From Lactonifactor longoviformis DSM 17459 (GTDB lineage: Bacteria; Bacillota; Clostridia; Lachnospirales; Lachnospiraceae): 64,000 nt of DNA. The DNA lies in NCBI RefSeq assembly GCF_900129135.1, contig NZ_FQVI01000008.1, forward strand, positions 62,001-126,000, given 5' to 3'. Under the pieces are notes generated by a model. The model saw only the letters and a program-made list of their open reading frames with translations, made no database searches and was not told the DNA's origin. A program made the translations under genes and the position numbers. Positions 1 to 64,000 of this stretch are shown in pieces; positions within the stretch are counted from its first letter, which is position 1; each line of letters begins with the position of its first letter.

Positions 1-63
1 CAGAAATTCGGCCATGGCCGCCTCTTGGATTTTTTTCAGCGTGACATTAGACTTTTCTTCCAT
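1..63 (-). CDS. TetR-like regulator, N-terminus only (cut by window edge)
   Basis: Only the first 21 codons are in the window. They begin MEEKSNVTLKKIQEAAMAEF, the helix 1 pattern typical of TetR-family repressors, in which a lysine- and alanine-rich helix precedes the HTH. The ATG is preceded by AAGGAG at a good distance. A near-perfect palindrome lies just upstream, which fits autoregulation. The rest of the gene is outside the window, so the family call is tentative and the ligand cannot be guessed. Confidence 0.5.
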   Translation of the reverse strand, partial: MEEKSNVTLKKIQEAAMAEFL

Positions 64-76
64 AGGCGCTCTCCTT

Positions 77-102
77 ATAACAGTGTTATATAACACCGTT
101 AT
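77..102. promoter_or_regulatory. Palindromic operator upstream of the TetR-like gene
   Basis: Two 13-bp half sites, ATAACAGTGTTAT and ATAACACCGTTAT, form an inverted repeat with a single mismatch. Each half also contains a smaller palindrome. The site lies 14 bp upstream of the TetR-like start codon, where an autoregulatory operator is expected. TATAAT-like sequence overlaps it. Confidence 0.55.
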
Positions 103-139
103 AATACGACGGAAGCGGCAGTTTGTCAAGTGGAATACG

Positions 140-166
140 AAAAAAAGCCCGGCGCATACGCGCCGG
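140..166 (-). terminator. Rho-independent terminator of the metal ATPase operon
   Basis: On the minus strand CCGGCGC and GCGCCGG form a 7-bp GC stem with a 4-nt loop, followed directly by a run of T. It lies 16 bp past the stop codon of the P-type ATPase. Confidence 0.8.
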
Positions 167-181
167 ACTCTGTCAGGAAAC

Positions 182-2269
182 TTAATCTTGCTTTTTCTGG
201 GGCAGGGCAGTCATACTGTGGAGGCTTACGCCAAGAGTAGACAGGTTGTGGAGCATGGCGGAGGTGGTTGGAGGCAGAATGCCCGTCACGCCAAGACCGA
301 TGAGCGCCCCGTTGAACCCGATGACAAAGCGGTAGTTATTCCGGATGCGGCGCATCAGGGCCATGGCCAGCTGCCGCAGGCGCACCAGCTCCCACAGGCT
401 GTCGGCGGCAATGGTGATGTCGGCGATCTCCCTGGCGATGGCCGCCCCGTCGCTGATGGCGATGCCGGCATCCGCCTCGGAGAGGGCCGGAGAGTCGTTG
501 ATGCCGTCTCCCACCATAAGGACAGTATGCCCTTCCTTCCGCAAAGCGGCCACATACTCCGCCTTGTCCGCTGGCAGCACCCCGGCCCGAAAGGCATCTA
601 CCCCGAGCTGTTCTGCGATGGCAGCGGCGGTGCGGGGGCTGTCCCCGGTGAGCATGACGGCATTCCGCACACCCAAGACTCGCAGGGCGGAGAGCACCTC
701 CCGTGCCTCCTCCCGCAGAGGATCGGAGATGCAGATCACGGCGGAGAGCACCCCGTTGATGGCAAGATAGAGCTGGGAATACTCCGGGGGCAGCGCGTCG
801 AACTTGGCCCGCTCCTCCTCCGGGATCACGCACTTCTCATCCTCGAAGATGAAGTGGGCGCTGCCGATGCGCACCTGCTCCCCATCCACTGAACTGGCAA
901 TGCCGTGGGCCACCAGGTACTCCACCTTGGCGTGGCGCTCCTCGTGGTGCAAGCCCCGGCGTTTGGCCTCCTCCACTACGGCGTTGGCCATGGAGTGGGG
1001 GAAGTGCTCCTCCAAACAGGCGGCCAGACGGAGCATTTCATTCTCTATCTTTCCGTTGAAGGTAAAAATCTTTGCCACCCGGGGGCAGGCGTGGGTGAGG
1101 GTGCCGGTCTTGTCAAAGACGATGGTATCCGCTTTCGCCACCGCCTCCAGGAATTTTCCGCCCTTGACGGTGATGTGCTCCCGTCCCGCTTCTCGCATGG
1201 CGGAGATCACCGCCAGGGGCATGGCCAGCTTTAGGGCGCAGGAGAAGTCCACCATAAGTACCGACAAGGCCCGGGTCACGTTCCGGGTGAGGGCAAGGCT
1301 CACCAGGCTGCCGGCAAAGGTATAGGGCACCAGTTTGTCCGCCAAGTTGGACGCTTTGGCTTCGGCGGCAGACTTCATCTGCTCAGACCGCTGGATCATC
1401 TCCACAATCTGGTCATAGCGGCTCTGGCCGGTGGCCTGCTTCACCTCCAGGACACACTCTCCCTCCTCCACTACGGTGCCGGCGTACACCGCGCCGCCGC
1501 GCCGCTTGGCCACGGGGACGGACTCGCCGGTGAGGGACGCCTGGTTGACGGTGATCTCCCCCTCCTCCACCATGCCGTCCAGGGGGATGACGCTTCCGGC
1601 TCGAACCACGACCCAGTCGCCGGGTCTGATCTGGCCGATGGAGGTGAGCACTTCACCAGCCTCGGTTTTCAGCCACACCCGATCCACATGGAGAGACAGG
1701 CTCTCTGCCAGGTCGGCTACGGATTTCTTCCGAGTCCAATCCTCCAGCAGTTCACCGATCTCCAACAAAAACATGACAGTGCCGGCAGTACCGAAGTCCC
1801 TGCGGCAGACGGAGATCCCGATGGACAACGCATCCAGCATCTCCACCTTGATCTGACGATGTCCCAGGCAGCGCAGACCTCTGTGCAGAAAGGGGATCAT
1901 GTGCCAGACAATCCGGGCGATCCGCAGCGGGGCGGGCAAAAACAGGGTAGTGGCTGCTTTCACCGCCACCTTGCCCACCAGTTTCTCCTGGAACTCTCGG
2001 TTCAGAGTCCGGGTGCTGTGGCCGGGCAGGGTGACGGATGACTCCGCCCCGGCCCAAGTGAACGCACCGAGGGCGGAGAGGACGGCTTCCCGGTCTCCCG
2101 TATAGGTTACGATGACGCAGCAGGTGCGCTCATGGACCACGGCCTCCCGGGTCCAGGGCTGTCCCTTCAGCCAGGTTTCCAGCAGATCCGCCTGGCGAAT
2201 GGATATATTTTTTTGGCGGAGCCGCAGACGCATCCGCCCCCGGCTCTCATGTACGATGGTTGCTTGCAT
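182..2269 (-). CDS. Heavy-metal-translocating P1B-type ATPase
   Basis: A 695-aa membrane pump that would move a transition metal across the membrane using ATP. Visible motifs in order: an N-terminal HMA-like domain without the usual CxxC (about residues 1-75), hydrophobic segments, actuator TGES (about 245), phosphorylation site DKTGTLT (about 385), a HFPHS variant of the P1B HP motif, and GDGINDSPALS in the hinge. The transmembrane metal-binding motif, normally CPx, reads DFSCALKLAMP, so the proline is replaced. The substrate is therefore uncertain. It is the last gene of a minus-strand group with two small proteins, and a terminator follows it. Confidence 0.88.
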   Translation of the reverse strand: MQATIVHESRGRMRLRLRQKNISIRQADLLETWLKGQPWTREAVVHERTCCVIVTYTGDREAVLSALGAFTWAGAESSVTLPGHSTRTLNREFQEKLVGKVAVKAATTLFLPAPLRIARIVWHMIPFLHRGLRCLGHRQIKVEMLDALSIGISVCRRDFGTAGTVMFLLEIGELLEDWTRKKSVADLAESLSLHVDRVWLKTEAGEVLTSIGQIRPGDWVVVRAGSVIPLDGMVEEGEITVNQASLTGESVPVAKRRGGAVYAGTVVEEGECVLEVKQATGQSRYDQIVEMIQRSEQMKSAAEAKASNLADKLVPYTFAGSLVSLALTRNVTRALSVLMVDFSCALKLAMPLAVISAMREAGREHITVKGGKFLEAVAKADTIVFDKTGTLTHACPRVAKIFTFNGKIENEMLRLAACLEEHFPHSMANAVVEEAKRRGLHHEERHAKVEYLVAHGIASSVDGEQVRIGSAHFIFEDEKCVIPEEERAKFDALPPEYSQLYLAINGVLSAVICISDPLREEAREVLSALRVLGVRNAVMLTGDSPRTAAAIAEQLGVDAFRAGVLPADKAEYVAALRKEGHTVLMVGDGINDSPALSEADAGIAISDGAAIAREIADITIAADSLWELVRLRQLAMALMRRIRNNYRFVIGFNGALIGLGVTGILPPTTSAMLHNLSTLGVSLHSMTALPQKKQD

Positions 2270-2325
2270 ACTAAATCTCTCCTCATGGAAAAAGGGAGCC
2301 GTTTTCCGGCTCCCTTCCGCAATTT

Positions 2326-2589
2326 TCAGGCTTCCTGATCCTCCACCTGGGTCTCAGCTTCCTTGGCGGCTCGGGTCTCGTTGATGTCCTTTGCAGAGGC
2401 CAGGATGTCGGCGGCGTTCTCCTGCACACAGGTCACAGTTTCCATCATGCTATCCTTCATCCGCAGGCCGGCGGCGGTAATGTGAGTATAAGCTTTCTTG
2501 GCATCTTTGCTGGTGAGCAGCTTCACGCCGGCGGAGCCGAACAGAGTGCCGCCCACGAAGCAGGCCAGTCTGACATAGTGTTTCATCAT
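2326..2589 (-). CDS. DUF6110-like small protein
   Basis: An 87-aa protein starting MMKHYVRLACFVGG. A short hydrophobic N-terminus with Gly residues is followed by SSKDAKKAYTH-like sequence (here LTSKDAKKAYTHITAAG) and an acidic, Glu-rich tail. From memory this matches the DUF6110 family, which is usually found beside metal P-type ATPases; its function is unknown. The start was chosen because AGAAAGGAAAG precedes the MM pair; an upstream in-frame ATG lacks a ribosome binding site. It is probably translated with the ATPase 56 bp downstream and may assist or regulate it. Confidence 0.7.
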   Translation of the reverse strand: MMKHYVRLACFVGGTLFGSAGVKLLTSKDAKKAYTHITAAGLRMKDSMMETVTCVQENAADILASAKDINETRAAKEAETQVEDQEA

Positions 2590-2609
2590 GGAAATCTTTC
2601 CTTTCTGCT

Positions 2610-2690
2610 TTATTTGTGTTTGTAGCCCGTAATCATCACCATGACCATGCAAATCACGGCGCCCCAGGCCCAGAAGCGATGTTGTTTCAT
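2610..2690 (-). CDS. 26-aa membrane microprotein upstream of the metal ATPase
   Basis: A very short reading frame encoding MKQHRFWAWGAVICMVMVMI followed by TGYKHK and a stop. It has a strong ribosome binding site (AGGAGGAGA) at the right distance. The central stretch is hydrophobic enough for one membrane span and the C-terminus is basic. It sits immediately upstream of the DUF6110-like gene in the same operon. Similar tiny proteins accompany such ATPases in Clostridia (from memory; not checked). The role is unknown and could be an accessory subunit. Confidence 0.6.
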   Translation of the reverse strand: MKQHRFWAWGAVICMVMVMITGYKHK

Positions 2691-2781
2691 TGAAATCTCC
2701 TCCTGTCCGGAAACAAGCTTTTTTATGTATCTAAGTATTATAAAGGATAAACAATGCTGTGTCTCACCGAATCAGACGATG

Positions 2782-3666
2782 TTATGCCGGTTCAGACATT
2801 TTTCGATACATGGTTGGCGACATGCCATACTGCCGCCGGAAGGCGGCGGAAAACTGGCTGGCGCTGCTGTATCCCACTGACTGGGCTACCCCCAGCACGC
2901 TAAGAGAGGAGTCCCGCAGCAACTCCGCCGCACGCTCCATCCTCCGCTGCTGCAGCCAGGTGTGGACCGGCAGTCCGTACAGGCGACGGAACCCCTCCTT
3001 GAATGTAGTTGCAGAGAGGCAGGCACGGCGGCTCAAAGTTGATATGGAGAGGGGTTCGTCCAGATTCTCCTCCATATATCGGCGGGTTTCTGCCAAGGTC
3101 CGGATCATCTCCTGATCCAGCACCGGGGCCATTTCCGCCGCTGGTTCCCCCTGGGCAGAGAGCAGATACAACAGTTCCACCGACTTCCACACGCACCAGC
3201 GTGCCCGCTCGCACTGGGGCAAACGATCCAGGTCAGCGAAGGCCGCCTGGCTCCAGCGAGAGGGACCCTCCACAGCGCAGCCGCCCCGGCTGACCATCCA
3301 CCGCCGTACTTGATCCGTGTTCAAAGTCAAACCGCCCAGCAGGTCACAAATGGCTTTTAGACTCGCCCGGGCGCCCCGAGCGTCCACCGCCACCAGCACA
3401 CCCTTTAAGCCGGTCTCCACTCTGGTATCGGTCAGATCAGAGATGTCGGTGAGGAGAAGCACCTGCCGGGTACCTAACCTCAGAGCCGAACCATCCCGCC
3501 GGGTCAGAGTCACCATCCCGGCCAGGCAGAACAATACCTCAAAGTGCAGAGGTTCCAACCGGAGGGGCAGAGGGAATGACCTCTCGCACAGGGAGAACAG
3601 GCAGGCTCGCGCACCAGGCATCACTTGTGTCCATTCCCCCTGTTTTGACAAAAATTCTGCCAGCAT
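2782..3666 (-). CDS. AraC-family transcriptional regulator
   Basis: A 294-aa protein with a divergent N-terminal sensing region and a C-terminal AraC double HTH (about residues 195-290). The second HTH reads SVLGVAQSVGYSSASQFSAAF, followed by the family signature FRRQYGMSPTMYRK. It lies upstream of the microprotein, DUF6110 and ATPase genes on the same strand, so it probably controls this metal locus. The effector cannot be inferred: the N-terminal part shows no obvious Cys- or His-rich metal site. Confidence 0.85.
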   Translation of the reverse strand: MLAEFLSKQGEWTQVMPGARACLFSLCERSFPLPLRLEPLHFEVLFCLAGMVTLTRRDGSALRLGTRQVLLLTDISDLTDTRVETGLKGVLVAVDARGARASLKAICDLLGGLTLNTDQVRRWMVSRGGCAVEGPSRWSQAAFADLDRLPQCERARWCVWKSVELLYLLSAQGEPAAEMAPVLDQEMIRTLAETRRYMEENLDEPLSISTLSRRACLSATTFKEGFRRLYGLPVHTWLQQRRMERAAELLRDSSLSVLGVAQSVGYSSASQFSAAFRRQYGMSPTMYRKMSEPA

Positions 3667-3704
3667 CCGCTTGCCTCCTCTCCATTGATCTGTGTCTCAG
3701 ATAC

Positions 3705-3953
3705 TTATCGGCCAAACAGCCCTTTCTTGTGCCAGGATTCCTTCTGAATCTCTCCCACATCATAGCCAGTGGCGGAAATAGCCGCCCGCAAAGTCTCTTG
3801 ATCCAGTTCCATTTCCGTGATTACCACAGTCTCTTTTTTACTCCGAGATGAAGTGACCTTCTTCACCGGAAATGCTTTCCGCACCGCATCGTTCACATGG
3901 CTCTCGCACATACCGCACATCATGCCGTCTACTTGGATTGTGTATTTCCACAT
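3705..3953 (-). CDS. Heavy-metal-associated (HMA) domain protein, CopZ-like
   Basis: An 82-aa protein made of one HMA fold: MWKYTIQVDGMMCGMCESHV. The metal-binding loop GMMCGMC carries the two cysteines expected for a copper- or other soft-metal chaperone. The C-terminus (GYDVGEIQKESWHKKGLFGR) adds a basic tail. The start was chosen at the ATG behind GAGGGACAGAAG; a longer in-frame extension lacks HMA similarity. It would deliver metal to, or sense it for, the nearby P1B ATPase, whose own N-terminal HMA-like domain lacks CxxC. Confidence 0.8.
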   Translation of the reverse strand: MWKYTIQVDGMMCGMCESHVNDAVRKAFPVKKVTSSRSKKETVVITEMELDQETLRAAISATGYDVGEIQKESWHKKGLFGR

Positions 3954-4082
3954 CTTCTGTCCCTCTATTCTTCTTAAAGTCCGTTTCGCTGGTTCCAGCA
4001 TATACGGTACACTTCATCAGAAGCATTCCAATGGTTGAATAGTAAGTCAAATGCTGTGCTCAGCCGCACCATTTGCCGCTTT

Positions 4083-4751
4083 TTATGAGATGCCACTCGG
4101 TTCTTCATTTTCCAAAAGGCTGCTGTTTTCCCGCATCGCCAGAACGCAGAGCCAATGCTTTTTTGCATTCCGATTTACGATGATCTCAGAAAAACCTGCC
4201 TCGGTGAGAAAACGGGCAAGTTGGTCTCCATCGAAGATCCTCATCCCATCAATGACAGAAAGCCACTTGCTGGCGTGGGGATCTTCTCCGTCCGACTCAT
4301 TGACGATCAGAAAGATGCCGCCCGGCCGCAGAGTTCGGTACACCTCCCGGAAGCTCTCCGTAGGACCAGGCCAGAAATATACCGTTTCAAATGCGGTCAC
4401 CAAATCAAATACACCATCCTCGAAGGGAAGGCAAGACACATCTCCCTGTATGATACGGCAGCGGCTGGCTTGCAGCCCCTTGCGGTTAACACTCTTGGCC
4501 TTTTCCACAGATATTTCTGAATAGTCTAAGGCGGTGACAGTCGCGGCAGGATATTTTCGCAAAAGGGCTCGGATATTCCGCCCACCACCGCAACCCAACT
4601 CCGCAATCTCGACGGGACCTGTTTCGGGCAAATGGCTAAGGCCCCAATCCGCGAGGGCAGCATGGGCATGATTCATGCTGCCCACCATGCACCTGCCCAG
4701 CAATCCTTTCGGCTTGCGGGTATTGTTGAAAAAAGCCTTTAATATTCCCAT
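4083..4751 (-). CDS. Class I SAM-dependent methyltransferase
   Basis: A 222-aa cytoplasmic methyltransferase. Motif I is ELGCGGGRNIRALL (about residues 48-62), followed by the acidic ribose-binding TALDYSEISVEKA and the post-motif GDVSCLPFEDGVFDLVTAFE. This is the UbiE/COQ5-like Methyltransf_11 pattern. The substrate is unknown. It is the first gene of the minus-strand metal locus, behind a palindromic site that could bind a metal regulator, which suggests a link to metal or metalloid response, but this is inference. Confidence 0.82.
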   Translation of the reverse strand: MGILKAFFNNTRKPKGLLGRCMVGSMNHAHAALADWGLSHLPETGPVEIAELGCGGGRNIRALLRKYPAATVTALDYSEISVEKAKSVNRKGLQASRCRIIQGDVSCLPFEDGVFDLVTAFETVYFWPGPTESFREVYRTLRPGGIFLIVNESDGEDPHASKWLSVIDGMRIFDGDQLARFLTEAGFSEIIVNRNAKKHWLCVLAMRENSSLLENEEPSGIS

Positions 4752-4776
4752 AACCGCCTCCGTGATTCGAAATTGA

Positions 4777-4794
4777 GGTTAGCACAAACTAACC
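4777..4794. promoter_or_regulatory. Inverted repeat GGTTAG-N6-CTAACC, possible metal-regulator operator
   Basis: GGTTAG and CTAACC are a perfect 6-bp inverted repeat separated by 6 nt, just upstream of the methyltransferase start. The half sites resemble the TTAGGTTAG-type boxes of the DtxR/MntR family of metal regulators. The binding protein is inferred only from this resemblance and the metal-gene context. Confidence 0.45.
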
Positions 4795-4799
4795 ATAAT

Positions 4800-5062
4800 G
4801 CATTATAAATCTTTTTTTGCAGAAAAGCAATATACAAGTATGCTATCATGCTATTTTCCGCTGTGGGAAATGTGGAAAACGGCCGCTCCGCCGATGGAAA
4901 ACGGATATTCACGGCCCGATGGAAAAGCCGCCGGCTTTCCCACAGCCCGCAAACATCGTTTCCCACAGCTCCGCAGACATGGTCGTTTACGCACATTCCC
5001 ACAGCGCCTGCTGCTGCGAACACCCTTCCTGTCCGATCCTGATTGAAAGAGAAAAAAGAGAA
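4800..5062. other. Non-coding spacer with four TTCCCACAG repeats
   Basis: No convincing gene was found. The 9-mer TTCCCACAG occurs at 4937-4945, 4960-4968 and 4996-5004, with one inverted copy (CTGTGGGAA) at 4861-4869. GATGGAAAA also occurs twice. The repeats may be binding sites for a replication or partition protein or a regulator; they resemble but do not match a DnaA box (TTATCCACA). The spacer separates the metal locus from the end of ICE-1. Confidence 0.4.
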
Positions 5063-5115
5063 CAAAAAAAGAAGTGGGAGCGTCACCCTCGGCCCAAACC
5101 GAAGGCGGCGCTCCC
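5063..5115 (-). terminator. Terminator at the 3' end of the ICE-1 operon
   Basis: On the minus strand GGGAGCG pairs with CGCTCCC (5109-5115 with 5076-5082). A nested CCTTCGG/CCGAGGG stem lies inside, and the minus strand then reads a T7 run (A-run at 5063-5069). It is the first strong terminator past the last ICE-1 gene. Confidence 0.72.
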
Positions 5116-5241
5116 GCTCTGTTATGGAAAAGTGTTCAAAACAGCCTCTCTGCACCCCTTAAATTGAAGGGGCAGACCCACATGGGAAATCATAAGGACG
5201 GCTCCCGGAAAAGCCGCCACAGGCGATTTTTCAGCCCATTT

Positions 5242-5424
5242 TCAACCCCTATCCCCACACTTTTTCGAGCGTGCGGACTGGTAATGGGGACAGGCGATAA
5301 GAACCGCCCGGAAACTCTGCTTGCAGGGATGGATACAGCCCTTGCAGATCTTATTGTACCTGCGGCGGCCGTTCTCCCCCAGGAAGAAGGACCACTCCAG
5401 CCGCCACTTCTTGCTCCGGCTCAT
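5242..5424 (-). CDS. Small Cys-containing conserved protein (paralogue of the one at 47449)
   Basis: A 60-aa basic protein: KKWRLEWSFFLGENGRRRY, then a segment with CKGCIHPCKQSFRAV and a final Cys. It shares the pattern RLEWSFFL...C.GC.H..KQSFRAV...CP.Y with the IME-B protein at 47449-47661, which argues that both are real. The start overlaps the stop of the preceding ArdA gene as ATGA, so it is translationally coupled. The cysteines could bind zinc. The function is not known. Confidence 0.65.
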   Translation of the reverse strand: MSRSKKWRLEWSFFLGENGRRRYNKICKGCIHPCKQSFRAVLIACPHYQSARSKKCGDRG

Positions 5425-7280
5425 AGGTCATGCTCCGGGGGCTTCTTCTGCTGAACCTTGTCCGGGGGCTTGCGTTCGCCGCACTCCCGTTTGGCCTCCG
5501 CCAGCCGCTCCCGGATGGAGGGCTTCTTCTCCGGCGTGGTCCTGCGCGCCTCACCCTGGGCCTTCTCCAGCTCCTCACCCTTGCGGCCGTTGTTCAGCAC
5601 CCCGTCGATCATCCCGTAGTCGTCCTCCAGGGTCATCTCGGCGGTGCGGAGCGGGTTCTCCGGCTCCACCGGCAGGGCGATGATCTGCCCGTTCAGGCTG
5701 ATGAACTGCTCCGGCTGCTTGAAATGTTCCATGTACTTCTGCACCTGCTCCGGGGTCAGGGAGGTGAAGGACTCCTCACCCAGCCCTACCACCAGGAAGG
5801 TGCCGGCCATGACGTCGTAAATCTCCCCATGCTCATCCCGCAGGCCCCGGTTCAGTTCCAGGCCGATCAGCTTGCCCTCATCGTTGCAGACCAGCCCCAC
5901 CGGGTCGGAGAAGGGATAAGCGGTGGCAATATCACCGCCCACCTCCGCCTGTAACGAATGGAGGCCGGGAGCGATTTCCTTCACATAGGGCTCCTTCATG
6001 GGCTCCACCACCAGGACGGTCATCTTCTCCGGGGCGGCGTGCTCCTGGGCCTCCTCGCCGCGGATAGCAAAGGCGCGGGAACCGTTGCCCATGATGAGAT
6101 ACTTCCCATCGTCAGACTGATGGTGCAGACCGTACCCGGCCGCCTCCATTTGCTCCCGGCTCATATCCGTCACATAGAAGGTACCCCTGGGGGTCCGTAC
6201 CGTTTCGCCGGTCTCCAGGTCATCCGGGGAGGGCGCCGGGGCCTGCCCGGACAGCTCCGCCTCATACTCCCGGCCCGCCTGCTCCGCAAAGGCCAGCATC
6301 TCGTCCACATGGGACTTGTCCGGGTTCTGGATAGCCTCCCGGATCACCGCAGGGTCTACATCGAGAAATTCTTCATAGCCGGTGGCGTCTTTGAACTTCT
6401 CGATCTCGGAAGGCAGATAGTCCTCCTGGGTCTGCCCCAGGGCGGCCAGCTTCTCATCCAGGGCGGAAATGCGCCCGGCCATCAGGTTTTCATAGATTTC
6501 TTCTTTTGCTGCGTGCTCCTCCGGGTGCTCGGCGGCGTACTGCGGGTCGTGCTGGCGGAAGAACTCGTCCATGTCGTAGGCAATGTCCATTGCCCACTCG
6601 GATTTTTCCTCCTCAGTCAACTCCTCCGCCTCCTGGAAGGTCATCACCCGGTATTCCTCCGGGATACTGTCCCGGTCCCCATCGTACACCTCGTCAAAGC
6701 GGCTCCCGGTATCCCGCACATACCCCAGGTCGGTGAACTCGCCGCCCTCCTCCAGGGCGACGTCCCGGCCGTAGGCCTCGTAGTCGATGTAGTTGCGCAG
6801 ATGCTCCGGCACCTGCATGGCGTCCAGCTCCTCGATGTAATACCGGCCCAGGTCGTCATGGTCGTGGATGTCGGGGTAAATGTCGTAGCAGTCCAGGTTC
6901 TCGGTCAGGTTGATGATCTCCTGCAAACTGCCCGAATGGTTGCCGATCTCCATCGCCGCCTGGAACTGTTTATACTCGCCCTGGCTCATCTCGTCCAGCT
7001 TGGAGGCCAGGTAGTTGAGCTCGTCCAGGTTCTCATACTCGCCCAGTTTGTCATAGAGGTCGTCCACATAGCAGTCATAGTCGGTGATGAACCACTCCTC
7101 GTAGGGCTGGCTGAAGTCATCCTTCTGCCCAATGCCGATCCGTTCAAACACCTTCTGCATCTCCTCCGGTGTGGTGGGGAATTTTACCCATTCGCCCACC
7201 AGGTCGCCCTCGTTGTACTTGCCCAGGTTGGTAATGAAGGCGGCAAAGGGATAGTCCTTGTCATATTCATAATGGGGCAT
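5421..7280 (-). CDS. ArdA antirestriction protein fused to YodL-like and DUF3846 domains
   Basis: A 619-aa acidic protein. Residues about 8-225 match ArdA, a DNA mimic that blocks type I restriction during entry (AAFITNLGKYNEG, GEWVKFPTT, ELNYLASKL, YIDYEAYGRDVALEE). A YodL-like segment follows near 365-415 (RTPRGTFYVTDMSREQMEAA), then a DUF3846 segment near 425-540 (TVLVVEPMKEPYVKEI, VGLVCNDEGKLIGLELNR). The tail ends in KKPSIRERLAEAKREC, a motif shared with neighbouring ICE proteins. It follows topB and a small gene in the ICE-1 operon. Its likely role is protection of transferred DNA. Confidence 0.78.
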   Translation of the reverse strand: MPHYEYDKDYPFAAFITNLGKYNEGDLVGEWVKFPTTPEEMQKVFERIGIGQKDDFSQPYEEWFITDYDCYVDDLYDKLGEYENLDELNYLASKLDEMSQGEYKQFQAAMEIGNHSGSLQEIINLTENLDCYDIYPDIHDHDDLGRYYIEELDAMQVPEHLRNYIDYEAYGRDVALEEGGEFTDLGYVRDTGSRFDEVYDGDRDSIPEEYRVMTFQEAEELTEEEKSEWAMDIAYDMDEFFRQHDPQYAAEHPEEHAAKEEIYENLMAGRISALDEKLAALGQTQEDYLPSEIEKFKDATGYEEFLDVDPAVIREAIQNPDKSHVDEMLAFAEQAGREYEAELSGQAPAPSPDDLETGETVRTPRGTFYVTDMSREQMEAAGYGLHHQSDDGKYLIMGNGSRAFAIRGEEAQEHAAPEKMTVLVVEPMKEPYVKEIAPGLHSLQAEVGGDIATAYPFSDPVGLVCNDEGKLIGLELNRGLRDEHGEIYDVMAGTFLVVGLGEESFTSLTPEQVQKYMEHFKQPEQFISLNGQIIALPVEPENPLRTAEMTLEDDYGMIDGVLNNGRKGEELEKAQGEARRTTPEKKPSIRERLAEAKRECGERKPPDKVQQKKPPEHDL

Positions 7281-7292
7281 ATACGCACCTCC

Positions 7293-7820
7293 TTACAGCT
7301 CCGGCTCAGATTTCCCCTTGTGGGGCGCCTGGGCCTTGTTCTTGTTCCTGCACTCCTGTTTGCTCTGTTCCAGCCGCTCCTTGATGGAGGGCTTGCGGTC
7401 CGCCTGCTTCGCCTGGGGGCGGTCGTGCTGCCACTCGTCGTCCGTGGGGAACAGATAGCCCCGGCTGGTGAAGCACCCCCGGTCCTCCTCCAGAGCGCGC
7501 CGGCCGAAGGGCGCGGGGTCAATGGCGGTCCGGAGGTCATCCGTCAGGTCAATGGTCAGTTTCTCCTCCAGGTACTCCCAGCCAAGATCCTCCAGGGTCT
7601 GGACATGGGGCTCCAGTACAAAGCAGTCTACATTTTTCTCAAATTCCAGGAACTGCTCCGCCGTGGTCAGCCGGAACGGGGACTCCTGCACAGCGGCCAG
7701 CAGGTCCCGGTCCTCCGGGGAGAGAGTGGCAACAGCTTTCGTCACCGCCGCCAGCTCCTCCCGGCTCATATTCTGTTCCGCACCGCCCAGGGAAATATCC
7801 GGGATTGCTTTATCTGCCAT
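7293..7820 (-). CDS. ICE accessory protein of unknown function with KPSI tail
   Basis: A 175-aa acidic protein. The N-terminal half is helical (REELAAVTKAVATLSPEDRD). The middle contains FGRRALEEDRGCFTSRGYLF, reminiscent of ArdA-type wording (YGRD..EE.G.FT..GY). The tail reads DRKPSIKERLEQSKQEC, nearly the same as the ArdA gene next to it. The start has a strong AAGGAGG and overlaps the end of topB by 11 bp. It may be an antirestriction helper, but no domain is recognised with certainty. Confidence 0.62.
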   Translation of the reverse strand: MADKAIPDISLGGAEQNMSREELAAVTKAVATLSPEDRDLLAAVQESPFRLTTAEQFLEFEKNVDCFVLEPHVQTLEDLGWEYLEEKLTIDLTDDLRTAIDPAPFGRRALEEDRGCFTSRGYLFPTDDEWQHDRPQAKQADRKPSIKERLEQSKQECRNKNKAQAPHKGKSEPEL

Positions 7821-9906
7821 TCACGCCCTCCTTCCGTTTGGGGAACTCCAGCTTGAAGCGGACATACTTCTCGCCGGTATCGTCCAGCACCACCACCGCG
7901 TCATAAGTGGCACCCTTCTTTTCAGACCACATTCCCTTGACGGAGGTGCGGCCCTTTTTCAGCAGGTCGCCGGCCATCTTTTTTGTCAACTCCTTTTTGC
8001 GGGAGGTCCAGAAACGGTCGTCCTTCCACAATACAAACTGGCAGGAGCGGTCGGAGCAGTAAAAATTCTTCTTTCCCTCGTAGACCGGCTTGCCGCAGTG
8101 GGGGCAGAGGCCCACGGCCTCCCGCTCCGGGGCGAACAGCTTTTGTCCCTCCTCGGAGATATGGGAATAGGTTTTCACCAGCTCCCGCGCCATGTCAGAG
8201 ATCCCCGCCATGAAAGCGGCGGGGTCGCCCTCGCCCCTGGCGATGGCGGTCAGCTTCTGTTCCCACTCCGCCGTGAGCATGGGAGAGGTCAGCGTATCCG
8301 GCAGGACGGTGACCAGGTTGATCCCCGCCTTGGTGGGGATGAGGCTTTTGCCTTTGCGCTCCACAAAACCGGCTGCCACCAGCTTTTCCAGGATCGCCGC
8401 CCTGGTGGCCGGGGTGCCCAGACCCTTGCGCTCGGCGTCCTCCGGCATCTCCTCTTTCCCGGCGGTCTCCATCGCCGCCAGGAGGGTGTCCTCCGTGTAG
8501 GCCTTGGGCGGGGCGGTGAAGTGTTCGGTGACAGAGGCATCCACCTGGTCAAAGGTCTGGCCTTCGGTAAAATCCGGCAGGGCGGCGGGATCCGCCTCGT
8601 CCTCCGGCTGCTCCTTCAGGGAAGCGCGGAAAATGTGGTCGATCTCACGCCAGCCCTCGGAGAGGATGCGCCGCCCCTTAGCGGTGAAGGTCTGCCCGCC
8701 GCAGGTAAAGGTTGCCGTCACCGCCTCGTACACATAGGGCTCCGCAACCGCGCACAGCAGCTCCCGGCACACCAGCAGAAGGATATTGCGCTCGCCCACG
8801 GGCAGTTCGGATAGACTGGCCTTCTCCAGCTCCAGGGTAGGGATGATGGCGTGGTGGTCGGACACCTTCTTGTCATTCACCAGCAAAGTCACATCCGGGA
8901 AGAACTCCTTGCATCCATCAAAGGACGGCACCTTCGCCGCCAGGTGGAGGACCGCCGAAGCGGACTCCGCCATGTCGGCAGTCAGATACCGGCTGTCCGT
9001 CCGGGGATAGGTCAGTAGCTTCTTCTCGTAGAGGGATTGCGCGTAGTCCAGCGTCTGCTTGGCCGTGTAGCCGAAGATGCGGTTAGCCTCCCGCTGGAGG
9101 GTGGTCAGGTCGTAGAGCCTGGGCGGCGCTTCTTTCTTCTGCTCACGGGTGACGGAAGCGCAGACCGCCTCCGCGCCGGCACAGGCCGCCCGCAGGGTCT
9201 CCGCCTCCTCCGGGGCGGCGATCTTCTCCGACACCGCCTCGGCCCCGCCCAGGGTCAGGCGCACATGGTGGTACTTCTCTTTGCGGAACATTGTGATTTT
9301 GCTGTCCCGGTCCACCAGCATGGCAAGGGTGGGCGTCTGGACACGCCCCACATTCAGGGTGCGGTGGTATAACACCGAAAATAATCTTGTGGCGTTGATC
9401 CCGATGAGCCAGTCCGCTTTCTGGCGGCAGAGGGCAGACTGATACAGCGGGTCATACTCCGCGCCGGGGCGCAGGCCGGCAAAGCCCTCCCGGATGGCCG
9501 CGTCCTCCATGGAGGAGATCCACAGGCGGGAGAAGGGCTTCCGGCAGCCCGCCATCTCATAGACCAGCCGGAAGATGAGCTCGCCCTCCCGCCCGGCGTC
9601 GCAGGCGTTGACCAGCTCCGTCACATCCGGGCGCTCCATGAGGCGCTTCAAATTCTGGAAGGCGTCCTCTTTGCCCTTCGCCAGCACATAACGGAAGGGC
9701 TCCGGCAGGATGGGAAGGTCGTCATACTTCCACTTCTTATAGGCGGGGTCATACCCGGCCGCGTCCATCGGGGACACCAGATGCCCCACGCACCAGGAAA
9801 CGATGAGCCCATTTCCTTCAAAACAGCTATCGGCCCTGGATGTGACACCCAGGGCCGACGCGATGGATTTTGCAACACTCGGTTTCTCACAGATCACCAG
9901 CTTCAT
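7810..9906 (-). CDS. topB: DNA topoisomerase III of ICE-1
   Basis: A 698-aa type IA topoisomerase, typical of Tn1549-like ICEs, that would relax or decatenate transferred DNA. It begins with the TOPRIM motif MKLVICEKPSVAKSIASALG; the acidic DxxxE-type residues lie in NACDAGREGELIF (about 100). The catalytic tyrosine is in LTYPRTDSRYL (about 305). A C-terminal zinc ribbon, CPHCGKPVYEGKKNFYCSD (about 610), and a further C-terminal repeat follow. It starts 4 bp inside the end of the DUF4366 gene (ATGA overlap). Its homologue in ICE-2 is at 59474. Confidence 0.93.
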   Translation of the reverse strand: MKLVICEKPSVAKSIASALGVTSRADSCFEGNGLIVSWCVGHLVSPMDAAGYDPAYKKWKYDDLPILPEPFRYVLAKGKEDAFQNLKRLMERPDVTELVNACDAGREGELIFRLVYEMAGCRKPFSRLWISSMEDAAIREGFAGLRPGAEYDPLYQSALCRQKADWLIGINATRLFSVLYHRTLNVGRVQTPTLAMLVDRDSKITMFRKEKYHHVRLTLGGAEAVSEKIAAPEEAETLRAACAGAEAVCASVTREQKKEAPPRLYDLTTLQREANRIFGYTAKQTLDYAQSLYEKKLLTYPRTDSRYLTADMAESASAVLHLAAKVPSFDGCKEFFPDVTLLVNDKKVSDHHAIIPTLELEKASLSELPVGERNILLLVCRELLCAVAEPYVYEAVTATFTCGGQTFTAKGRRILSEGWREIDHIFRASLKEQPEDEADPAALPDFTEGQTFDQVDASVTEHFTAPPKAYTEDTLLAAMETAGKEEMPEDAERKGLGTPATRAAILEKLVAAGFVERKGKSLIPTKAGINLVTVLPDTLTSPMLTAEWEQKLTAIARGEGDPAAFMAGISDMARELVKTYSHISEEGQKLFAPEREAVGLCPHCGKPVYEGKKNFYCSDRSCQFVLWKDDRFWTSRKKELTKKMAGDLLKKGRTSVKGMWSEKKGATYDAVVVLDDTGEKYVRFKLEFPKRKEGVNGR

Positions 9907-11081
9907 TTCGTATCCTCCGTTTCTTCCTCCTGTTCAGGTTCGTCCTCGTTGATATACTCCTCCTCATCGGCAAAATCATAGTCGTCCGGGTCCGCGCTGG
10001 CCTTGGTCGCCTGCTTGGGACGGATGAACTTGATGTAGGCGAAGGCTCCGCCGCCGCCCAGCACCACCAGCACCAGGACCAGCGCCAGGGCGCCCATGCC
10101 CCCGGACTTCTCCTCCTCCGGCTCCGGTTCGGGTTCAACCTCCGGCTCCGCGCCGGCGCACTCGGCCATATTCACCGCGCACACCTCGCAGGAAGTGTTC
10201 ACCGCCCCGGCCTGGCATTTCTCCGTACAGGTGCAGACCGCCGGTGCCTCCTGGACCTCGCCATCCTCCATCAGTGCCAGGAGGTCCGCCTCGTCCACCT
10301 GGTTCAGGAAGTGGACGGTCTGCGCCCCCTCGTCATCCCGGTCGATGATGAGATAGAACACATTTCCGCCCTTTGTCTCCACCGTGATGAACTGTTTGCC
10401 GGAGGATGCGCCGCCCAGGTCGTCAATGAGGGACAGGTTCCCATCCGGGGTGAGAGCGGTCCCTCCGCCCCCGGAGAGGCCGGAGGCGAACAACTCCATC
10501 AGGGCGGAGAGGTCCGTCTCGTCCAGGGAGAGGGAGAAGCTGCCCGTGTCCGTGATGGTCAGGTAGTCGGAATGGACATAGCCCTCCCGCTCCGGCAGAA
10601 GCACTTTGACCCATTCGCCCTCGGTGCCGATGACCTCCACCTGCGCCCCATCGGGAAGCTGGGTGAAGGCGTCGTTGTCCAGCCCCGCGCCGGTGCGGAC
10701 ATTCAGGTTGCCGCCGCAGGTGGTCACGGTGCCGGTCTGATGGGTTTCCCATTTCTCCGTGTCAGGGGTGAACAGGATACCGTCCTCGGTGACAGTCACA
10801 GTCCCCAGACCGCCCATCAGTTCGGTGATCTGGTCCAGGGTGTCCCCGTCAACCTCCGTGTTATTGTCCGCGCTATCATCGCCGGCGGGATCTTCCTCAT
10901 CGGTGACAGTGACCTCCGGGGCCTCGGCGTCCTCCGCAGGGTCCGCCTCCGTCCCGGCCGTTTCGGTGTAGTAGGGTTCGCCCTCCCCGCCGCCGGCGAA
11001 AGCGGGGACAGCAAAGGCCGTGGCACAGAGCGCCACGGCCAGGGCCGCCGTAAACAGGCGGATGATCTTCTTATTCTTCAT
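9903..11081 (-). CDS. DUF4366 (CD1107-type) secreted membrane protein with an SH3b insertion
   Basis: A 392-aa protein with a signal peptide (KNKKIIRLFTAALAVALCAT), an acidic linker and a bacterial SH3-like domain around residues 115-180 (NLNVRTGAGLDNDAFTQLPD). The DUF4366 core follows (FITVETKGGNVFYLIIDRDD, VHFLNQVDEADLLALMEDG), then a Cys-rich patch (CTCTEKCQAG, CEVCAVNM), a C-terminal membrane segment and an acidic tail. It is presumably displayed outside the cell as part of the mating apparatus. The ICE-2 homologue at 58572 lacks the SH3 part. The start overlaps DUF4315 by 11 bp. Confidence 0.83.
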   Translation of the reverse strand: MKNKKIIRLFTAALAVALCATAFAVPAFAGGGEGEPYYTETAGTEADPAEDAEAPEVTVTDEEDPAGDDSADNNTEVDGDTLDQITELMGGLGTVTVTEDGILFTPDTEKWETHQTGTVTTCGGNLNVRTGAGLDNDAFTQLPDGAQVEVIGTEGEWVKVLLPEREGYVHSDYLTITDTGSFSLSLDETDLSALMELFASGLSGGGGTALTPDGNLSLIDDLGGASSGKQFITVETKGGNVFYLIIDRDDEGAQTVHFLNQVDEADLLALMEDGEVQEAPAVCTCTEKCQAGAVNTSCEVCAVNMAECAGAEPEVEPEPEPEEEKSGGMGALALVLVLVVLGGGGAFAYIKFIRPKQATKASADPDDYDFADEEEYINEDEPEQEEETEDTK

Positions 11082-11352
11082 ACTCGGTATCCTCCATCTC
11101 ATTCTCGCCGGGGTCCGCCGCGGCCTCCGCCTCCATCATGCCCTCCGGCAGGGTGATGAGGCCGCTGGCGTAGGCCTTCAAGAAGGCCGTCAGCTCCCGG
11201 TTGTCCATCTTTACCGCCTTGACCATGCGGACGATCTCCAGGTTTTCCTCCTCGGTGAGCTGGGCCTCCAGGGTGCGGAGGCGCTTCTGCTGCTCGGAGA
11301 TCTTCTCTTTGGTCTTTTCAATATCACGGCGGATCTTCTCAACAGTTGCCAT
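11071..11352 (-). CDS. DUF4315 family ICE protein
   Basis: A 93-aa protein: a coiled-coil N-terminal half (MATVEKIRRDIEKTKEKISE, RLRTLEAQLTEEENLEIVRM) and an acidic C-terminal tail. It is a small conserved component of CD1107-type ICEs, always upstream of DUF4366; its molecular role is unknown. The start was chosen at MATVEKI because GAAAGGAG precedes it. The same pair of genes occurs in ICE-2 at 58301 and 58572. Confidence 0.8.
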   Translation of the reverse strand: MATVEKIRRDIEKTKEKISEQQKRLRTLEAQLTEEENLEIVRMVKAVKMDNRELTAFLKAYASGLITLPEGMMEAEAAADPGENEMEDTEYEE

Positions 11353-12112
11353 GTGTGCAAAACTCCTTTCCAAATCGTTCTTTCCATGAGTAGTTCCGGC
11401 CCAGGCCTTGGACCGTTTTCAAATTGGGGCGGGCGTTGTCCTCCAGAGCGATGGCCCTTCGGAACAGGTCGGGGTGGTGATCCCGCAGGTGGATGATCTC
11501 CTCTGCCCTCATGCTGGGACAGAAAAAGCAGGAGGACTTGCCGGGTTGGGGAAGCCCCGCATCTTCAATGGCCTGCATACACGCCGCCCGGTCCCATCCC
11601 CATTCCATCAGGGGATACCACTTGCTGTACTTGGGGTCTGCCAGGTCGCCCAGCAGCACCTTGTCGCTGCGGTAGCCCTCGCCGGCATCGTAGCCGATGA
11701 ACTTCACCACCCGCTTGCCCGCTGCCCATGCCTTTTGGCAGGGCAAATAGTGATTGCAGAACTTTTCCTGCGGCCCGATCTTGTGTTTCAGGGAACACCG
11801 CTTGAAGCCGTAGGCGATGGAGGGCAGGGTGCCGCTCTGCAAACACTCCTGCTCCAGGGTCAGCCGCTTGCCGTCCCGCGTGGTCTTGTAGACTCTGGTG
11901 ATGGGCGGCATCCCGTGGTCCTTCAGCCATCGGTCCATGACGTCCAGGTAGGCGTAGGTGTGGGGATGCTCCGCCCCCGTATCCGCAAAGAGGATCAGGT
12001 CCACCGGGATACGGTGCTGGTGCAGCCCGATCAGAAGGGCGGTGCTGTTGGCGCCGCCCCCATAGGAAACCATATTGATGTGTGTTTCACCTCCCGTTCC
12101 ATTCTTTTTCAT
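11339..12112 (-). CDS. PAPS-reductase/PP-loop ATPase family protein
   Basis: A 257-aa protein with the PP-loop SYGGGANSTALLIGL (about residues 15-30), which binds and adenylates or activates a substrate with ATP. It also has conserved LILFADTGAEHPHTYAYLD, typical of phosphoadenosine-phosphosulfate-reductase folds (also found in DndC). Cysteines at KRCSLKHKIGP, FCNHYLPC, SSCFFCPSMRAEEI and the C-terminal CTHGNC could hold metal or Fe-S. The annotated ATG lies inside the preceding gene; a GGGAGGTG site suggests initiation nearer the MVSYGGG methionine (12073). Its position beside XF1762 and DNA methylases suggests DNA or nucleotide modification rather than sulfur assimilation (inference). Confidence 0.72.
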   Translation of the reverse strand: MKKNGTGGETHINMVSYGGGANSTALLIGLHQHRIPVDLILFADTGAEHPHTYAYLDVMDRWLKDHGMPPITRVYKTTRDGKRLTLEQECLQSGTLPSIAYGFKRCSLKHKIGPQEKFCNHYLPCQKAWAAGKRVVKFIGYDAGEGYRSDKVLLGDLADPKYSKWYPLMEWGWDRAACMQAIEDAGLPQPGKSSCFFCPSMRAEEIIHLRDHHPDLFRRAIALEDNARPNLKTVQGLGRNYSWKERFGKEFCTHGNC

Positions 12113-12536
12113 ATCGGTATTTCATTTGTGCGGGATACAGAGGTTCAGAAGGGCGGCGTTTTCCGGTCCACATTTTGCCTCCGGCCAGGCCGGCGCATTT
12201 CCAGCCCGCCGCCCGGAGGCTTACGCCATTCTCCGTATCCAAAATGTAAGTGATGATTTTTCGGTATCCCATGGTCCTAGCTGCCCGCGCCGCCGCGCCG
12301 TAGAGGAAACTGCAAGCATTTTGCGTCCCATCCGTACACAGCCGGTTGACTTCCAGGGTCAGCCCATCATCCAAATACCGGCTGACAGGCCGCCCCACGA
12401 TAGCGACGCCTGCAAGGCGCCCATCCACCATACAGCCCAGGGAGAACTTGTGCCCCCGCACTGGCTTATGGTGGCGGTGGTGCTCTGCGACAAAAGCGTT
12501 GGCCTCGGCCAGGGATACCGGACATAAAGATAGCAT
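12087..12536 (-). CDS. XF1762-like (GNAT-fold-like) protein
   Basis: A 149-aa protein: MLSLCPVSLAEANAFVAEHH, GHKFSLGCMVDGRLAGVAIV, LDDGLTLEVNRLCTDGTQNA, then an AARAARTMGYRKIITYI helix. From memory this matches the XF1762 family of phage and ICE proteins, which resembles GNAT acyltransferases. The function is unproven. The start was chosen at the ATG 7 nt behind GGGAGGTG. It directly precedes the PAPS-reductase-like gene, overlapping it, and the two often travel together. Confidence 0.68.
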   Translation of the reverse strand: MLSLCPVSLAEANAFVAEHHRHHKPVRGHKFSLGCMVDGRLAGVAIVGRPVSRYLDDGLTLEVNRLCTDGTQNACSFLYGAAARAARTMGYRKIITYILDTENGVSLRAAGWKCAGLAGGKMWTGKRRPSEPLYPAQMKYRYEKEWNGR

Positions 12537-12549
12537 GGAACACCTCCCA

Positions 12550-14448
12550 TCAGTTGTACGGCGGCCGGCCGTAGGCATAGAAATGGGATTGCCAGTAGCT
12601 GGTGTTCAAATTGGTGTAGGAAATCGGATCTCCACAGTGCAGCATCATATTATCGCCCACATAAATGCCCACATGGGAAACGCCTGGGGTGTCGTAGGTC
12701 CCCACGAAAAACACCAGGTCGCCCGGCTGGGGATCGGATACCGGGGTGGAGATATTGTAGAGCCCCTGGGCGCCCAGCCGCCCGGTGTTGCACAGACCGG
12801 TGCTGGTCAGCACATAGCTGACGAAGCCGGAACAGTCGAAGGAGGTCTCCGGGCTGGAACCGCCCCACACATAGGGATAGCCTAGGTATTTTTCCGCCTC
12901 GGTGATAAGGGTGGCAAAGCGTTCATCCGTCAGGTACTCGGCGGGGATGTCCCAGGCCGTGGGCGGGTTCTCGATGTACTTGCCCACATACCCGGAGGAC
13001 GGGAACAGGTCCGGCCGGTTGCCCAGGGTGGACATATACACGGCGTACATGGAGAGCTGGTCCTCGCCCATGATATAGACCGGCACATGGGAGAGGTCGA
13101 AATTCTCCAGCGTGACGGTACAGATGTACCAGGTGTAGGGAACCTCCACCTCGTACTCGTTGCCCTCGCTGTCCGTTCTCGTTTCCGTCCGATACCTTGT
13201 TTCGGTGGTCACGGTCTCGGTAAGGATGTACTGCTTGTCAAAGAGCATTTCCAGATCCCCTTGTACCTCGTCCAGGGTGAACACACCCTCATGGAGGGCG
13301 GACAGGATGGACAGCAGCACATAGGGGTCATGCTCGATCTCGTCCAGGTCAAAGTGATATTCATCATAGTCGTGGGTGCTCTCATAGGTGTCCAGGTACT
13401 CTTGCAGCTCCGCCTCCATCCCGCAGTAGGCGGCCTCGGCCCCGGTCAGGTCCGCGTCCTCCGAAAGATAGGAGGAGGCCACCAGGCCGGAAGTCCCGCC
13501 CCCGAACATGGAGGTGCAGGACTGCATCAGCCCCATGATGAGCATGAGCATCAGCCCGATCCCGCCCACGATGAGAAGGGTGTGCTTGTTCTTCGTGACA
13601 AAGCCGCCCAGCTTCTGAGCCACGGTCCCGCCGCCCTTCTTCGCCGCGGAAGCGGCGGTCTGGGATGCCTTTCCCGCAGCCTGGGTCGCGCCGGTCCCTG
13701 CCCGATGTGCGGCGGCATACTGCTTTTGCAGCCGTTTCTTCTGCCAAAGGCGGGAGATGGGATTGCTGGACGCAAGCTGGGGGTTCTCCATGACGGACTT
13801 CTGCCAATAGAAATCCGCGTTGACCTTTGCCGCCGCCTGCTCCGCTTTTGTTACATCCCGCCAGGGTTTCAGCTTGCGATCCGCACGCGCCTGGTGGAAG
13901 CGGCGGCCGCCATAGCCCACGGCCTTCTCAATCTGCCGTTCTCCCAGGTGGCCGGCCTGAACACCGGAATTCTCGCCCTCCACCTTGCTCACCTCGCCGT
14001 GGAGGGTAGACCGTATTTCCTGCACCGGCCGGGATAAGGGGTTGCCATGCTCCTTGCCAGGGGGCTTCACGGGGACGGCGGCCTTTGCCGCGTCCAGCTT
14101 ATCCACCGCCTTGTCGGACTTGCGGATGGGCTTTTTCAGCTCCGGCGCCGCCCGGTCTGCCTCCGAAAACTGCAAACGGGAGGAAGGGCGGTTCCTGGCC
14201 GCCTCACCCTCCCGGAAGGTATCGCGCCGCTTTCGCCGCGCCTTTTTCGCCTGGCGCCGTTCCACATGGCCCGCTGCCTCATCCATTGCCCGGCCCACCG
14301 TTCCCGCCGCCTCATGGTCGGGAGAATAGTCCTGCTCCGGGGGACGGTCCGAGATATGGGTGGCCTCGCCGGTCACCAGGTTTACCGAGATGGCCCCGTC
14401 ATGGGTCATCTTCTGGGCCTCCTTCTCGGAGAATTTCCATTCCTGCAT
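12550..14448 (-). CDS. CD1107-type conjugation protein with NlpC/P60 peptidoglycan hydrolase
   Basis: A 632-aa protein that would open the cell wall for the mating channel. The N-terminal cytoplasmic part is basic (conserved MTHDGAISVNLVTGEATHIS, then KKARRKRRD-type segments). One membrane span lies near residue 295 (TLLIVGGIGLMLMLIMGL). The extracellular part has a conserved region (STHDYDEYHFDLDEIEHDPY). The C-terminus is an NlpC/P60 domain with the catalytic Cys in FDCSGF (about 536) and His in SHVGIYVG. ICE-2 has the same front half but a CHAP domain at the end. A strong SD, GGAGGAGGTG, precedes the ATG. Confidence 0.88.
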   Translation of the reverse strand: MQEWKFSEKEAQKMTHDGAISVNLVTGEATHISDRPPEQDYSPDHEAAGTVGRAMDEAAGHVERRQAKKARRKRRDTFREGEAARNRPSSRLQFSEADRAAPELKKPIRKSDKAVDKLDAAKAAVPVKPPGKEHGNPLSRPVQEIRSTLHGEVSKVEGENSGVQAGHLGERQIEKAVGYGGRRFHQARADRKLKPWRDVTKAEQAAAKVNADFYWQKSVMENPQLASSNPISRLWQKKRLQKQYAAAHRAGTGATQAAGKASQTAASAAKKGGGTVAQKLGGFVTKNKHTLLIVGGIGLMLMLIMGLMQSCTSMFGGGTSGLVASSYLSEDADLTGAEAAYCGMEAELQEYLDTYESTHDYDEYHFDLDEIEHDPYVLLSILSALHEGVFTLDEVQGDLEMLFDKQYILTETVTTETRYRTETRTDSEGNEYEVEVPYTWYICTVTLENFDLSHVPVYIMGEDQLSMYAVYMSTLGNRPDLFPSSGYVGKYIENPPTAWDIPAEYLTDERFATLITEAEKYLGYPYVWGGSSPETSFDCSGFVSYVLTSTGLCNTGRLGAQGLYNISTPVSDPQPGDLVFFVGTYDTPGVSHVGIYVGDNMMLHCGDPISYTNLNTSYWQSHFYAYGRPPYN

Positions 14449-15465
14449 TTATCCGTCACCTCCTCCATAGGGGCAAATGTCCACACAAGCCCCGGTCTCA
14501 ATCGCCGCGATATAGTGAAAAATAGGATAAGCCTGGGGCGGGCAGACCGCGTTGCCCAGGGTTTTCAGCCGCAGGGCCCGGTCCTTCGTGTCCTCGGTTA
14601 TGCGGGGGACGCCCTCTGGCTCGGCGGCCCAGAGGATACGGCCGTCCATCCTTTCGGGAAGCCCATGAGCCATTCCACCCAATCGGGGTTCAGGGCCGCC
14701 TTCTCCGACAGGGGCTGCTCCTGGTGGATCACCTGGGCCGAAAGGTTGCTGGACGGGGACTTGCCTCGAAAGGCCGTGGGTTTTAAGGTGGAGCGGTAGC
14801 CCTCTGACGCCGCCGGCGTCAGGTAGAACACCGCCGCCGAAAGGCTCAGGCTCCAGATGCTCCCGTCCCTGTTCCGCTTGCGGAAGATCCCATTGTCCGA
14901 CAGGAACACATCCAGGTTTGCCGCGTCCCTGCAGGTGGATTTGTCGGAGGCAAGGGGCGTGGGAAACATCAGCCGCGACGATAAAAGTTCGCTGGCGCTC
15001 ATGCCACGCGCCGACGCCGCAAGCCGGAAATACGAATGGGAGAACAGCGTATCCCGCTTTTGCCAGGTCAAAAATCGTTTTGTCGAGCCCCATATTGATG
15101 AAGCCAGCAACATTTTCCCCAAGCACCCAACGGGGCCGCAGTTCGGCAATAACGCGGCACATTTCCGGCCACAGGTAGCGTTCATCCGCAAAACCCCGCC
15201 GCTTTCCAGCGGTGGAGAAGGGCTGACAGGGGAAGCCGCCGGAGATGATGGTGACTGTTTCAAGTCCTGTTTTCTCAAAAAACGCCTCCTTCGTAAATGT
15301 GGTGATGTCCCGGAACTTCGGCACATCCGGCCAGTGCCGCTCCAGGACGGAATAGGGGTAGTCCGCCCATTCACACTGGCAGACGGTCTCGAACCCGGCC
15401 GCCTCCGCCGCCAGGTCCAGGCCGCCGATGCCGGAGAACAGGCTTACATGGGTCAGTCGCTCCAT
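14449..15465 (-). CDS. C5 cytosine DNA methyltransferase, apparently with a frame-shifted target-recognition region
   Basis: A 338-aa frame with the catalytic C5-methylase motifs: motif I VSLFSGIGGLDLAAEAAG, motif IV GGFPCQPFS with the catalytic Cys (about 79), motif VI GENVAG, motif VIII HERQRTFIVAA and a C-terminal motif X-like LKTLGNAV. Between about 14985 and 14640 this frame reads unlikely Gly/Pro-rich sequence. The +1 frame reads family-like sequence there: MFPTPLASDKSTC, SIWSLSLSAAVFYLTP, LNPDWVEWLMGFPKGW. Two compensating indels, real or from sequencing, would explain it. As written the enzyme should not recognise its target. It sits between the unknown 15453 gene and the hydrolase. 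Confidence 0.75.
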   Translation of the reverse strand: MERLTHVSLFSGIGGLDLAAEAAGFETVCQCEWADYPYSVLERHWPDVPKFRDITTFTKEAFFEKTGLETVTIISGGFPCQPFSTAGKRRGFADERYLWPEMCRVIAELRPRWVLGENVAGFINMGLDKTIFDLAKAGYAVLPFVFPACGVGAWHERQRTFIVAADVSHAPCLRQIHLQGRGKPGCVPVGQWDLPQAEQGREHLEPEPFGGGVLPDAGGVRGLPLHLKTHGLSRQVPVQQPFGPGDPPGAAPVGEGGPEPRLGGMAHGLPERMDGRILWAAEPEGVPRITEDTKDRALRLKTLGNAVCPPQAYPIFHYIAAIETGACVDICPYGGGDG

Positions 15466-16088
15466 ACCTCGTCCCCTTCAAGGTCTCCCTCGTCCTGGGG
15501 CTCCTCCACATCCTCCAGGCGGACCAGGTTATGGCGGCGGATGATGGACTCCTCCAGGATGTCCTGGGCGGCGTTGCTGTCCTCCGGAAGGCCCAGGCTG
15601 CGGAAGAGCTTTTTCAGCACCTTCTCATAACCGCCGGCCTTTTTCTTCAGCCGGAGGAAGTCCTTCTCCGTCTCCGCTTCGGACAGGCGGCGGGCCAGCG
15701 AATAATAGAGGACGATCAGGTGATGGATGTCGCCCACCAGCAGGCGGAAGCCGCTGCCGGGGATGATGTACTCATCCAGATACTTTTTAGGCTTCGGTTC
15801 CTCTGCGGGGATCATCTCCACTTCGTCCAGTTCCTTCTCGATAAGGTCGTTCAGGTCTTTAGGGTCGCCGAACACCAGGTAGCGGCCGGGGATGCCCCAT
15901 CCCTGGAACTTCTCCTCGGCGATCTCGCCGTACCGCTTCGCCGTGTCCAGCACATGGAACACATCCTCCTCGTCCTTGATCCTGCCCGCCAGGAAGGCAA
16001 GCTGGTGGAGAAGGCCGTACAGATGGACCTCATCATTGATATGGTTCAGATAGGTCTTGCCGTCAATGATATACAGCTTATTTTTCAT
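15453..16088 (-). CDS. ICE accessory protein of unknown function
   Basis: A 211-aa mostly helical acidic protein: MKNKLYIIDGKTYLNHINDE, then LHQLAFLAGRIKDEEDVFHV, a central FGDPKDLNDLIEKELDEVE and an acidic tail. No catalytic motif is seen and the family is not recognised. The start was moved to the ATG 7 nt behind GGAGG; the ATG that overlaps the VirB4 stop is too close to the SD. It lies between virB4 and the C5 methylase, so it may be cargo linked to the methylase or a regulator of it (inference). Confidence 0.6.
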   Translation of the reverse strand: MKNKLYIIDGKTYLNHINDEVHLYGLLHQLAFLAGRIKDEEDVFHVLDTAKRYGEIAEEKFQGWGIPGRYLVFGDPKDLNDLIEKELDEVEMIPAEEPKPKKYLDEYIIPGSGFRLLVGDIHHLIVLYYSLARRLSEAETEKDFLRLKKKAGGYEKVLKKLFRSLGLPEDSNAAQDILEESIIRRHNLVRLEDVEEPQDEGDLEGDEVWSD

Positions 16089-16090
16089 AT

Positions 16091-18514
16091 TCATTCCTCC
16101 GTTTCCGCCGCGTGCTCCACCTCGCTGGGCTTGGTGGTGAGCAGCTTGTAAAGCTCCGTATCCTTCGGGAAGTCGTCCGCAAATGGCAGGATGACATTAT
16201 TAAAAAACAGCAGCCCATGGCCCGGTTCGGAGTTGGTCACATAGGCAAGCTGTTCCGCTGAAATGCCCAGCCGCTCCGCCAAAATCTTGCGGTCTCCGGC
16301 GGCCTGGTTGAGCATATAGATGAAATCACTGTTTTCCAGGATGTTCTCGATCTCCGGGGAGGAGAGGAGGTCCTTGGGGTTCTGGGTCGCCCCCGTAGGC
16401 ACTCCGCCCCACTTTCTGAACCGTTTCCAAATCTCGGCGCTGTACGCCGCAGTCTGCTCCTCCTTCAGCAGGAGGTGGAACTCGTCCACGAAATACCAGG
16501 TGGAGCGGCCGATGGCCCGGTTGATGGTGACGGTGTTCCACACCGCGTCTTGGACAATGAGCATCCCCGGCTTTTTCAGGTTCTTGCCCAGGCCCTTGAT
16601 ATCGAAGCAGACCAGCCGGTTGCGGATGTCCACGGTCGTGCGGTGGTTGAAGAAGTTGAGGGAGCCGTTCACGTACAAATCCAATGCCTGGGCCACCCGG
16701 TCGGCCTCCGGGATATGCTGGGCTAGCAGGGCCTCCATCAGGTCGCCCAGGATCGGCATATTCTCCGGCCGTGGGTCGGCAAAGTAATTCTGATAGATTT
16801 TCTGCACCGCCCGGTCGATGACCGTCTTTTCGATGGCCTCCAGCCCAGTCTTGCTGCCCATGATGAGCTCGCAGAAGGACAGGACAAAATCACTTTTCAG
16901 CGCCAGCGGGTTCTCCTCGTCCGAGTAGTTGAGATTGATGTCCAGGGGGTTCACATAGTCGGTGCTGGATGGGGACAGCCGGATCACCTGCCCGCCCAGC
17001 CGGCGTACCAGGGGCGAATACTCATCCTCCGGGTCGCAGATGATGACGTTATCTTTGGTGGTCAGGATGATGAAGGTGATCTCCCGCTTACAGCTCATGG
17101 ACTTGCCGCTGCCCGGCGTGCCGAACACCAGTCCATTAGGGCTCCTGGACTGTTTGCGGTCCAGAAGGATCATGTTGTTACTCAAAGCGTTGAGGCCGTA
17201 GTACATGGCATCGCCGCCCATGAACAGCTCTTGAGTGACGAAGGGCACGAACACCGCCAGCGCCGAAGTGGTGAGACTCCGCTCGATCCTGATACGGTTG
17301 AGCCCCAGGGGCAAAGAGGACATGAGGCCGTCCTCCTGCTGGAAGTCCAGCCGGGTGAGGAGGCAGTTGTAGGTCTGCGCCACACTGGCCGCCTGGGACA
17401 CGGCGATCTCCAGCTTCTGCCGGGTCTCAGCCATGTGCATGACCAGGAAGGTCAGGTTGAACATTCGTTCATTCCGGCTTTGCAGGTCCTGGAGGATGGT
17501 CTTTGCCGCGCCGCCGTAGGTGGCAAGGTCGCTGGGGAGGATGTCCATGTCATACCCGCTGCGCACCGCCCGCTTCTGCTCCGCAATTTTCATGGCGTCC
17601 AGGTCGGTGATCTTGCGCTTGACCATCTTGATGGCCTCGTTCTGATTGATGCCTCGGATGTGCATGGTCACCAGGATGTTGCCCTCGGTCTCCATGAACT
17701 CCGCCAAAATGCGGTCGTGGATCTCCGGGGCGGTGATCTGCAAAAAGCTGACAGCCCCGTACATCTCGCCGATGCGGAAGGTGCGGGTCTCCCCGAAGTG
17801 GAAGGAGGACGGGGCGATGAAGTCCTTGACCGACAGCCCGCTGGGCGCCAGCCAGTCCCAATCGAAGGCGAACTTGCCACCCTCCGGGTGGAGGATGCCG
17901 TGAAGCAGCTCCAGCCGCTCCTTCCCGTCCAGCACATGGGCGGCGGCACCCATGACCTTGAAGCGGTTGAGGGTGTCAGTCTCAATGCGGGCGAACCTCG
18001 CCCGCGCCGCCGGAAGGTTCTCCGCCTCGATGGTCAGGGTCACATACTTGGTTTTCACATAGCCGTTGCTGCCCCGCTCATACTGGAAGCGGAGTATCCC
18101 CGCCGCGTCCTCCCGGACAGGGTCCAGGTCGTCCCCCTGAGGGTGGATGCCGAACAGGTCCTCCTCCGGCCCATGCTCCACATACCGGCTGCTCAAAGTC
18201 ATCTGTACCCCGATGGTGGGGTCGTAGCCGTTGTAGAAATCGCAGAGGTGTTCAAAAATATCCCGCTGGTCCTCCGGCGAGGCCAGGCGGTAGTTGACGT
18301 CCTCGAAAGCAATCGTCTTGGAGAAGGCCCCGCCCTCCAGCCGGCACAGGCCGTCCGGGAACATATTGCGGAAGGGGATGCTCTCCTGCACCGTATGGGC
18401 TTTCCCGTCCCCTTTGGCCTGGCGGACCACTGCCTCGATCTGTTTACGCTCGGCGCGGGTCAGCTTACGCCTTGCTCCTGCCGGTTTTGCGGGTCTTGCC
18501 GTTTTTGCCTGCAA
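16091..18514 (-). CDS. virB4: VirB4-like conjugation ATPase of ICE-1
   Basis: An 807-aa type IV secretion ATPase acting at the inner face of the membrane to power assembly and transfer. Walker A is GTPGSGKSMSCKREI (about 465) and Walker B is YFVDEFHLLL (about 690); GATQNPKDLL follows as a sensor-like motif. The start is TTG, 9 nt behind AGGAGG; the N-terminus (RKLTRAERKQIEAVVRQAKG) matches the ICE-2 homologue at 52763. It overlaps prgI by 50 bp, so the two are coupled. Confidence 0.93.
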   Translation of the reverse strand: MQAKTARPAKPAGARRKLTRAERKQIEAVVRQAKGDGKAHTVQESIPFRNMFPDGLCRLEGGAFSKTIAFEDVNYRLASPEDQRDIFEHLCDFYNGYDPTIGVQMTLSSRYVEHGPEEDLFGIHPQGDDLDPVREDAAGILRFQYERGSNGYVKTKYVTLTIEAENLPAARARFARIETDTLNRFKVMGAAAHVLDGKERLELLHGILHPEGGKFAFDWDWLAPSGLSVKDFIAPSSFHFGETRTFRIGEMYGAVSFLQITAPEIHDRILAEFMETEGNILVTMHIRGINQNEAIKMVKRKITDLDAMKIAEQKRAVRSGYDMDILPSDLATYGGAAKTILQDLQSRNERMFNLTFLVMHMAETRQKLEIAVSQAASVAQTYNCLLTRLDFQQEDGLMSSLPLGLNRIRIERSLTTSALAVFVPFVTQELFMGGDAMYYGLNALSNNMILLDRKQSRSPNGLVFGTPGSGKSMSCKREITFIILTTKDNVIICDPEDEYSPLVRRLGGQVIRLSPSSTDYVNPLDINLNYSDEENPLALKSDFVLSFCELIMGSKTGLEAIEKTVIDRAVQKIYQNYFADPRPENMPILGDLMEALLAQHIPEADRVAQALDLYVNGSLNFFNHRTTVDIRNRLVCFDIKGLGKNLKKPGMLIVQDAVWNTVTINRAIGRSTWYFVDEFHLLLKEEQTAAYSAEIWKRFRKWGGVPTGATQNPKDLLSSPEIENILENSDFIYMLNQAAGDRKILAERLGISAEQLAYVTNSEPGHGLLFFNNVILPFADDFPKDTELYKLLTTKPSEVEHAAETEE

Positions 18515-18866
18515 TCGCTCTCACCTCCTGTTCCAATTCATACTGCCGCGCCAGGGCGGAGTACAGGTTGTTGGTCTGGTAGATCCGCGTCTTTGGTCGG
18601 ATAAATTTATTGTCGATGAGGTGCCCCAGGAACACCTCCAGGGGCTGCCCGTTCTTCTCATACATGGCGAACAGGAAGAAGGGCAGCATCACCAGGATCA
18701 TGCACAGGGCCGCCGTGGTGGTGCCCAGCGCCTCCTTAGTCAAAAAGAAAAGCGGCACGCCGATAATTGCTGCCGCTCCGAAATATATCACCTGCCGTTT
18801 GGTCAGCCCGAACAGGATCTTGCTCTGTACCTTGCTTAAGTCCTTCGGGATCGTTACATAGGCCAA
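18465..18866 (-). CDS. PrgI-family membrane protein of ICE-1
   Basis: A 133-aa small conjugation protein. It starts AYVTIPKDLSKVQSKILFGL and has two hydrophobic segments (VIYFGAAAIIGVPLFFL and ALCMILVMLPFFLFAMY), followed by a cytoplasmic tail. It is the VirB3-like partner of VirB4 in Gram-positive systems. The start is taken as the TTG 9 nt behind GGAAAGGAG; another TTG lies 9 nt further upstream. The ICE-2 homologue at 52411 uses TTG in the same place, which supports the choice. Confidence 0.85.
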   Translation of the reverse strand: MAYVTIPKDLSKVQSKILFGLTKRQVIYFGAAAIIGVPLFFLTKEALGTTTAALCMILVMLPFFLFAMYEKNGQPLEVFLGHLIDNKFIRPKTRIYQTNNLYSALARQYELEQEVRAIAGKNGKTRKTGRSKA

Positions 18867-18871
18867 TAAAA

Positions 18872-19429
18872 TCAACTCCTTTCCGCAAGCTGAATATCGC
18901 TTGCTACTTCATTTCCCCATACATCCCAGCCGGGGGTCGCCTGCCGGGCGAACAGCTCGATCCGGGGGACATCCCCCATCAGGGTCTCGATCCGGTGCCG
19001 CGCCTCATCCGGCTTTTTGCTGTGCTCCTCAACATGGGAGAGGATGACCTGCTTGACATCCCTGGCCGCCCGTTTCGGGTGCCCGCGGGTCGCCAGCAGG
19101 CAGATCTCCGCATTAGCGCGGGTCCAGTATCCCATCCCGGTGAAGATGTTATCCGATTTGCGGCATTGCTTGACCCACACGAAGGCCACCGTCTTGAAGG
19201 TGAAGCCCCAAGCGTCCATAACGGCCCAGCCCTCCCGGAGCATGGGGAAGGTGATCCAGAGGAACAGGGCGCAGTCCCCGGCCGCAATCCGGGATACGGG
19301 CAGCGCCTTGATGGCCTCTATGCTCATGGTGGGATAATGGCTTTCCGCGCTCCGGCCCGCGCCCTTCTTGCTCCATACCTTGTAGGACCAGGGCGGGTCC
19401 GCGTAGATGACATTGTATTTCTTCTCCAT
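18872..19429 (-). CDS. MT-A70 family adenine methyltransferase
   Basis: A 185-aa SAM-dependent N6-adenine methyltransferase. The catalytic DPPW is at residues 11-14 (VIYADPPWSYKVW). HYPTMSIEAIKALPV and LFLWITFPML are typical of the MT-A70/phage adenine-methylase group. It probably modifies DNA entering or leaving through the ICE. It is inserted between the VirB6-like gene and prgI, where ICE-2 has only a 177-bp spacer, so it is cargo rather than backbone. The SD AGGGGGAGG is strong. Confidence 0.87.
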   Translation of the reverse strand: MEKKYNVIYADPPWSYKVWSKKGAGRSAESHYPTMSIEAIKALPVSRIAAGDCALFLWITFPMLREGWAVMDAWGFTFKTVAFVWVKQCRKSDNIFTGMGYWTRANAEICLLATRGHPKRAARDVKQVILSHVEEHSKKPDEARHRIETLMGDVPRIELFARQATPGWDVWGNEVASDIQLAERS

Positions 19430-19441
19430 ACCGGCCTCCCC

Positions 19442-20308
19442 CTAATGCGCCCCGAACAGTGACTTGGCGAGGCTGCCGGTCTTAAAGAGGGTGAAGCACA
19501 GGAGCACCGTGTACCCCATGCACCCCCAGATGGCGCCGGAAATGTTGTCGCCGCTCAGGGAAATATTCTCCACCAGCACCGCGTAGATCCCTACACAGAT
19601 CATAATGAGGAACGCCTGGAAGCCCAGGGCCAGCAGGGAGCGGAGATAATTCTGCCCCGTGTTGCCCCATTCCCGGTTCGCCATCGTGGCAAAGGGGATG
19701 GGACCTATCGAGGTCACCAAATACACCTCAATCATCCTCCCGTAGATCACCAAGAAAATACAGATAGAGAGGACCTGCGTACACAATCCCACGAAGATGC
19801 TCTGGAACCAAAGCCCCAGCAGGGCGCCGATGCTCCAGTCCGCGAGCTGGATCTCCAGATCGGCGGTCACGCCGGATATGTCGATGCCCGCGTCCGAGAT
19901 GATGACGCCGGCGCTCTGGCTGACCACGTTCTGCGCCACATCAAACACCGCCATGACGATGTTCCAGGTGTTGGTGACGATGAGCACCGCGCAGAAGGTC
20001 TTGAAGATCCACTTGAAGAAGATCCAGGTGTCGAAGTCGTGGAGGTTGTTCTTTTCTACGATGAGCTGGATGAGCTCATAGCACATGACAAAGGTGAGGA
20101 CGATGCCGGCGATGGGGACGATCACGGTCTCCGAGAGGCTGCGGACCATATTGAAGATGCCGCTGTTCCACGCGGAGGGTGTCATGCCCACCTCCCCGGC
20201 GATCTCGCCCACCTTGGTATTCAGGGTATCAAACATCCCGGTCAGGTTTGAAATGATACCGTCGATGAGCAGTTCCTGGAACCACTCCTGTATCGCGTCA
20301 AAGATCAA
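19442..20308 (-). CDS. VirB6/TrbL-like multi-pass conjugation membrane protein
   Basis: A 288-aa polytopic protein. An amphipathic start (MIFDAIQEWFQELLIDGIIS) is followed by about six hydrophobic spans, among them VIVPIAGIVLTFVMCYELIQ and LSICIFLVIYGRMIEVYL. It ends LAKSLFGAH, as the ICE-2 homologue ends LAKSIFSAH. It forms part of the mating channel. The start is TTG behind GGAAAGGAG. It lies downstream of the maff2 remnant in the usual order. Confidence 0.88.
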   Translation of the reverse strand: MIFDAIQEWFQELLIDGIISNLTGMFDTLNTKVGEIAGEVGMTPSAWNSGIFNMVRSLSETVIVPIAGIVLTFVMCYELIQLIVEKNNLHDFDTWIFFKWIFKTFCAVLIVTNTWNIVMAVFDVAQNVVSQSAGVIISDAGIDISGVTADLEIQLADWSIGALLGLWFQSIFVGLCTQVLSICIFLVIYGRMIEVYLVTSIGPIPFATMANREWGNTGQNYLRSLLALGFQAFLIMICVGIYAVLVENISLSGDNISGAIWGCMGYTVLLCFTLFKTGSLAKSLFGAH

Positions 20309-20374
20309 CGGGGATCATCTCCTTTCCGGGAGGCCCCGTGTGCCGGGGCCTCCCGTGGGGTCTGCTGGCGGACA

Positions 20375-20470
20375 TCAGGCGGAGAGCAGGCCGGACAGCA
20401 GGGGGATCAGGGTCAGGCCGATGAGGGCGACACCGCCGCCGGCCATGAGCTGTTTAATTCCCTGCGACTT
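20375..20470 (-). pseudogene. maff2: maff2, 3' half (ICE-1), cut by IME-C
   Basis: The last 31 codons of a Maff2-family small membrane protein: KSQGIKQLMAGGGVALIGLT and LIPLLSGLLSA, then TGA. The 5' half is absent; upstream sequence is the right end of IME-C. The break falls at the Lys codon of the conserved (N)PGAKSQG, exactly where IME-B breaks the ICE-2 copy. Maff2 proteins are about 70 aa and precede the VirB6-like gene in these ICEs. The ICE-1 copy cannot be restored because the other half is missing. Confidence 0.8.
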
Positions 20471-20494
20471 TGCTGATGTGCGATAAAGAAGTAA
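20471..20494. repeat. IME-C terminal att arm
   Basis: Reading inwards from the AA core at 20469-20470, the sequence starts TGCTGATGTGCGATAAAG. It matches the left end of IME-B (TGCTCATGTGCGGTAAAG) in 16 of 18 positions, and the IME-B right end in inverted orientation. It therefore marks the end of an IME-B-like element. Confidence 0.7.
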
Positions 20495-20559
20495 TAGAAG
20501 TGTAAAAAATTTTGCCGTTCCTATCCGGCACTTGGCCATTGTGTCGGATAGGTCGGGCG

Positions 20560-21996
20560 TTAGGCTTCGGGCAAATCAATCTTGCCGACAAAGCTGTAAT
20601 AAATCTCAATGTCCTGCCTGCGGGTGCCGTTCTCGTCATAGCTGCACTCATGCACGACGATTTTATCAATCATTTCCCGCAAGAGGGTGGGGGTAAGTTC
20701 CTCAAAGGCAAGGTGCTTTCGGACGATACCCATAAACTTTTCCGCGTTGACGGTGGCGGCCTGCGACTTGTCCAGTTCGGCCTGCAAAGCGGCGGCGCGG
20801 TCTTTCAGTTCCCGCTGCTCCTGCTCATAGTCTGCCGACAGTTCCATGAAACGCTCGTCGCTGATTTTGCCGTTTACATTGTCCTCATACAGCCGCTTGA
20901 TAATGCGGCTCACTTCGGCAATACGCTCCTGCGCCTGTTCAAGCTGCTTGGTAGCTGCGGCGGTCTTTCTCTTGCCGCCGATCTCGTTCTGCTGGATAAG
21001 CAGCTTCACAAAGCGGCTCTCATGCTTGGCGGCATACTCGGTCACTTGCCGGAGATTGGAGAGGACACCGGCGGTCAACAGGTCGGTGCGGATAAAGTGC
21101 GCCGTACAGTCGCGGGTGCGCTTCTTGTAGCTGCCGCAGATGTAACAGTCCTGCTTGCGGTTCTTGTTCTGATACCGCTGCTGGTACATCACATGGCCGC
21201 AGTCGGCGCAGAACAGCATACCGGAGAACAGCCCCACTTCATCATAGCGGTTCGGGCGTTTGCGCTGCTTGCGTAACTCCTGCACGCGCTCCCATGTTTC
21301 CGTGTCGATAATCGGCTCATGGTGGTTCTCAAAAATGGCCTGCTTCTCCACGGGGTTCTCTACGCTGTGCTTGACCTTGTAAGAGGGCTTCTCCGTCTTG
21401 AAGTTTACCAGACAGCCGGTGTACTCCCGGTTTTCAAGGATATGAACGACGGTGTTCGTCGCCCATTTGCACTCATAGCCGGGGTGGTAGCGGCGGGTGC
21501 TGCCCGTCCTGCGGTATTCCAGCGTCCCCGGCGTGGGGATTTGCTGCTCCGTAAGCATACGGGCAATCTTGGTCGGGCCATTCCCGGCAAGACAAAGCTG
21601 GTATATCTGCTGGACAACCGGCGCGGTTTCCTCGTCAACGAGATAGTTCTCGTCCTCGTCCATGAGGTAGCCATATACCGGCTTGCTGGTAACAGGCTTT
21701 CCACTCATGCCTTTTGCTCGTTTTACTGCTTTGATTTTCTTGCTCGTATCTCTCACCAGCCATTCGTTGAACAGATTTCGCAGAGGGGTAAAATCGTTGT
21801 CCATGCCGCCGTTTGCGCTGTCCACATTGTCGTTGACAGCGATAAAACGCACTCCCTTTTGAGGGAACAGCATTTCCGTGTAAAACCCTACCTGCAAGTA
21901 GTTTCGCCCTAACCGGCTCATGTCCTTGACAATGACCGTACCCACTTTCCCGGCTTCAATGTCTGCAAGCATGGCTTGAAAACCGGGCCTTTGAAA
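20560..21996 (-). pseudogene. Large serine recombinase, N-terminus and catalytic serine lost
   Basis: Homologous to the IME-B recombinase from FQRPGFQAMLADIEAGKVGT through the Zn-ribbon (FCADCGHVMYQQRY, CYICGSYKKRTRDC) to the end (YYSFVGKIDLPEA). About the first 60 residues, including the YxRLS catalytic serine segment, are replaced by unrelated sequence (an open frame continues to 22062). It should therefore be inactive. Its orientation relative to maff2 is the same as in IME-B. Confidence 0.85.
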
Positions 21997-22097
21997 AGCT
22001 GACGTTAGATAACGATACTTTTGAAAACACTGGAAAATCAAGGTTTTTCGAGCGACGGACAAGCAGGGTATTGTACTAAAAACTGAATACGACGCAG
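21997..22097. other. Junction sequence between IME-C stump and ICE-2
   Basis: About 100 bp with no gene. It holds the small palindrome CGTTAGATAACG (22003-22014). The sequence after it does not match IME-B at the corresponding position, so this is the scar of a deletion, a rearrangement or an assembly join. No clear ICE-2 att site was identified. Confidence 0.4.
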
Positions 22098-22148
22098 AAG
22101 CGGCGTTTCTTACTCTCTACATGGGAGAACAGGAACGCCGCTTTTTTC
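22098..22148 (+). terminator. Terminator or attenuator upstream of ICE-2 rep
   Basis: AAGCGGCGTT (22098-22107) and AACGCCGCTT (22134-22143) form a perfect 10-bp stem, followed by a T run. Since rep lies 150 bp downstream on the same strand, it may insulate ICE-2 from outside transcription or attenuate rep. Confidence 0.7.
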
Positions 22149-22154
22149 ATGCCC

Positions 22155-22272
22155 TTTGTTACGCAGTAGGGGCAGAAAAAGCCTTGCTACAAGCGGTTTT
22201 GCGGGTGTGTATCTGGCGCGGCAAGGGATTTATACCTTATTCCCCGAAACCGCGCTTCTACTGCGTAACAAA
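22155..22272 (+). promoter_or_regulatory. Structured leader of ICE-2 rep, 15-bp perfect inverted repeat
   Basis: TTTGTTACGCAGTAG (22155-22169) and CTACTGCGTAACAAA (22258-22272) are perfect complements that bracket an 88-nt loop. A nested CCTTGC/GCAAGG stem lies inside. The structure ends 25 nt before the rep start codon, so it is placed to control rep expression as an RNA leader, or to act as a DNA replication or transfer site. No known RNA family was recognised. Confidence 0.5.
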
Positions 22273-22296
22273 TCCAAAGCAAAGGAGCTATGAACT

Positions 22297-23280
22297 ATGG
22301 CAGTTTTCAGAGTGGAACGGAACAAGGGCTACACCGTAATGAGCAACCACCACCTACGCAACAAGGAGCTTTCCCTAAAGGCAAAGGGGCTGTTGTCGCA
22401 AATGCTGTCACTCCCCGAAGATTGGGACTACACCTTGAAAGGCTTATCCCTTATCAACCGGGAGAAGATAGACGCTATCCGCGAAGCCATTAAGGAGCTT
22501 GAACGCGCCGGGTATATCGTCCGTTCAAGGGAGCGCGACGAGAAAGGACGCTTGCGGGGCGCGGACTATGTGATATTCGAGCAGCCGCAGCCGCCTACGC
22601 CGGATTTACCAACATTGGAAAATCCAACATTGGATAATCCAACACAGGAAAAACCAACATTGGAAAAACCTACGTTGGAAAATCCAACGCAATTAAATAA
22701 AGATATACAAAGAACTGACTTACCAAAAAAAGAAAAAATAATTACTGATGAACAAAGTACCCATTCCATTCCTATCCTTTCCCCTAACCCCTCTCCTTGC
22801 AGAGAAGCGGCTACGCCGCCGGAACGGAAAGGAACGGAAGCGACAGCACAGAGCGCAGTTGATATATACCGGGAAATCATCAAGGACAATATCGACTACG
22901 ACATTCTCAAACAGGACATGAAGTTTGACAGTGACAGGCTTGACGAGATTGTAGACCTCATGCTTGAAACCGTATGCACCGCCAGAAAGCGGGTACGGAT
23001 TGCGGGGGACGACTACCCGGCAGAGCTTGTGAAATCTAAGTTTATGAAACTGGACGGCGAGCATATCCGCTTTGTGCTTGACTGTATGCGGGAGAACACA
23101 ACGAAAATCCGCAACATCAAGCAATATCTGAAAGCAGCCCTTTTCAACGCCCCGTCCACTATCGGCAATTATTACACTTCCCTTGTCGCCCATGACATGG
23201 CAAGCGGCGCACTGTCACCGAAAAAGCCGCAGTACGGCGACCCGGACTATTATTCATGCAACGAGGGCGAAAGCCTGTAA
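22297..23280 (+). CDS. ICE-2 replication initiator-like protein (DUF6017 type)
   Basis: A 327-aa protein. The N-terminal winged-helix segment (NKELSLKAKGLLSQMLSLPE, INREKIDAIREAIKELERAG) matches the replication initiator/helix-turn-helix proteins that open the conjugation module of these ICEs. A low-complexity PTLENPTLDNPTQEKPTLEK linker encoded by DNA iterons follows at residues 105-134. The C-terminal domain (VDIYREIIKDNIDYDILKQD) matches DUF6017. It probably starts autonomous replication of the excised ICE at repeats inside its own gene, as phage replisome organizers do (inference). The SD AAAGGAG is 9 nt from the ATG. Confidence 0.75.
   Translation: MAVFRVERNKGYTVMSNHHLRNKELSLKAKGLLSQMLSLPEDWDYTLKGLSLINREKIDAIREAIKELERAGYIVRSRERDEKGRLRGADYVIFEQPQPPTPDLPTLENPTLDNPTQEKPTLEKPTLENPTQLNKDIQRTDLPKKEKIITDEQSTHSIPILSPNPSPCREAATPPERKGTEATAQSAVDIYREIIKDNIDYDILKQDMKFDSDRLDEIVDLMLETVCTARKRVRIAGDDYPAELVKSKFMKLDGEHIRFVLDCMRENTTKIRNIKQYLKAALFNAPSTIGNYYTSLVAHDMASGALSPKKPQYGDPDYYSCNEGESL
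22609..22698 (+). repeat. Six 15-bp iterons inside rep, followed by an AT-rich stretch
   Basis: Head-to-tail units begin at 22609, 22624, 22639, 22654, 22669 and 22684. The consensus is CCAACATTGGAAAAT; each unit carries the near-palindrome CCAA-CA-TTGG, and the sixth is degenerate. The period is exactly 15 bp. The next 60 bp are A/T-rich, as in a DNA unwinding element. This is a candidate replication origin. Confidence 0.7.
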
Positions 23281-23311
23281 CCACCCACAACCACAAAAGG
23301 AGGATTTTATT

Positions 23312-23533
23312 ATGGCACAGAAAATGACAGGAGCATTGGTATTTGACGAGCGCACCGACCGTTACGACATCCGCTTTGACTTAAACAGCTACTACGGGGG
23401 CTTGCATTGCGGCGAGTGCTTTGACGTATTCGTGCGGGGCAAGTGGAAGCCGACCCGGATTGAGTACGGCGACAACTGGTATCTTGTGGGTATCAGAGCC
23501 GAGGACTTGAACGGGCTGCGGGTGCGTATCTGA
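23312..23533 (+). CDS. DUF5348 family protein
   Basis: A 73-aa protein: MAQKMTGALVFDERTDRYDI, then FDLNSYYGGLHCGECFDVFV and WYLVGIRAEDLNGLRVRI. The pattern matches DUF5348, a small protein found between rep and pcfB in Tn1549-like ICEs. Its function is unknown. The start has AGGAGG 8 nt upstream. The two cysteines in LHCGEC could bind metal, but a single pair is weak evidence. Confidence 0.75.
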   Translation: MAQKMTGALVFDERTDRYDIRFDLNSYYGGLHCGECFDVFVRGKWKPTRIEYGDNWYLVGIRAEDLNGLRVRI

Positions 23534-23574
23534 CCGCCGCCCCATAAAGAAACGCGAAAGGAGGACGCGACAAA

Positions 23575-24051
23575 TTGCAGGACGAAGTAAACGAAAAGAC
23601 CATAGCCCTTTACATCAAGACCGGGAAGCTGACCGCGCAGACGCTCCAAAAGGCAATGAAAGCCATACTGTCAAAGGGCAAAAAGCAGCTTGCAAAACCG
23701 CCACAGGGCAAGCAGAGCTTAAAGCAGCTTATGAAGCAGAACGCGGGCGTTTCCAACATTGAGATTACCGAGGGCAATATCAAAGCCTTTGAGAGTACGG
23801 CGAAAAAGTACGGTATCGACTTTGCGCTGAAAAAGGACGCGACGGAAAGCCCGCCCCGCTATCTGGTTTTCTTCAAGGGGCGGGACGCGGACGTGCTGAC
23901 CGCCGCCTTTAAGGAATTTTCCGCAAAAAAGCTGACACAGGAGAAAAAGCCCTCAATCCGAAAGCTGCTCTCTACCCTCAAAGAAGCTGCACAGGGCAAG
24001 AACGCGGAACGGGCAAAGGTCAAGAACAAAGACAGGGAGGTATCGCTATGA
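23575..24051 (+). CDS. pcfB: PcfB family (DUF3801) conjugation protein
   Basis: A 158-aa protein thought to work with the relaxosome or coupling protein in Gram-positive conjugation. It starts with TTG behind GGAGGACGCGACAAA. A helical N-terminus (IALYIKTGKLTAQTLQKAMK) leads to the core YGIDFALKKDATESPPRYLV with FFKGRDADVLTAAFKEF. The tail KKPSIRKLLSTLKEAAQGKN resembles the KPSI tails of the ICE-1 accessory proteins. The stop overlaps the ATG of virD4. Confidence 0.83.
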   Translation: MQDEVNEKTIALYIKTGKLTAQTLQKAMKAILSKGKKQLAKPPQGKQSLKQLMKQNAGVSNIEITEGNIKAFESTAKKYGIDFALKKDATESPPRYLVFFKGRDADVLTAAFKEFSAKKLTQEKKPSIRKLLSTLKEAAQGKNAERAKVKNKDREVSL

Positions 24052-25015
24052 AGCCGGAAATCAAGAAGCTGCTTATCTTAAATCTCCCGTATCTGCTCTT
24101 TGTCTGGCTCTTTGATAAAGTGGGCGCGGCTGTCCGGCTCTCCCCCGGCGCGGACGCGAGCGCAAAGCTGCTACATCTTGGGGACGGTTTTACCGCCGCC
24201 TTTTCCAGTATCGCGCCGAGCTTCCACCCGGCAGACTTAGCTTTAGGCATTGCGGGGGCGGTCATTGTCCGGCTGATTATCTACACCAAAGGCAAGAACG
24301 CGAAGAAATACCGCCGCGGGACAGAATACGGTTCGGCGCGTTGGGGCGGGGCTGACGACATAAAGCCGTACACCGACCCGGTATTTGAGAACAATATCCC
24401 CCTAACGCAGACGGAACGGCTTACCATGAACAGCCGCCCGAAGCAGCCGAAATACGCAAGAAACAAAAATATCCTTGTAATCGGCGGTTCCGGCAGCGGC
24501 AAGACCCGGTTCTTTGTGAAACCGTCGCTCATGCAATGTACGTCAAAGGATTTTCCAACGTCGTATATCGTCACTGACCCGAAAGGAACACTGATTTTGG
24601 AAACCGGGAAAATGTTACAGCGGTACAAATACCGTATCAAAGTGCTAAATACGATTAACTTCAAAAAATCCATGAAATACAATCCCTTTGCCTATCTGCG
24701 GAGCGAAAAGGACATTTTGAAGTTAGTCAATACCATTATCGCCAACACCAAAGGCGACGGGGAAAAATCCGGCGAGGATTTCTGGGTGAAAGCGGAAAAG
24801 CTCTACTACACCGCGCTAATCGGCTATATCTGGTATGAAGCCCCGGAGGACGAGAAGAACTTCACGACGCTGCTTGAAATGATAAATGCGTCGGAAGCCC
24901 GCGAGGACGACGAGGACTTCCAGAACCCGGTTGACCTCATGTTTGAACGTCTGGAAGAAAAAGACCCGGAGCATTTTGCAGTCAAGCAGTACAAAAAATA
25001 CAAACTTGCGGCGGG
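24048..25015 (+). pseudogene. virD4: virD4-like coupling protein gene, 5' part (ends at IME-A)
   Basis: Encodes the N-terminal 322 residues of a CD1115-type VirD4 coupling protein: membrane spans near residues 10-90, YGSARWGGADDIKPYTD, then Walker A GGSGSGKTRFFVKPSLM (about 145-160). Native sequence stops at KKYKLAAG; seven nucleotides later the reading frame runs into IME-A and ends at 25034. The matching 3' part is at 40713-41553, in frame across a GG core. The joined gene would be 1,809 bp (602 aa), the usual size. Transfer of ICE-2 should need excision of IME-A. Confidence 0.88.
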
Positions 25016-25021
25016 TGATAT

Positions 25022-25084
25022 ATGCTCTAAGTGACTTCTTAATCATGATTTTGTCATGGTTAGTGAAGCAATCACTTAGAGCAT
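25022..25084 (+). promoter_or_regulatory. Stem-loop between IME-A end and recombinase gene
   Basis: ATGCTCTAAGTGA (25022-25034) and TCACTTAGAGCAT (25072-25084) are a perfect 13-bp inverted repeat. The loop holds a second imperfect stem (ATCATGA/TCATGGT). A short T run follows, and the recombinase SD begins 9 nt later. It may block read-through from virD4 into the recombinase, or serve as a recombinase binding site. Confidence 0.6.
25029..25045 (+). repeat. IME-A left att arm
   Basis: AAGTGACTTCTTAATCA, 13 nt inside the GG core. It is matched in inverted orientation by the right-end arm at 40681-40696, allowing one gap and one mismatch. Confidence 0.6.
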
Positions 25085-25106
25085 TTTTGTTTCAGGAGGT
25101 ACAGCC

Positions 25107-26987
25107 ATGAGAAATGAAAAAATTACCCCACTGTACGAGCGCCTGAGCCGGGACGACGAGTTACAGGGCGAGAGCAATTCCATATCCAACCAAAAACAGA
25201 TGTTAGAGGATTTTGCCCGCCGGAATGGGCTGCCAAACCCTACGCACTTTACAGATGATGGTATCTCAGGCACCCGTTTTGACCGCCCCGGATTTTTGGC
25301 GATGATGGAGGAAGTGGAGGCAGGGCGTGTAGAGGCAATCGTCATCAAGGACATGAGCCGGTTGGGGCGCGACTATCTGAAGGTCGGTCAGGTCATGGAG
25401 GTTTTGCGGCAACGCGGTGTTCGTCTGATCGCCATCAACGACGGTGTGGACAGTCTGAAAGGCGATGACGATTTTACCCCATTCCGCAACATCATGAATG
25501 AATTTTACGCCCGTGATACCAGCAGGAAAATCCGTTCTGTGTTTAAGGCAAAAGGTATGAGCGGCAAGCACCTGACCGGCACTGTGATTTACGGCTACTT
25601 ATGGGACGAAAAACGGGAGCATTGGCTGGTAGATGAGGAAGCCGCCGAAGTGGTACGCCGTATCTTCTCCCTCACGCTGGAGGGATATGGGCCTTATCAG
25701 ATTGCCTGCAAATTATCCGCAGATCGGATTGAAATTCCCGTCGTACACCTTGCCCGCTTCAACGAGGGTGTGAACCGTTCAAAGCCGGTCAAAGACCCCT
25801 ATGGATGGGGATCATCTACCATCGTGAACATTTTGAAAAAACGAGAGTATTTGGGGCACACCATCAATTTCAAGACCCGCAAGCACTTTAAGGACAAGAA
25901 AAGCCACTATGTTTCTGAGGACGAGTGGACGATCTTTGAGAATACCCATGAAGCCATTATCGACCAGCAGACCTTTGATCTGGTGCAGAAAATCCGCAGC
26001 AATGTACGGCGTTATCCAAACGGCTGGGGCGAAGCAGCTCCCCTCACAGGCTTACTCTATTGTGCCGATTGTGGCGGCAAGATGTATGTCCACCGCACCA
26101 ACAATGGCAAGCGGATTTCTCAATATACCTGTTCCAATTATACCAAAGTTCCGTGTGGGACACTATGCCTTACACAACACCGTATCAATGAGAGTGCTGT
26201 TCTGACATTGGTTTCCGACACACTCCGGGCTATCGCTGAATATTCGAGAAATGACCGGACGGAATTTATTCACACTGTTCAGGAGACGCAGGTTGCTCAA
26301 CAGAGTGCCGATATATCGAAAAAGCGCAGGCATCTGGCTACTGCCCAAAAGAGAGCCGGAGAACTGGAAAAACTGATTTGCAAAATCTATGAGGATAACG
26401 CCCTCGGCAAGCTGCCGGATACACGATATAAGGCGCTTGATGCACAGTATGCCAAAGAGCAGGACGCACTTGAGATTGAAATTGCGGAGTTGGAAAAGGC
26501 TGTTACCGGCTATGAGCAGAGCCAGAAATCAGCAGAGAAATTTATAGCCCTGATTGATAAGTACGAGAATTTTGACACGCTGACAAATACCATGCTCAAC
26601 GAGTTTGTAGAGAAAATCCTTGTCCATGAACGCTCCCGAAAAGGCAGTCAGGATACCACGCAGGAAATTGAAATCTACTTTAATTTTTTAGGACGCTATA
26701 TTCCACCATCCTTACAGCCGGTTCCTTTAACCCCAGAGGAACAGGAAGAATTGCGGAAAAGAGAAGAACGCAAGGACAGGCTCCATCAGAACTATTTGAA
26801 GCGGAAAGCCAGCGGCGCACAGAAACGGTATGAGGACAAAATCAAGGCGAAGAAAAAAGCGGAAATGGACGCTAAGAAAGCCCTGATCCGGGCTGAGGAT
26901 ATGAAAAAAGGTGTTTTTTCTACTATCGGGCAGCTACCAAAAGAAGAACCGCGCAAAGGCAGCATAGCAGCCAGCGCAGCAGTCTAA
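25107..26987 (+). CDS. Large serine recombinase of IME-A
   Basis: A 626-aa site-specific recombinase of the TnpX/resolvase family. The catalytic serine is S14 in LYERLSRDDELQGESNSISN. Next come DGISGTRFDRPGFLAMMEEV and IVIKDMSRLGRDYLKVGQVM (the conserved Arg region). The recombinase domain has a zinc-ribbon (LLYCADCGGKMYV) and a long coiled coil. A basic C-terminal tail is longer than in the IME-B enzyme. It would excise IME-A at GG and so repair virD4. The SD CAGGAGG is well placed and directly behind the end stem-loop. Confidence 0.93.
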   Translation: MRNEKITPLYERLSRDDELQGESNSISNQKQMLEDFARRNGLPNPTHFTDDGISGTRFDRPGFLAMMEEVEAGRVEAIVIKDMSRLGRDYLKVGQVMEVLRQRGVRLIAINDGVDSLKGDDDFTPFRNIMNEFYARDTSRKIRSVFKAKGMSGKHLTGTVIYGYLWDEKREHWLVDEEAAEVVRRIFSLTLEGYGPYQIACKLSADRIEIPVVHLARFNEGVNRSKPVKDPYGWGSSTIVNILKKREYLGHTINFKTRKHFKDKKSHYVSEDEWTIFENTHEAIIDQQTFDLVQKIRSNVRRYPNGWGEAAPLTGLLYCADCGGKMYVHRTNNGKRISQYTCSNYTKVPCGTLCLTQHRINESAVLTLVSDTLRAIAEYSRNDRTEFIHTVQETQVAQQSADISKKRRHLATAQKRAGELEKLICKIYEDNALGKLPDTRYKALDAQYAKEQDALEIEIAELEKAVTGYEQSQKSAEKFIALIDKYENFDTLTNTMLNEFVEKILVHERSRKGSQDTTQEIEIYFNFLGRYIPPSLQPVPLTPEEQEELRKREERKDRLHQNYLKRKASGAQKRYEDKIKAKKKAEMDAKKALIRAEDMKKGVFSTIGQLPKEEPRKGSIAASAAV

Positions 26988-27013
26988 TCATCACGGAGCA
27001 AAGGAGCATGAAT

Positions 27014-27367
27014 ATGAGTAAGTTGACTTACATTCGTTGTGGAGATTATGATATACCCAACCTAAAACTTTCTGAACAGCCGGAAACTTCTATCGGCAAG
27101 TACGGCAGGATGCGAAAGTCCTACCTGAAGGAACACCGTCCTATTCTCTACAACCAACTGCTGATGAGCGAGAAACTGTATCCGCACCTGTTAGAGATTG
27201 ATTGGACAGCGCAGGAGCGCGTGGACACCATGTTGCCTCACATGATGGAGGCTGCGGGTGTCACTGAGGAACTGAAAGCCTGTGATCCTATGCGCTGGGT
27301 AGGACTGATGAACACATTAACGGCACAGATTGAGGAAATTTTAATCAGGGAACTGATTTGCAGTTGA
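27014..27367 (+). CDS. tnpV: TnpV-like transposon protein
   Basis: A 117-aa protein: MSKLTYIRCGDYDIPNLKLS, IGKYGRMRKSYLKEHRPIL, EELKACDPMRWVGLMNTLTA. This closely matches TnpV, the small protein of Tn4451-type mobilizable elements; its role is not settled. The start was placed at the second ATG (27014), 7 nt behind AAAGGAG, because the first is too close to the SD. It lies directly downstream of the recombinase. Confidence 0.83.
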   Translation: MSKLTYIRCGDYDIPNLKLSEQPETSIGKYGRMRKSYLKEHRPILYNQLLMSEKLYPHLLEIDWTAQERVDTMLPHMMEAAGVTEELKACDPMRWVGLMNTLTAQIEEILIRELICS

Positions 27368-27383
27368 ATGGGAGGTGTGGGAA

Positions 27384-27683
27384 ATGCTGACCTTTGAAAA
27401 GGTTCTGGAAGTGTTTCAGGCATATCTGGATGATGATCCTCTGTATGAGGTGGTGCAGACCAGCCACGGTTATACATTGATGGCATGGGAACCTCACCGG
27501 AATGACTGGTACAGCGCCGAAATACAGAAAACTCCGGAGGATTTGCGAAACGCCTTGCTGGATACATACGCCAACTTTCTGGAAGATAAGATTACCGGAA
27601 ATGACCGCGATCTGACTGTGACAGAAACCGGAGAAATCCAGCAGAGGTGCCGGGAACTTTGGGAAAAGTGCCGGGAAACTTGA
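27384..27683 (+). CDS. Hypothetical protein of IME-A
   Basis: A 99-aa acidic protein: MLTFEKVLEVFQAYLDDDPL, YEVVQTSHGYTLMAWEPHRN, then a helical C-terminus rich in Glu and Arg. No motif was recognised. The SD GGGAGGTG supports the ATG at 27384, and it follows TnpV by 16 bp on the same strand, which suggests co-transcription with the recombinase. It converges on the XRE gene at 27711. Confidence 0.65.
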   Translation: MLTFEKVLEVFQAYLDDDPLYEVVQTSHGYTLMAWEPHRNDWYSAEIQKTPEDLRNALLDTYANFLEDKITGNDRDLTVTETGEIQQRCRELWEKCRET

Positions 27684-27710
27684 TATAGAAACGCCAGAAG
27701 GAGGCCGCGA

Positions 27711-28079
27711 TTATGCGTCCTCCTTCTGCTTCGCAGTCTGTTCCATTTTGAGCGCCCCGTCTATGGCACCTTCGATAATCGGCAGGTATTCTTCAGGGCA
27801 AAGCTTCAGCTTGTGGCTGACTCGTTGCCGCTGTTCGCTTTCTTCCCGCATGATCTCCGGGTTAAAATACCGTTCCACGGGAAGTCCGCAGACCTTAATC
27901 AACTGGATCATCACAGGCAGGCTCGGAATCGCACCTTGATTCTCAATGTTGGCAAGATACCGCCATTCAATCCCAACCATTTCTGCCAATGTTTTTCGTG
28001 CCAGACGCTTTGCCTCTCGTGCGGCTTTGACATCTGCGCCGAAGGTTTCAAAACCGGGACAATCTTCAACTTTCGCCAT
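27711..28079 (-). CDS. XRE-family transcriptional regulator
   Basis: A 122-aa protein with a Cro/CI helix-turn-helix at about residues 13-70: FGADVKAAREAKRLARKTLA, EMVGIEWRYLANIENQGAIP. The extra C-terminal part (LCPEEYLPIIEGAIDGAL) may be for dimerisation. It is divergent from the wHTH, response-regulator and kinase genes, with which it shares a 144-bp promoter region, so it may repress them or itself. Confidence 0.83.
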   Translation of the reverse strand: MAKVEDCPGFETFGADVKAAREAKRLARKTLAEMVGIEWRYLANIENQGAIPSLPVMIQLIKVCGLPVERYFNPEIMREESEQRQRVSHKLKLCPEEYLPIIEGAIDGALKMEQTAKQKEDA

Positions 28080-28174
28080 ATAACATCACCCAGTTACATT
28101 GTATAATTCATACTTTGCCTGTGGAATGTTGCTATATGCAGGTTGGTTGAAGTTTATAATTCACATTCCGTTTC

Positions 28175-28203
28175 TTGCATTGTTCGAGAAAGAGAACTAT
28201 AAT
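28175..28203 (+). promoter_or_regulatory. Sigma-A-type promoter for the 28224 operon
   Basis: TTGCAT and TATAAT with a 17-bp spacer, 20 bp upstream of the wHTH start codon. Other TATAAT-like hexamers in this intergenic region could serve the divergent XRE gene. Confidence 0.65.
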
Positions 28204-28223
28204 GTACTCTGTGGAGGTGCGAA

Positions 28224-28412
28224 ATGGACTATATGACATTGAAAGAGGCCGCCGAGAAATGGGGCGTGACACCTCGTAGGGTAAATTATTATTGTGCCGG
28301 TGGGCGTATCCCCGGCGCTGTGAAAATGGCCGGTGTTTGGCTGCTCCCTAAAACTGCGGAGAAGCCGCTTGATGGCCGGACAAAACAAGGAAAGGAACTA
28401 CGCCATGAATAA
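28224..28412 (+). CDS. Small winged-HTH (MerR/excisionase-like) protein
   Basis: A 62-aa DNA-binding protein: MDYMTLKEAAEKWGVTPRRV with NYYCAGGRIPGAVKMAGVWL LP, the pattern of excisionase-type helix-turn-helix proteins with a wing. It overlaps the response regulator start by 8 bp and so is translated with it. It could regulate the two-component operon or help the recombinase choose direction; the operon position favours the first. Confidence 0.78.
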   Translation: MDYMTLKEAAEKWGVTPRRVNYYCAGGRIPGAVKMAGVWLLPKTAEKPLDGRTKQGKELRHE

Positions 28413-29097
28413 AATTTTGATTATAGATGATGACAGAGAACTGTGCGCTTTGATTAAACGCAGCGTACAATCGGAACATATAGAAGCCGATTTTTGTAAT
28501 ACCGGAAAAGAGGGCTTGCAGAAATTAAAAGAGCAGGAGTATCAGCTTGTGGTGCTGGATGTGATGATGCCCGGTATGGATGGCTTTGAAACGCTGGAAG
28601 AAATCCGCAAAGAGAACAGCCTGCCGATTTTGATGTTTACATCCAAAAATGACAGCATTTCTAAAGTGCGGGGCTTACGGGCCGGGGCGGACGATTATCT
28701 GACAAAACCGTTTGATATGGACGAACTGATTGCCCGTATTGCGTCCCTCATTCGCCGCTACACCCGCTTTAATCATCAAGCCGGAGCTGTGCAAAAACTG
28801 GATTTTGATGGATTGCAAATTGACCTTGAAAATCGTTCTGTTACGACGGAAAATGGCACTTTTGAACTTCCACCAAAGGAATTTGATCTGCTCCTGTACT
28901 GCGCAAAGCATCAAGGAAAAATTTTGACAAAACAGCAGATTTATGAGGAAGTTTGGGGCGAAGAATATTTCTATGATGACAGTAACATTATGGCGATTAT
29001 CAGCCGGCTTCGTAAAAAATTAGAAGTCAATCCTTCAAGCCCAAAGTATATCCAAACGGTCAAAGGGATTGGCTACCGCTTTAATAAGGAGGTATAG
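28405..29097 (+). CDS. OmpR-family response regulator
   Basis: A 230-aa two-component regulator. Receiver domain (1-120): acidic pocket IDDDRE, phospho-acceptor D52 in VVLDVMMPG, Thr in LMFTSKN, Lys in LTKPFD. C-terminal winged helix (about 130-228): FELPPKEFDLLLYCAKHQ, YIQTVKGIGYRF. The SD AAGGAAC is moderate. It is followed by its kinase and probably activates the ABC transporter operon through the GCAAGGTT repeats at 30076. The set resembles lantibiotic or bacitracin resistance systems of Clostridia. Confidence 0.93.
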   Translation: MNKILIIDDDRELCALIKRSVQSEHIEADFCNTGKEGLQKLKEQEYQLVVLDVMMPGMDGFETLEEIRKENSLPILMFTSKNDSISKVRGLRAGADDYLTKPFDMDELIARIASLIRRYTRFNHQAGAVQKLDFDGLQIDLENRSVTTENGTFELPPKEFDLLLYCAKHQGKILTKQQIYEEVWGEEYFYDDSNIMAIISRLRKKLEVNPSSPKYIQTVKGIGYRFNKEV

Positions 29098-29102
29098 CCA
29101 AT

Positions 29103-30020
29103 ATGGAAATCATCGTTTTCTTGTCCATTGTGATTGCTGTTGTGGCTGTGCTGACTTCCATCGTTCTCGTTCGGCGCGTAAAAAAACAAATCGCAGAAAT
29201 GACCGATGTGCTGGTTGATGTGAAAAACGGAAATGGCAACCGGCGTATTCTGTCTGCAACAAATGAATTGACAGCACCTCTTGCCTATGAAATCAATGAG
29301 ATTGTTGTGTCCTATGAAAGCAGACTTTCAACTGTACGGCAGACAGAAGAAACCAACCGCCAGCTTATGACGAGCCTTTCCCATGATGTTCGGACACCCC
29401 TTACCACTCTGATTGGGTATCTTGACGCTGCACACAAAGGACTGGTCACAGGAAAAGACCGGGATGATTATATTGAAACCGCCCGACGGAAAGCCCATGA
29501 TCTGAAAGAATATATTGATGTGCTCTTTGACTGGTTCAAGTTAAATTCCAATGAGTTTGCTTTGGAAATCCAGAGCGTTGAGGCCGCAGAGCTGACAAGA
29601 AATATCCTGATTGACTGGATACCGATTTTTGAGGATAAACAGGTTGATTATGACATTGATATTCCCGAACAGCCTGTCCGGGTAAGATTGGATATGGACA
29701 GCTATATGAGGATCGTCAACAATCTCATTCAAAATGTAATCGCTCACAGCCATGCAGACAAAATCAAAATTGTCCTGTCAAAGAAGGAAAATAACATGGA
29801 GCTGCTGCTGGCGGATAATGGAGTAGGAATTGAGAAAGACGATTTGAAACACATATTTGAACGGCTTTATAAGTGTGATAAAGGACGCTCCGAAAAAGGA
29901 AGCGGACTTGGTCTTTCTATTGTCCATCAGCTTGTAGAAAAGATGGGTGGAAGCATAACAGTTGAAAGCTTTCCGGGAGAAGGAACTGAATTTATGTTGC
30001 TTTTTCCTTTGGAGATTTAA
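29103..30020 (+). CDS. Sensor histidine kinase
   Basis: A 305-aa kinase with one N-terminal membrane span (IVFLSIVIAVVAVLTSIVLV) and no large extracellular sensor. The phospho-accepting H94 lies in SLSHDVRTPLTTLIGYLDAA. The ATPase domain has N-box IVNNLIQNVIAHS, DNGVGIEKDD (G1) and GSGLGLSIVHQL (G2). The lack of an external domain suggests it senses through its membrane part or through the ABC transporter, as in related immunity systems (inference). It is 5 bp downstream of the regulator. Confidence 0.92.
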   Translation: MEIIVFLSIVIAVVAVLTSIVLVRRVKKQIAEMTDVLVDVKNGNGNRRILSATNELTAPLAYEINEIVVSYESRLSTVRQTEETNRQLMTSLSHDVRTPLTTLIGYLDAAHKGLVTGKDRDDYIETARRKAHDLKEYIDVLFDWFKLNSNEFALEIQSVEAAELTRNILIDWIPIFEDKQVDYDIDIPEQPVRVRLDMDSYMRIVNNLIQNVIAHSHADKIKIVLSKKENNMELLLADNGVGIEKDDLKHIFERLYKCDKGRSEKGSGLGLSIVHQLVEKMGGSITVESFPGEGTEFMLLFPLEI

Positions 30021-30075
30021 GCGGGTTCCCGTCTTTATGGCGGGAACCTTTGTCATTTTTGCCGGATTTCAAATT

Positions 30076-30119
30076 GCAAGGTTAATGCAAGGTTGCGGCA
30101 AGGTTAATGCAAGGTTGGC
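30076..30119 (+). promoter_or_regulatory. Four 11-bp direct repeats, likely response-regulator sites
   Basis: GCAAGGTT recurs at 30076, 30087, 30098 and 30109, exactly one helical turn apart, ending just before a TAGAAT -10-like hexamer. No good -35 is present, which fits an activator-dependent promoter. The ABC transporter operon begins at 30156. Confidence 0.7.
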
Positions 30120-30155
30120 GTGATAGAATACCTTACAGAACAGGAGGTTTTGAAT

Positions 30156-31082
30156 ATGGATACAAATTACATCATTGAAACAAAAAATCTGACGAAGCAA
30201 TATGGCTCACAAAAGAGTGTGGCTGACTTAAATATCCATGTGAAGCGTGGGAGAATTTATGGTCTGCTGGGCAGAAACGGAGCCGGAAAAACCACTACCA
30301 TGAAAATGCTGTTGGGCTTAACGAAGCCGACTTCCGGGGAGGTCAAAATCTGGGGGAAACCCTTGCAGGGGAATGAAAAGAAATTGCTGCCCCGTATTGG
30401 TAGCTTGATTGAGTCTCCCGGCTTTTATCCCAATCTGACCGGCACAGAGAACCTGCGTATCTTTGCTACCCTGCGGGGCGTACCAAACAATCATGCCATC
30501 AAAGATGTTCTGGATCTGGTAGGACTGCCTTACAAAGATAAAAAGCTCTTTTCACAGTATTCTCTTGGTATGAAGCAGCGGCTTGCCATCGCCCTTGCCG
30601 TTATGCACGATCCAGAACTTTTAATTTTGGATGAGCCGATCAACGGTCTCGATCCTATCGGTATTGCAGAAGTACGCTCCTTTATTCGGGAGCTTTGCGA
30701 CGCAAGAGGAAAAACCATTTTGATTTCCAGTCACATTCTTTCGGAGATTTCCTTGCTGGCTGACGATATTGGAATTATCGACCACGGCGCATTGCTGGAA
30801 GAAGAAAGCCTTGCTGAACTGGAGCAAAAAAGCAGTAAGCATATCCGGTTTACACTCTCTGATACTGCACAGGCGGCAAGAATTTTGGAACGCAATTTCC
30901 ATGAAAACCATTTTTCCATACAGGACGACCACAATCTGCGCCTGCACAACCTTGATCTGCCTGTGGGGAAAATTGTAACTGCCTTTGTAGAAAACGGATT
31001 GGAGGTATCGGAGGCGCATACCTGTGAAGAAAGTCTTGAAGATTACTTCAAGCGTGTGACAGGGGGCGAAGGAATTGCTTAA
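30156..31082 (+). CDS. ABC transporter ATP-binding protein, lantibiotic-immunity type
   Basis: A 308-aa ATPase. Walker A is GRNGAGKTT (residues 39-47), the signature region is FSQYSLGMKQRLAIALAV, Walker B is LLILDEPINGLD, and the switch His is in ILISSHILSEI. The order ATPase plus two permeases (LanF, LanE, LanG pattern) suggests removal of membrane-active peptides such as lantibiotics. The start was chosen at the ATG 8 nt behind AGGAGG. It overlaps the first permease by 8 bp. Confidence 0.9.
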   Translation: MDTNYIIETKNLTKQYGSQKSVADLNIHVKRGRIYGLLGRNGAGKTTTMKMLLGLTKPTSGEVKIWGKPLQGNEKKLLPRIGSLIESPGFYPNLTGTENLRIFATLRGVPNNHAIKDVLDLVGLPYKDKKLFSQYSLGMKQRLAIALAVMHDPELLILDEPINGLDPIGIAEVRSFIRELCDARGKTILISSHILSEISLLADDIGIIDHGALLEEESLAELEQKSSKHIRFTLSDTAQAARILERNFHENHFSIQDDHNLRLHNLDLPVGKIVTAFVENGLEVSEAHTCEESLEDYFKRVTGGEGIA

Positions 31083-31869
31083 ACTAATCAAATGCGAATT
31101 TTTGAAATTAAAACGGAAGCCCTTGGTATTTATTTCTCTGCTGCTTTCTGTTTTCATGCCATTGGCTTATGCTTTCTTTCTGGCAGATGTAAACACTGAT
31201 GTGGATGCTGTAAATGGAGTGATGTCCAGCCTGTTCCAGCTCAGTGCTTATTTGCTTTTGATGCCGCTCCTTGTGATACTGGCTTCCAATCTGCTGTTTG
31301 AGGAGCTGGACAATGACACACTAAAAAACCTTGTTACCATACCGATAAACAGAACCAAGTTGGTGCTGTCCAAGATGCTGGTTTTGCTATTGTTTGCCGT
31401 TGGCTTTATGGCAGTTGGAGGATTGGTAAATCTTGCGGTTTTGCTGTTTCAGGGCTGGGAGCCGGTTGGGTTTTGGACCTTGTTTGGCGTTGGGATAGAA
31501 GAAGGGCTGATTATGTGGGTAGGCGCACTTCCATGTATCCTGCTCGTTGTTCTTCTTAATAAAAACTATATCGTGTCGGTCGTGATTACCTTTTTCTATA
31601 CGACTGCAAATTATATCCTTTCGATGAGCGATGCGTTCCTCACACAGCCTTTTGGTTTGAATATCGGAACCCTGTTTCCGGGACCGCTGGCTTTCCGCTG
31701 GACCTTCCAATTTTATGACCAAAGCCAGACCAGTGCGGAATTGGCAGACTTGTTGGAACGGATCAGTCCGTATTTTCTGAATGGTGTTCAGGTGTTCGGT
31801 GTGATTGTTGGGGAAGCCGTTGTATTTCTTGCGCTGATTGCGTTGGTTTACCGGCGCCAGGAAATCTAA
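31075..31869 (+). CDS. ABC-2 type permease (LanE/MutE-like)
   Basis: A 264-aa membrane protein with about six spans, among them FISLLLSVFMPLAYAFFLAD and YIVSVVITFFYTTANYIL. The cytoplasmic motif LFEELDNDTLKNLVTIPINR is typical of ABC-2 permeases of the immunity type. Translation starts at TTG inside the end of the ATPase gene, which implies coupling. It pairs with the next permease to form the membrane part of the exporter. Confidence 0.87.
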   Translation: MLKLIKCEFLKLKRKPLVFISLLLSVFMPLAYAFFLADVNTDVDAVNGVMSSLFQLSAYLLLMPLLVILASNLLFEELDNDTLKNLVTIPINRTKLVLSKMLVLLLFAVGFMAVGGLVNLAVLLFQGWEPVGFWTLFGVGIEEGLIMWVGALPCILLVVLLNKNYIVSVVITFFYTTANYILSMSDAFLTQPFGLNIGTLFPGPLAFRWTFQFYDQSQTSAELADLLERISPYFLNGVQVFGVIVGEAVVFLALIALVYRRQEI

Positions 31870-31881
31870 GGGGGTGTAATT

Positions 31882-32697
31882 ATGTGGAATTTATTAAAAG
31901 CAGAATTGCTCAAGCTACGCCGGTGCCAAATACTTTGGGTGGGGCTGGTGGCGCTTGCACTCTGTCCGTTGGTGCAATATGGGAGCCAGCTGATTGTGGA
32001 GGCGGAGTACCGAAATCCAAACTATGATTTTTCCACTCTGTTTGAGAATGTTGTCTGGGGCAATACGCAGATGTTTTTTCCGATTTCACTGGTGATGATT
32101 GGCAGCTGGCTGATTGACAGAGAATCCACCCATGATACGCTGAAAAACATCATGACAATTCCTGTTTCCATGCCGAAAATGCTGGGAGCTAAGCTCTTTT
32201 GGGTCGGGATTTTTGCAGTCCTGCTGGGAATATACAGCGTTGGCGTTACCTTGATTACTGGATTGACGGTTGGATTATCGGGACTGACAGTGGAAGTGTT
32301 TTTTCATGGAGGTACACAGATCGTGTTGGCAGCTCTGACGACCTATTTGGTCTGTATGCCGCTGATCTTGATTTTTGGGCAGATCCGAGGGGCATATCTG
32401 GGAGGTTCCATTCTGGCGTTTTTCCTTGGATATAGCATGCTGTTCTTCAAAGGCGGTATCCTTGCCAGCATCTATCCGTTTTCTGCTGCGCTGATTTTAG
32501 TGGGCTTTGACATGAGTGGATATGCCGGAACAACCACAGCCCCGAATCCTTTGCTGGCAGTCATTGGGGTTGGCATCATGGTTCTCTGGGCGGTGCTGTT
32601 GTTACTGATGTCCAGTAACAAAAAAGAAATAAAATCCCGTAAACAGGCAAATTCCAAGGGAAAAGGAAAGCGTGCTGTACGCAGGAAAGGAAGGTGA
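31882..32697 (+). CDS. ABC-2 type permease (LanG/MutG-like)
   Basis: A 271-aa membrane protein with about six spans and the same cytoplasmic signature as its partner (STHDTLKNIMTIPVSMPKML). The C-terminal tail is strongly basic (KKEIKSRKQANSKGKGKRAV). The SD AAGGGGGTG precedes the ATG. It is the fourth gene of the two-component/ABC locus by transcription order and overlaps the region used as SD by the lipoprotein gene. Confidence 0.87.
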   Translation: MWNLLKAELLKLRRCQILWVGLVALALCPLVQYGSQLIVEAEYRNPNYDFSTLFENVVWGNTQMFFPISLVMIGSWLIDRESTHDTLKNIMTIPVSMPKMLGAKLFWVGIFAVLLGIYSVGVTLITGLTVGLSGLTVEVFFHGGTQIVLAALTTYLVCMPLILIFGQIRGAYLGGSILAFFLGYSMLFFKGGILASIYPFSAALILVGFDMSGYAGTTTAPNPLLAVIGVGIMVLWAVLLLLMSSNKKEIKSRKQANSKGKGKRAVRRKGR

Positions 32698-32702
32698 TAC
32701 CT

Positions 32703-33164
32703 GTGAAGAAAATAGTTCTATCATTATGCTTGATACTGTTGGGCGCTTCTGTGCTTTCCGGTTGTACAAAAGATGAAGTTCTCGATCAGTATAACAATAT
32801 TGTTCAGTCTGCTGGTTCCATAGCACTTACCGGAAATTCATCCTTACAAGGTACGAAAGAAAAAGGAATTGATGATTATACAGGAAGCTATACAGCCAAC
32901 TATGAGGATTTTTCAGATACAGAGTATTTGTTCGGCGGAACTTCCATAAAGCGTGAAGCGGGTAAGGATCTGTCTATTGACTGCGCGCTGGAGGTTACGG
33001 ATGGAACTGCAAAAGTATTTTGGATTTCTGGAGCTGATGAAGAAGTCACTTTGCTTGAAACAACCGGAACATATAGTGATACAATTACACTCCCTGAAGG
33101 TGGAAACTATATCGGCATTGAATGTGAAAATTTCACTGGAAGCATTGAATTGAATATGGAGTAA
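32703..33164 (+). CDS. Lipoprotein of the immunity-like locus
   Basis: A 153-aa secreted lipoprotein. The signal sequence KKIVLSLCLILLGASVLSGC ends in the lipobox LSGC with the lipidated Cys at residue 21. The mature part is rich in beta-forming residues and acidic (DDYTGSYTANYEDFSDTEYL, YIGIECENFTGSIELNME). It may sit on the membrane surface beside the exporter, as LanI-type proteins do (inference). The start is GTG, 8 nt behind GGAAGG; a GTG three codons upstream is too close to the SD. Confidence 0.78.
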   Translation: MKKIVLSLCLILLGASVLSGCTKDEVLDQYNNIVQSAGSIALTGNSSLQGTKEKGIDDYTGSYTANYEDFSDTEYLFGGTSIKREAGKDLSIDCALEVTDGTAKVFWISGADEEVTLLETTGTYSDTITLPEGGNYIGIECENFTGSIELNME

Positions 33165-33175
33165 CATTCTGCCGG

Positions 33176-33203
33176 ACGACGGCAAAAGAAAAAAAGCCGT
33201 CGT
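33176..33203. terminator. Stem-loop at the end of the immunity-like operon
   Basis: ACGACGGC and GCCGTCGT form a perfect 8-bp stem with an A-rich 12-nt loop, 12 bp past the lipoprotein stop. There is no T run after the stem, so termination is possible but weak. Confidence 0.4.
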
Positions 33204-33617
33204 AAAGCAGACACATTTCCACGCGCCTATGAAGCGGTGGCTTTGATTTCAGAGCCGCCGTTTCTTTTCGTTTATCCTAAACCAACGACGACCTAACACC
33301 GTGTAAATCCACGGCGGCACATAGGAGGATGCCGCCGTGTCTATGTTTGCCTTTTTTCACAGTACCCATGACCTGCACCAGCTAAAAAAAGCCTGTTCCC
33401 AGCAGCGGAGCAATGCGGTCAGAAGTATGCACTATACCATGTAATTAAACAGCAAAATATATTCCATGACGCTCGTATGGCTTTATGCCGTCCGGGCGCT
33501 TTTTTGTCCCTATGGAGCCGGAACATCGGGTCAGCATGGCCCGAACTTTATCCCCGGTGCCGCGCCCCACCACCCCATTCAGATTTTCCCAAAAAAGTCT
33601 GAATGGAGGAAGGACAG
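33204..33617 (+). other. IME-A spacer with a candidate 35-aa ORF and hairpins
   Basis: About 410 bp between the lipoprotein and the sigma-like genes. It contains the short frame described at 33337. A weak inverted repeat ends in a T run near 33469-33507. TTCAGA/TCTGAA arms flank the region just before the SD of the 33618 gene. No other gene is seen. Confidence 0.4.
33337..33444 (+). CDS. Candidate 35-aa small protein
   Basis: GTG start exactly 8 nt behind AGGAGG, then SMFAFFHSTHDLHQLKKACS and QQRSNAVRSMHYTM, then TAA. The strong and well-spaced SD is the main support. The peptide has a hydrophobic start and a basic C-terminal half. It was not recognised. A shorter frame from an ATG next to the SD is less likely. 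Confidence 0.35.
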   Translation: MSMFAFFHSTHDLHQLKKACSQQRSNAVRSMHYTM

Positions 33618-34031
33618 ATGGAAGTTACCATCAATTATAACGGACAAGCTGTGGCCGTGGAGGTCACGCTGGAAGTCTATGAATTTCTTGATCGGGCAGA
33701 TCACAAAACGGAGAACCTGTTCCATGAACAGCGGCGGCATTGGGATGGCCGGGAGTTTGACGAGTACATCATTACCACCGAGGGTGTAGGAGCCTACGGC
33801 GAAACGCCGGAAGAATACCTTTGCCGCATGGAAACGCTACATGAGCTGATGGCAGTTCTGGACACCTGTACCGAGGCCCAGCGCCGCCGGTTCCTGCTCT
33901 ATGCGCTTGACGGGCTGAGCCTTGCAGAGATCGGTGTGCTGTGCGGCTGCTCCAAAGTGGCTGTGTATCAAAGTGTGGAGGCGGTCAGAAAAAAATTTAT
34001 AAATTTCTTTGAGAGCAGGCTTAACGAATGA
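33618..34031 (+). CDS. Sigma-70 region 4-like HTH protein
   Basis: A 137-aa protein. The N-terminal part is beta-rich and acidic; the C-terminal 60 residues form a region-4-like HTH: EAQRRRFLLYALDGLSLAEI, GVLCGCSKVAVYQSVEAVRK. Such proteins are frequent in Tn916- and Tn4451-type elements, where they are presumed to drive element genes. The start ATG follows GGAGGAAGGACAG. It is the first of three similar genes in a row. Confidence 0.72.
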   Translation: MEVTINYNGQAVAVEVTLEVYEFLDRADHKTENLFHEQRRHWDGREFDEYIITTEGVGAYGETPEEYLCRMETLHELMAVLDTCTEAQRRRFLLYALDGLSLAEIGVLCGCSKVAVYQSVEAVRKKFINFFESRLNE

Positions 34032-34134
34032 CCTGTTTTCTGGCTACCAAGTGAAAGGGATCATTTCCCTTATCTCAGCGAGGGGCGGACAGCGGACGAG
34101 CTGCCCGCCTCTCCGATTTTCAGGAGGTAAGCCT

Positions 34135-34587
34135 ATGAAAACAATCAATCTGCGGTGGATGTATCCCCACTACCGGCATGACGAGTTTGTGGATGTTACG
34201 GACGAGGTATGGGCAGCGATGTATCAGGCCCAGCGGGAGATGGAGAACTATGAGCGTCGGAAAGTCTACCACCGCGCCTACTACTCTCTGGAGGCATACA
34301 GCTGGCTGGAAAATTACGCACTGGAACACAGCAGATCGCCGGAAGATATTTTGCTGGAACGAGAAGAAATGACCACCCGCCTGCACCTGATAGCAGCTCT
34401 GCCGGTGGCTCTGGCTCATGCCACTCCGACACAGGCCCGCCGTGTTCACGCCTACTACATTGCCGGTATCAAGCAGCCGGAAATCTCCCGGAGAGAGGGC
34501 GTCCACAGCAGCAAGGTCAGCGTTTCCATCCGTCGGGGTCTGCGGAATATGCGCCGCTGCTATGATGACCTTTTTCAAACAGAGTGA
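34135..34587 (+). CDS. Sigma-70-like transcription factor of IME-A
   Basis: A 150-aa protein beginning MKTINLRWMYPHYRHDEFVD, with EREEMTTRLHLIAALPVALA and a C-terminal HTH (ARRVHAYYIAGIKQPEISRR, EGVHSSKVSVSIRRGLRNMR). It is paralogous to the next gene, which begins MQTINLKQYYPFCKEDIFVE. It probably directs transcription of the mobilization genes downstream. The SD CAGGAGG is good. Confidence 0.75.
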   Translation: MKTINLRWMYPHYRHDEFVDVTDEVWAAMYQAQREMENYERRKVYHRAYYSLEAYSWLENYALEHSRSPEDILLEREEMTTRLHLIAALPVALAHATPTQARRVHAYYIAGIKQPEISRREGVHSSKVSVSIRRGLRNMRRCYDDLFQTE

Positions 34588-34597
34588 GGGCGTGCCT

Positions 34598-35059
34598 ATG
34601 CAGACCATCAATCTCAAACAATATTATCCATTTTGCAAAGAGGACATTTTTGTGGAGGTGTCCGATGAGATCGTCGAAGCGTTTCTTCTGGATAAGAGAG
34701 CCGAGGCCGCCAGAGAACGCAAGATGTTCCGGTATAAGGCGTTTTACTCCCTCGATTGTAACGATGGAATCGAAAATGCTGCAATCGGCTGGGCGCAGCC
34801 ATCGCCGGAGGATCATCTGATAGAAAAAGAAGAATTAGCCGAATACGAAGAACTGATACGGCGATTGTATGAAGCCATTTCTTCCCTGCCGCCTATGCAG
34901 GCTCGCCGTGTCCACGCCCGCTATATGCTGGGTATGAAAGTGAAAGATATTGCCGCAATGGAGGGTATCACACCATCACAGGCGGGAAAATCCATCCACG
35001 CTGCACTGCGGAGGCTGCGCCGGTACTTTGCGCGTCAGAAATGGACGGTCAATCTATAA
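34598..35059 (+). CDS. Sigma-70-like transcription factor of IME-A (second copy)
   Basis: A 153-aa protein with the same layout as the gene before it: INLKQYYPFCKEDIFVEVSD, then EKEELAEYEELIRRLYEAIS and the HTH ARRVHARYMLGMKVKDIAAM with EGITPSQAGKSIHAALRRLR. It starts 10 bp after its paralogue and has a weak GAGGG SD, so it may rely on coupling. The tandem pair probably arose by duplication or capture. Confidence 0.75.
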   Translation: MQTINLKQYYPFCKEDIFVEVSDEIVEAFLLDKRAEAARERKMFRYKAFYSLDCNDGIENAAIGWAQPSPEDHLIEKEELAEYEELIRRLYEAISSLPPMQARRVHARYMLGMKVKDIAAMEGITPSQAGKSIHAALRRLRRYFARQKWTVNL

Positions 35060-35087
35060 GCGTTTCCAAAGAAAAGAGGTGCATGAC

Positions 35088-35378
35088 ATGAACGAAAAAA
35101 TTACAGCCCAACCCCCAAAAGAAGAACGGCAGGAAGTCCTGAAGGAGATCCGGCAGCTTGAAAACCGCAAGAAGATTTTGGAGAACAAGCAACGAAACGA
35201 AGAACGCAGGGTTCGCACCCGCCGCCTGATTGAGCGCGGAGCCATTTTGGAGGGGATTTTCCCGCTGGCTTCCAGCCTTTCCGGCGCAGAGGTCAAAGCA
35301 TTTCTGATTGCCCTGTCCTATCTTCCGGGGGCTGCGGAATTGACTGCAAACCTGCCAAAATCCGGGGATATGCCATAA
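35088..35378 (+). CDS. DUF3847-like mobilization accessory protein
   Basis: A 96-aa protein with a strongly helical, charged N-terminal half (EERQEVLKEIRQLENRKKIL, ENKQRNEERRVRTRRLIERG) and a C-terminal part (ILEGIFPLASSLSGAEVKAF). It matches the DUF3847 proteins encoded before MobA/MobL relaxases, thought to be MobC-like relaxosome partners. Its position directly before the candidate oriT and the relaxase supports this. The SD AAGAGG is moderate. Confidence 0.72.
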   Translation: MNEKITAQPPKEERQEVLKEIRQLENRKKILENKQRNEERRVRTRRLIERGAILEGIFPLASSLSGAEVKAFLIALSYLPGAAELTANLPKSGDMP

Positions 35379-35392
35379 GTCCCTTGTTTACA

Positions 35393-35421
35393 AGGGCGCA
35401 CTTATACACCGTTGCCGGTGC
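35393..35421 (-). other. oriT: Candidate oriT of IME-A (RSF1010/MobQ type)
   Basis: The minus strand reads TAAGTGCGCCCTT (35404-35392), the core around the nic site known for RSF1010-type origins. It is preceded on the same strand by the hairpin CACCG-GCAA-CGGTG. Nicking would be expected between 35397 and 35396. It lies 160 bp upstream of a MobA/MobL-type relaxase. Confidence 0.65.
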
Positions 35422-35461
35422 TGTGCGCCCTGCCGGGGGCGTTGCGTACTTCGTCCGCGAT

Positions 35462-35490
35462 GGGAAGCTACGCTCCCCAAACCCCTTGTG
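35462..35490 (+). other. Second hairpin with CCCCAAACCCC motif before the relaxase
   Basis: GGGAAGC-TAC-GCTCCCC forms an imperfect hairpin (35462-35478) followed by AAACCCCTTGTG. A similar hairpin followed by CCCAAACCCT is seen at the candidate oriT sites of IME-B (45117) and ICE-2 (61652). It may be an accessory transfer site or a relic. Confidence 0.4.
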
Positions 35491-35564
35491 TGCTCTGCGC
35501 AGCCAAACACCCGCTTTGCGTTTGTCCGGCTCCACAGAGCCTGTTATCCCCTCACTGAAAGGAG

Positions 35565-37010
35565 GTGTTCCCCATAGATTTCTGTCATATCCCCGTCAGT
35601 ATCATCAAGCGCAGCGCAGGCCGTTCAGCCGTTGCCGCAGCTGCTTACCGCAGTGGAACCAAGCTGACAAATGAATGGGACGGAATGATCCACGACTACA
35701 CCCGGAAAGGCGGCATTGTCCATGCGGAGATCATGCTGCCTGCCCACGCCCCGCCGGAATTTGCAGACCGTTCTATCCTCTGGAACAGCGTGGAGCAAAT
35801 CGAGAAAGCAAGAGACAGCCAGCTTGCCCGCGAGATTGAGGCAGCTTTACCCCGTGAACTGTCCGGCGAACAACAGCTTGCCCTTGTGCGTGCCTATGTG
35901 AAGGACAACTTTGTAGACAAAGGAATGTGCGCCGACTTTGCTATCCATGACAAGGGAACCGGCAACCCTCATGTCCATATCATGCTGACGCTCCGGCCGT
36001 TGAAAGAAAATGGACAGTGGGGCGCAAAGTGCCGCAAGGCATACGATCTGGACGAGAATGGACAGCGTATCCCGGATGGGAAAGGCGGCTGGAAAAATCA
36101 TCGGGAGGATACGACCGACTGGAACGATAAAGGAAATGTGGAGATTTGGCGGGCAGCGTGGGCAGCCTACACCAACCGGGCACTGGAATCTGCCGGTAGA
36201 CCGGAGCGTATTGACCACCGCAGCTACAAGCGGCAGGGCATTGATAAAATTCCCTCTGTCCATCTGGGGCCAGCTGCCAGCCAAATGGAAAAGCGCGGTA
36301 TCCGCACCGACAAGGGGGAAGTAAACCGACAGATCGTCGCCGACAACAAGCTGCTGAAAGAAATCAAAGCTCGCATTACCCGTCTTTATCGCTGGTCGAA
36401 AGCGGAAGCGGAAAAACCACAAACGCAGCAAAGCAGCTTGACCGCCTTGTGGGAAGCCCAACAGCAGTTGAACGCTCCCCGCACCCGCACCGGCAAAATC
36501 CGGGCTTTGCAGGAAAGCGCTGCACTATTCAGCTTTTTGCAGGTAAACGGCATCCAGTCTATGCAGCAGCTTCATGAAAAAATCGCTGATATGAACAGCT
36601 GTTACTATGACCTGCGGGGAAAGATCGTCAAGGCTGAGCGCCGGATCGCCATTCTTACCGAACGCGGGGAGATGTGGGAACAGTACAACCAGTACAAGTC
36701 CATCCACAAGCAGCTTGCCAAAGTAAAACCGGAAAAACGGGAACAGTTTGAGCAGCGCCACAGCCGGGAACTGATCCTGTATGATGCAGCAGCCCGGTAT
36801 CTGAAAGAACTGAAAGACAGCGGCGAGGGGATCACCCCGAAGGCATGGCAGCGGGAAATCGACCAGCTGGCCGCCGGAAAGCAGACGGACACGCTTGCCA
36901 TGAAATCCATGAGGGAGGATTTGAAAGCAGTGGAACGGCTCCGCAAAACCGCCGAGCAGCTGTCCCGACAGGAAAGGGACAAGTCTCACGACCGTGGGCC
37001 GGAGCGGTAA
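35565..37010 (+). CDS. mobA: MobA/MobL-family relaxase of IME-A
   Basis: A 481-aa mobilization relaxase that nicks oriT and leads the strand into a helper conjugation channel. The N-terminus has CHIPVSIIKRSAGRSAVAAA AYRSG (family motif I region), and motif III is the HUH-type NPHVHIMLTLRP (about residues 135-146). The rest is helical. The GTG at 35565 lies inside the Shine-Dalgarno; the best-spaced codon, 8 nt behind GGAGG, is ATA at 35574, so the true start may be a rare AUA. It lies downstream of the candidate oriT. Confidence 0.87.
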   Translation: MFPIDFCHIPVSIIKRSAGRSAVAAAAYRSGTKLTNEWDGMIHDYTRKGGIVHAEIMLPAHAPPEFADRSILWNSVEQIEKARDSQLAREIEAALPRELSGEQQLALVRAYVKDNFVDKGMCADFAIHDKGTGNPHVHIMLTLRPLKENGQWGAKCRKAYDLDENGQRIPDGKGGWKNHREDTTDWNDKGNVEIWRAAWAAYTNRALESAGRPERIDHRSYKRQGIDKIPSVHLGPAASQMEKRGIRTDKGEVNRQIVADNKLLKEIKARITRLYRWSKAEAEKPQTQQSSLTALWEAQQQLNAPRTRTGKIRALQESAALFSFLQVNGIQSMQQLHEKIADMNSCYYDLRGKIVKAERRIAILTERGEMWEQYNQYKSIHKQLAKVKPEKREQFEQRHSRELILYDAAARYLKELKDSGEGITPKAWQREIDQLAAGKQTDTLAMKSMREDLKAVERLRKTAEQLSRQERDKSHDRGPER

Positions 37011-37075
37011 AGGCTACCGCGTTTTGGCGTACCCCTGTCAAGTGTGTCGCGTTTCACGACATACCTTTGCATACA

Positions 37076-37109
37076 GAAAAACCGCCGTACAGGTTTCCCC
37101 ATACGGCGG
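37076..37109 (-). terminator. Terminator of the toxin-antitoxin operon
   Basis: On the minus strand CCGCCGTA and TACGGCGG pair over an 8-bp stem with a 12-nt loop, then a run of five T. It lies 9 bp past the toxin stop codon and also faces the end of the relaxase gene. Confidence 0.75.
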
Positions 37110-37117
37110 CAGACTGT

Positions 37118-37408
37118 TTATTTGCCGAACAAGTCGCTGTGTGTGCCGGTGCGGGCCAGCGTCAGCACCAGAACATCATCCTCTATGCGGTAGACAAGCA
37201 GCCAGTCCGGGAGAATATGACATTCCCGATGGCCTGCCCAATCGCCGGACAGGTCATGGTCGCGGTTCTTATCCGGCAGCGGTTCGCCCATTGCCAGCAA
37301 TGCTACGACCTGCTCCAGCAGCTCAATCTTCAAGCCACGCTTTATGGCTCGTTTGTAGTCTTTTTTGAAACTGGTCGTGTACTTGACGGTATATTTGGTT
37401 TCTTTCAT
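37118..37408 (-). CDS. yafQ: YafQ-family toxin (RelE superfamily mRNA interferase)
   Basis: A 96-aa toxin that would cleave mRNA on the ribosome. It starts KYTVKYTTSFKKDYKRAIKR, with the conserved core HDLSGDWAGHRECHILPDWL and LLVYRIEDDVLVL. The His and Asp/Trp pattern matches YafQ. It overlaps the antitoxin stop by 4 bp. It should stabilise IME-A in the host population by post-segregational killing. Confidence 0.88.
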   Translation of the reverse strand: MKETKYTVKYTTSFKKDYKRAIKRGLKIELLEQVVALLAMGEPLPDKNRDHDLSGDWAGHRECHILPDWLLVYRIEDDVLVLTLARTGTHSDLFGK

Positions 37409-37683
37409 CTTTTCAGGTCAGCAAACAACTCGTCAAGGTCATTGTAGCCCTTTACAGACGGGTCTTTTGCAATCCTTTCCGCTTCCAGCATGGCAGCAAC
37501 CGTTTCTTTGTTCGGCTGTTCCAGCCTTACCTCAAAGGGAATGCCGCCTTCACGAAGCGACTGGCGCACAAAGATGTTAAACGCCGTAGTCAGGTTCATG
37601 CCAAGTTCAGTAAACAGTGCGTCCGCCTGCGCTTTCAAATCTGCGTCCATGCGGATACTGATGTTTGTGGTATTTCCAGCCAT
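37405..37683 (-). CDS. dinJ: RelB/DinJ-family antitoxin
   Basis: A 92-aa antitoxin. The N-terminal ribbon-helix-helix TNISIRMDADLKAQADALFT is followed by ELGMNLTTAFNIFVRQSLRE and a C-terminal toxin-binding part (GYNDLDELFADLKR). The start was chosen at the ATG behind AAAGGGG. It would repress its own operon through the paired TTTGCACGAA sites upstream. Confidence 0.88.
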   Translation of the reverse strand: MAGNTTNISIRMDADLKAQADALFTELGMNLTTAFNIFVRQSLREGGIPFEVRLEQPNKETVAAMLEAERIAKDPSVKGYNDLDELFADLKR

Positions 37684-37723
37684 ACGATCAACCCCTTTCT
37701 GCTGGCAATTATAGTATATGCCA

Positions 37724-37754
37724 TTTGCACGAAGAAAACAATACTTTGCACGAA
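37724..37754 (-). promoter_or_regulatory. Paired TTTGCACGAA operators of the toxin-antitoxin operon
   Basis: The 10-mer TTTGCACGAA occurs at 37724-37733 and 37745-37754, 21 bp apart (two helical turns, same face). A TATAAT hexamer on the minus strand lies between the first copy and the antitoxin start. This spacing fits cooperative binding of a ribbon-helix-helix antitoxin. Confidence 0.6.
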
Positions 37755-37809
37755 TATTTAACAATAAATTCATTCGAGGAGGTTACACGCTTTATGAAAG
37801 AAATCATTT

Positions 37810-38208
37810 ATGAAGAACAACAAGACTGAACCTATCCCTGTCATGGATTACCGCCAGTACCGCAGAGCGCGGAGGCTGGTGCATGAGTGCTGTAACTACA
37901 TTGACGGAAACTGTATCGCCCTGGACGATGGGGAGGAATGCATCTGTGTCCAGTCCATTTCCTACTCCCTGTTGTGCAGGTGGTTTCGGGCGGCGGTATT
38001 GCCGCAGGATAAGGAACTGGAAACGGCGCTGTTCCACCGACTGAATGCTAAGAAATGCGCTGTATGTGGGGCGCTGTTTACCCCCGGTTCTAACAGGGCC
38101 AAATATTGCCCGGAATGTGCCGCGCGCATGAAGCGGATCAACGCCGCAAAGCGCAAGCGGAAACAACGGGAGAAATGTCACGCTTTAGGGGCTGAAAAAC
38201 CCTTGTAA
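37810..38208 (+). CDS. Cysteine-rich zinc-finger-like protein of IME-A
   Basis: A 132-aa protein: PVMDYRQYRRARRLVHECCN, then a C-terminal C4-type finger CAVCGALFTPGSNRAKYCPE C. It matches the cysteine-rich proteins common in Firmicutes mobile elements, probably nucleic-acid binding. An ATG 16 nt upstream has the better SD (GAGGAGG) and starts MKEIIYEEQQD in another frame before a TGA. This looks like the native N-terminus displaced by a 1-nt frameshift, with restart at 37810. Confidence 0.7.
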   Translation: MKNNKTEPIPVMDYRQYRRARRLVHECCNYIDGNCIALDDGEECICVQSISYSLLCRWFRAAVLPQDKELETALFHRLNAKKCAVCGALFTPGSNRAKYCPECAARMKRINAAKRKRKQREKCHALGAEKPL

Positions 38209-38321
38209 ATCAAGGCTTTTTTCGAGGGTGTCAAAGGCAGGCTGATAGATTTATCCTCTGACTCCTAAAATAGCCTTAAAATGCGTACAGAATCCCAAGA
38301 GAATCCCCAAGGAGGAACCCT

Positions 38322-39071
38322 ATGTCAGACAATCGAAAATATTATTACCTGAAACTCAAAGAAAACTATTTTGACGATGATTCTATCGTGCTGCTGGAAA
38401 GTATGCAGGACGGTGTGCTGTATTCTAACATTCTGCTCAAGCTGTATCTGAAATCGCTGAAACATGGCGGGCGGCTCCAGCTTGACGAGGACATGCCTTA
38501 CACGGCGCAGATAATCGCCACCATCACCCGCCAGCAGATCGGCACTGTGGAGAGAGCCTTGCAAATCTTTTTGAAGCTGGGTCTTGTGGAAGTGCTGGAC
38601 AGCGGCACATTCTACATGAGCAACATCGAACTTTTAATCGGCCAGTCCTCTACCGAGGCTGAGCGAAAGCGGGCTGCAAGGCTTCAAAATAAGGCTCTTT
38701 CTGCGCTCCGGACAAGTGGCGGACATTTGTCCGACATTCGTCCACCAGAGATAGAGATAGAGTTAGAGAAAGAGATAAAGATAAAGAGAGAGATAGAGAA
38801 GGTACGCCCTGAAATGGGGCACCCTTCCCACACCTATGGCCGTTACCAGAATATTTTCCTGACGGATGAAGAACTGGCTGACTTGCAGGCCAGTTTTCCT
38901 GCTGTATGGGAACAGTACATCGAAAAACTGTCCGAGTACATGGCTTCTACCGGCAAGCGTTATCAGAGCCATGCAGCGACCATCCGGCGCTGGGCCGGTG
39001 AGGACGCTAAAAAAACTGTCACACCCTCACGCAACCGGGATTACAGCGTAAAGGAGGATGAAACTGTATGA
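38322..39071 (+). CDS. Replisome organizer (phage-type initiator) of IME-A
   Basis: A 249-aa protein. The N-terminal domain (RKYYYLKLKENYFDDDSIVL, NILLKLYLKSLKHGGRLQLD, TRQQIGTVERALQIFLKLGL) is a phage replisome-organizer winged helix. A charged linker PPEIEIELEKEIKIKREIEK follows, and a C-terminal domain (YGRYQNIFLTDEELADLQAS) would contact the helicase loader encoded next. The linker DNA is identical to that of IME-B and is a candidate origin. The SD AAGGAGG is good, and the gene overlaps the loader gene by 4 bp. Confidence 0.85.
   Translation: MSDNRKYYYLKLKENYFDDDSIVLLESMQDGVLYSNILLKLYLKSLKHGGRLQLDEDMPYTAQIIATITRQQIGTVERALQIFLKLGLVEVLDSGTFYMSNIELLIGQSSTEAERKRAARLQNKALSALRTSGGHLSDIRPPEIEIELEKEIKIKREIEKVRPEMGHPSHTYGRYQNIFLTDEELADLQASFPAVWEQYIEKLSEYMASTGKRYQSHAATIRRWAGEDAKKTVTPSRNRDYSVKEDETV
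38718..38783 (+). repeat. 66-nt origin-like block in the IME-A replisome organizer gene
   Basis: It begins with the palindrome GGACA-TT-TGTCC and repeated GTCC, then runs of GAGATA/GAGAAA hexamers. It is identical base for base to 48047-48112 in IME-B, although the flanking coding DNA has diverged. This suggests a constrained cis site, probably iterons of a replication origin. Confidence 0.6.
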
Positions 39072-39931
39072 TTGAGATTACCGCAGAAATCCGGGCGTTC
39101 ATCGACAAGGCAGCTGCCGGTGTGGAATTGGCTGAGGACGAGTATATAGACTTGTCAGACGGGCTCATTCACTGTAAGAAATGCGGCGGCCAGAGGCAGA
39201 CCGTTGTGCCATGCTTTGGGAAATCCGGCTACTTTATGCCGCGTTGCATCTGCCAGTGCCAGCGGGAAGCTGAGGAGCAGCGCAAGGCTGCTGAAGAACG
39301 GCAGCGCCGTATGGAGCGTATCAAACGCCGAAAGGCACAGGGCTTGCAAGACCGTTATCTGTACGACTACACATTTTCCAATGATAACGGGCAAAACCCA
39401 TTGATGGACAAGGCTCATGCCTATGTGGAGAACTGGAAAGAGGCATATAAGAGCAATATCGGGCTTTTGCTGTTTGGAGATGTGGGAACCGGCAAGTCTT
39501 TTTTCGCCGGATGTATTGCCAACGCTCTACTTGACCAGGATGTGCCGGTGCTGATGACGAACTTTCCCACCATTCTGAACCGCCTGACCGGGATGTTCGC
39601 TGAGGACAGGTCGGAGTTTATTGCCAGCTTTGATGAGTATGACTTGCTTATCATTGACGATTTGGGTGTAGAGCGCAGTACCGAATATGCTATGGAGCAG
39701 ATGTTTTTCGTCATTGACAGCCGCTATCGCAGCCGCAGACCCATGATTATCACAACAAACTTGAAACTGTCCGAGCTGAAAAACCCGCCTGATCTGGCCC
39801 ACGCCCGTATCTATGACCGTATTTTGGAACGGTGTGCGCCGATCCTCTTTGACGGGAAGAATTTTCGGGAAGAAAATGCCGGTGCTACCCGACAGACAGC
39901 AAAAGACATTGTAAACAGTAAGCACGACTGA
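39068..39931 (+). CDS. DnaC-like helicase loader ATPase of IME-A
   Basis: A 287-aa AAA+ ATPase. An N-terminal zinc-like motif (CKKCGGQRQTVVPCFGKSGY, RCICQC) is followed by Walker A LLFGDVGTGKSFFAGCI (about 138-150) and Walker B LLIIDDLGVERSTEYAMEQM, then PMIITTNLKLSEL (sensor). It would load the host DnaB-type helicase at the origin opened by the replisome organizer. It overlaps that gene as ATGA. Confidence 0.9.
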   Translation: MIEITAEIRAFIDKAAAGVELAEDEYIDLSDGLIHCKKCGGQRQTVVPCFGKSGYFMPRCICQCQREAEEQRKAAEERQRRMERIKRRKAQGLQDRYLYDYTFSNDNGQNPLMDKAHAYVENWKEAYKSNIGLLLFGDVGTGKSFFAGCIANALLDQDVPVLMTNFPTILNRLTGMFAEDRSEFIASFDEYDLLIIDDLGVERSTEYAMEQMFFVIDSRYRSRRPMIITTNLKLSELKNPPDLAHARIYDRILERCAPILFDGKNFREENAGATRQTAKDIVNSKHD

Positions 39932-39974
39932 TTTTTTACCGGGCGGCACAGACCCGTTCGGAGAAAGGAGCGCC

Positions 39975-40169
39975 ATGAACAAAGAACCCCGTACTATGCA
40001 GGTGGCAGACGCCGTTACTGCGTCCAGAGCGCCGGAAAACACGCCGGCGATGGTAAAGAAAATCGGTAAGACGACCTACAAGGTTCATGTCCATTTCAGC
40101 AATACCAGCACAGAAACCATGAGCGATAAAATCAAGCGTATGCTCAAAAATGAAATTCAGCAGATGTGA
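39975..40169 (+). CDS. tnpW: TnpW-like transposon protein
   Basis: A 64-aa protein: PRTMQVADAVTASRAPENTP, then VKKIGKTTYKVHVHFSNTST and a basic helix DKIKRMLKNEIQQM. It matches TnpW, a small conserved protein of Tn4451-like elements with unknown role. The start is 6 nt behind AAAGGAG. The IME-B copy at 49251 occupies the same position after the helicase loader. Confidence 0.8.
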   Translation: MNKEPRTMQVADAVTASRAPENTPAMVKKIGKTTYKVHVHFSNTSTETMSDKIKRMLKNEIQQM

Positions 40170-40246
40170 CAGACTGATAAACGAAGCCGCCTTGTGCTAA
40201 ACTGATGATGGTATGCACCAAAATTTTTGTCAAGGAGGACACAAAA

Positions 40247-40612
40247 ATGCTTTACACAGAAAAAGAGAAACATGAAATTGAGCGAGTAAAGGAAGTCTTT
40301 GCGGAACATCTGCGGCAAAGCCCCGATTTTGAACTGCTCTGGTCGGACAAGGTGGGCTATGTCTGGCTGACGATTGGCGTAAATCCGCTTTATGTGGATA
40401 CCGGTATCAGGATAGAATCAGCCGCCGATCTCTGCGGCAGGTGTTTGGACGATGTTGCTACGGATGTTTTGTATATGACGGGCAACGATCATGCACTGGA
40501 AGCAGCCGACCCGCTGGAATTGGCCGAAATCAAGCGGCGCTGGGAGTCATATATCAACCAGCTGCCAGACTACGCGTATCTCTGCAAAGACCTGCTGAAC
40601 GGAAAAATGTAA
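40247..40612 (+). CDS. Hypothetical protein near the IME-A right end
   Basis: A 121-aa acidic protein: YTEKEKHEIERVKEVFAEHL, LLWSDKVGYVWLTIGVNPLY, IESAADLCGRCLDDVATDVL, YAYLCKDLLNGKM. No family was recognised; the pattern DKVGYVWLTI suggests a small globular fold. The SD CAAGGAGG is strong, and a terminator follows. It is the last gene before the att end. Confidence 0.65.
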   Translation: MLYTEKEKHEIERVKEVFAEHLRQSPDFELLWSDKVGYVWLTIGVNPLYVDTGIRIESAADLCGRCLDDVATDVLYMTGNDHALEAADPLELAEIKRRWESYINQLPDYAYLCKDLLNGKM

Positions 40613-40624
40613 TCTATCAAACGA

Positions 40625-40662
40625 GGTGTCAGGAGCCATACAATGCTTCTGGCACCTTTTTT
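40625..40662 (+). terminator. Terminator at the IME-A right end
   Basis: GGTGTCAGGAGC pairs with GCTTCTGGCACC (12 bp, two imperfect pairs) and is followed by a T6 run. It would stop IME-A transcripts before the virD4 fragment. Confidence 0.75.
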
Positions 40663-40680
40663 GTAGATTTTTTGTGAATT

Positions 40681-40696
40681 TGATTAAAAAGTCCTT
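40681..40696 (-). repeat. IME-A right att arm
   Basis: On the minus strand it reads AAGGACTTTTTAATCA, 14 nt inside the GG core. It mirrors the left arm AAGTGACTTCTTAATCA. Confidence 0.6.
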
Positions 40697-40712
40697 GACA
40701 ATTTGTCTCTGG

Positions 40713-41553
40713 CAAGACCGCAAAAAGCATACTTATCTCATGCGGCGCGAGGTTAGCCCCATTCGACATTAAGGAGCTGCGGGAGCTTATGGAAACCGAC
40801 GAAATGGAGCTTGACACCATAGGCGACAGAAAGACAGCCCTTTTCGTGATTATCAGCGACACCGACGACACCTTTAACTTTGTCGTGAGTATTCTCTACA
40901 CACAGTTATTCAACCTTTTATGCGACAAAGCAGATGATGAATATGGCGGGCGGCTTCCCGTCCATGTTAGGTGCTTACTTGATGAATTTGCGAATATCGG
41001 GCAGATACCAAAGTTTGAAAAGCTCATTGCAACGATACGGAGCCGGGAAATCTCCGCGTCAATCATCTTGCAGAGCCAGTCACAGCTAAAGGCAATCTAC
41101 AAGGACAACGCCGATACCATAGTCGGCAACTGCGACACCACGCTTTTCTTGGGCGGCAAGGAGAAAACCACCCTCAAAGAAATATCGGAGATTTTAGGCA
41201 AGGAAACGATAGACAGCTTCAACACTTCCGAAACCAGAGGGCGGGAGCTTTCGCATGGGCTGAACTATCAGAAATTGGGAAAGCAGCTTATGACGGAAGA
41301 TGAAATCGCAGTCATGGACGGAGGGAAATGTATCTTGCAGCTACGCGGGGTGCGCCCGTTCTTTTCGGACAAATTCGACATAACGAAACACCCGAAATAC
41401 AAGTACCTATCCGACGCAGACCCGAAGAACGCCTTTGACATGGAAAAGCACCTTAAACGCCGCCCCGCCATTGTCAAGCCCGACGAGGTTTTTGACTATT
41501 ACGAGATTGACGCAGCAGACTTACAGGAGGACGCAGACCATGAGGAAACGTAG
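40713..41553 (+). pseudogene. virD4: virD4-like coupling protein gene, 3' part
   Basis: Encodes the C-terminal 280 residues of the ICE-2 coupling protein, beginning KTAKSILISCGARLAPFDIK in the native frame. Walker B is VRCLLDEFANIGQIPKFEKL, followed by TIRSREISASIILQSQSQLK and GNCDTTLFLGGKEKTTLKEI. There is no start signal at its 5' end; the nearest internal ATG (40789) would give a protein without Walker A. It is joined in frame to 24048-25015 if IME-A excises. Confidence 0.88.
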
Positions 41554-41710
41554 CGCAGAGGAAAAACAAAAGCAGCTTGAACGGTTTTTAATGAATGTTG
41601 CGGAAGCCGCCGACGCTGCATTATGGGAGTATTGGCGGGAAAAGGAAGCGGAACACCGCCGTTTTGCAACGGAGTATGTCACGCGCCGGGGGCTTATCCC
41701 GCAACAGTGA
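41540..41710 (+). CDS. Small ICE-2 protein after VirD4
   Basis: A 56-aa charged helical protein: MRKRSAEEKQKQLERFLMNV, AEAADAALWEYWREKEAEHR. It overlaps the virD4 end by 14 bp and has AGGAGG 9 nt upstream, so it is probably real and coupled to VirD4. Small basic/acidic helical proteins at this place occur in related ICEs; the function is unknown. Confidence 0.6.
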   Translation: MRKRSAEEKQKQLERFLMNVAEAADAALWEYWREKEAEHRRFATEYVTRRGLIPQQ

Positions 41711-42121
41711 CAGCATGGCAGACCGCCGGGGGACAGGGGAAGCTACACTTCCCCTACGCTGCCTTGCGGCAGCTACCCCTTTGTGAACTTGCGGGAAGCG
41801 AACACCTTGCTACGCAAGCTATTCACTTCCCGCAAGTCTGAAAAAAACGTCCGGCAGCACAGCGGGACACAGAAAGGAGCGATTGAAGCAATCACATCTA
41901 TCCATACCGGCTACATGATACGCGCCCCCACTTTCCGGCGCAGTACACAGCGGCAGGAGCCGCACCCCTTACAACTGAATACCGCCGCGCCGCAGGACTT
42001 ACGCAGCGCGGGGACAGCCGCCTTTACCAGAGGGCGGTTTTTTTATGCGGCGGCGACCATACGCTGACCGCCTTTTGTCCGCTTGCCGGACAGCCGCAGA
42101 CGCGGCAGAAAGGATATATTT
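41711..42121 (+). other. Structured 410-bp ICE-2 spacer with clustered hairpins
   Basis: No convincing gene is present. Perfect hairpins follow each other: AGGGGAAG-CTACA-CTTCCCCT (41735-41755), GCTGCC-TTGC-GGCAGC (41758-41773), and CTTGCGGGAAG with CTTCCCGCAAG (41788-41836), which encloses CTTGC-TAC-GCAAG. A further GC-rich stem ending in a T run lies near 42018-42043. Candidate roles are a transfer or single-strand replication origin, or a regulatory leader for the maff2 operon. Confidence 0.5.
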
Positions 42122-42246
42122 ATGGCATTTTTCAATAGCGCAGTAGACGTTTTGCAGACCCTTGTTGTAGCACTTGGAGCCGGGCTTGGTATCTGGGGCG
42201 TGATTAACCTCATGGAAGGCTACGGCAACGACAATCCGGGCGCGAA
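42122..42246 (+). pseudogene. maff2: maff2, 5' half (ICE-2), cut by IME-B
   Basis: Encodes AFFNSAVDVLQTLVVALGAG and LGIWGVINLMEGYGNDNPGA, the membrane half of a Maff2-family conjugation protein, then runs into IME-B and stops at 42262. The start has AGAAAGGATATATTT upstream. The 3' half lies at 51254-51344; joining across the AA core restores 216 bp (71 aa), the usual size, with GCG AAA AGC at the seam. Confidence 0.87.
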
Positions 42247-42321
42247 TGCTCATGTGCGGTAAAGTAACAAATGATAATTTGATAGACAGCAGCCACTATT
42301 TCCGAAACACAGACCAATACG

Positions 42322-42357
42322 AAAAGCTGATGTGGGGATTTTCCTATATCAGCTTTT
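42322..42357. terminator. Terminator near the IME-B left end
   Basis: AAAAGCTGAT and ATCAGCTTTT form a perfect 10-bp stem. The arms end in T on both strands, so it can act in both directions and insulate IME-B from maff2 transcription. Confidence 0.7.
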
Positions 42358-42383
42358 GTCTTTCTAAGCATTTTTGGGAAAGT

Positions 42384-42458
42384 GATGTATTTGTATCTTT
42401 CCTATTGACAGCCAGCCTTTGAAGTGATATATTTATCTCGACAAGCGACAAATACATC
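42384..42458 (+). promoter_or_regulatory. Promoter with three operator half-sites for the DUF3796/XRE genes
   Basis: TTGACA (42405-42410), a 17-bp spacer and TATATT (42428-42433) form a near-ideal promoter. GATGTATTTGT (42384-42394) is a perfect inverted match of ACAAATACATC (42448-42458), and a related GATATATTTAT copy overlaps the -10. The XRE protein at 43145 is the obvious candidate repressor. Confidence 0.65.
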
Positions 42459-42476
42459 TCATCGGAGGACACCATT

Positions 42477-43142
42477 ATGAAAAAAAGAACGAAACTCACA
42501 ATTTGCCTGGGCGTGATATGCGCTCTGCTGGTAGCAATATCTTCATGGTACACGATAGCATTTAACAATTCAAGGTTTATTGTGCCTATGGATTTATCTG
42601 AATATGTTTTCAGAGTGCAAGACCTGCCTATGATTATTTCCGGCGTACTTCTTACCTTGTATATTGTGAATATTGTTGTGTTGTTTTTGGAATCTATTAA
42701 AACAAACAGGCGTAGGGAATTAACCTTGCAATCCACCAGAACAATAAATCCAAAACTGGGTTTTTTAGGTTTATTAGGATTTGCCGGATTTTTGGGATTT
42801 TGGACTTACAGCGTTGACAAGACAATTTTTCCTTTTGTGTTTTTCCTGTTTTTCGGCTTTTTCGGATTTTTCTATGAGGGAAAAATGTCAAATACTCTTA
42901 TAGATGAACGATACAAAGAAAACAAAATGAAAGCGCAAAGTGTAGCGAACAAAACTTCTCTGTCCATTATTTTTCTTGCAATACTCATTTTGGGACAGGG
43001 AAAGCTCATGGATAACCTTGAATATACCTTAATTGCTCTTGTTATTGTTATAGCTCTCTCCATAGCACTTGAAATATTCCTTAGCGAATATCTGCTATAT
43101 CATTATGATAACGATGAACAGTTTGATGAAAGCGAGGAATAA
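42477..43142 (+). CDS. DUF3796-like membrane protein of IME-B
   Basis: A 221-aa protein with several membrane spans (LTICLGVICALLVAISSWYT; LPMIISGVLLTLYIVNIVVL; repeated LGFLGLLGFAGFLGFW; FPFVFFLFFGFFGFFYEGKM). The FLGFLG-type Gly/Phe repeats are typical of DUF3796 proteins, usually paired with a small XRE regulator as here. The function is unknown; sensing of membrane or antimicrobial stress is a guess. The SD TCGGAGG precedes the ATG. Confidence 0.75.
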   Translation: MKKRTKLTICLGVICALLVAISSWYTIAFNNSRFIVPMDLSEYVFRVQDLPMIISGVLLTLYIVNIVVLFLESIKTNRRRELTLQSTRTINPKLGFLGLLGFAGFLGFWTYSVDKTIFPFVFFLFFGFFGFFYEGKMSNTLIDERYKENKMKAQSVANKTSLSIIFLAILILGQGKLMDNLEYTLIALVIVIALSIALEIFLSEYLLYHYDNDEQFDESEE

Positions 43143-43144
43143 GC

Positions 43145-43345
43145 GTGCCGGATTTTGAATGTAGATTAAAAAAGTACAGGCTATTAAAGGATTTGACACA
43201 AGAGCAGTTAGCGGCACAGGTAGGCGTGCGGCGAGAAACAATTATGCGGCTGGAAAAGGCACAATACAATCCCTCACTTAAACTGGCGATTGATATTTCA
43301 AGAGTTGTTGAAGCACCGATTGAAGAAATATTCGTTTTCAAGTGA
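43145..43345 (+). CDS. Small XRE-family regulator (Cro/YozG-like)
   Basis: A 66-aa protein consisting of one HTH: FECRLKKYRLLKDLTQEQLA, AQVGVRRETIMRLEKAQYNP SL, then LAIDISRVVEAPIEEIFVFK. It starts with GTG behind GAGGAATAAGC, directly after the DUF3796 gene, and probably represses that operon through the GTATTTGT sites. Confidence 0.83.
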   Translation: MPDFECRLKKYRLLKDLTQEQLAAQVGVRRETIMRLEKAQYNPSLKLAIDISRVVEAPIEEIFVFK

Positions 43346-43463
43346 TTTGTGCGGAATTATGCTTATTTTATAGGCAGTTGCGCTAATGTTAATCTGCATT
43401 GCTTGCCGCATAGCAACTATCATGCTATTTTTGATTTACCAAGACAAAGGAGTGGAACGCATC

Positions 43464-43892
43464 ATGTTTCTATGAAATCTAAAAACTCTCAGAAAACAGA
43501 AAGGCTTTTCACAGGAAGAATTAGCAACCAGACTTCATGTAGTCAGACAGACTATCTCCAAATGGGAGAAAAATTTGTCCGTTCCCGACGCTGATACTCT
43601 TATTCGTCTGGCTGAAATATTAGAGGTATATGTCAGTGAATTGCTGGGTACGAAAATTGAAAATGAAAATGTCGCCAGTGATGTTGCCGAACAACTATCC
43701 AGAATAAACGAGCAACTGGCAATCAAGAACCGCCGCTCACGTCGTATCTGGAAAATTGTTGCCATTATATTAGCAGTAATCGTTCTTGTGAATATTTTTA
43801 TTGCTGTCTTTTTCAGCGTTCCAGACCTCAACAGCAATACCCAGAATAACCCGCTAGCAATAAGTGATGAAACGATAAGCATAGATGAATGA
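43464..43892 (+). pseudogene. XRE regulator with C-terminal membrane segment, stop codon at position 4
   Basis: The ATG at 43464 has a good SD (AAAGGAG) but the fourth codon is TGA. Beyond it the frame encodes a complete XRE HTH (NLKTLRKQKGFSQEELATRL, VVRQTISKWEKNLSVPDADT), then a linker and a membrane span (IWKIVAIILAVIVLVNIFIA). Translation could only restart at a TTG inside the HTH. It is read as a recently broken gene, or a sequencing error. Confidence 0.7.
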
Positions 43893-43924
43893 AGTCGCTA
43901 AAAATAGCAAAACCAGCCGAGCCA

Positions 43925-44021
43925 GTCAACGGCAAGTGAATGGGCTGCGCCCACCGTTGACAGCCCCGTCTGTCCTTGCTGGTGGGTAATCAAGGGGCGA
44001 CAGCAAAAAGTGCTGCCGCCC
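43925..44021 (+). promoter_or_regulatory. Hairpins upstream of the IME-B sigma-like gene
   Basis: GTCAACGG (43925-43932) pairs with CCGTTGAC (43954-43961) around TGGGC-TGC-GCCCA. A second stem-loop, GGGCG-A-CAGCA/TGCTG-C-CGCCC, is at 43995-44021. The structures lie between the XRE pseudogene and the sigma-like gene at 44053 and may form a terminator or leader. Confidence 0.45.
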
Positions 44022-44052
44022 TTTCCCATAATCGAAGAAAGGGGGATTTTCC

Positions 44053-44496
44053 ATGACTGAATACGAAGCCTATCAAGAACATATCCGCTATACCCATGAT
44101 ACCTATTGCCGGATTGTTATTCGCCATGCGTCCTTTGACGCTGCCCGTATGCTGGCAGCGAGGTGGAAACGGGAAATCTCCCTTGAATACTTGACCGAAG
44201 AAAAGTTTGTTCCACTAAGCACCATAGACGAGTATTTTCAAGTGCCAGACTATGGCGAAACTTATCCATTCTCCGTCCGGGGGCAGACGATATTTTTAGA
44301 TAGCTGTTCCCTTGCGGCGGCTCTTGCCGAACTGCCGGAACAGTCGCAGGAGGAAATCTTTTTGTATTACTTCCAGCATTTGAAGCAGAAAGAAATCGGA
44401 GAACAAAGCGGCTGGACACGCAGCACAATCGGGCGGCATATCCAGCTTGCCTTGAAGCGGCTGAAAGAAGAAATGGAGGTGCTGTCCCATGAGTAG
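44053..44496 (+). CDS. Sigma-70-like transcription factor of IME-B
   Basis: A 147-aa protein with a region-4-like HTH at the C-terminus: ALAELPEQSQEEIFLYYFQH, LKQKEIGEQSGWTRSTIGRH, IQLALKRLKEEMEVL. The N-terminal half (MTEYEAYQEHIRYTHDTYCR) is typical of the sigma factors in Tn916-like and Tn4451-like elements. It probably directs the mobilization operon. It overlaps the next gene by 8 bp. Confidence 0.8.
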   Translation: MTEYEAYQEHIRYTHDTYCRIVIRHASFDAARMLAARWKREISLEYLTEEKFVPLSTIDEYFQVPDYGETYPFSVRGQTIFLDSCSLAAALAELPEQSQEEIFLYYFQHLKQKEIGEQSGWTRSTIGRHIQLALKRLKEEMEVLSHE

Positions 44497-44689
44497 CCTA
44501 CTTCTCCCCTATGACACGATAATAAAAGCACATGAGGGCGACCCCATAGCGATACAAGCTGTCCTTGACCGATATGCCGGGTATATCCGCTATTTCTCCA
44601 AAATGAACGGCTATTATAATTCTGATATGGAGGACTACATCAGAACAAAGCTGATTGAAAGCCTGTTCAAGTTCCGGCTTGACCGATAA
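44489..44689 (+). CDS. HTH_16-type conjugative-transposon regulator
   Basis: A 66-aa protein: LPYDTIIKAHEGDPIAIQAV, LDRYAGYIRYFSKMNGYYNS, then DYIRTKLIESLFKFRLDR. This is the helix-turn-helix (HTH_16) protein that accompanies sigma-like genes in many Firmicutes ICEs, similar to Tn916 orf7/8 companions. Its likely role is to work with the sigma-like protein. A terminator follows. Confidence 0.82.
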   Translation: MSSLLLPYDTIIKAHEGDPIAIQAVLDRYAGYIRYFSKMNGYYNSDMEDYIRTKLIESLFKFRLDR

Positions 44690-44729
44690 CATAAAAACTG
44701 AATATCCCGCCGCCCCGCAGCAGCACATG

Positions 44730-44766
44730 AAGCAGTAAATCCGAAAAAGATTTGCTGCTTTTTTTG
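44730..44766 (+). terminator. Terminator after the sigma/HTH pair
   Basis: AAGCAGTAAATC and GATTTGCTGCTT form a 12-bp stem (one G-T pair) followed by a T7 run. Confidence 0.8.
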
Positions 44767-45271
44767 CGCCCATTTTTGGCAAATTTCCAAAAGTTCCGTA
44801 TTAGACATTGAAGCTAAAAAGGCTGCCATTTTTTTAGCCAGCGGGCAAAACGCAGCTTCCGAAACGCCTTATTGTCGGGAAAGACCGAGCCGCCGGAAAA
44901 GTTCTTGCCGGAAAGTCCGTCATTTTTGCTTTTTGCGGTGTTGTAGGGAGTAAGAGGAAGAACGCCAGCCCGCAGCCTTTTATGAAAAAGCTGGTTATAG
45001 ATTTTCTGAAAAAGTGGCAGTAGGAAGTGAACGGCAGTCCGGCAGTTTCTTAGAGCAAGATTCTACCGCAGTACCAAAATTCGCTTTTCGCTCATTTTGC
45101 CCCTGCGGGAATCTTGTTGGGGAGTGCCTTCCCCAAACCCTGCTTATGCGGCTTGCGCCGCTTAAAAATCCCTCAAAATATTTTTTCGGATTTTTCAAAA
45201 ACAGTTCCGCTTCACACCCCGTTTTTCTCCTATTAGTGAGAGGACACCACGCACAGAAAGGAGGTTTTACC
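44767..45271 (+). other. 500-bp non-coding spacer before mobC
   Basis: No gene was seen. The region contains short GC-rich repeats (for example GCCGGAAA copies near 44892-44923) and, near its 3' end, the oriT-like site at 45117-45160. An A/T-rich stretch follows (45165-45210), then the SD of mobC. Confidence 0.5.
45117..45160 (+). other. oriT: Candidate oriT of IME-B
   Basis: TTGGGGA (45117-45123) and TCCCCAA (45130-45136) form a hairpin, followed by ACCCTGCTTATGCGG and a second hairpin, GCGGC-TTGC-GCCGC (to 45160). The same three-part layout is found in ICE-2 at 61652-61695. It lies 110 bp upstream of mobC and the relaxase. Confidence 0.55.
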
Positions 45272-45670
45272 ATGCGAAAACGATACAACACGCCGCACCG
45301 CAGCCGGGTAGTCAAGACACGCATGACCGAGGAAGAATACGCCGAGTTTGCGGAAAGGCTTTCTGCCTGCAACATGAGCCAAGCCGAGTTTATCCGGCAA
45401 GCCATAACCGGGGCAGCCATACGCCCCATCATAACCGTTTCCCCCGTCAACGACGAGCTGCTTGCCGCTGTCGGGAAGCTGACCGCCGAATACGGCAGGA
45501 TCGGCGGCAACTTAAACCAGATAGCCCGGACGCTGAACGAGTGGCACAGCCCCTACCCGCAGCTTGCCGGGGAGGTACGGGCGGCGGTTTCCGACCTTGC
45601 TGCCCTAAAGTTTGAAGTCTTGCAGAAAGTAGGTGACGCTGTTGGCAACATTCAAACATATCAGCTCTAA
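45272..45670 (+). CDS. mobC: MobC-family relaxosome protein
   Basis: A 132-aa protein: KTRMTEEEYAEFAERLSACN, MSQAEFIRQAITGAAIRPII (a ribbon-helix-helix-like DNA-binding part), then EYGRIGGNLNQIARTLNEWH, the MobC signature with GxNxNQIA. It would bind oriT and help the relaxase. AAAGGAGG precedes the ATG, and the gene overlaps the relaxase by 29 bp. Confidence 0.9.
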   Translation: MRKRYNTPHRSRVVKTRMTEEEYAEFAERLSACNMSQAEFIRQAITGAAIRPIITVSPVNDELLAAVGKLTAEYGRIGGNLNQIARTLNEWHSPYPQLAGEVRAAVSDLAALKFEVLQKVGDAVGNIQTYQL

Positions 45671-47264
45671 AAATGCGGACTATGGCGCAGCGGAAGCCTA
45701 CCTCACATTTGAGCATGACGAGTTTACCATGAAGCCCACCCTTGATGAAAACGGGCGGCTGATACCGAGGGAGGATTACCGCATTTCTTCCCTTAACTGC
45801 GGGGGCGAGGATTTCGCTGTTGCCTGTATGCGGGCTAATCTCCGCTATGAGAAAAACCAAAAACGGGAAGATGTGAAAAGCCACCACTATATCATCAGCT
45901 TTGACCCACGGGACGGGACAGACAACGGCTTGACCGTAGACCGGGCGCAGGAGCTGGGCGAGCAGTTCTGTAAAGAGCATTTCCCCGGACACCAAGCCTT
46001 AGTCTGCACCCACCCGGACGGGCATAACCACAGCGGCAATATCCATGTGCATATCGTCATCAACTCCCTGCGGATTTATGAAGTCCCGCTTCTGCCCTAC
46101 ATGGACAGACCAGCCGACACACGGGAGGGCTGCAAGCACCGCTGCACCAACGCCGCTATGGAATATTTCAAGAGTGAAGTCATGGAGATGTGCCACCGGG
46201 AGGGACTTTACCAAATCGACCTCTTGAACGGCAGCAAGGAACGGATAACCGAACGGGAATACTGGGCGGCAAAGAAAGGGCAGCTTGCCCTTGATAAAGA
46301 GAACGCCGCCAGAGAAGCCGCAGGACAGCCGACCAAGCCCACCAAGTTTGAAACGGACAAGGCGAAGCTGCGCCGGACGATACGGCAGGCACTTTCCCAA
46401 GCTACCAGCTTTGACGAGTTTTCTTCCCTTTTGCTGCGGGAGGGTGTAACCGTCAAGGAGAGCCGGGGGCGGCTTTCCTACCTCACGCCGGACAGGACAA
46501 AGCCTATCACAGCCCGGAAGCTGGGGGACGATTTTGACAAGGCTGCTGTCCTTGCCCTGCTCACGCATAACGCTCACAGAGCCGCCGAACAGACCACAGA
46601 CATACCCGAATACCCACACACCCAAAAGGAACGCTTGCGGGAGGAAAAAGCCGCAAAAACCACCCCGGCAGACAACACCTTGCAGCGCATGGTTGACCGG
46701 GAAGCCAAGCGAGCCGAGGGCAAGGGCATGGGCTATGACCGCTGGGCGGCAAAGCACAACCTAAAGCAAATGGCAGCTACCGTTACCGCCTATCAGCAGT
46801 ATGGCTTTTCTTCCCCGGAGGAACTGGACGAAGCCTGTTCTGCCGCTTATGCCGCCATGCAGGAAAGCCTTACAGAGCTGAAGCAGGTGGAAAAGACGCT
46901 GAACGGGAAAAAGGAGCTGCAACGGCAGGTGCTTGCCTATTCCAAGACCCGCCCTGTCCGGGACGGACTGAAACAGCAGAAAAACGCCAAAGCAAAAGCA
47001 GCCTACCGTCAGAAGCACGAAAGCGACTTTATCATAGCAGACGCAGCCGCCCGTTATTTCAGGGAGAACGGCATTTCCAAGCTGCCGAGCTATAAAGCCC
47101 TGCAAGCAGAGATTGAAAGCCTTATCAAAGAGAAAAACAGCGGCTACAACGATTACCGGGCAAAACGGGAGGAATACCGCCGCTTACAGACTGTCAAGGG
47201 CAATATCGACCAGATTTTACGCCGGGAACGCAAGCCTGTGAAAAGGCAGGAACAGGAGCGATAA
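45642..47264 (+). CDS. VirD2/MobP-like relaxase of IME-B
   Basis: A 540-aa relaxase starting ATFKHISSKNADYGAAEAYL. Motif III is HNHSGNIHVHIVINSLR (about 127-143) with the HxH metal ligands. NAAMEYFKSEVMEMCHREGL follows, and the C-terminal half is coiled coil. It nicks oriT and pilots the strand into a helper channel, probably that of the host ICE. TTG at 45642, 7 nt behind AGGTGA, is preferred; a GTG 9 nt upstream lies in the SD. Confidence 0.88.
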   Translation: MATFKHISSKNADYGAAEAYLTFEHDEFTMKPTLDENGRLIPREDYRISSLNCGGEDFAVACMRANLRYEKNQKREDVKSHHYIISFDPRDGTDNGLTVDRAQELGEQFCKEHFPGHQALVCTHPDGHNHSGNIHVHIVINSLRIYEVPLLPYMDRPADTREGCKHRCTNAAMEYFKSEVMEMCHREGLYQIDLLNGSKERITEREYWAAKKGQLALDKENAAREAAGQPTKPTKFETDKAKLRRTIRQALSQATSFDEFSSLLLREGVTVKESRGRLSYLTPDRTKPITARKLGDDFDKAAVLALLTHNAHRAAEQTTDIPEYPHTQKERLREEKAAKTTPADNTLQRMVDREAKRAEGKGMGYDRWAAKHNLKQMAATVTAYQQYGFSSPEELDEACSAAYAAMQESLTELKQVEKTLNGKKELQRQVLAYSKTRPVRDGLKQQKNAKAKAAYRQKHESDFIIADAAARYFRENGISKLPSYKALQAEIESLIKEKNSGYNDYRAKREEYRRLQTVKGNIDQILRRERKPVKRQEQER

Positions 47265-47448
47265 AAACCGCCCCAAAATGTACCCGAACCCATACAGAAC
47301 AAGGGGGCTGCCCCGCACCCTATCCGCAATACCAAAGGATTTTTTAACGGGCTTACAGGGCAGAAAAACCCCGAAAATGATACCGAGATGATACAGAATT
47401 ACCGCCGATACCGCCACACCAGCGGAAACGGCAGAAAGGAGCGCACCC

Positions 47449-47661
47449 ATGCCAAGAATGAGCAAGAAACGGCGGCTGGAATGGTCTTTTTTCCTGCGGC
47501 AAGTAAAAGTCGGAAATACCACCTGCGACCGTATCACATACAACGACCTCTGCCGGGGCTGTACCCATAGCTACAAGCAGAGCTTTCGGGCGGTTATCAT
47601 ACTCTGCCCCCGCTACTACTCCAAACGCCGGAAAAAGGAGGACAGGGACAATGGCAGATAA
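47449..47661 (+). CDS. Small Cys-containing conserved protein of IME-B
   Basis: A 70-aa basic protein: MSKKRRLEWSFFLRQVKVGN, YNDLCRGCTHSYKQSFRAVI, then ILCPRYYSKRRKKEDRDNGR. It is a homologue of the ICE-1 protein at 5242-5424 (shared RLEWSFFL and C.GC.H..KQSFRAV). It has AAAGGAG upstream and overlaps the replisome organizer start by 11 bp, which ties it to the replication module. The four cysteines and histidine could bind zinc. The function is unknown. Confidence 0.7.
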   Translation: MPRMSKKRRLEWSFFLRQVKVGNTTCDRITYNDLCRGCTHSYKQSFRAVIILCPRYYSKRRKKEDRDNGR

Positions 47662-48400
47662 CCGCAAGTATTACTACCTCAAGCTGAAAGAGAACTTTTT
47701 TGACAGCGACTCCATTGTGCTGCTGGAAGATATGAAAGACGGAATTTTATATTCCAATATCCTCTTGAAGCTGTACTTAAAATCGCTGAAAAACGGCGGG
47801 AAGTTGCAGCTTGACGAGCATATCCCCTACACAGCACAGATGATAGCGACACTGACCCGCCACCAGATAGGGACGGTTGAGAGGGCTTTAGAGATTTTCC
47901 GGCAGTTGGGGCTTGTGGAGCAGCTTGACAGCGGGGCTTTCTATATGACCGACATTGAACTGATGATAGGACAGTCCTCTACCGAAGCCGAAAGGAAACG
48001 GGCTGCAAGGCTGGAAAACAAGGCACTTTTACCGTCCCGGACAAAAGGCGGACATTTGTCCGACATTCGTCCACCAGAGATAGAGATAGAGTTAGAGAAA
48101 GAGATAAAGATAGAAAAAGAGAGAGAGGGAGAAACGGGACACCCCGCCCCCGCCGCTTATGGCAGATACAACAATGTGATACTGACCGATACAGAGCTTT
48201 CCGGGCTGAAAACAGAGCTGCCCGACAAGTGGGAGTATTATATTGACCGGCTTTCCTGCCATATCGCTTCCACCGGGAAGCAGTACCACAGCCATGCAGC
48301 CACCATTTACAAGTGGGCGCAGGAGGACGCTGCCAAAGGCAAGGCTGCCCCGAAACAGGGCATACCCGATTATTCATGCAAGGAGGGCGAGAGCTTATGA
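47651..48400 (+). CDS. Replisome organizer of IME-B
   Basis: A 249-aa homologue of the IME-A protein at 38322: RKYYYLKLKENFFDSDSIVL, NILLKLYLKSLKNGGKLQLD, TRHQIGTVERALEIFRQLGL, charged linker PPEIEIELEKEIKIEKEREG, then YGRYNNVILTDTELSGLKTE. It binds the origin and recruits the helicase loader encoded next. The linker DNA carries the 66-nt block shared with IME-A. It overlaps the loader gene by 4 bp. Confidence 0.85.
   Translation: MADNRKYYYLKLKENFFDSDSIVLLEDMKDGILYSNILLKLYLKSLKNGGKLQLDEHIPYTAQMIATLTRHQIGTVERALEIFRQLGLVEQLDSGAFYMTDIELMIGQSSTEAERKRAARLENKALLPSRTKGGHLSDIRPPEIEIELEKEIKIEKEREGETGHPAPAAYGRYNNVILTDTELSGLKTELPDKWEYYIDRLSCHIASTGKQYHSHAATIYKWAQEDAAKGKAAPKQGIPDYSCKEGESL
48047..48112 (+). 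repeat. 66-nt origin-like block in the IME-B replisome organizer gene
   Basis: Identical to 38718-38783 in IME-A: GGACA-TT-TGTCC palindrome, repeated GTCC, then GAGATA-type hexamers. Codons around it differ freely between the two genes, so the identity points to a functional DNA site. Confidence 0.6.
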
Positions 48401-49254
48401 GAAACGGGATTGAAGCTATGATTACGGACATTACAGCCACTACCGCCGAAGCGGACGACTACACAGGCGAGGACGGGCTTTTATACTGCGGCAAGTGCCA
48501 TACGCCCAAAGAAGCCTATTTTTCAAAAGAAACCGCCCAATGGTTAGGGCATGACCGACACCCGACAGAGTGCGACTGCCAGCGGGCAGCCCGTGAAAAA
48601 CGGGAAGCCGCTGAAAGCCGACAGAAGCACCTTGAAACAGTGGAGGACTTGAAACGCCGGGGCTTTACCGACCCTGCTATGCGGAACTGGACATTTGAGC
48701 ATGACAACGGCAGAAACCCGCAGACCGCAACCGCCCGTTTTTATGTGGAGAGCTGGGAAACCATGCAGGCTGAAAATATCGGCTACCTGTTCTGGGGCGG
48801 CGTGGGGACAGGAAAAAGCTACCTTGCCGCCTGTATCGCCAACGCCCTTATGGAAAAAGAGGTTGCCGTCTGCATGACAAACTTTGCAACAATACTCAAT
48901 GACCTTGCCGCCAGCTTTGAGGGCAGGAACGAGTATATTTCCCGCCTTTGCAGCTACCCCCTGCTGATACTTGATGATTTCGGTATGGAGCGAGGGACAG
49001 AATACGGGCTGGAACAGGTTTATAGCGTGATTGACAGCCGTTACCGAAGCGGCAAGCCGCTGATCGCCACGACCAACCTCACGCTGGAGGAATTGCAGCA
49101 CCCGCAGGACACGCCCCACGCCCGTATCTATGACAGGCTGACTTCCATGTGCGCCCCCGTCCGCTTCACGGGTAGCAACTTCCGAAAGGAAACCGCACAG
49201 GAAAAGCTGGAACGATTAAAGCAACTGATGAAGCAGCGAAAGGAGAGCCTATGA
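48397..49254 (+). CDS. DnaC-like helicase loader ATPase of IME-B
   Basis: A 285-aa AAA+ ATPase like the IME-A one: zinc-type cysteines (YCGKCHTPKEAYF, CDCQR), Walker A FWGGVGTGKSYLAACIANAL (about 130-148), Walker B LLILDDFGMERGTEYGLEQV, and PLIATTNLTLEEL as sensor. It loads the replicative helicase on the excised element. Its start and stop both overlap neighbours by 4 bp (ATGA), giving a tightly coupled replication operon. Confidence 0.9.
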   Translation: MRNGIEAMITDITATTAEADDYTGEDGLLYCGKCHTPKEAYFSKETAQWLGHDRHPTECDCQRAAREKREAAESRQKHLETVEDLKRRGFTDPAMRNWTFEHDNGRNPQTATARFYVESWETMQAENIGYLFWGGVGTGKSYLAACIANALMEKEVAVCMTNFATILNDLAASFEGRNEYISRLCSYPLLILDDFGMERGTEYGLEQVYSVIDSRYRSGKPLIATTNLTLEELQHPQDTPHARIYDRLTSMCAPVRFTGSNFRKETAQEKLERLKQLMKQRKESL

Positions 49255-49439
49255 CAGAAACCAAACAGACAAGCACCACCAAAACAGACCGCCGCCCGGA
49301 CTGTGTAACGGAAATCCGCATGGGCAACTCCGTCCTTACCGTTTCCGGCTTCTTCAAGCAGGGCGCAACCGACACCGCAGCCGACAAGATGATGAAAGTG
49401 CTGGAAGCGGAAGCTGCTACACAAAAAACGGCGATTTGA
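49251..49439 (+). CDS. tnpW: TnpW-like transposon protein of IME-B
   Basis: A 62-aa protein: TETKQTSTTKTDRRPDCVTE, then IRMGNSVLTVSGFFKQGATD and TAADKMMKVLEAEAATQK. It occupies the same place as the IME-A TnpW and shares the pattern of a short beta pair followed by a D-K-M helix. It overlaps the helicase loader by 4 bp. Role unknown. Confidence 0.75.
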   Translation: MTETKQTSTTKTDRRPDCVTEIRMGNSVLTVSGFFKQGATDTAADKMMKVLEAEAATQKTAI

Positions 49440-49482
49440 CCGACCATAAAGAAGCAGATTTGACGCTTTTGCCGCTATACAG

Positions 49483-49533
49483 ACAGCCGCCCCATGTGGT
49501 ACAATCAAGGTACGGAATAGTGGGGCTGGCTGT
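49483..49533 (+). promoter_or_regulatory. Stem-loop and extended -10 promoter before the IME-B recombinase
   Basis: ACAGCCGCCCCA (49483-49494) pairs with TGGGGCTGGCTGT (49521-49533) with one bulge. The loop contains TGGTACAAT, an extended -10. The recombinase start is 18 nt beyond. A stem-loop stands in the same place before the IME-A recombinase. Confidence 0.55.
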
Positions 49534-49550
49534 CGGAAACGGAGGATTTT

Positions 49551-51161
49551 ATGTTAAGACAGACCAACCAACAACCAATTACCGCCCTTTACCCAAGACT
49601 TTCCCATGAGGACGAGCTGCAAGGCGAGAGCAATTCCATTTCCAATCAGAAGCGTATCCTTGAAACCTATGCAAAGCAGAACGGCTTTTCCAATCTGCGC
49701 TGGTACACGGACGACGGTTATTCTGGTGCGAACTTTCAAAGACCCGGTTTTCAAGCCATGCTTGCGGACATTGAAGCCGGAAAAGTCGGGACAGTTATCG
49801 TAAAGGATATGTCGAGGTTAGGGCGAAACTACCTGCAAGTGGGAATGTACACGGAAATGATTTTCCCACAGAAAGGTGTCCGCTTCATCGCTATCAATGA
49901 TGGAGTGGACAGCGCACAGGGCGACAATGACTTTGCCCCGCTGCGGAATATCTTTAACGAATGGCTGGTGAGAGATACGAGCAAGAAAATCAAAGCAGTA
50001 AAACGCTCAAAAGGCATGAATGGCAAGCCCATCACAAGCAAGCCTGTGTATGGCTACCTCATGGACGAGGATGAAAATTTCATTATTGACGAGGAAGCTG
50101 CACCCGTAGTCAAGCAGATATACAACCTCTGTCTTGCCGGGAATGGTCCGACCAAGATAGCCCGTATGCTCACAGAGCAGCAAATCCCCACGCCGGGAAC
50201 GCTTGAATACCGCAGGACGGGCAGCACCCGCCGCTACCACCCCGGCTATGAGTGCAAGTGGGCGACCAATACCGTAGTGCATATCCTTGAAAACCGGGAA
50301 TACACAGGCTGTCTGGTAAATTTCAAGACAGAAAAACTTTCTTACAAAGTCAAGCACAGTGTAGAAAATCCCCCGGAAAAGCAAGTGATTTTCGAGAACC
50401 ACCACGAGCCTATCATAGACACCCAAACATGGGAACGGGTGCAGGAGCTTCGCAAACAGCGCAAACGCCCAAACCGCTATGATGAAGTGGGTTTGTTCTC
50501 CGGCATACTGTTCTGTGCGGACTGCGGCAGCGTGATGTATCAGCAGCGATACCAGACGGACAAGCGCAAGCAGGACTGTTATATCTGCGGCAACTACAAG
50601 AAACGCACCCATGACTGTACGGCGCACTTTATCCGCACCGACCTCTTGACCGCTGGTGTACTCTCCAATCTGCGGAAAGTGACCAGCTATGCGGCAAAGC
50701 ATGAAGCCCGGTTTATGAAACTCTTGATTGAGCAGAACGAGGACGGGGGCAAACGCAGGAACGCCGCCAAGAAAAAGGAACTGGAAGCCTCCGAGAAACG
50801 CATAGCCGAGTTATCCGCTATCTTCAAGCGGCTGTATGAGGACAGCGTGACCGGGCGCATATCAGACGAGCGTTTCACAGAGCTGTCGGCAGACTATGAA
50901 GCAGAGCAACGGGAGCTGAAAGAAAGAGCCGCTGCTATTCAAGCGGAGCTTTCCAAAGCACAGGAAGCCACCGTGAACGCAGAAAAGTTTATGAATGTTG
51001 TCCGGCGGCATACCAGCTTTGAAGAACTTACCCCTACTCTGTTGCGGGAGTTTGTAGAGAAAATCGTTGTGCATGAGTGCAGCTATGACGAGAACAAGAC
51101 CCGTAGGCAGGACATTGAGATTTATTATTCTTTTGTTGGCAAGGTGGACTTGCCCGAATAA
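49551..51161 (+). CDS. Large serine recombinase of IME-B
   Basis: A 536-aa recombinase. The catalytic serine is S18 in LYPRLSHEDELQGESNSISN. Then follow DGYSGANFQRPGFQAMLADI, VIVKDMSRLGRNYLQVGMYT, the zinc ribbon LFCADCGSVMYQQRYQ with CYICGNYKKRTHDC, and a coiled coil. It would integrate and excise IME-B at the maff2 AA core. The IME-C enzyme is a close, truncated homologue; the IME-A enzyme is more distant and uses another target. The SD CGGAGG precedes the ATG. Confidence 0.93.
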   Translation: MLRQTNQQPITALYPRLSHEDELQGESNSISNQKRILETYAKQNGFSNLRWYTDDGYSGANFQRPGFQAMLADIEAGKVGTVIVKDMSRLGRNYLQVGMYTEMIFPQKGVRFIAINDGVDSAQGDNDFAPLRNIFNEWLVRDTSKKIKAVKRSKGMNGKPITSKPVYGYLMDEDENFIIDEEAAPVVKQIYNLCLAGNGPTKIARMLTEQQIPTPGTLEYRRTGSTRRYHPGYECKWATNTVVHILENREYTGCLVNFKTEKLSYKVKHSVENPPEKQVIFENHHEPIIDTQTWERVQELRKQRKRPNRYDEVGLFSGILFCADCGSVMYQQRYQTDKRKQDCYICGNYKKRTHDCTAHFIRTDLLTAGVLSNLRKVTSYAAKHEARFMKLLIEQNEDGGKRRNAAKKKELEASEKRIAELSAIFKRLYEDSVTGRISDERFTELSADYEAEQRELKERAAAIQAELSKAQEATVNAEKFMNVVRRHTSFEELTPTLLREFVEKIVVHECSYDENKTRRQDIEIYYSFVGKVDLPE

Positions 51162-51253
51162 CCGCCCGACCTGTCCGACACAAGAGCTAAGTGCCGGATA
51201 GGAACGGCAAAATTTTTTACACTTCTATTACTTCTTTATCACACATCAGTAAA

Positions 51254-51344
51254 AAGCCAGGGCATGAAGCAGCTTATGGCGGGCGGCGGCGTTGCCCTTA
51301 TCGGCATGACCCTTGTACCGCTGCTTTCCGGCTTGTTCGGTTAA
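51254..51344 (+). pseudogene. maff2: maff2, 3' half (ICE-2)
   Basis: Encodes SQGMKQLMAGGGVALIGMTL and VPLLSGLFG, then TAA, the second membrane segment of Maff2. It lacks its own start and follows the IME-B right end directly. It is in frame with 42122-42246 after removal of IME-B. The VirB6-like gene starts 20 bp later. Confidence 0.87.
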
Positions 51345-51363
51345 GAAGCGCGGGTAAAGGCTT

Positions 51364-52233
51364 ATGCAGAGCATACTTGACGCGATTAACGAATGGATAA
51401 AGGAAATCCTCATAGGAGCCATAAACGGTAATCTGTCAACTATGTTCGGGGACGTAAACGAGAAAGTCGGCACTATCGCCGCAGAGGTAGGGCAGACCCC
51501 GCAAGGGTGGAACGCAAATATATTCTCCATGATACAGACGCTTAGTGAGAATGTAATCGTACCCATTGCGGGGCTTGTCATTACCTACGTCCTATGCTAT
51601 GAGCTTATCAGCATGGTAACGGAAAAGAACAATATGCACGACGTTGACACTTCCATGTTCTTCAAGTGGGTGTTCAAGGCGTTTGTGGCAGTCTACCTTG
51701 TGACGCACACCTTTGACATCACTATGGCGGTGTTCGATATGGCGCAGCACGTTGTTTCCGGCGCGGCGGGGGTAATCGGCGGCAGCACAGAGATTGATGT
51801 TGCCGCCGCCCTTGCTTCCATGCAAAGCGGGCTTGACGCTATGGAAATCCCCGAACTGCTCTTACTTGTCATGGAAACAAGCCTTGTGAGCTTGTGCATG
51901 AAAATCATGTCCGTACTGATAACCGTTATCCTCTACGGCAGAATGATAGAAATTTACCTTTACTGTTCGGTATCGCCTATCCCGTTCGCAACAATGACTA
52001 ATCGGGAATGGGGACAGATAGGGAACAACTACCTAAAATCCCTGTTCGCGCTTGGCTTTCAAGGCTTCCTCATAATGATATGCGTCGGCATTTACGCGGT
52101 TTTGGTGAACAACATGATAATAGCGGACAACCTGCACAGCGCGATTTTTTCCCTTGCAGCCTATACCGTTATCCTCTGTTTCTCCCTGTTCAAATCCGGC
52201 GCACTGGCGAAGTCGATTTTCTCCGCGCATTAG
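51364..52233 (+). CDS. VirB6/TrbL-like multi-pass conjugation membrane protein of ICE-2
   Basis: A 289-aa polytopic protein homologous to the one at 19442: QSILDAINEWIKEILIGAIN, VIVPIAGLVITYVLCYELIS, VLITVILYGRMIEIYLYCSV, ending LAKSIFSAH. It forms part of the mating channel. Because maff2 is interrupted just upstream, its expression may depend on read-through from IME-B or on a promoter at its right end. Confidence 0.88.
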   Translation: MQSILDAINEWIKEILIGAINGNLSTMFGDVNEKVGTIAAEVGQTPQGWNANIFSMIQTLSENVIVPIAGLVITYVLCYELISMVTEKNNMHDVDTSMFFKWVFKAFVAVYLVTHTFDITMAVFDMAQHVVSGAAGVIGGSTEIDVAAALASMQSGLDAMEIPELLLLVMETSLVSLCMKIMSVLITVILYGRMIEIYLYCSVSPIPFATMTNREWGQIGNNYLKSLFALGFQGFLIMICVGIYAVLVNNMIIADNLHSAIFSLAAYTVILCFSLFKSGALAKSIFSAH

Positions 52234-52410
52234 CGGCGTGTCAAGGGTAGGGTGGAGATTTTCAGAGCAAAGCGGCGAAAATACTACCCGACCTTGACGC
52301 GGGAAAACCCCATAGAATAGGGACGGGCAAAGGGCAGAAATTGACCTTTGCCTTGATTACCCCTATGGGAACTTACAGCAGCAAAAAACCCAGAGAAAGG
52401 AGGTTTCCAC
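52234..52410 (+). other. ICE-2 spacer between VirB6-like gene and prgI
   Basis: A 177-bp gap without a gene. Short inverted repeats are present (GTCAAGG/CCTTGAC; CCCATAG/CTATGGG). In ICE-1 this position is occupied by the MT-A70 methyltransferase. Confidence 0.5.
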
Positions 52411-52812
52411 TTGGCGTATGTACCCGTACCCAAAGACTTATCCAAAGTCAAGACAAAAGTAGCTTTCAACCTTACCAAACGGCAGATTGTATGTTTTGCG
52501 GTAGCTCTCCTGTTAGGGCTTCCGCTTTTCTTTCTGCTCAAAGACAGCACAGGCACAAGCCTTGCGTCTATGGCTATGATTGCCGTCATGCTGCCCTGTT
52601 TCCTGTTCGCCATGTATGAAAAGCATGGACAGCCCCTTGAAGTGGTGGTGAAGAACATCATACGGACGAAATTCATAGCCCCCAAAGAACGACCATACAG
52701 GACAGACAACTTTTATTCCGTCTTAGAACGGCAGAGAAAACTTGAAAAGGAGGTATCAGCGATTGCAAAAGGAAACACGAAGAAACAGCGCGGCGGGAAG
52801 CGCAAAGCCTAA
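52411..52812 (+). CDS. PrgI-family membrane protein of ICE-2
   Basis: A 133-aa protein: AYVPVPKDLSKVKTKVAFNL, two spans (VCFAVALLLGLPLFFLL; ASMAMIAVMLPCFLFAMY), then LERQRKLEKEVSAIAKGNTK. It is the VirB3-like partner of VirB4. The start is TTG 7 nt behind AAAGGAGG. It overlaps virB4 by 50 bp, the same as in ICE-1. Confidence 0.87.
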   Translation: MAYVPVPKDLSKVKTKVAFNLTKRQIVCFAVALLLGLPLFFLLKDSTGTSLASMAMIAVMLPCFLFAMYEKHGQPLEVVVKNIIRTKFIAPKERPYRTDNFYSVLERQRKLEKEVSAIAKGNTKKQRGGKRKA

Positions 52813-55201
52813 CCCGCCCCGCAAGCTCACCCGCGCCGAGAAAAAGCAGATTGCGGAAATCATCAGACAGGCAAAGGGCGACGGGAAAGCCCACACCGCA
52901 CAGCAGACAATCCCCTATATCCAGATGTACCCGGACGGTATCTGCAAGGTTACGGGACGGAAATACTCAAAGACCGTCGCCTTTGAAGATATTAACTATC
53001 AGCTTGCACAGGCAGACGACAAGACCGCCATTTTTGAGAACTGGTGCGACTTCCTCAACTACTTTGACGCTTCCGTTTCGGTGCAGCTCTCTTTCATCAA
53101 TCAGGGGACGCAGCGGGGCGAAGCGGAAAAGGCGGTCAATATCCCGGCACAGGAGGACGCTTTCAACTCTATCCGCACAGAATACCGGAATATGCTGAAA
53201 AACCAGCTTGCAAAGGGAAACAACGGGCTTGTCAAAGCAAAATATATCACCTTTGCCATTGAAGCCGACAGTCTGGGCGCGGCGAAATCCCGCCTTGCCC
53301 GTATCGAAACGGACGTACTCAACAACTTTAAGCTCTTGGGCGTGTCTGCCCGCCCCATGACAGGCTATGAACGCCTTAAAATGCTGCATGGCATTTTCCA
53401 CCCGGAGGGCGGGCAGTTTGCCTTTGATTTTTCATGGCTTGCCCCGTCCGGGCTTTCCACAAAGGACTTTATCGCCCCATCCTCTTTCCGTTTTGGCGAG
53501 GGGCGTTATTTCCGCATGGGGCGCAAAATCGGCGCGGTTTCATTCCTTGAAATCCTTGCGCCGGAATTAAACGACCGTATCTTATCGGATATTCTGGACT
53601 TGGAAACGGGCGTTATCGTCAATCTGCATATCCACAGTATCGACCAGACCGAAGCCATAAAGACAATCAAGCGGAAAATCACCGACCTTGACAAAATGAA
53701 AATCGAGGAACAGAAAAAAGCGGTACGCAGCGGCTACGACATGGATATAATCCCGTCCGACCTTGCCACGTTCGGCAGCGAAGCGAAGAACCTCTTACAG
53801 GACTTGCAGAGCCGGAATGAAAGAATGTTCCTCTTGACGTTCCTTGTGGTGAACATGGCGGACACGAAGCGGAAACTGGAAAATGACGTATTCGCGGCGG
53901 CGGGCATTGCACAGAAGAACAACTGCGCCTTGACCCGCCTTGACTACCAACAGGAAGCGGGGCTTATGTCCTCTGTACCGCTTGGGGAGAACCTTATCCC
54001 CATTCAAAGAGGGCTTACCACGTCAAGCACCGCTATCTTTATCCCCTTTATCACACAGGAGCTTTTCCAGACGGGCGCGGCTTTGTACTACGGCTTAAAC
54101 GCCCTGTCTAACAACATGATACTCTGCGACCGCAAGCAGCTAAAGAACCCCAACGGCTTAATCTTGGGTACGCCGGGAAGCGGGAAATCCTTTGCCGCCA
54201 AACGGGAAATGACAAACGCTTTCCTCATTACCGACGACGACATAATTATCTGCGACCCGGAAGCAGAGTATTTTTCCCTTGTGCAGCGGCTTGACGGGCA
54301 AGTGATACGGTTATCGCCTACGGGCAAGGGCATTGACGGGAAGCCCCAGTATGTGAACCCTATGGATATTAACCTCAACTATTCCGAGGACGACAGCCCC
54401 CTTGCGCTGAAATCCGACTTTATCCTCTCCCTCTGCGAGCTTGTAATCGGCGGCAAGGAGGGCTTGCAGCCCGTCGATAAGACCGTCATTGACCGCGCCG
54501 TTAGGAACGTGTACCGCCCTTTCCTTGCAGACCCCGACCCGGAGAAAATGCCTATCTTGGGCGACCTCTACGACGAGCTTTTGAAGCAGCCGGAGCCGGA
54601 AGCGGCGCGTATCGCGGCGGCATTGGAGCTTTACGTTTCCGGCAGCTTGAACGTCTTTAACCACCGTACCAACGTGGAACTTTCTAACCGCCTTGTCTGC
54701 TTTGACATCAAGCAGCTTGGGAAGCAGCTCAAAAAGTTAGGTATGCTCATTGTGCAGGACCAGGTATGGAACCGCGTCACCGTCAACCGGGCAGAAAGGA
54801 AATCCACCCGGTATTTTATGGACGAATTTCATCTTCTCTTGAAAGAGGAACAGACCGCCGCCTATTCCGTTGAAATCTGGAAGCGTTTCAGAAAATGGGG
54901 CGGCATACCCACAGCCATTACGCAGAACGTCAAGGATTTGCTTGCTTCCCGCGAAGTGGAGAATATCTTTGAAAACTCTGATTTTGTCCTCATGCTCAAT
55001 CAGGCGGCGGGCGACCGGGCTATCCTTGCAAAGCAGCTCAACATCTCCCCGCAGCAGATGAAGTATGTCACCCACACCGAAGCGGGCGAGGGGCTTATCT
55101 TCTACGGGAACGTGGTGCTGCCCTTTGTAGACCGCTTCCCGAAAGACACCGAGCTTTACCGGGTAATGACGACGAAGCCGGAGGAAGTGGGCGAAGCATG
55201 A
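52763..55201 (+). CDS. virB4: VirB4-like conjugation ATPase of ICE-2
   Basis: An 812-aa ATPase homologous to 16091-18514. Walker A is GTPGSGKSFAAKREM (about 465) and Walker B is YFMDEFHLLL (about 690), then AITQNVKDLL. The start is TTG 9 nt behind AAGGAGG; the longer frame to 52742 would put the SD inside the gene. It energises the type IV secretion channel. It overlaps the methyltransferase start by 4 bp. Confidence 0.93.
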   Translation: MQKETRRNSAAGSAKPNPPRKLTRAEKKQIAEIIRQAKGDGKAHTAQQTIPYIQMYPDGICKVTGRKYSKTVAFEDINYQLAQADDKTAIFENWCDFLNYFDASVSVQLSFINQGTQRGEAEKAVNIPAQEDAFNSIRTEYRNMLKNQLAKGNNGLVKAKYITFAIEADSLGAAKSRLARIETDVLNNFKLLGVSARPMTGYERLKMLHGIFHPEGGQFAFDFSWLAPSGLSTKDFIAPSSFRFGEGRYFRMGRKIGAVSFLEILAPELNDRILSDILDLETGVIVNLHIHSIDQTEAIKTIKRKITDLDKMKIEEQKKAVRSGYDMDIIPSDLATFGSEAKNLLQDLQSRNERMFLLTFLVVNMADTKRKLENDVFAAAGIAQKNNCALTRLDYQQEAGLMSSVPLGENLIPIQRGLTTSSTAIFIPFITQELFQTGAALYYGLNALSNNMILCDRKQLKNPNGLILGTPGSGKSFAAKREMTNAFLITDDDIIICDPEAEYFSLVQRLDGQVIRLSPTGKGIDGKPQYVNPMDINLNYSEDDSPLALKSDFILSLCELVIGGKEGLQPVDKTVIDRAVRNVYRPFLADPDPEKMPILGDLYDELLKQPEPEAARIAAALELYVSGSLNVFNHRTNVELSNRLVCFDIKQLGKQLKKLGMLIVQDQVWNRVTVNRAERKSTRYFMDEFHLLLKEEQTAAYSVEIWKRFRKWGGIPTAITQNVKDLLASREVENIFENSDFVLMLNQAAGDRAILAKQLNISPQQMKYVTHTEAGEGLIFYGNVVLPFVDRFPKDTELYRVMTTKPEEVGEA

Positions 55202-56157
55202 CAAAATTAAGGACAGACACCATTATCAACCGGGACGCGCTCTATGCCTTGCGGGAGCTTCCAGAGGAAAGCGTACACTGTTGCGTCACAAGCCCGCCCT
55301 ACTATGCGCTTAGGGATTACGGGCTTGATATGCAGATTGGGCGGGAGGACACGCCGGAGCAGTACATTGACAGGCTGACCGAGGTTTTCCGCGAACTGCG
55401 CCGGGTACTGCGTTCTGACGGTACGCTCTGGCTGAATATCGCGGACACCTACTGCGGCACAGGAAATAAAGGCTACCATGCAGACCCGAAGAACCCGAAA
55501 GGGAGAAACGGACAGCAGATTGCAAGAAACAACCGCGTTTCCGGCTGCAAACAAAAGGACTTAATCGGTATTCCCTGGCTTTTAGCTTTTGCCCTACGCG
55601 CTGACGGGTGGTATTTAAGGAGCGACATTATCTGGCAGAAAGAAAACCCCATGCCGGAGAGCGTGAAAGACCGCCCTACCCGCTGCTATGAACATATCTT
55701 TCTGCTTACGAAGTCAAAGAAGTATTTTTATGACGCAGCCGCCATAGCCGAGCCGTTAGCCCCCACAACGGCGGCGCGGTACCGCACCGGGCGCAGCGCG
55801 GGACAGAAATATGCGGACGAAGTACCCGGACAGGGGAACGTACAGGGGCTTAACCGGGCGCGAAGCGGCAGCTACTACGACGAAGCCCTCATGCCGACCA
55901 TGCGGAACAGGCGGGACGTGTGGCTTATCAATACCGTTCCCTACAAGGGCGGGCATTTCGCCGCGTTCCCGCCAAAACTTGCCGAAACCTGTATCAAGGC
56001 GGGCTGTCCGAAAGGCGGCGTTGTGCTTGACCCCTTTTTCGGCAGCGGCACGACGGGGGCAGCCGCAAAGCAGCTTGACAGGCATTATATAGGCATTGAG
56101 ATAAACGCCGAGTATTGCGCCCTTGCAAGGGCGCGGATTGGAGGGACAGACACATAA
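55198..56157 (+). CDS. DNA methyltransferase (SPPY type, N4-cytosine or N6-adenine)
   Basis: A 319-aa beta-class DNA methyltransferase. The catalytic motif SPPY is at residues 32-35 (VTSPPYYALRDYGLDMQIGR), and the SAM-binding FFGSGTTGAAAKQLDRHYIG lies near the C-terminus, an order typical of the class. SPPY more often goes with N4-cytosine enzymes, but that alone does not settle it. No restriction enzyme is adjacent, so it probably protects ICE DNA from host restriction. It is inserted between virB4 and the hydrolase, where ICE-1 has the C5 methylase. Confidence 0.88.
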   Translation: MTKLRTDTIINRDALYALRELPEESVHCCVTSPPYYALRDYGLDMQIGREDTPEQYIDRLTEVFRELRRVLRSDGTLWLNIADTYCGTGNKGYHADPKNPKGRNGQQIARNNRVSGCKQKDLIGIPWLLAFALRADGWYLRSDIIWQKENPMPESVKDRPTRCYEHIFLLTKSKKYFYDAAAIAEPLAPTTAARYRTGRSAGQKYADEVPGQGNVQGLNRARSGSYYDEALMPTMRNRRDVWLINTVPYKGGHFAAFPPKLAETCIKAGCPKGGVVLDPFFGSGTTGAAAKQLDRHYIGIEINAEYCALARARIGGTDT

Positions 56158-58262
56158 AACAATATAAGGCGCGTGAAAAAGTCACGCAGAAAATGACCCG
56201 CGAGGGGGCTGTCGAGGTAAACGCCGCTACCGGGAAAAAGAAACGTATCAGCAAGCGGATAAGGGACGCGGACTTTGCAAAGACCGAAGCCCCACCGCAG
56301 CCGGAACAGGCAGCGCAGCCCCTACCGGGCGGCGCAACTTCCCCGCCCTTAACCGACACGCCGCCGCTTCCCCATGCGCCGGGGGCAGAACGGGAACAGG
56401 ACACCGCAGCAGCCGAGCGCGTCTTGGAACGTATCGACGGGGCGCGTACCAGAAAGGCGAGCAAAAAGGCGGCGAGGAAAGCACAGGCAGAAGCCACAGC
56501 AAAAGAAAAATCTTCCCGCTTGCAGTTTACCGACGAGGAACGGGCAACGCCGGAGCTTGAAAGGTATATCCGAAAATCGGACAAAGCAGCCGACCGTCTG
56601 GACGCGGCAAAGGCGGCTATCCCCAAAGAAAAGAAACTTGTACGGGAGCGCACCTTTGATGAAGCCACCGGGAAAGGCAAGACCCGCCTACATTTTGAGG
56701 AACAGGAAAAGCCCATAGGAAAGAATAAGCCCCACAATAACCCGCTATCCCGCCCCGCACAGGAAGCGGGTATTTTCGTCCACAACAAGATACATTCCGT
56801 TGAAAAGGACAATTCCGGCGTTGAGGGGGCGCACAAATCCGAAGAACTGGCAGAGCGCGGCGCAAAGTACGGGGCGCGGAAAGTCAAGGAGGGCTACCAC
56901 AGCCACAAGCTCAAACCCTACCGGGCGGCGGCAAAGGCAGAGAAAGCGGCGTTCAAGGCGAATGTGGATTTCCAGTACCATAAAGCCCTGCATGACAATC
57001 CGCAGATTGCGGGCAATCCCCTTTCCCGCTTCATGCAGAAGCAGCAAATCAAGCGGCAGTATGCAAAGTCGGCAAGGAAAGGCGGCGCAAAAACGGCGCA
57101 GAAAGCCGCAGAGAACACCCGCAAGGCGGCAAAAAAGACCGCCGAGGAAACAAAAAAGGCAATCGCTTTTGTAGGGCGGCACCCGGCGGGCGTATGTATC
57201 GCCGTTGCCGCGCTGCTCTTATTCATCATGGTATCGGCGGGGCTTTCCTCTTGCGGTTCCATGTTCTCCGGCTTGATGAACGGCATACTTGGGACTTCCT
57301 ACACGTCGGAGGACAGCGACCTTGTGGCGACGGAGAACAATTACGCCGCAAAGGAAAACGAGCTTCAGCAGCAGATTGACAATATCGAAAGCACCCACCC
57401 CGGCTATGACGAATACCGCTATGACCTTGACAGTATCGGGCATAACCCCCATGAGTTAGCGTCCTACCTCACCGCCCTTTTGCAGACCTACACCCCGCAG
57501 AGCGCACAGGCAGAGCTAAATCGCGTCTTTGCCATGCAGTACACTTTGACGCTGACAGAAGAAACGGAAATCCGCTACCGCACAGAAACAAGCACAGACC
57601 CGGAAACAGGGGAAACGACCACCGAGGAAGTACCCTACGAGTACCATATCCTCAACGTGAAGCTGACGAACAAGCCCATTTCCGAGATTGCGGAGGAACT
57701 TCTAACGCCACAGCAGCTTGAAATGTACCGCGTCTATCTGGAAACAAGCGGAAACAAACCGCTGATTTTCGGCGGCGGCTCCCCCGATATGGGCGCGTCC
57801 GAGGATTTAAGCGGCGTACAGCTTGTAAACGGCACACGCCCCGGCAACACCGCCGTTGTAGACCTTGCGAAGCGGCAAGTCGGCAACGTGGGCGGGCGAC
57901 CCTTTTGGAGCTGGTACGGATTTAACAGCCGCGTGGAATGGTGCGCCTGTTTCGTTTCATGGTGCTACAATCAAGCCGGAAAGAGCGAGCCGCGCTTTGC
58001 CGGGTGCCAGTCACAGGGCGTACCCTGGTTCCAGTCACGCGGGCAATGGGGCGCGAGGGGCTATGAGAATATCGCCCCCGGCGACGCTATCTTTTTCGAC
58101 TGGGACGGGGACGGGAGCGCAGACCATGTGGGGCTTGTTATCGGAACGGACGGGGAGCGCGTCTATACCGTCGAGGGCAATTCCGGCGACGCCTGCAAGA
58201 TAAAGAGCTACCCCGTCAATTACTCCTGTATCAAGGGCTACGGCTTAATGAATTGGAACTGA
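56154..58262 (+). CDS. CD1107-type conjugation protein with C-terminal CHAP hydrolase
   Basis: About 702 aa. The conserved N-terminus (QYKAREKVTQKMTREGAVEV) precedes a basic cytoplasmic part; one span lies near GVCIAVAALLLFIMVSAGLS. The extracellular conserved region is ESTHPGYDEYRYDLDSIGHN. The C-terminal CHAP domain has Cys in VEWCACFVSWCYNQAG and His in DHVGLVIGTDG. It would cut peptidoglycan for the mating channel. The best-placed start is ATA at 56154, behind GGAGGG and overlapping the methyltransferase stop; upstream in-frame starts lie far inside that gene. Confidence 0.85.
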   Translation: MKQYKAREKVTQKMTREGAVEVNAATGKKKRISKRIRDADFAKTEAPPQPEQAAQPLPGGATSPPLTDTPPLPHAPGAEREQDTAAAERVLERIDGARTRKASKKAARKAQAEATAKEKSSRLQFTDEERATPELERYIRKSDKAADRLDAAKAAIPKEKKLVRERTFDEATGKGKTRLHFEEQEKPIGKNKPHNNPLSRPAQEAGIFVHNKIHSVEKDNSGVEGAHKSEELAERGAKYGARKVKEGYHSHKLKPYRAAAKAEKAAFKANVDFQYHKALHDNPQIAGNPLSRFMQKQQIKRQYAKSARKGGAKTAQKAAENTRKAAKKTAEETKKAIAFVGRHPAGVCIAVAALLLFIMVSAGLSSCGSMFSGLMNGILGTSYTSEDSDLVATENNYAAKENELQQQIDNIESTHPGYDEYRYDLDSIGHNPHELASYLTALLQTYTPQSAQAELNRVFAMQYTLTLTEETEIRYRTETSTDPETGETTTEEVPYEYHILNVKLTNKPISEIAEELLTPQQLEMYRVYLETSGNKPLIFGGGSPDMGASEDLSGVQLVNGTRPGNTAVVDLAKRQVGNVGGRPFWSWYGFNSRVEWCACFVSWCYNQAGKSEPRFAGCQSQGVPWFQSRGQWGARGYENIAPGDAIFFDWDGDGSADHVGLVIGTDGERVYTVEGNSGDACKIKSYPVNYSCIKGYGLMNWN

Positions 58263-58300
58263 CAACAAAAAAATGAAAATCTGAAAGGAGAAATTTATTG

Positions 58301-58579
58301 ATGGCTATGAACAAAATTGAACGTATCGACAAAGAGATTGCAAAGACCCGCGAGAAAATCACCGAGTACCAGAACAGATTAAGGGGGCTTGAAGCGCAGA
58401 AAACCGAAGCGGAAAACCTGCAAATCGTACAGCTTGTGCGCTCCATGCGCCTTTCCCCGCATGAGCTTTCCGCTATGCTTTCCGGGGGCGGTATTCCGGG
58501 TATGGAAGCCGCGCCGGGCTACCCCGCAGAACCCGCAGACCATGACACCGAAGAAATGGAGGACACCGAGAATGAATAA
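58301..58579 (+). CDS. DUF4315 family ICE protein of ICE-2
   Basis: A 92-aa coiled-coil protein: MAMNKIERIDKEIAKTREKI, YQNRLRGLEAQKTEAENLQI, then LSPHELSAMLSGGGIPGMEA and an acidic tail. It is a homologue of 11071-11352 in ICE-1. GAAAGGAG precedes the ATG. It overlaps the DUF4366 gene by 8 bp. Confidence 0.82.
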   Translation: MAMNKIERIDKEIAKTREKITEYQNRLRGLEAQKTEAENLQIVQLVRSMRLSPHELSAMLSGGGIPGMEAAPGYPAEPADHDTEEMEDTENE

Positions 58580-59273
58580 GAAAATCCTTAGAACCTTGAC
58601 CGCACTTTGCGCCGCCCTTGTACTTATGGGCGGCTTTTCCGTCACCGCTTTTGCACAGACCCCGGAGGGAGAGGACGACACCAACGACAGCGGCGTTGTC
58701 TACGAGGAACCCCAAAAGGAAGAACCCCTTACCCCGGACGGGAACGCGACCCTTGTAGACGATTTCGGCGGCAACAAGCAGCTTATCACCGTAACGACCA
58801 AAAACGGCAATTACTTTTATATCCTCATTGACCGGGACGACGAGGGCGAGGACACCGTACATTTCCTTAATCAAGTGGACGAAGCCGACCTCTTAGCACT
58901 TATGGAGGACGGAAGCACCGAAGCAGCCCCGCCCGCCGTTTGCAGTTGCACCGATAAATGCGAAGCCGGAAAGGTAAATGTGAGCTGCCCTGTCTGCAAG
59001 GACAACATGACCGCTTGCAGCGGCAAGGAAGCGGAGCCGGAAACCGAGAAACCAACAGAGCAGCCCAAAGAGAAAGGCAATACAGGCGGGCTTGTGCTTT
59101 TCCTTGTCGTGGCACTTCTTGGCGGCGGGGGCGCGTTCTATTATTTTAAGTTTATGAAGCCAAAGCAGAACGTCAAGGGCGACACCGACCTTGAAGATTT
59201 CGATTTTGACGATTACGACGAGGACGAGGGGGACGGGCTTTCTGATGAAGAACAGGAGGACGAGGAAGCATGA
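58572..59273 (+). CDS. DUF4366 (CD1107-type) secreted membrane protein of ICE-2
   Basis: A 233-aa protein: signal peptide NKKILRTLTALCAALVLMGG, core LITVTTKNGNYFYILIDRDD with VHFLNQVDEADLLALMEDGS, cysteine patch (CSCTDKCEAG, CPVCKDNM), a membrane segment (GGLVLFLVVALLGGGGAFYY) and an acidic tail. It is shorter than the ICE-1 homologue because it lacks the SH3-like domain. It overlaps the next small gene by 4 bp. Confidence 0.85.
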   Translation: MNKKILRTLTALCAALVLMGGFSVTAFAQTPEGEDDTNDSGVVYEEPQKEEPLTPDGNATLVDDFGGNKQLITVTTKNGNYFYILIDRDDEGEDTVHFLNQVDEADLLALMEDGSTEAAPPAVCSCTDKCEAGKVNVSCPVCKDNMTACSGKEAEPETEKPTEQPKEKGNTGGLVLFLVVALLGGGGAFYYFKFMKPKQNVKGDTDLEDFDFDDYDEDEGDGLSDEEQEDEEA

Positions 59274-59458
59274 CGCTTTTCACCGAAAACCCTTTAGAAA
59301 AAATGATGGTACAAAGACCCACCGGGCGGCGTGACAGTGCGCCGCCCGTTCCAAAATCCCCGGCGTGTATGCGTTGCCCTTATAAGGCGCAATCCCCCTG
59401 TATCGGCTATTGTCTGAAACAGGCACAGGAGAAGAAGCACACCGCGCCGGAACGCTGA
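59270..59458 (+). CDS. Small Cys-containing ICE-2 protein
   Basis: A 62-aa protein: TLFTENPLEKMMVQRPTGRR, then SPACMRCPYKAQSPCIGYCL KQAQEKKH. The four cysteines in CMRC and C-x4-C resemble a small zinc site. It is coupled by an ATGA overlap to DUF4366 and lies 16 bp before topB. ICE-1 has no counterpart at this position. Not recognised further. Confidence 0.65.
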   Translation: MTLFTENPLEKMMVQRPTGRRDSAPPVPKSPACMRCPYKAQSPCIGYCLKQAQEKKHTAPER

Positions 59459-59473
59459 AAGGAGGATTTTTTC

Positions 59474-61564
59474 ATGGCATTTAGACTTGTGATTGCAGAA
59501 AAGCCGAGCATGGCGCAGACTATCGCCGCCGCGCTTGGCATTAAGGGGAAACAGGACGGGTATATCGAGGGCGGCGGCTACCTCATTTCATGGTGCGTCG
59601 GGCATTTGGTACAGCTTGCGGAAGCTGCCGCCTACGGGGAGCAATATAAAAAATGGAGTTTTGACAGCTTACCCATTCTGCCGGAGGAATGGCAGTACGC
59701 CGTTGACCCGGACAAGGGGAAGCAATTCAAAACCATTAAAGAGCTTATGCACCGCGCCGACGTTTCCGAAGTGGTAAATGCGTGTGACGCGGGGCGCGAG
59801 GGTGAATTGATTTTCCGCTTTGTCTACGAAGTGGCGGGCTGCAAGAAGCCCATGCGCCGCTTGTGGATTTCTTCAATGGAGGACGGGGCGATTAAGGCGG
59901 GCTTTGCTTCCCTCAAAGACGGGCGGGACTATGGCGCGCTCTTTGCGTCCGCCCTCTGCCGCGCAAAGGCTGACTGGCTTATCGGCATTAACGCCACCCG
60001 GCTTTTCTCCTGCCTGTATGGAAAGACCTTGAACGTGGGGCGCGTCCAGACCCCGACCTTAAAAATGCTCACCGACCGGGACGCGGCTATCTCCCATTTC
60101 CAGAAAGAAAAATATTATCATGTTCGCCTTGATTTATCCGGCGCGGACGCGGCAAGCGAAAGGATTTCGGACAAGGCAGAAGCCGACGCGCTGAAAGGGG
60201 CTTGCGAAGCGGGAAAGGCGGTATGCGTTTCCCTTACCAGAGAGAAGAAAACCGCAGCCCCGCCAAAGCTCTTTGACCTTACCTCTTTGCAGCGGGAAAC
60301 GAACCGCATTTTCGGTTACACCGCAAAGCAGACCCTTGACCTTGCACAATCCCTTTATGAAAAGCGGCTCCTTACTTATCCGAGGACGGACAGCAGCTTT
60401 CTTACTGACGACATGGGCGGCACCGCAGCGGACATTATCGCGCTGCTTTGCGAAAAGCTCCCCTTTATGGCGGGCGCGGACTTCACGCCGGAGATTGCAA
60501 AGGTATTAGACAGCAAGAAAGTATCAGACCACCACGCAATCATTCCCACTATGGAGCTTGCAAAGGCTGACCCGGACGCGCTGCCGGAAAGCGAGAAGAA
60601 TATCCTTACCCTTGCGGGGGCGCGTCTGCTTTTTGCCACCGCCGAGCCGCATATTTATGAAGCGGTTACGGCGGTTTTCTCATGCGCCGGGACAGACTTC
60701 ACCGCAAGGGGAAAGACCGTACTTGCGGAGGGTTGGAAAGAGCTTGAACGCAGATACCGGGCGACGCTGAAAGATAAGCCCGAAGCAGAGGACGGGGAAA
60801 ATGAGGGCGTGACGCTGCCGGAGCTTTCCGAGGGACAGAACTTTCCTAACCCCGCCGCAAAAGTAACGGAGCATACCACAACGCCGCCGAAGCCCCACAG
60901 CGAAGCGTCGCTTCTCTCTGCTATGGAGCGAGCCGGGAACGGGGACACCGACCCGGACGCGGAACGCCGGGGGCTTGGCACTCCCGCCACCCGCGCCGCC
61001 GTCATTGAAAAACTGGTAAAGGGCGGCTTTGCAGAGCGCAAGGGGAAGCAGCTTATCCCCACGCAGAACGGAGCCGCCCTTATATCAGTCTTGCCGGATA
61101 TGCTCACTTCCCCGCAGCTTACCGCAGAATGGGAAAACAATCTGACGCAGATAGCAAAGGGAGCCGCAGACCCCGGCGAATTTCTGTCCGGCATTGAAGC
61201 TATGGCGCGGGAGCTTGTGCAGACACACGCCGCAGCACTGGACGGGAAAAAGGATTTGTTCCGGGAGGAAAAGCCCTCTGTCGGCAAATGCCCCCGTTGC
61301 GGTTCCCCCGTCCATGAGGGGAAGAAAAACTATTATTGCAGCAACAAAGAATGTGCCTTTGTCATGTGGAAGAATGACCGCTTTTTCGAGGAACGCAAGA
61401 CCGCTTTTTCCGCGAAGATTGCCGCCGCGCTCCTTAAATCCGGCAAAGTGAATGTGAAGAAGCTCTATTCCCCGAAAACAGGCAAGACCTATGACGGAAC
61501 TATCGTTCTGGCTGACACTGGCGGGAAATACGTCAACTACCGTATCGAAGTACAGAAGAACTAA
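59474..61564 (+). CDS. topB: DNA topoisomerase III of ICE-2
   Basis: A 696-aa type IA topoisomerase homologous to the ICE-1 enzyme: TOPRIM FRLVIAEKPSMAQTIAAALG, NACDAGREGELIF, catalytic tyrosine in LTYPRTDSSFL (about 305), and zinc ribbon CPRCGSPVHEGKKNYYCSNK. It resolves DNA topology during transfer or replication of the ICE. The SD AAAGGAGG is strong. Confidence 0.93.
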   Translation: MAFRLVIAEKPSMAQTIAAALGIKGKQDGYIEGGGYLISWCVGHLVQLAEAAAYGEQYKKWSFDSLPILPEEWQYAVDPDKGKQFKTIKELMHRADVSEVVNACDAGREGELIFRFVYEVAGCKKPMRRLWISSMEDGAIKAGFASLKDGRDYGALFASALCRAKADWLIGINATRLFSCLYGKTLNVGRVQTPTLKMLTDRDAAISHFQKEKYYHVRLDLSGADAASERISDKAEADALKGACEAGKAVCVSLTREKKTAAPPKLFDLTSLQRETNRIFGYTAKQTLDLAQSLYEKRLLTYPRTDSSFLTDDMGGTAADIIALLCEKLPFMAGADFTPEIAKVLDSKKVSDHHAIIPTMELAKADPDALPESEKNILTLAGARLLFATAEPHIYEAVTAVFSCAGTDFTARGKTVLAEGWKELERRYRATLKDKPEAEDGENEGVTLPELSEGQNFPNPAAKVTEHTTTPPKPHSEASLLSAMERAGNGDTDPDAERRGLGTPATRAAVIEKLVKGGFAERKGKQLIPTQNGAALISVLPDMLTSPQLTAEWENNLTQIAKGAADPGEFLSGIEAMARELVQTHAAALDGKKDLFREEKPSVGKCPRCGSPVHEGKKNYYCSNKECAFVMWKNDRFFEERKTAFSAKIAAALLKSGKVNVKKLYSPKTGKTYDGTIVLADTGGKYVNYRIEVQKN

Positions 61565-61804
61565 AAACTTGAATAGCAAGCATAGGAAGCGGGTACCCAC
61601 TTCCGTAAATCCCCGTTGCGACGCTGACGCGCCGGACGGGGATTTTGCTTGTTGGGAAGTTTCCCAAACCCTCTTTTGCGGAGGGCTTCACCCTCTAAAA
61701 ATTTTTGAGAAATCTTTGGCAGAAATGCGGGCGTACCCGTAGTAGACCATGCAGCCCAAAAATGCAGCTTGTGACGCTGCCCCAAAGAAAGGAGGTTTTT
61801 CACT
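61565..61804 (+). other. ICE-2 spacer with oriT-like site
   Basis: A 240-bp gap between topB and the antirestriction gene. Apart from the transfer-origin-like hairpins at 61652-61695 it contains an SD (AAAGGAGG) for the next gene. No gene is seen. Confidence 0.55.
61652..61695 (+). other. oriT: Candidate oriT of ICE-2
   Basis: TTGGGAA-GT-TTCCCAA is a perfect hairpin (61652-61667), followed by ACCCTCTTTTGCGG and a second hairpin, GAGGG-CTTCA-CCCTC (61681-61695). The layout and the ACCCTnnTTnTGCGG core match the site before the IME-B mobilization genes at 45117. Confidence 0.5.
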
Positions 61805-64000
61805 ATGGCAAGTTTACGGGACACCGTAAAGGACTATCAAGACGAGCTTAGGGACGGTATCGCATGGGTGGCGTTCTGGAAACAGGGGCGTTCATGGAAC
61901 GCGGAATATTTTCATCTTGATATGGACGACACCCTCTACCCGGAGGACAGGAGCCGGTTAGAGGAAATCAAAAGCACCGACCCCGCCGCCGTTATCCTAA
62001 ACGGCTATTACTGCGGGCATTTAGGCGAGGACATGAGCCTTGACGAGCTGACCGCCGGAGTGCGCTACCACTACGAAAACAGCATGAACGACATTGACGG
62101 TTTTATCGGGGCGCATGACGACAGGCTTCCCCCGGAGGTTATCGAGGAAGCGAGGGCAGCCGCCCATGAAGCGGGGCTTCCCTTTTCCGAAAAGCCCTAC
62201 CGGGACGGAGAGGATTTTAACCCCTATGTATTTGACGGGAGCATGAGCATTGAGGATTTTGAGCTTATGCACCGCATGATTGAAAAAGAAAGGAGCGAAC
62301 AAATGGCAGAACCGATTTTAAGCGGCTATCTTTCCAATCTTGGGAAGTACACCGAGGGCAGACCCGCGGGCGAATGGGTGACGTTCCCCACGACTGCCGA
62401 ACATCTGAAAGAAGTCTTTGACCGTATCGGGATTGACTTCAAGCATTACGAGGAATGGCATTTCACAGAATTTCAATCCCCTATCCCCGGCTTGGCGGAA
62501 CATTTAAGCGAGTATTCCCACCCCGACGAGCTGAACTATTTAGGGAAGCTCTTGGAAATGCAGTTTGACGACGACCGGGAGAAATTCATTGCAGCCATTG
62601 AATACGGCGACCATGCCGACAGCTTACAGGACATCATCAACCTTGCACAAAACCTTGACTGCTACTGGATTTATCCGTCCGTCCACAATGAAGAAGAATA
62701 CGGGCGTTATCTGGTTGATGAACTGGAAGAACCCGAACTGCCCGAAGAAGCGAAAAAGTATTTCATGTATGAGGAATACGGGCGCGACGCTTCCATTAAC
62801 GACGACGGTATGTTTACCGAAAAGGGCTATATCTACAACAACCGCAACACCTTTACAGAATGGTACGACGGGCGCGACGTTCCACAGGAATACCGGGTAA
62901 CGCCGCAGCCCCCGCAGCGGTCACGCCCCGACCCGGAAAAAGCAGATTTTGACGCAGCCGCGCCGGGGCAGAGAACCGCGCAGACCGCAGAGCAGCCACA
63001 GGAGCCGCGCCCGGTTATCCCTATCGTGCTGACGAGCGAGAAGCCCGCCGAGAAATTAAAAGAGATTACCGACCGTCTGGAACAGGGTATTGCGGAACTC
63101 TTTGACAGCGAGCGTTACAAGGAATATCTGAAAGTCATGTCAAAATTCCATAATTACAGCTTCCGAAACACCGTCCTTATCGCCATGCAGAAGCCGGACG
63201 CTTCCCTTGTGGCGGGCTTTTCCGCTTGGAAGAATAACTTTGAGCGAAACGTGATGAAAGGGCAAAAGGGAATTAAAATCATTGCCCCGTCGCCCTATAA
63301 AATCAAACAGGAAATGCAGAAAATCGACCCGCACACACAGAAGCCCATAATCGGCAAGGATGGAAAGCCCGTCACCGAGGAAAAGGAAGTCACCATACCC
63401 GCCTACAAGGTGGTATCCGTCTTTGACGTTTCCCAGACCGAGGGAAAGGAGCTGCCGGATATTGCCGTTGACGAGCTGACGGGCGACGTTGACCGCTACA
63501 AGGATTTTTTCGCAGCCCTTGAAAAGACTTCCCCCGTTCCTATCGCCTTTGAGAATATCGAGGGCGGCTCTCATGGCTACTACCACTTGGAGGACAAGCG
63601 CATTGCTATCAACGAGGGCATGAGCGAATTACAGACCTTAAAGACCGCCATTCACGAAATCGCCCATGCGAAGCTGCACGACATTGACCTCAACGCGCCA
63701 AAGGACGAGCAGCAGCCCCACGTTGACCGCCGCACCCGCGAAGTCGAAGCGGAAAGCGTCGCCTATACTGTCTGCCAACATTACGGGCTTGACACGTCGG
63801 ACTACTCTTTCGGCTATGTCGCCGGGTGGAGCAGCGGGCGGGAGCTGTCCGAGCTGAAAAGCTCCCTTGAAACGATACGCAGCGCAGCCGCCGAGATTAT
63901 CAATTCCATAGACGAAAATCTTGCGGAGCTGCAAAAGGCACAGGACAAGGAGCAGACCGCCGGACAGGAGCAGCCCACCAGAGAGGAAAAGGCAGCCCCG
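61805..64000 (+). CDS. Antirestriction fusion protein: ArdA plus ArdC/IrrE-like metallopeptidase (runs off the window)
   Basis: One open frame of at least 732 codons. Residues about 1-165 form an acidic unknown domain (SLRDTVKDYQDELRDGIAWV). Residues about 170-360 match ArdA (LSGYLSNLGKYTEGRPAGEW, ELNYLGKLLEMQFDDDREKF, YMFMYEEYGRDASINDDG-like wording). From about 410 an ArdC-like N-terminal domain begins (LKVMSKFHNYSFRNTVLIAM). It is followed by an IrrE/LtrC-type zinc site, TAIHEIAHAKLHD (about 615). It should protect incoming DNA. An internal ATG at 62303 with an SD could give a shorter ArdA-ArdC product. Confidence 0.8.
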   Translation, partial: MASLRDTVKDYQDELRDGIAWVAFWKQGRSWNAEYFHLDMDDTLYPEDRSRLEEIKSTDPAAVILNGYYCGHLGEDMSLDELTAGVRYHYENSMNDIDGFIGAHDDRLPPEVIEEARAAAHEAGLPFSEKPYRDGEDFNPYVFDGSMSIEDFELMHRMIEKERSEQMAEPILSGYLSNLGKYTEGRPAGEWVTFPTTAEHLKEVFDRIGIDFKHYEEWHFTEFQSPIPGLAEHLSEYSHPDELNYLGKLLEMQFDDDREKFIAAIEYGDHADSLQDIINLAQNLDCYWIYPSVHNEEEYGRYLVDELEEPELPEEAKKYFMYEEYGRDASINDDGMFTEKGYIYNNRNTFTEWYDGRDVPQEYRVTPQPPQRSRPDPEKADFDAAAPGQRTAQTAEQPQEPRPVIPIVLTSEKPAEKLKEITDRLEQGIAELFDSERYKEYLKVMSKFHNYSFRNTVLIAMQKPDASLVAGFSAWKNNFERNVMKGQKGIKIIAPSPYKIKQEMQKIDPHTQKPIIGKDGKPVTEEKEVTIPAYKVVSVFDVSQTEGKELPDIAVDELTGDVDRYKDFFAALEKTSPVPIAFENIEGGSHGYYHLEDKRIAINEGMSELQTLKTAIHEIAHAKLHDIDLNAPKDEQQPHVDRRTREVEAESVAYTVCQHYGLDTSDYSFGYVAGWSSGRELSELKSSLETIRSAAAEIINSIDENLAELQKAQDKEQTAGQEQPTREEKAAP

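Follow-up and report, generated by a model that had tools for sequence, protein, structure and literature searches.

The minus strand of positions 35381-35437 in the window, the 64-kb stretch of Lactonifactor longoviformis DNA analysed here, is, with a probability of about 0.93, the oriT of a 15.7-kb IME, and its predicted nic lies at G35397^C35396. Judged by its sequence, the site is an ordinary MOBQ oriT of a known kind (RSF1010/pIP501-type). Its unexpected parts, both comparative predictions, are the fold of the stems around the nic and the start codon of the relaxase.

The minus strand of 35445-35365 begins GCAACGCCCCCGGCAGGGCGCACAGCACCGGCAACGGTGTATAAGTGCGCCCTTGTAAACAAGGGACTTATGG and contains, at 35393-35404, the nic core TAAGTGCG^CCCT, an exact match whose cut position is taken from the cleavage of RSF1010 oligonucleotides. 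The original prediction of a known nic core is borne out letter for letter, both against TAAGTGCG/CCCT, at which RSF1010 MobA cleaves oligonucleotides according to the available passages of PMC4814116, and against the published MOBQ consensus core as it appears in the accessible text of PMC3832669. This is the sole exact copy of TAAGTGCGCCCT in the 64-kb window; shuffled windows contain 0.01 copies on average, with a match in 1 of 100 shuffles. When up to two mismatches are allowed, four sites are found in the window versus a chance mean of 5.19, and the other three all lie more than 8 kb from the core at 35393. The whole genome holds the TAAGTGCGCCCT core twice, the second copy (L035) preceding a further MobA/MobL relaxase gene on the same contig.

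Two nucleotides before the core stands stem A (35407-35420, minus strand), the candidate relaxase-recognition hairpin CACCG-GCAA-CGGTG, with arms at 35416-35420 and 35407-35411 and the loop GCAA, for which both sequence and covariation speak. Hairpin and core together lie within 35392-35421, the interval to which the earlier reading had correctly assigned them, and the inverted repeat that a MOBQ oriT should carry immediately 5' of its core, on the core's own strand, is present as CACCG/CGGTG. The full MOBQ consensus NWACCNNTAAGTGCGCCCTYNN is matched in part: the core and the Y agree, but the WACC does not, since the window reads CGGTGTA before the core. The WACC letters fall in a hairpin arm that is variable across the family. 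A small GGGA/TCCC inverted repeat at 35462-35477 offers another place for the nic, in which case the RSF1010-type core would be incidental; no nic-like core occurs there at up to two mismatches, so this candidate was rejected, and in relatives the core at 35393 recurs upstream of the relaxase at much the same location, oriented opposite to it. Cleavage elsewhere in the region is accordingly very improbable.

The conservation of the site is broad. A relaxase match is present in 60 of 200 genomes of the same family (Lachnospiraceae), and the family alignment matches 31 of 398 genomes drawn from the phylum. The upstream DNA was inspected at 70 loci from the family search (L003-L072, among them that of the window), and 40 of them carry an opposite-strand core at up to two mismatches upstream of the relaxase, one of these (L031) being doubtful. 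The remaining 30 of the 70 show no minus-strand core at this threshold upstream. Nineteen of them form a subgroup whose MobQ relaxase begins (M)PCPH (L015, L019-L021, L037-L039, L041, L045-L055), where no core within two mismatches was found in the 700 bases upstream (251 for L048, 681 for L051); the other 11 include L032, with a plus-strand site, L062-L064, with a more divergent core, and L071. In named genomes, the best 80 loci among the matches listed, with relaxases 45-100% identical and many close to one another, have the core in 79 cases, L128 being the miss, and the same motif search over 700 bases inside the relaxase gene of these loci gave nothing better than two mismatches. Altogether, a site was found at 130 of the 162 loci whose relaxase start had been placed, and in 129 cases it is on the opposite strand from the relaxase; such constancy of place and orientation is strong evidence for an oriT over a chance match. 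The single exception, L032, has its oriT on the same strand as the relaxase gene; both of its flanking stems are changed yet paired (CGCAAAG/CTTTGCG and CCCTTT/AAAGGG). The genome of the window also holds, on contig C29, a stretch (L071) that matches only relaxase residues 1-28, at 93-96% identity, within an open frame of 236 aa; its oriT keeps hairpin A, has an altered core (TAAGTGC-CCAT), and shows a 3' inverted repeat that is changed but still matching.

The element served by this oriT, IME-A, spans 15,697 bp (25016-40712), with GG at both junctions (25014-25015 and 40711-40712). It interrupts the virD4/traG coupling-protein gene of a host ICE. The 5' part of this gene lies at 24048-25034 on the plus strand (PF02534), its frame running 19 bases into the IME; the 3' part, counted from its first ATG, lies at 40789-41553 on the same strand (TraG-D_C, 3e-38; PF02534, 2e-30), and its homology to intact virD4 begins at 40711. 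Two relatives (L200, L201) possess the uninterrupted virD4 gene, matching the left flank up to 25015 and the right flank from 40711 at 97-98% identity with a 2-base overlap, GG, so that the label IME in the original prediction is upheld by an empty site in both. The element has its own large serine recombinase for integration and excision (25107-26987, plus strand; Resolvase, Recombinase and DUF4368 domains), its own MobA_MobL relaxase and oriT, and defined ends with an empty target site, as befits an IME. On the plus strand it further encodes a phage-type replisome organiser protein (38322-39071; PF09681, 2e-29) and a DnaC/IstB-like ATPase (39068-39931; PF01695, 3e-13), while its cargo comprises a two-component system with an ABC transporter and a YafQ/RelB pair. 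A Pfam scan of 16 of the IME-A proteins revealed no T4SS family and no MobC/MobB-type accessory protein. RSF1010 has accessory proteins of the MobC/MobB type, whereas among the genes scanned in IME-A the neighbour of the relaxase is a DUF3847 protein (35088-35378, plus strand; PF12958, 5e-16), a family annotated beside MobQ relaxases elsewhere and possibly a relaxosome accessory.

Insertion of serine-recombinase IMEs into traG/virD4 of Tn5252-type ICEs is known from the available portions of PMC5704250. In two further genomes (G119, G137), virD4 matches of 73-75% identity continue into the left end of IME-A, which suggests from sequence that elements of this type have a fixed target. By the descriptions in the same source, as far as available, Tn6104 and IME_Sco1050_traG, both in ICEs of the Tn5252 superfamily, share with IME-A a serine recombinase, an internal site in the VirD4 gene, a replisome organizer and, for Tn6104, DnaC (PMC5704250); IME-A differs by its cargo of a two-component system with ABC transporter and YafQ/RelB, the likeness being one of description and not of sequence. 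A probable second element lies in the same ICE at 42000-51200 of the window, with a NikA/MobC-like gene (45296-45670), a Relaxase-family gene (45633-47264) and two genes assigned by inspection of their translations, one for a replisome organiser (47651-48400) and one for a serine recombinase (49551-51161). Another ICE-like conjugation module, also seen by eye from the translations, occupies the minus strand of 1-22100, with a VirB4-like gene (16091-18514) and a serine recombinase (20560-22062); mobile elements thus seem to be stacked side by side here.

The placement of the site before a MobA/MobL relaxase likewise held: downstream lies an intact relaxase gene of the MOBQ type (35574-37010, plus strand; PF03389, 5e-97), related in sequence to the solved structures 4ht4 (nicking enzyme) and 2ns6 (mobilization protein A). 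Tyr24 and His132/His134 are invariant in the 11 rows of relaxase alignment A1. The earlier epithet RSF1010-like suits the core match and is loose as a label for the system, whose nearest matches are relaxases of Bacillota. The oriT could in principle be a decayed remnant in an immobile element, and the L071 stretch, with relaxase residues 1-28 only and an altered core, indicates that such decay may happen. In IME-A, however, no stop interrupts the relaxase frame, the element is inserted exactly and relatives have empty sites, and at seven named-genome loci among the matches listed (L074-L080) the core and hairpin A are the same and the relaxase is 97-100% identical, all of which makes decay an improbable reading.

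The relaxase of the window has no ATG at the position where its relatives read M-A-I-Y/F-H; the codon there is ATA (35574-35576), 8 bases after a Shine-Dalgarno sequence AGGAGG at 35560-35565, and by comparison of start codons the protein appears to start at this ATA. Comparison covered 113 distinct start regions, which exclude the PCPH subgroup and leave L062-L064 uncounted, and in which six positions are mis-registered or odd. The codons found were ATA in 47, ATG in 30, ACG in 10, GTG in 8, ATC in 6, TTG in 5, CTG in 1 and others in 6, so that the codon at this position is ATG or one base off in 107 of the 113; for the codon just before it the figure is 13 of 113, and for the codon just after it 1 of 113. 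Near-cognate codons (ATA, ACG, ATC or CTG) account for 64 of the 113 (within L004-L157, plus the window), and in 63 of these 64 there is no in-frame ATG, GTG or TTG upstream with a Shine-Dalgarno sequence, defined as five bases of AAGGAGGTGATC at 4-11 nt; 60 of the 64 cases are itemised. Several have no ATG, GTG or TTG in frame back to the preceding stop.

An in-frame GTG at 35565, 9 bases upstream of the ATA, was considered as the relaxase start and rejected: it overlaps the Shine-Dalgarno sequence, and in L089 one base fewer puts the GTG out of frame while the Shine-Dalgarno sequence and the ATA are kept, L071 having GCG instead. The sequence comparison therefore points to conserved initiation at AUA, ACG, AUC or CUG in this relaxase family. 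No report of a near-cognate start of relaxases was found in the literature searched, which consisted of titles, abstract openings and passages, with most subscription papers outside it. Annotation may mis-call or miss relaxase genes with a non-standard start. On Monoglobus plasmid 12 (L198/L155), a 65%-identical relaxase, matched without its first 38 residues, is absent from the plasmid's gene table, an incomplete table in which DUF3847 and neighbouring genes do appear.

Around the core and hairpin A, the minus strand holds three further inverted repeats. Stem B (35397-35427) pairs CGCAC (35423-35427) with GTGCG (35397-35401), encloses stem A and covers the five bases 5' of the nic; it can be extended to 9 bp (35393-35401/35423-35431), an inverted repeat that includes the nic. 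Stem C (35381-35396) pairs CCCTTG (35391-35396) with CAAGGG (35381-35386) across the loop TAAA, within inverted-repeat arms at 35381-35387 and 35390-35396, and begins at the first base 3' of the nic. Stem C' (35428-35437), CCC-GGCA-GGG, lies flush with the outer side of stem B. The 9-nt nic-spanning repeat and the repeat on the 3' side go beyond the original prediction, which had neither.

These stems were counted in 55 non-redundant representatives (the window among them, none sharing more than 85% identity over 80 bases). Flush stem C reaches at least 4 bp in 42 of the 55 versus a mean of 2.4 in shuffled tails (maximum 8), at least 5 bp in 36 versus 0.6 and at least 6 bp in 32 versus 0.15; because the representatives are related, such shuffles overstate significance and the counts do not equal independent events. 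It is absent in 13 of the 55, including the clade near L007/L108. The B arm is present in 46 representatives versus a shuffled mean of 4.4 (maximum 10) and absent in 9, and stem C' occurs in 36 of the 46 that have the B arm versus a shuffled mean of 3.6 (maximum 10). Stem A was scored in 44 of the 55 under a strict script rule, which required perfect arms and no more than 4 nt between stem and core. One representative, L040, has 4 mismatches and falls inside a gene, and is probably a false site; it was kept in the counts of stems B, C and C' and dropped from the fold count and from the alignment. L062-L064, missed by the motif search, stand outside the counts; L062 and L063 have a stem C that is wholly changed, to CACCGAG/CTCGGTG.

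Pairing is retained where the letters differ. Among the 19 representatives without CCCT after the nic, 11 have their own matching stem C arm (CCGT/ACGG in five, CACT/AGTG and CTCT/AGAG in two each, CTGT/ACAG and CAAT/ATTG in one each), whereas an arm pairs with a foreign one in 39 of 1640 combinations. The 3-bp arms of C', of six types, pair with their own partner in 34 of 46 cases and with a foreign one in 263 of 1730. In alignment A2, made of 49 of the 55 representatives (L040, L068, L072, L131, L193 and L194 left out), the covariation score of A, B and C' is 0.323 versus 0.155 when shuffled, with 0 of 500 shuffles reaching 0.323, and at most 0.089 when the structure is slid. Two-sided changes affect all five pairs of stem A and all three of C', which pair in 92.5% and 76.7% of cells, respectively. 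Stem B is nearly invariant, with two-sided changes in one pair of five, because half of it is the nic core. RNAalifold without a given structure finds A and part of B; it did not find stem C on the alignment, the loop of C being too variable in length to align, and stem C was for this reason tested alignment-free.

Folding of the 80-base sites as single-stranded DNA gives a mean z of -3.45 against shuffles, with values below -2 in 46 of 54; in the optimal folds the 3' side of the nic is paired downstream in 28 of 54 and the 5' side upstream in 43 of 54. Stem C and the 9-bp version of B are mutually exclusive in the window, as both use CCCT. The optimum of a 70-base fold contains C (-17.5 kcal/mol; A with 9-bp B, -15.8), and that of a 71-base fold (35370-35440) contains 9-bp B (-17.5 kcal/mol). 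Such exclusivity fits, without proving, a switch like that of pMV158. As described in the accessible parts of PMC5863519, the oriT of this MOBV plasmid also has overlapping inverted repeats around the nick, some of them mutually exclusive; it differs in relaxase family, core and geometry, and its switch has been footprinted, whereas in the window one is only suggested (PMC5863519).

Covariation alone cannot tell DNA hairpins from symmetric protein sites, and the chance that the extra stems act as DNA hairpins is put at about even. It is a serious, if smaller, possibility that the oriT is correctly identified while B, C and C' are sites bound as double strands by DUF3847, by the relaxase or by some regulator, or else structures formed in the mRNA of DUF3847 and the relaxase. 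The region does lie between the DUF3847 and relaxase genes, symmetric protein sites are likewise palindromic, and pIP501 TraA represses its own promoter at oriT, as stated in the available text of PMC4981023. Yet the persistence of pairing through sequence change, in 11 of 19 non-CCCT sites for C and across the six arm types of C', disfavours a sequence-specific site, and stem C starts exactly at the nic. Stem C is found, moreover, in L196 and L073, whose annotation lacks a DUF3847 gene over the stretch seen, and no T run follows it on the plus strand; on these two grounds an intrinsic terminator was rejected as its identity.

Comparison with known MOBQ origins shows which parts are shared. 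RSF1010/R1162 (IncQ) has the same nic core TAAGTGCG/CCCT, a hairpin just 5' of it and a MobA-type relaxase, and its upstream CTCggaGAG-CGCAC (L154, 760-880) repeats the C'-B arrangement in almost the same letters as the clostridial outer stem. It differs in the hairpin sequence, in a flush stem C of just 4 bp and in the distance from CGCAC to the core, 45 nt upstream compared with 18 nt in the window, which for its part lacks the WACC of the published consensus. pIP501/pRE25 (Inc18, MOBQ; L073) shares the core, its position on the strand opposite the relaxase and a 7-bp stem C at the nic; stem B was not found in this oriT, and the plasmid differs in being conjugative with its own T4SS and in a relaxase start of TTG. 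Among nine further MOBQ plasmid loci, RSF1010, L220, L221 and L227 have B with flush C' (B lying 49 nt upstream in L227), L224 has B alone, and L222, L223, L225 and L226 have neither. The oriTs of RSF1010 and of pIP501 are each described as 38 bp, the latter in the passages available from PMC4981023 and the former in a source likewise available in part. Such a length is too short for B and C', which should thus not be essential, and accessory at most, in these two plasmids. No description of extra stems at the nic was found in the literature searched, which comprised titles, abstract openings and passages, most subscription papers lying outside it.

In the proposed mechanism, the serine recombinase would excise IME-A and so restore the virD4 gene of the host ICE. 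The MOBQ relaxase would then bind hairpin A and the adjacent single-stranded TATAAGTGCG, cleave the strand at G35397^C35396 and remain attached to the 5' end of C35396 through its Tyr (residue 24 after the start codon). A cut at this minus-strand position is inferred by analogy with RSF1010, as is a leading strand that runs to lower coordinates; pIP501 TraA likewise cuts a GpC within its nic site, according to the accessible part of PMC4981023. The leading strand would enter the recipient from C35396 through the T4SS of a helper ICE, and with this direction the relaxase gene would enter last. Stems C', B and C probably form on the single strand, either by supercoiling-driven extrusion or on the transferred strand, with B over the 5' flank of the nic and C over the 3' flank. 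Their role may be to keep the nic closed as long as B has not been opened by the relaxase, or to keep the two ends together for rejoining when transfer ends.

It is proposed tentatively, as a generalisation that may well prove too broad, that many MOBQ oriTs share a four-stem fold, C'-B(A)-nic-C, cut at the junction of two abutting stems that serve as lock or splint, and that relaxase synthesis in gut clostridia begins at a conserved near-cognate codon. The site itself offers a precisely placed, testable nic in a mobile-element family that many gut clostridia carry. The covarying stems, for their part, suggest that many MOBQ origins function as a unit extending beyond the 38-bp core employed to date. 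The conserved non-standard start, if true, would point to control of transfer at translation initiation: with a start at AUA, ACG, AUC or CUG, transfer would stay at a low level and depend on how faithfully translation is initiated.
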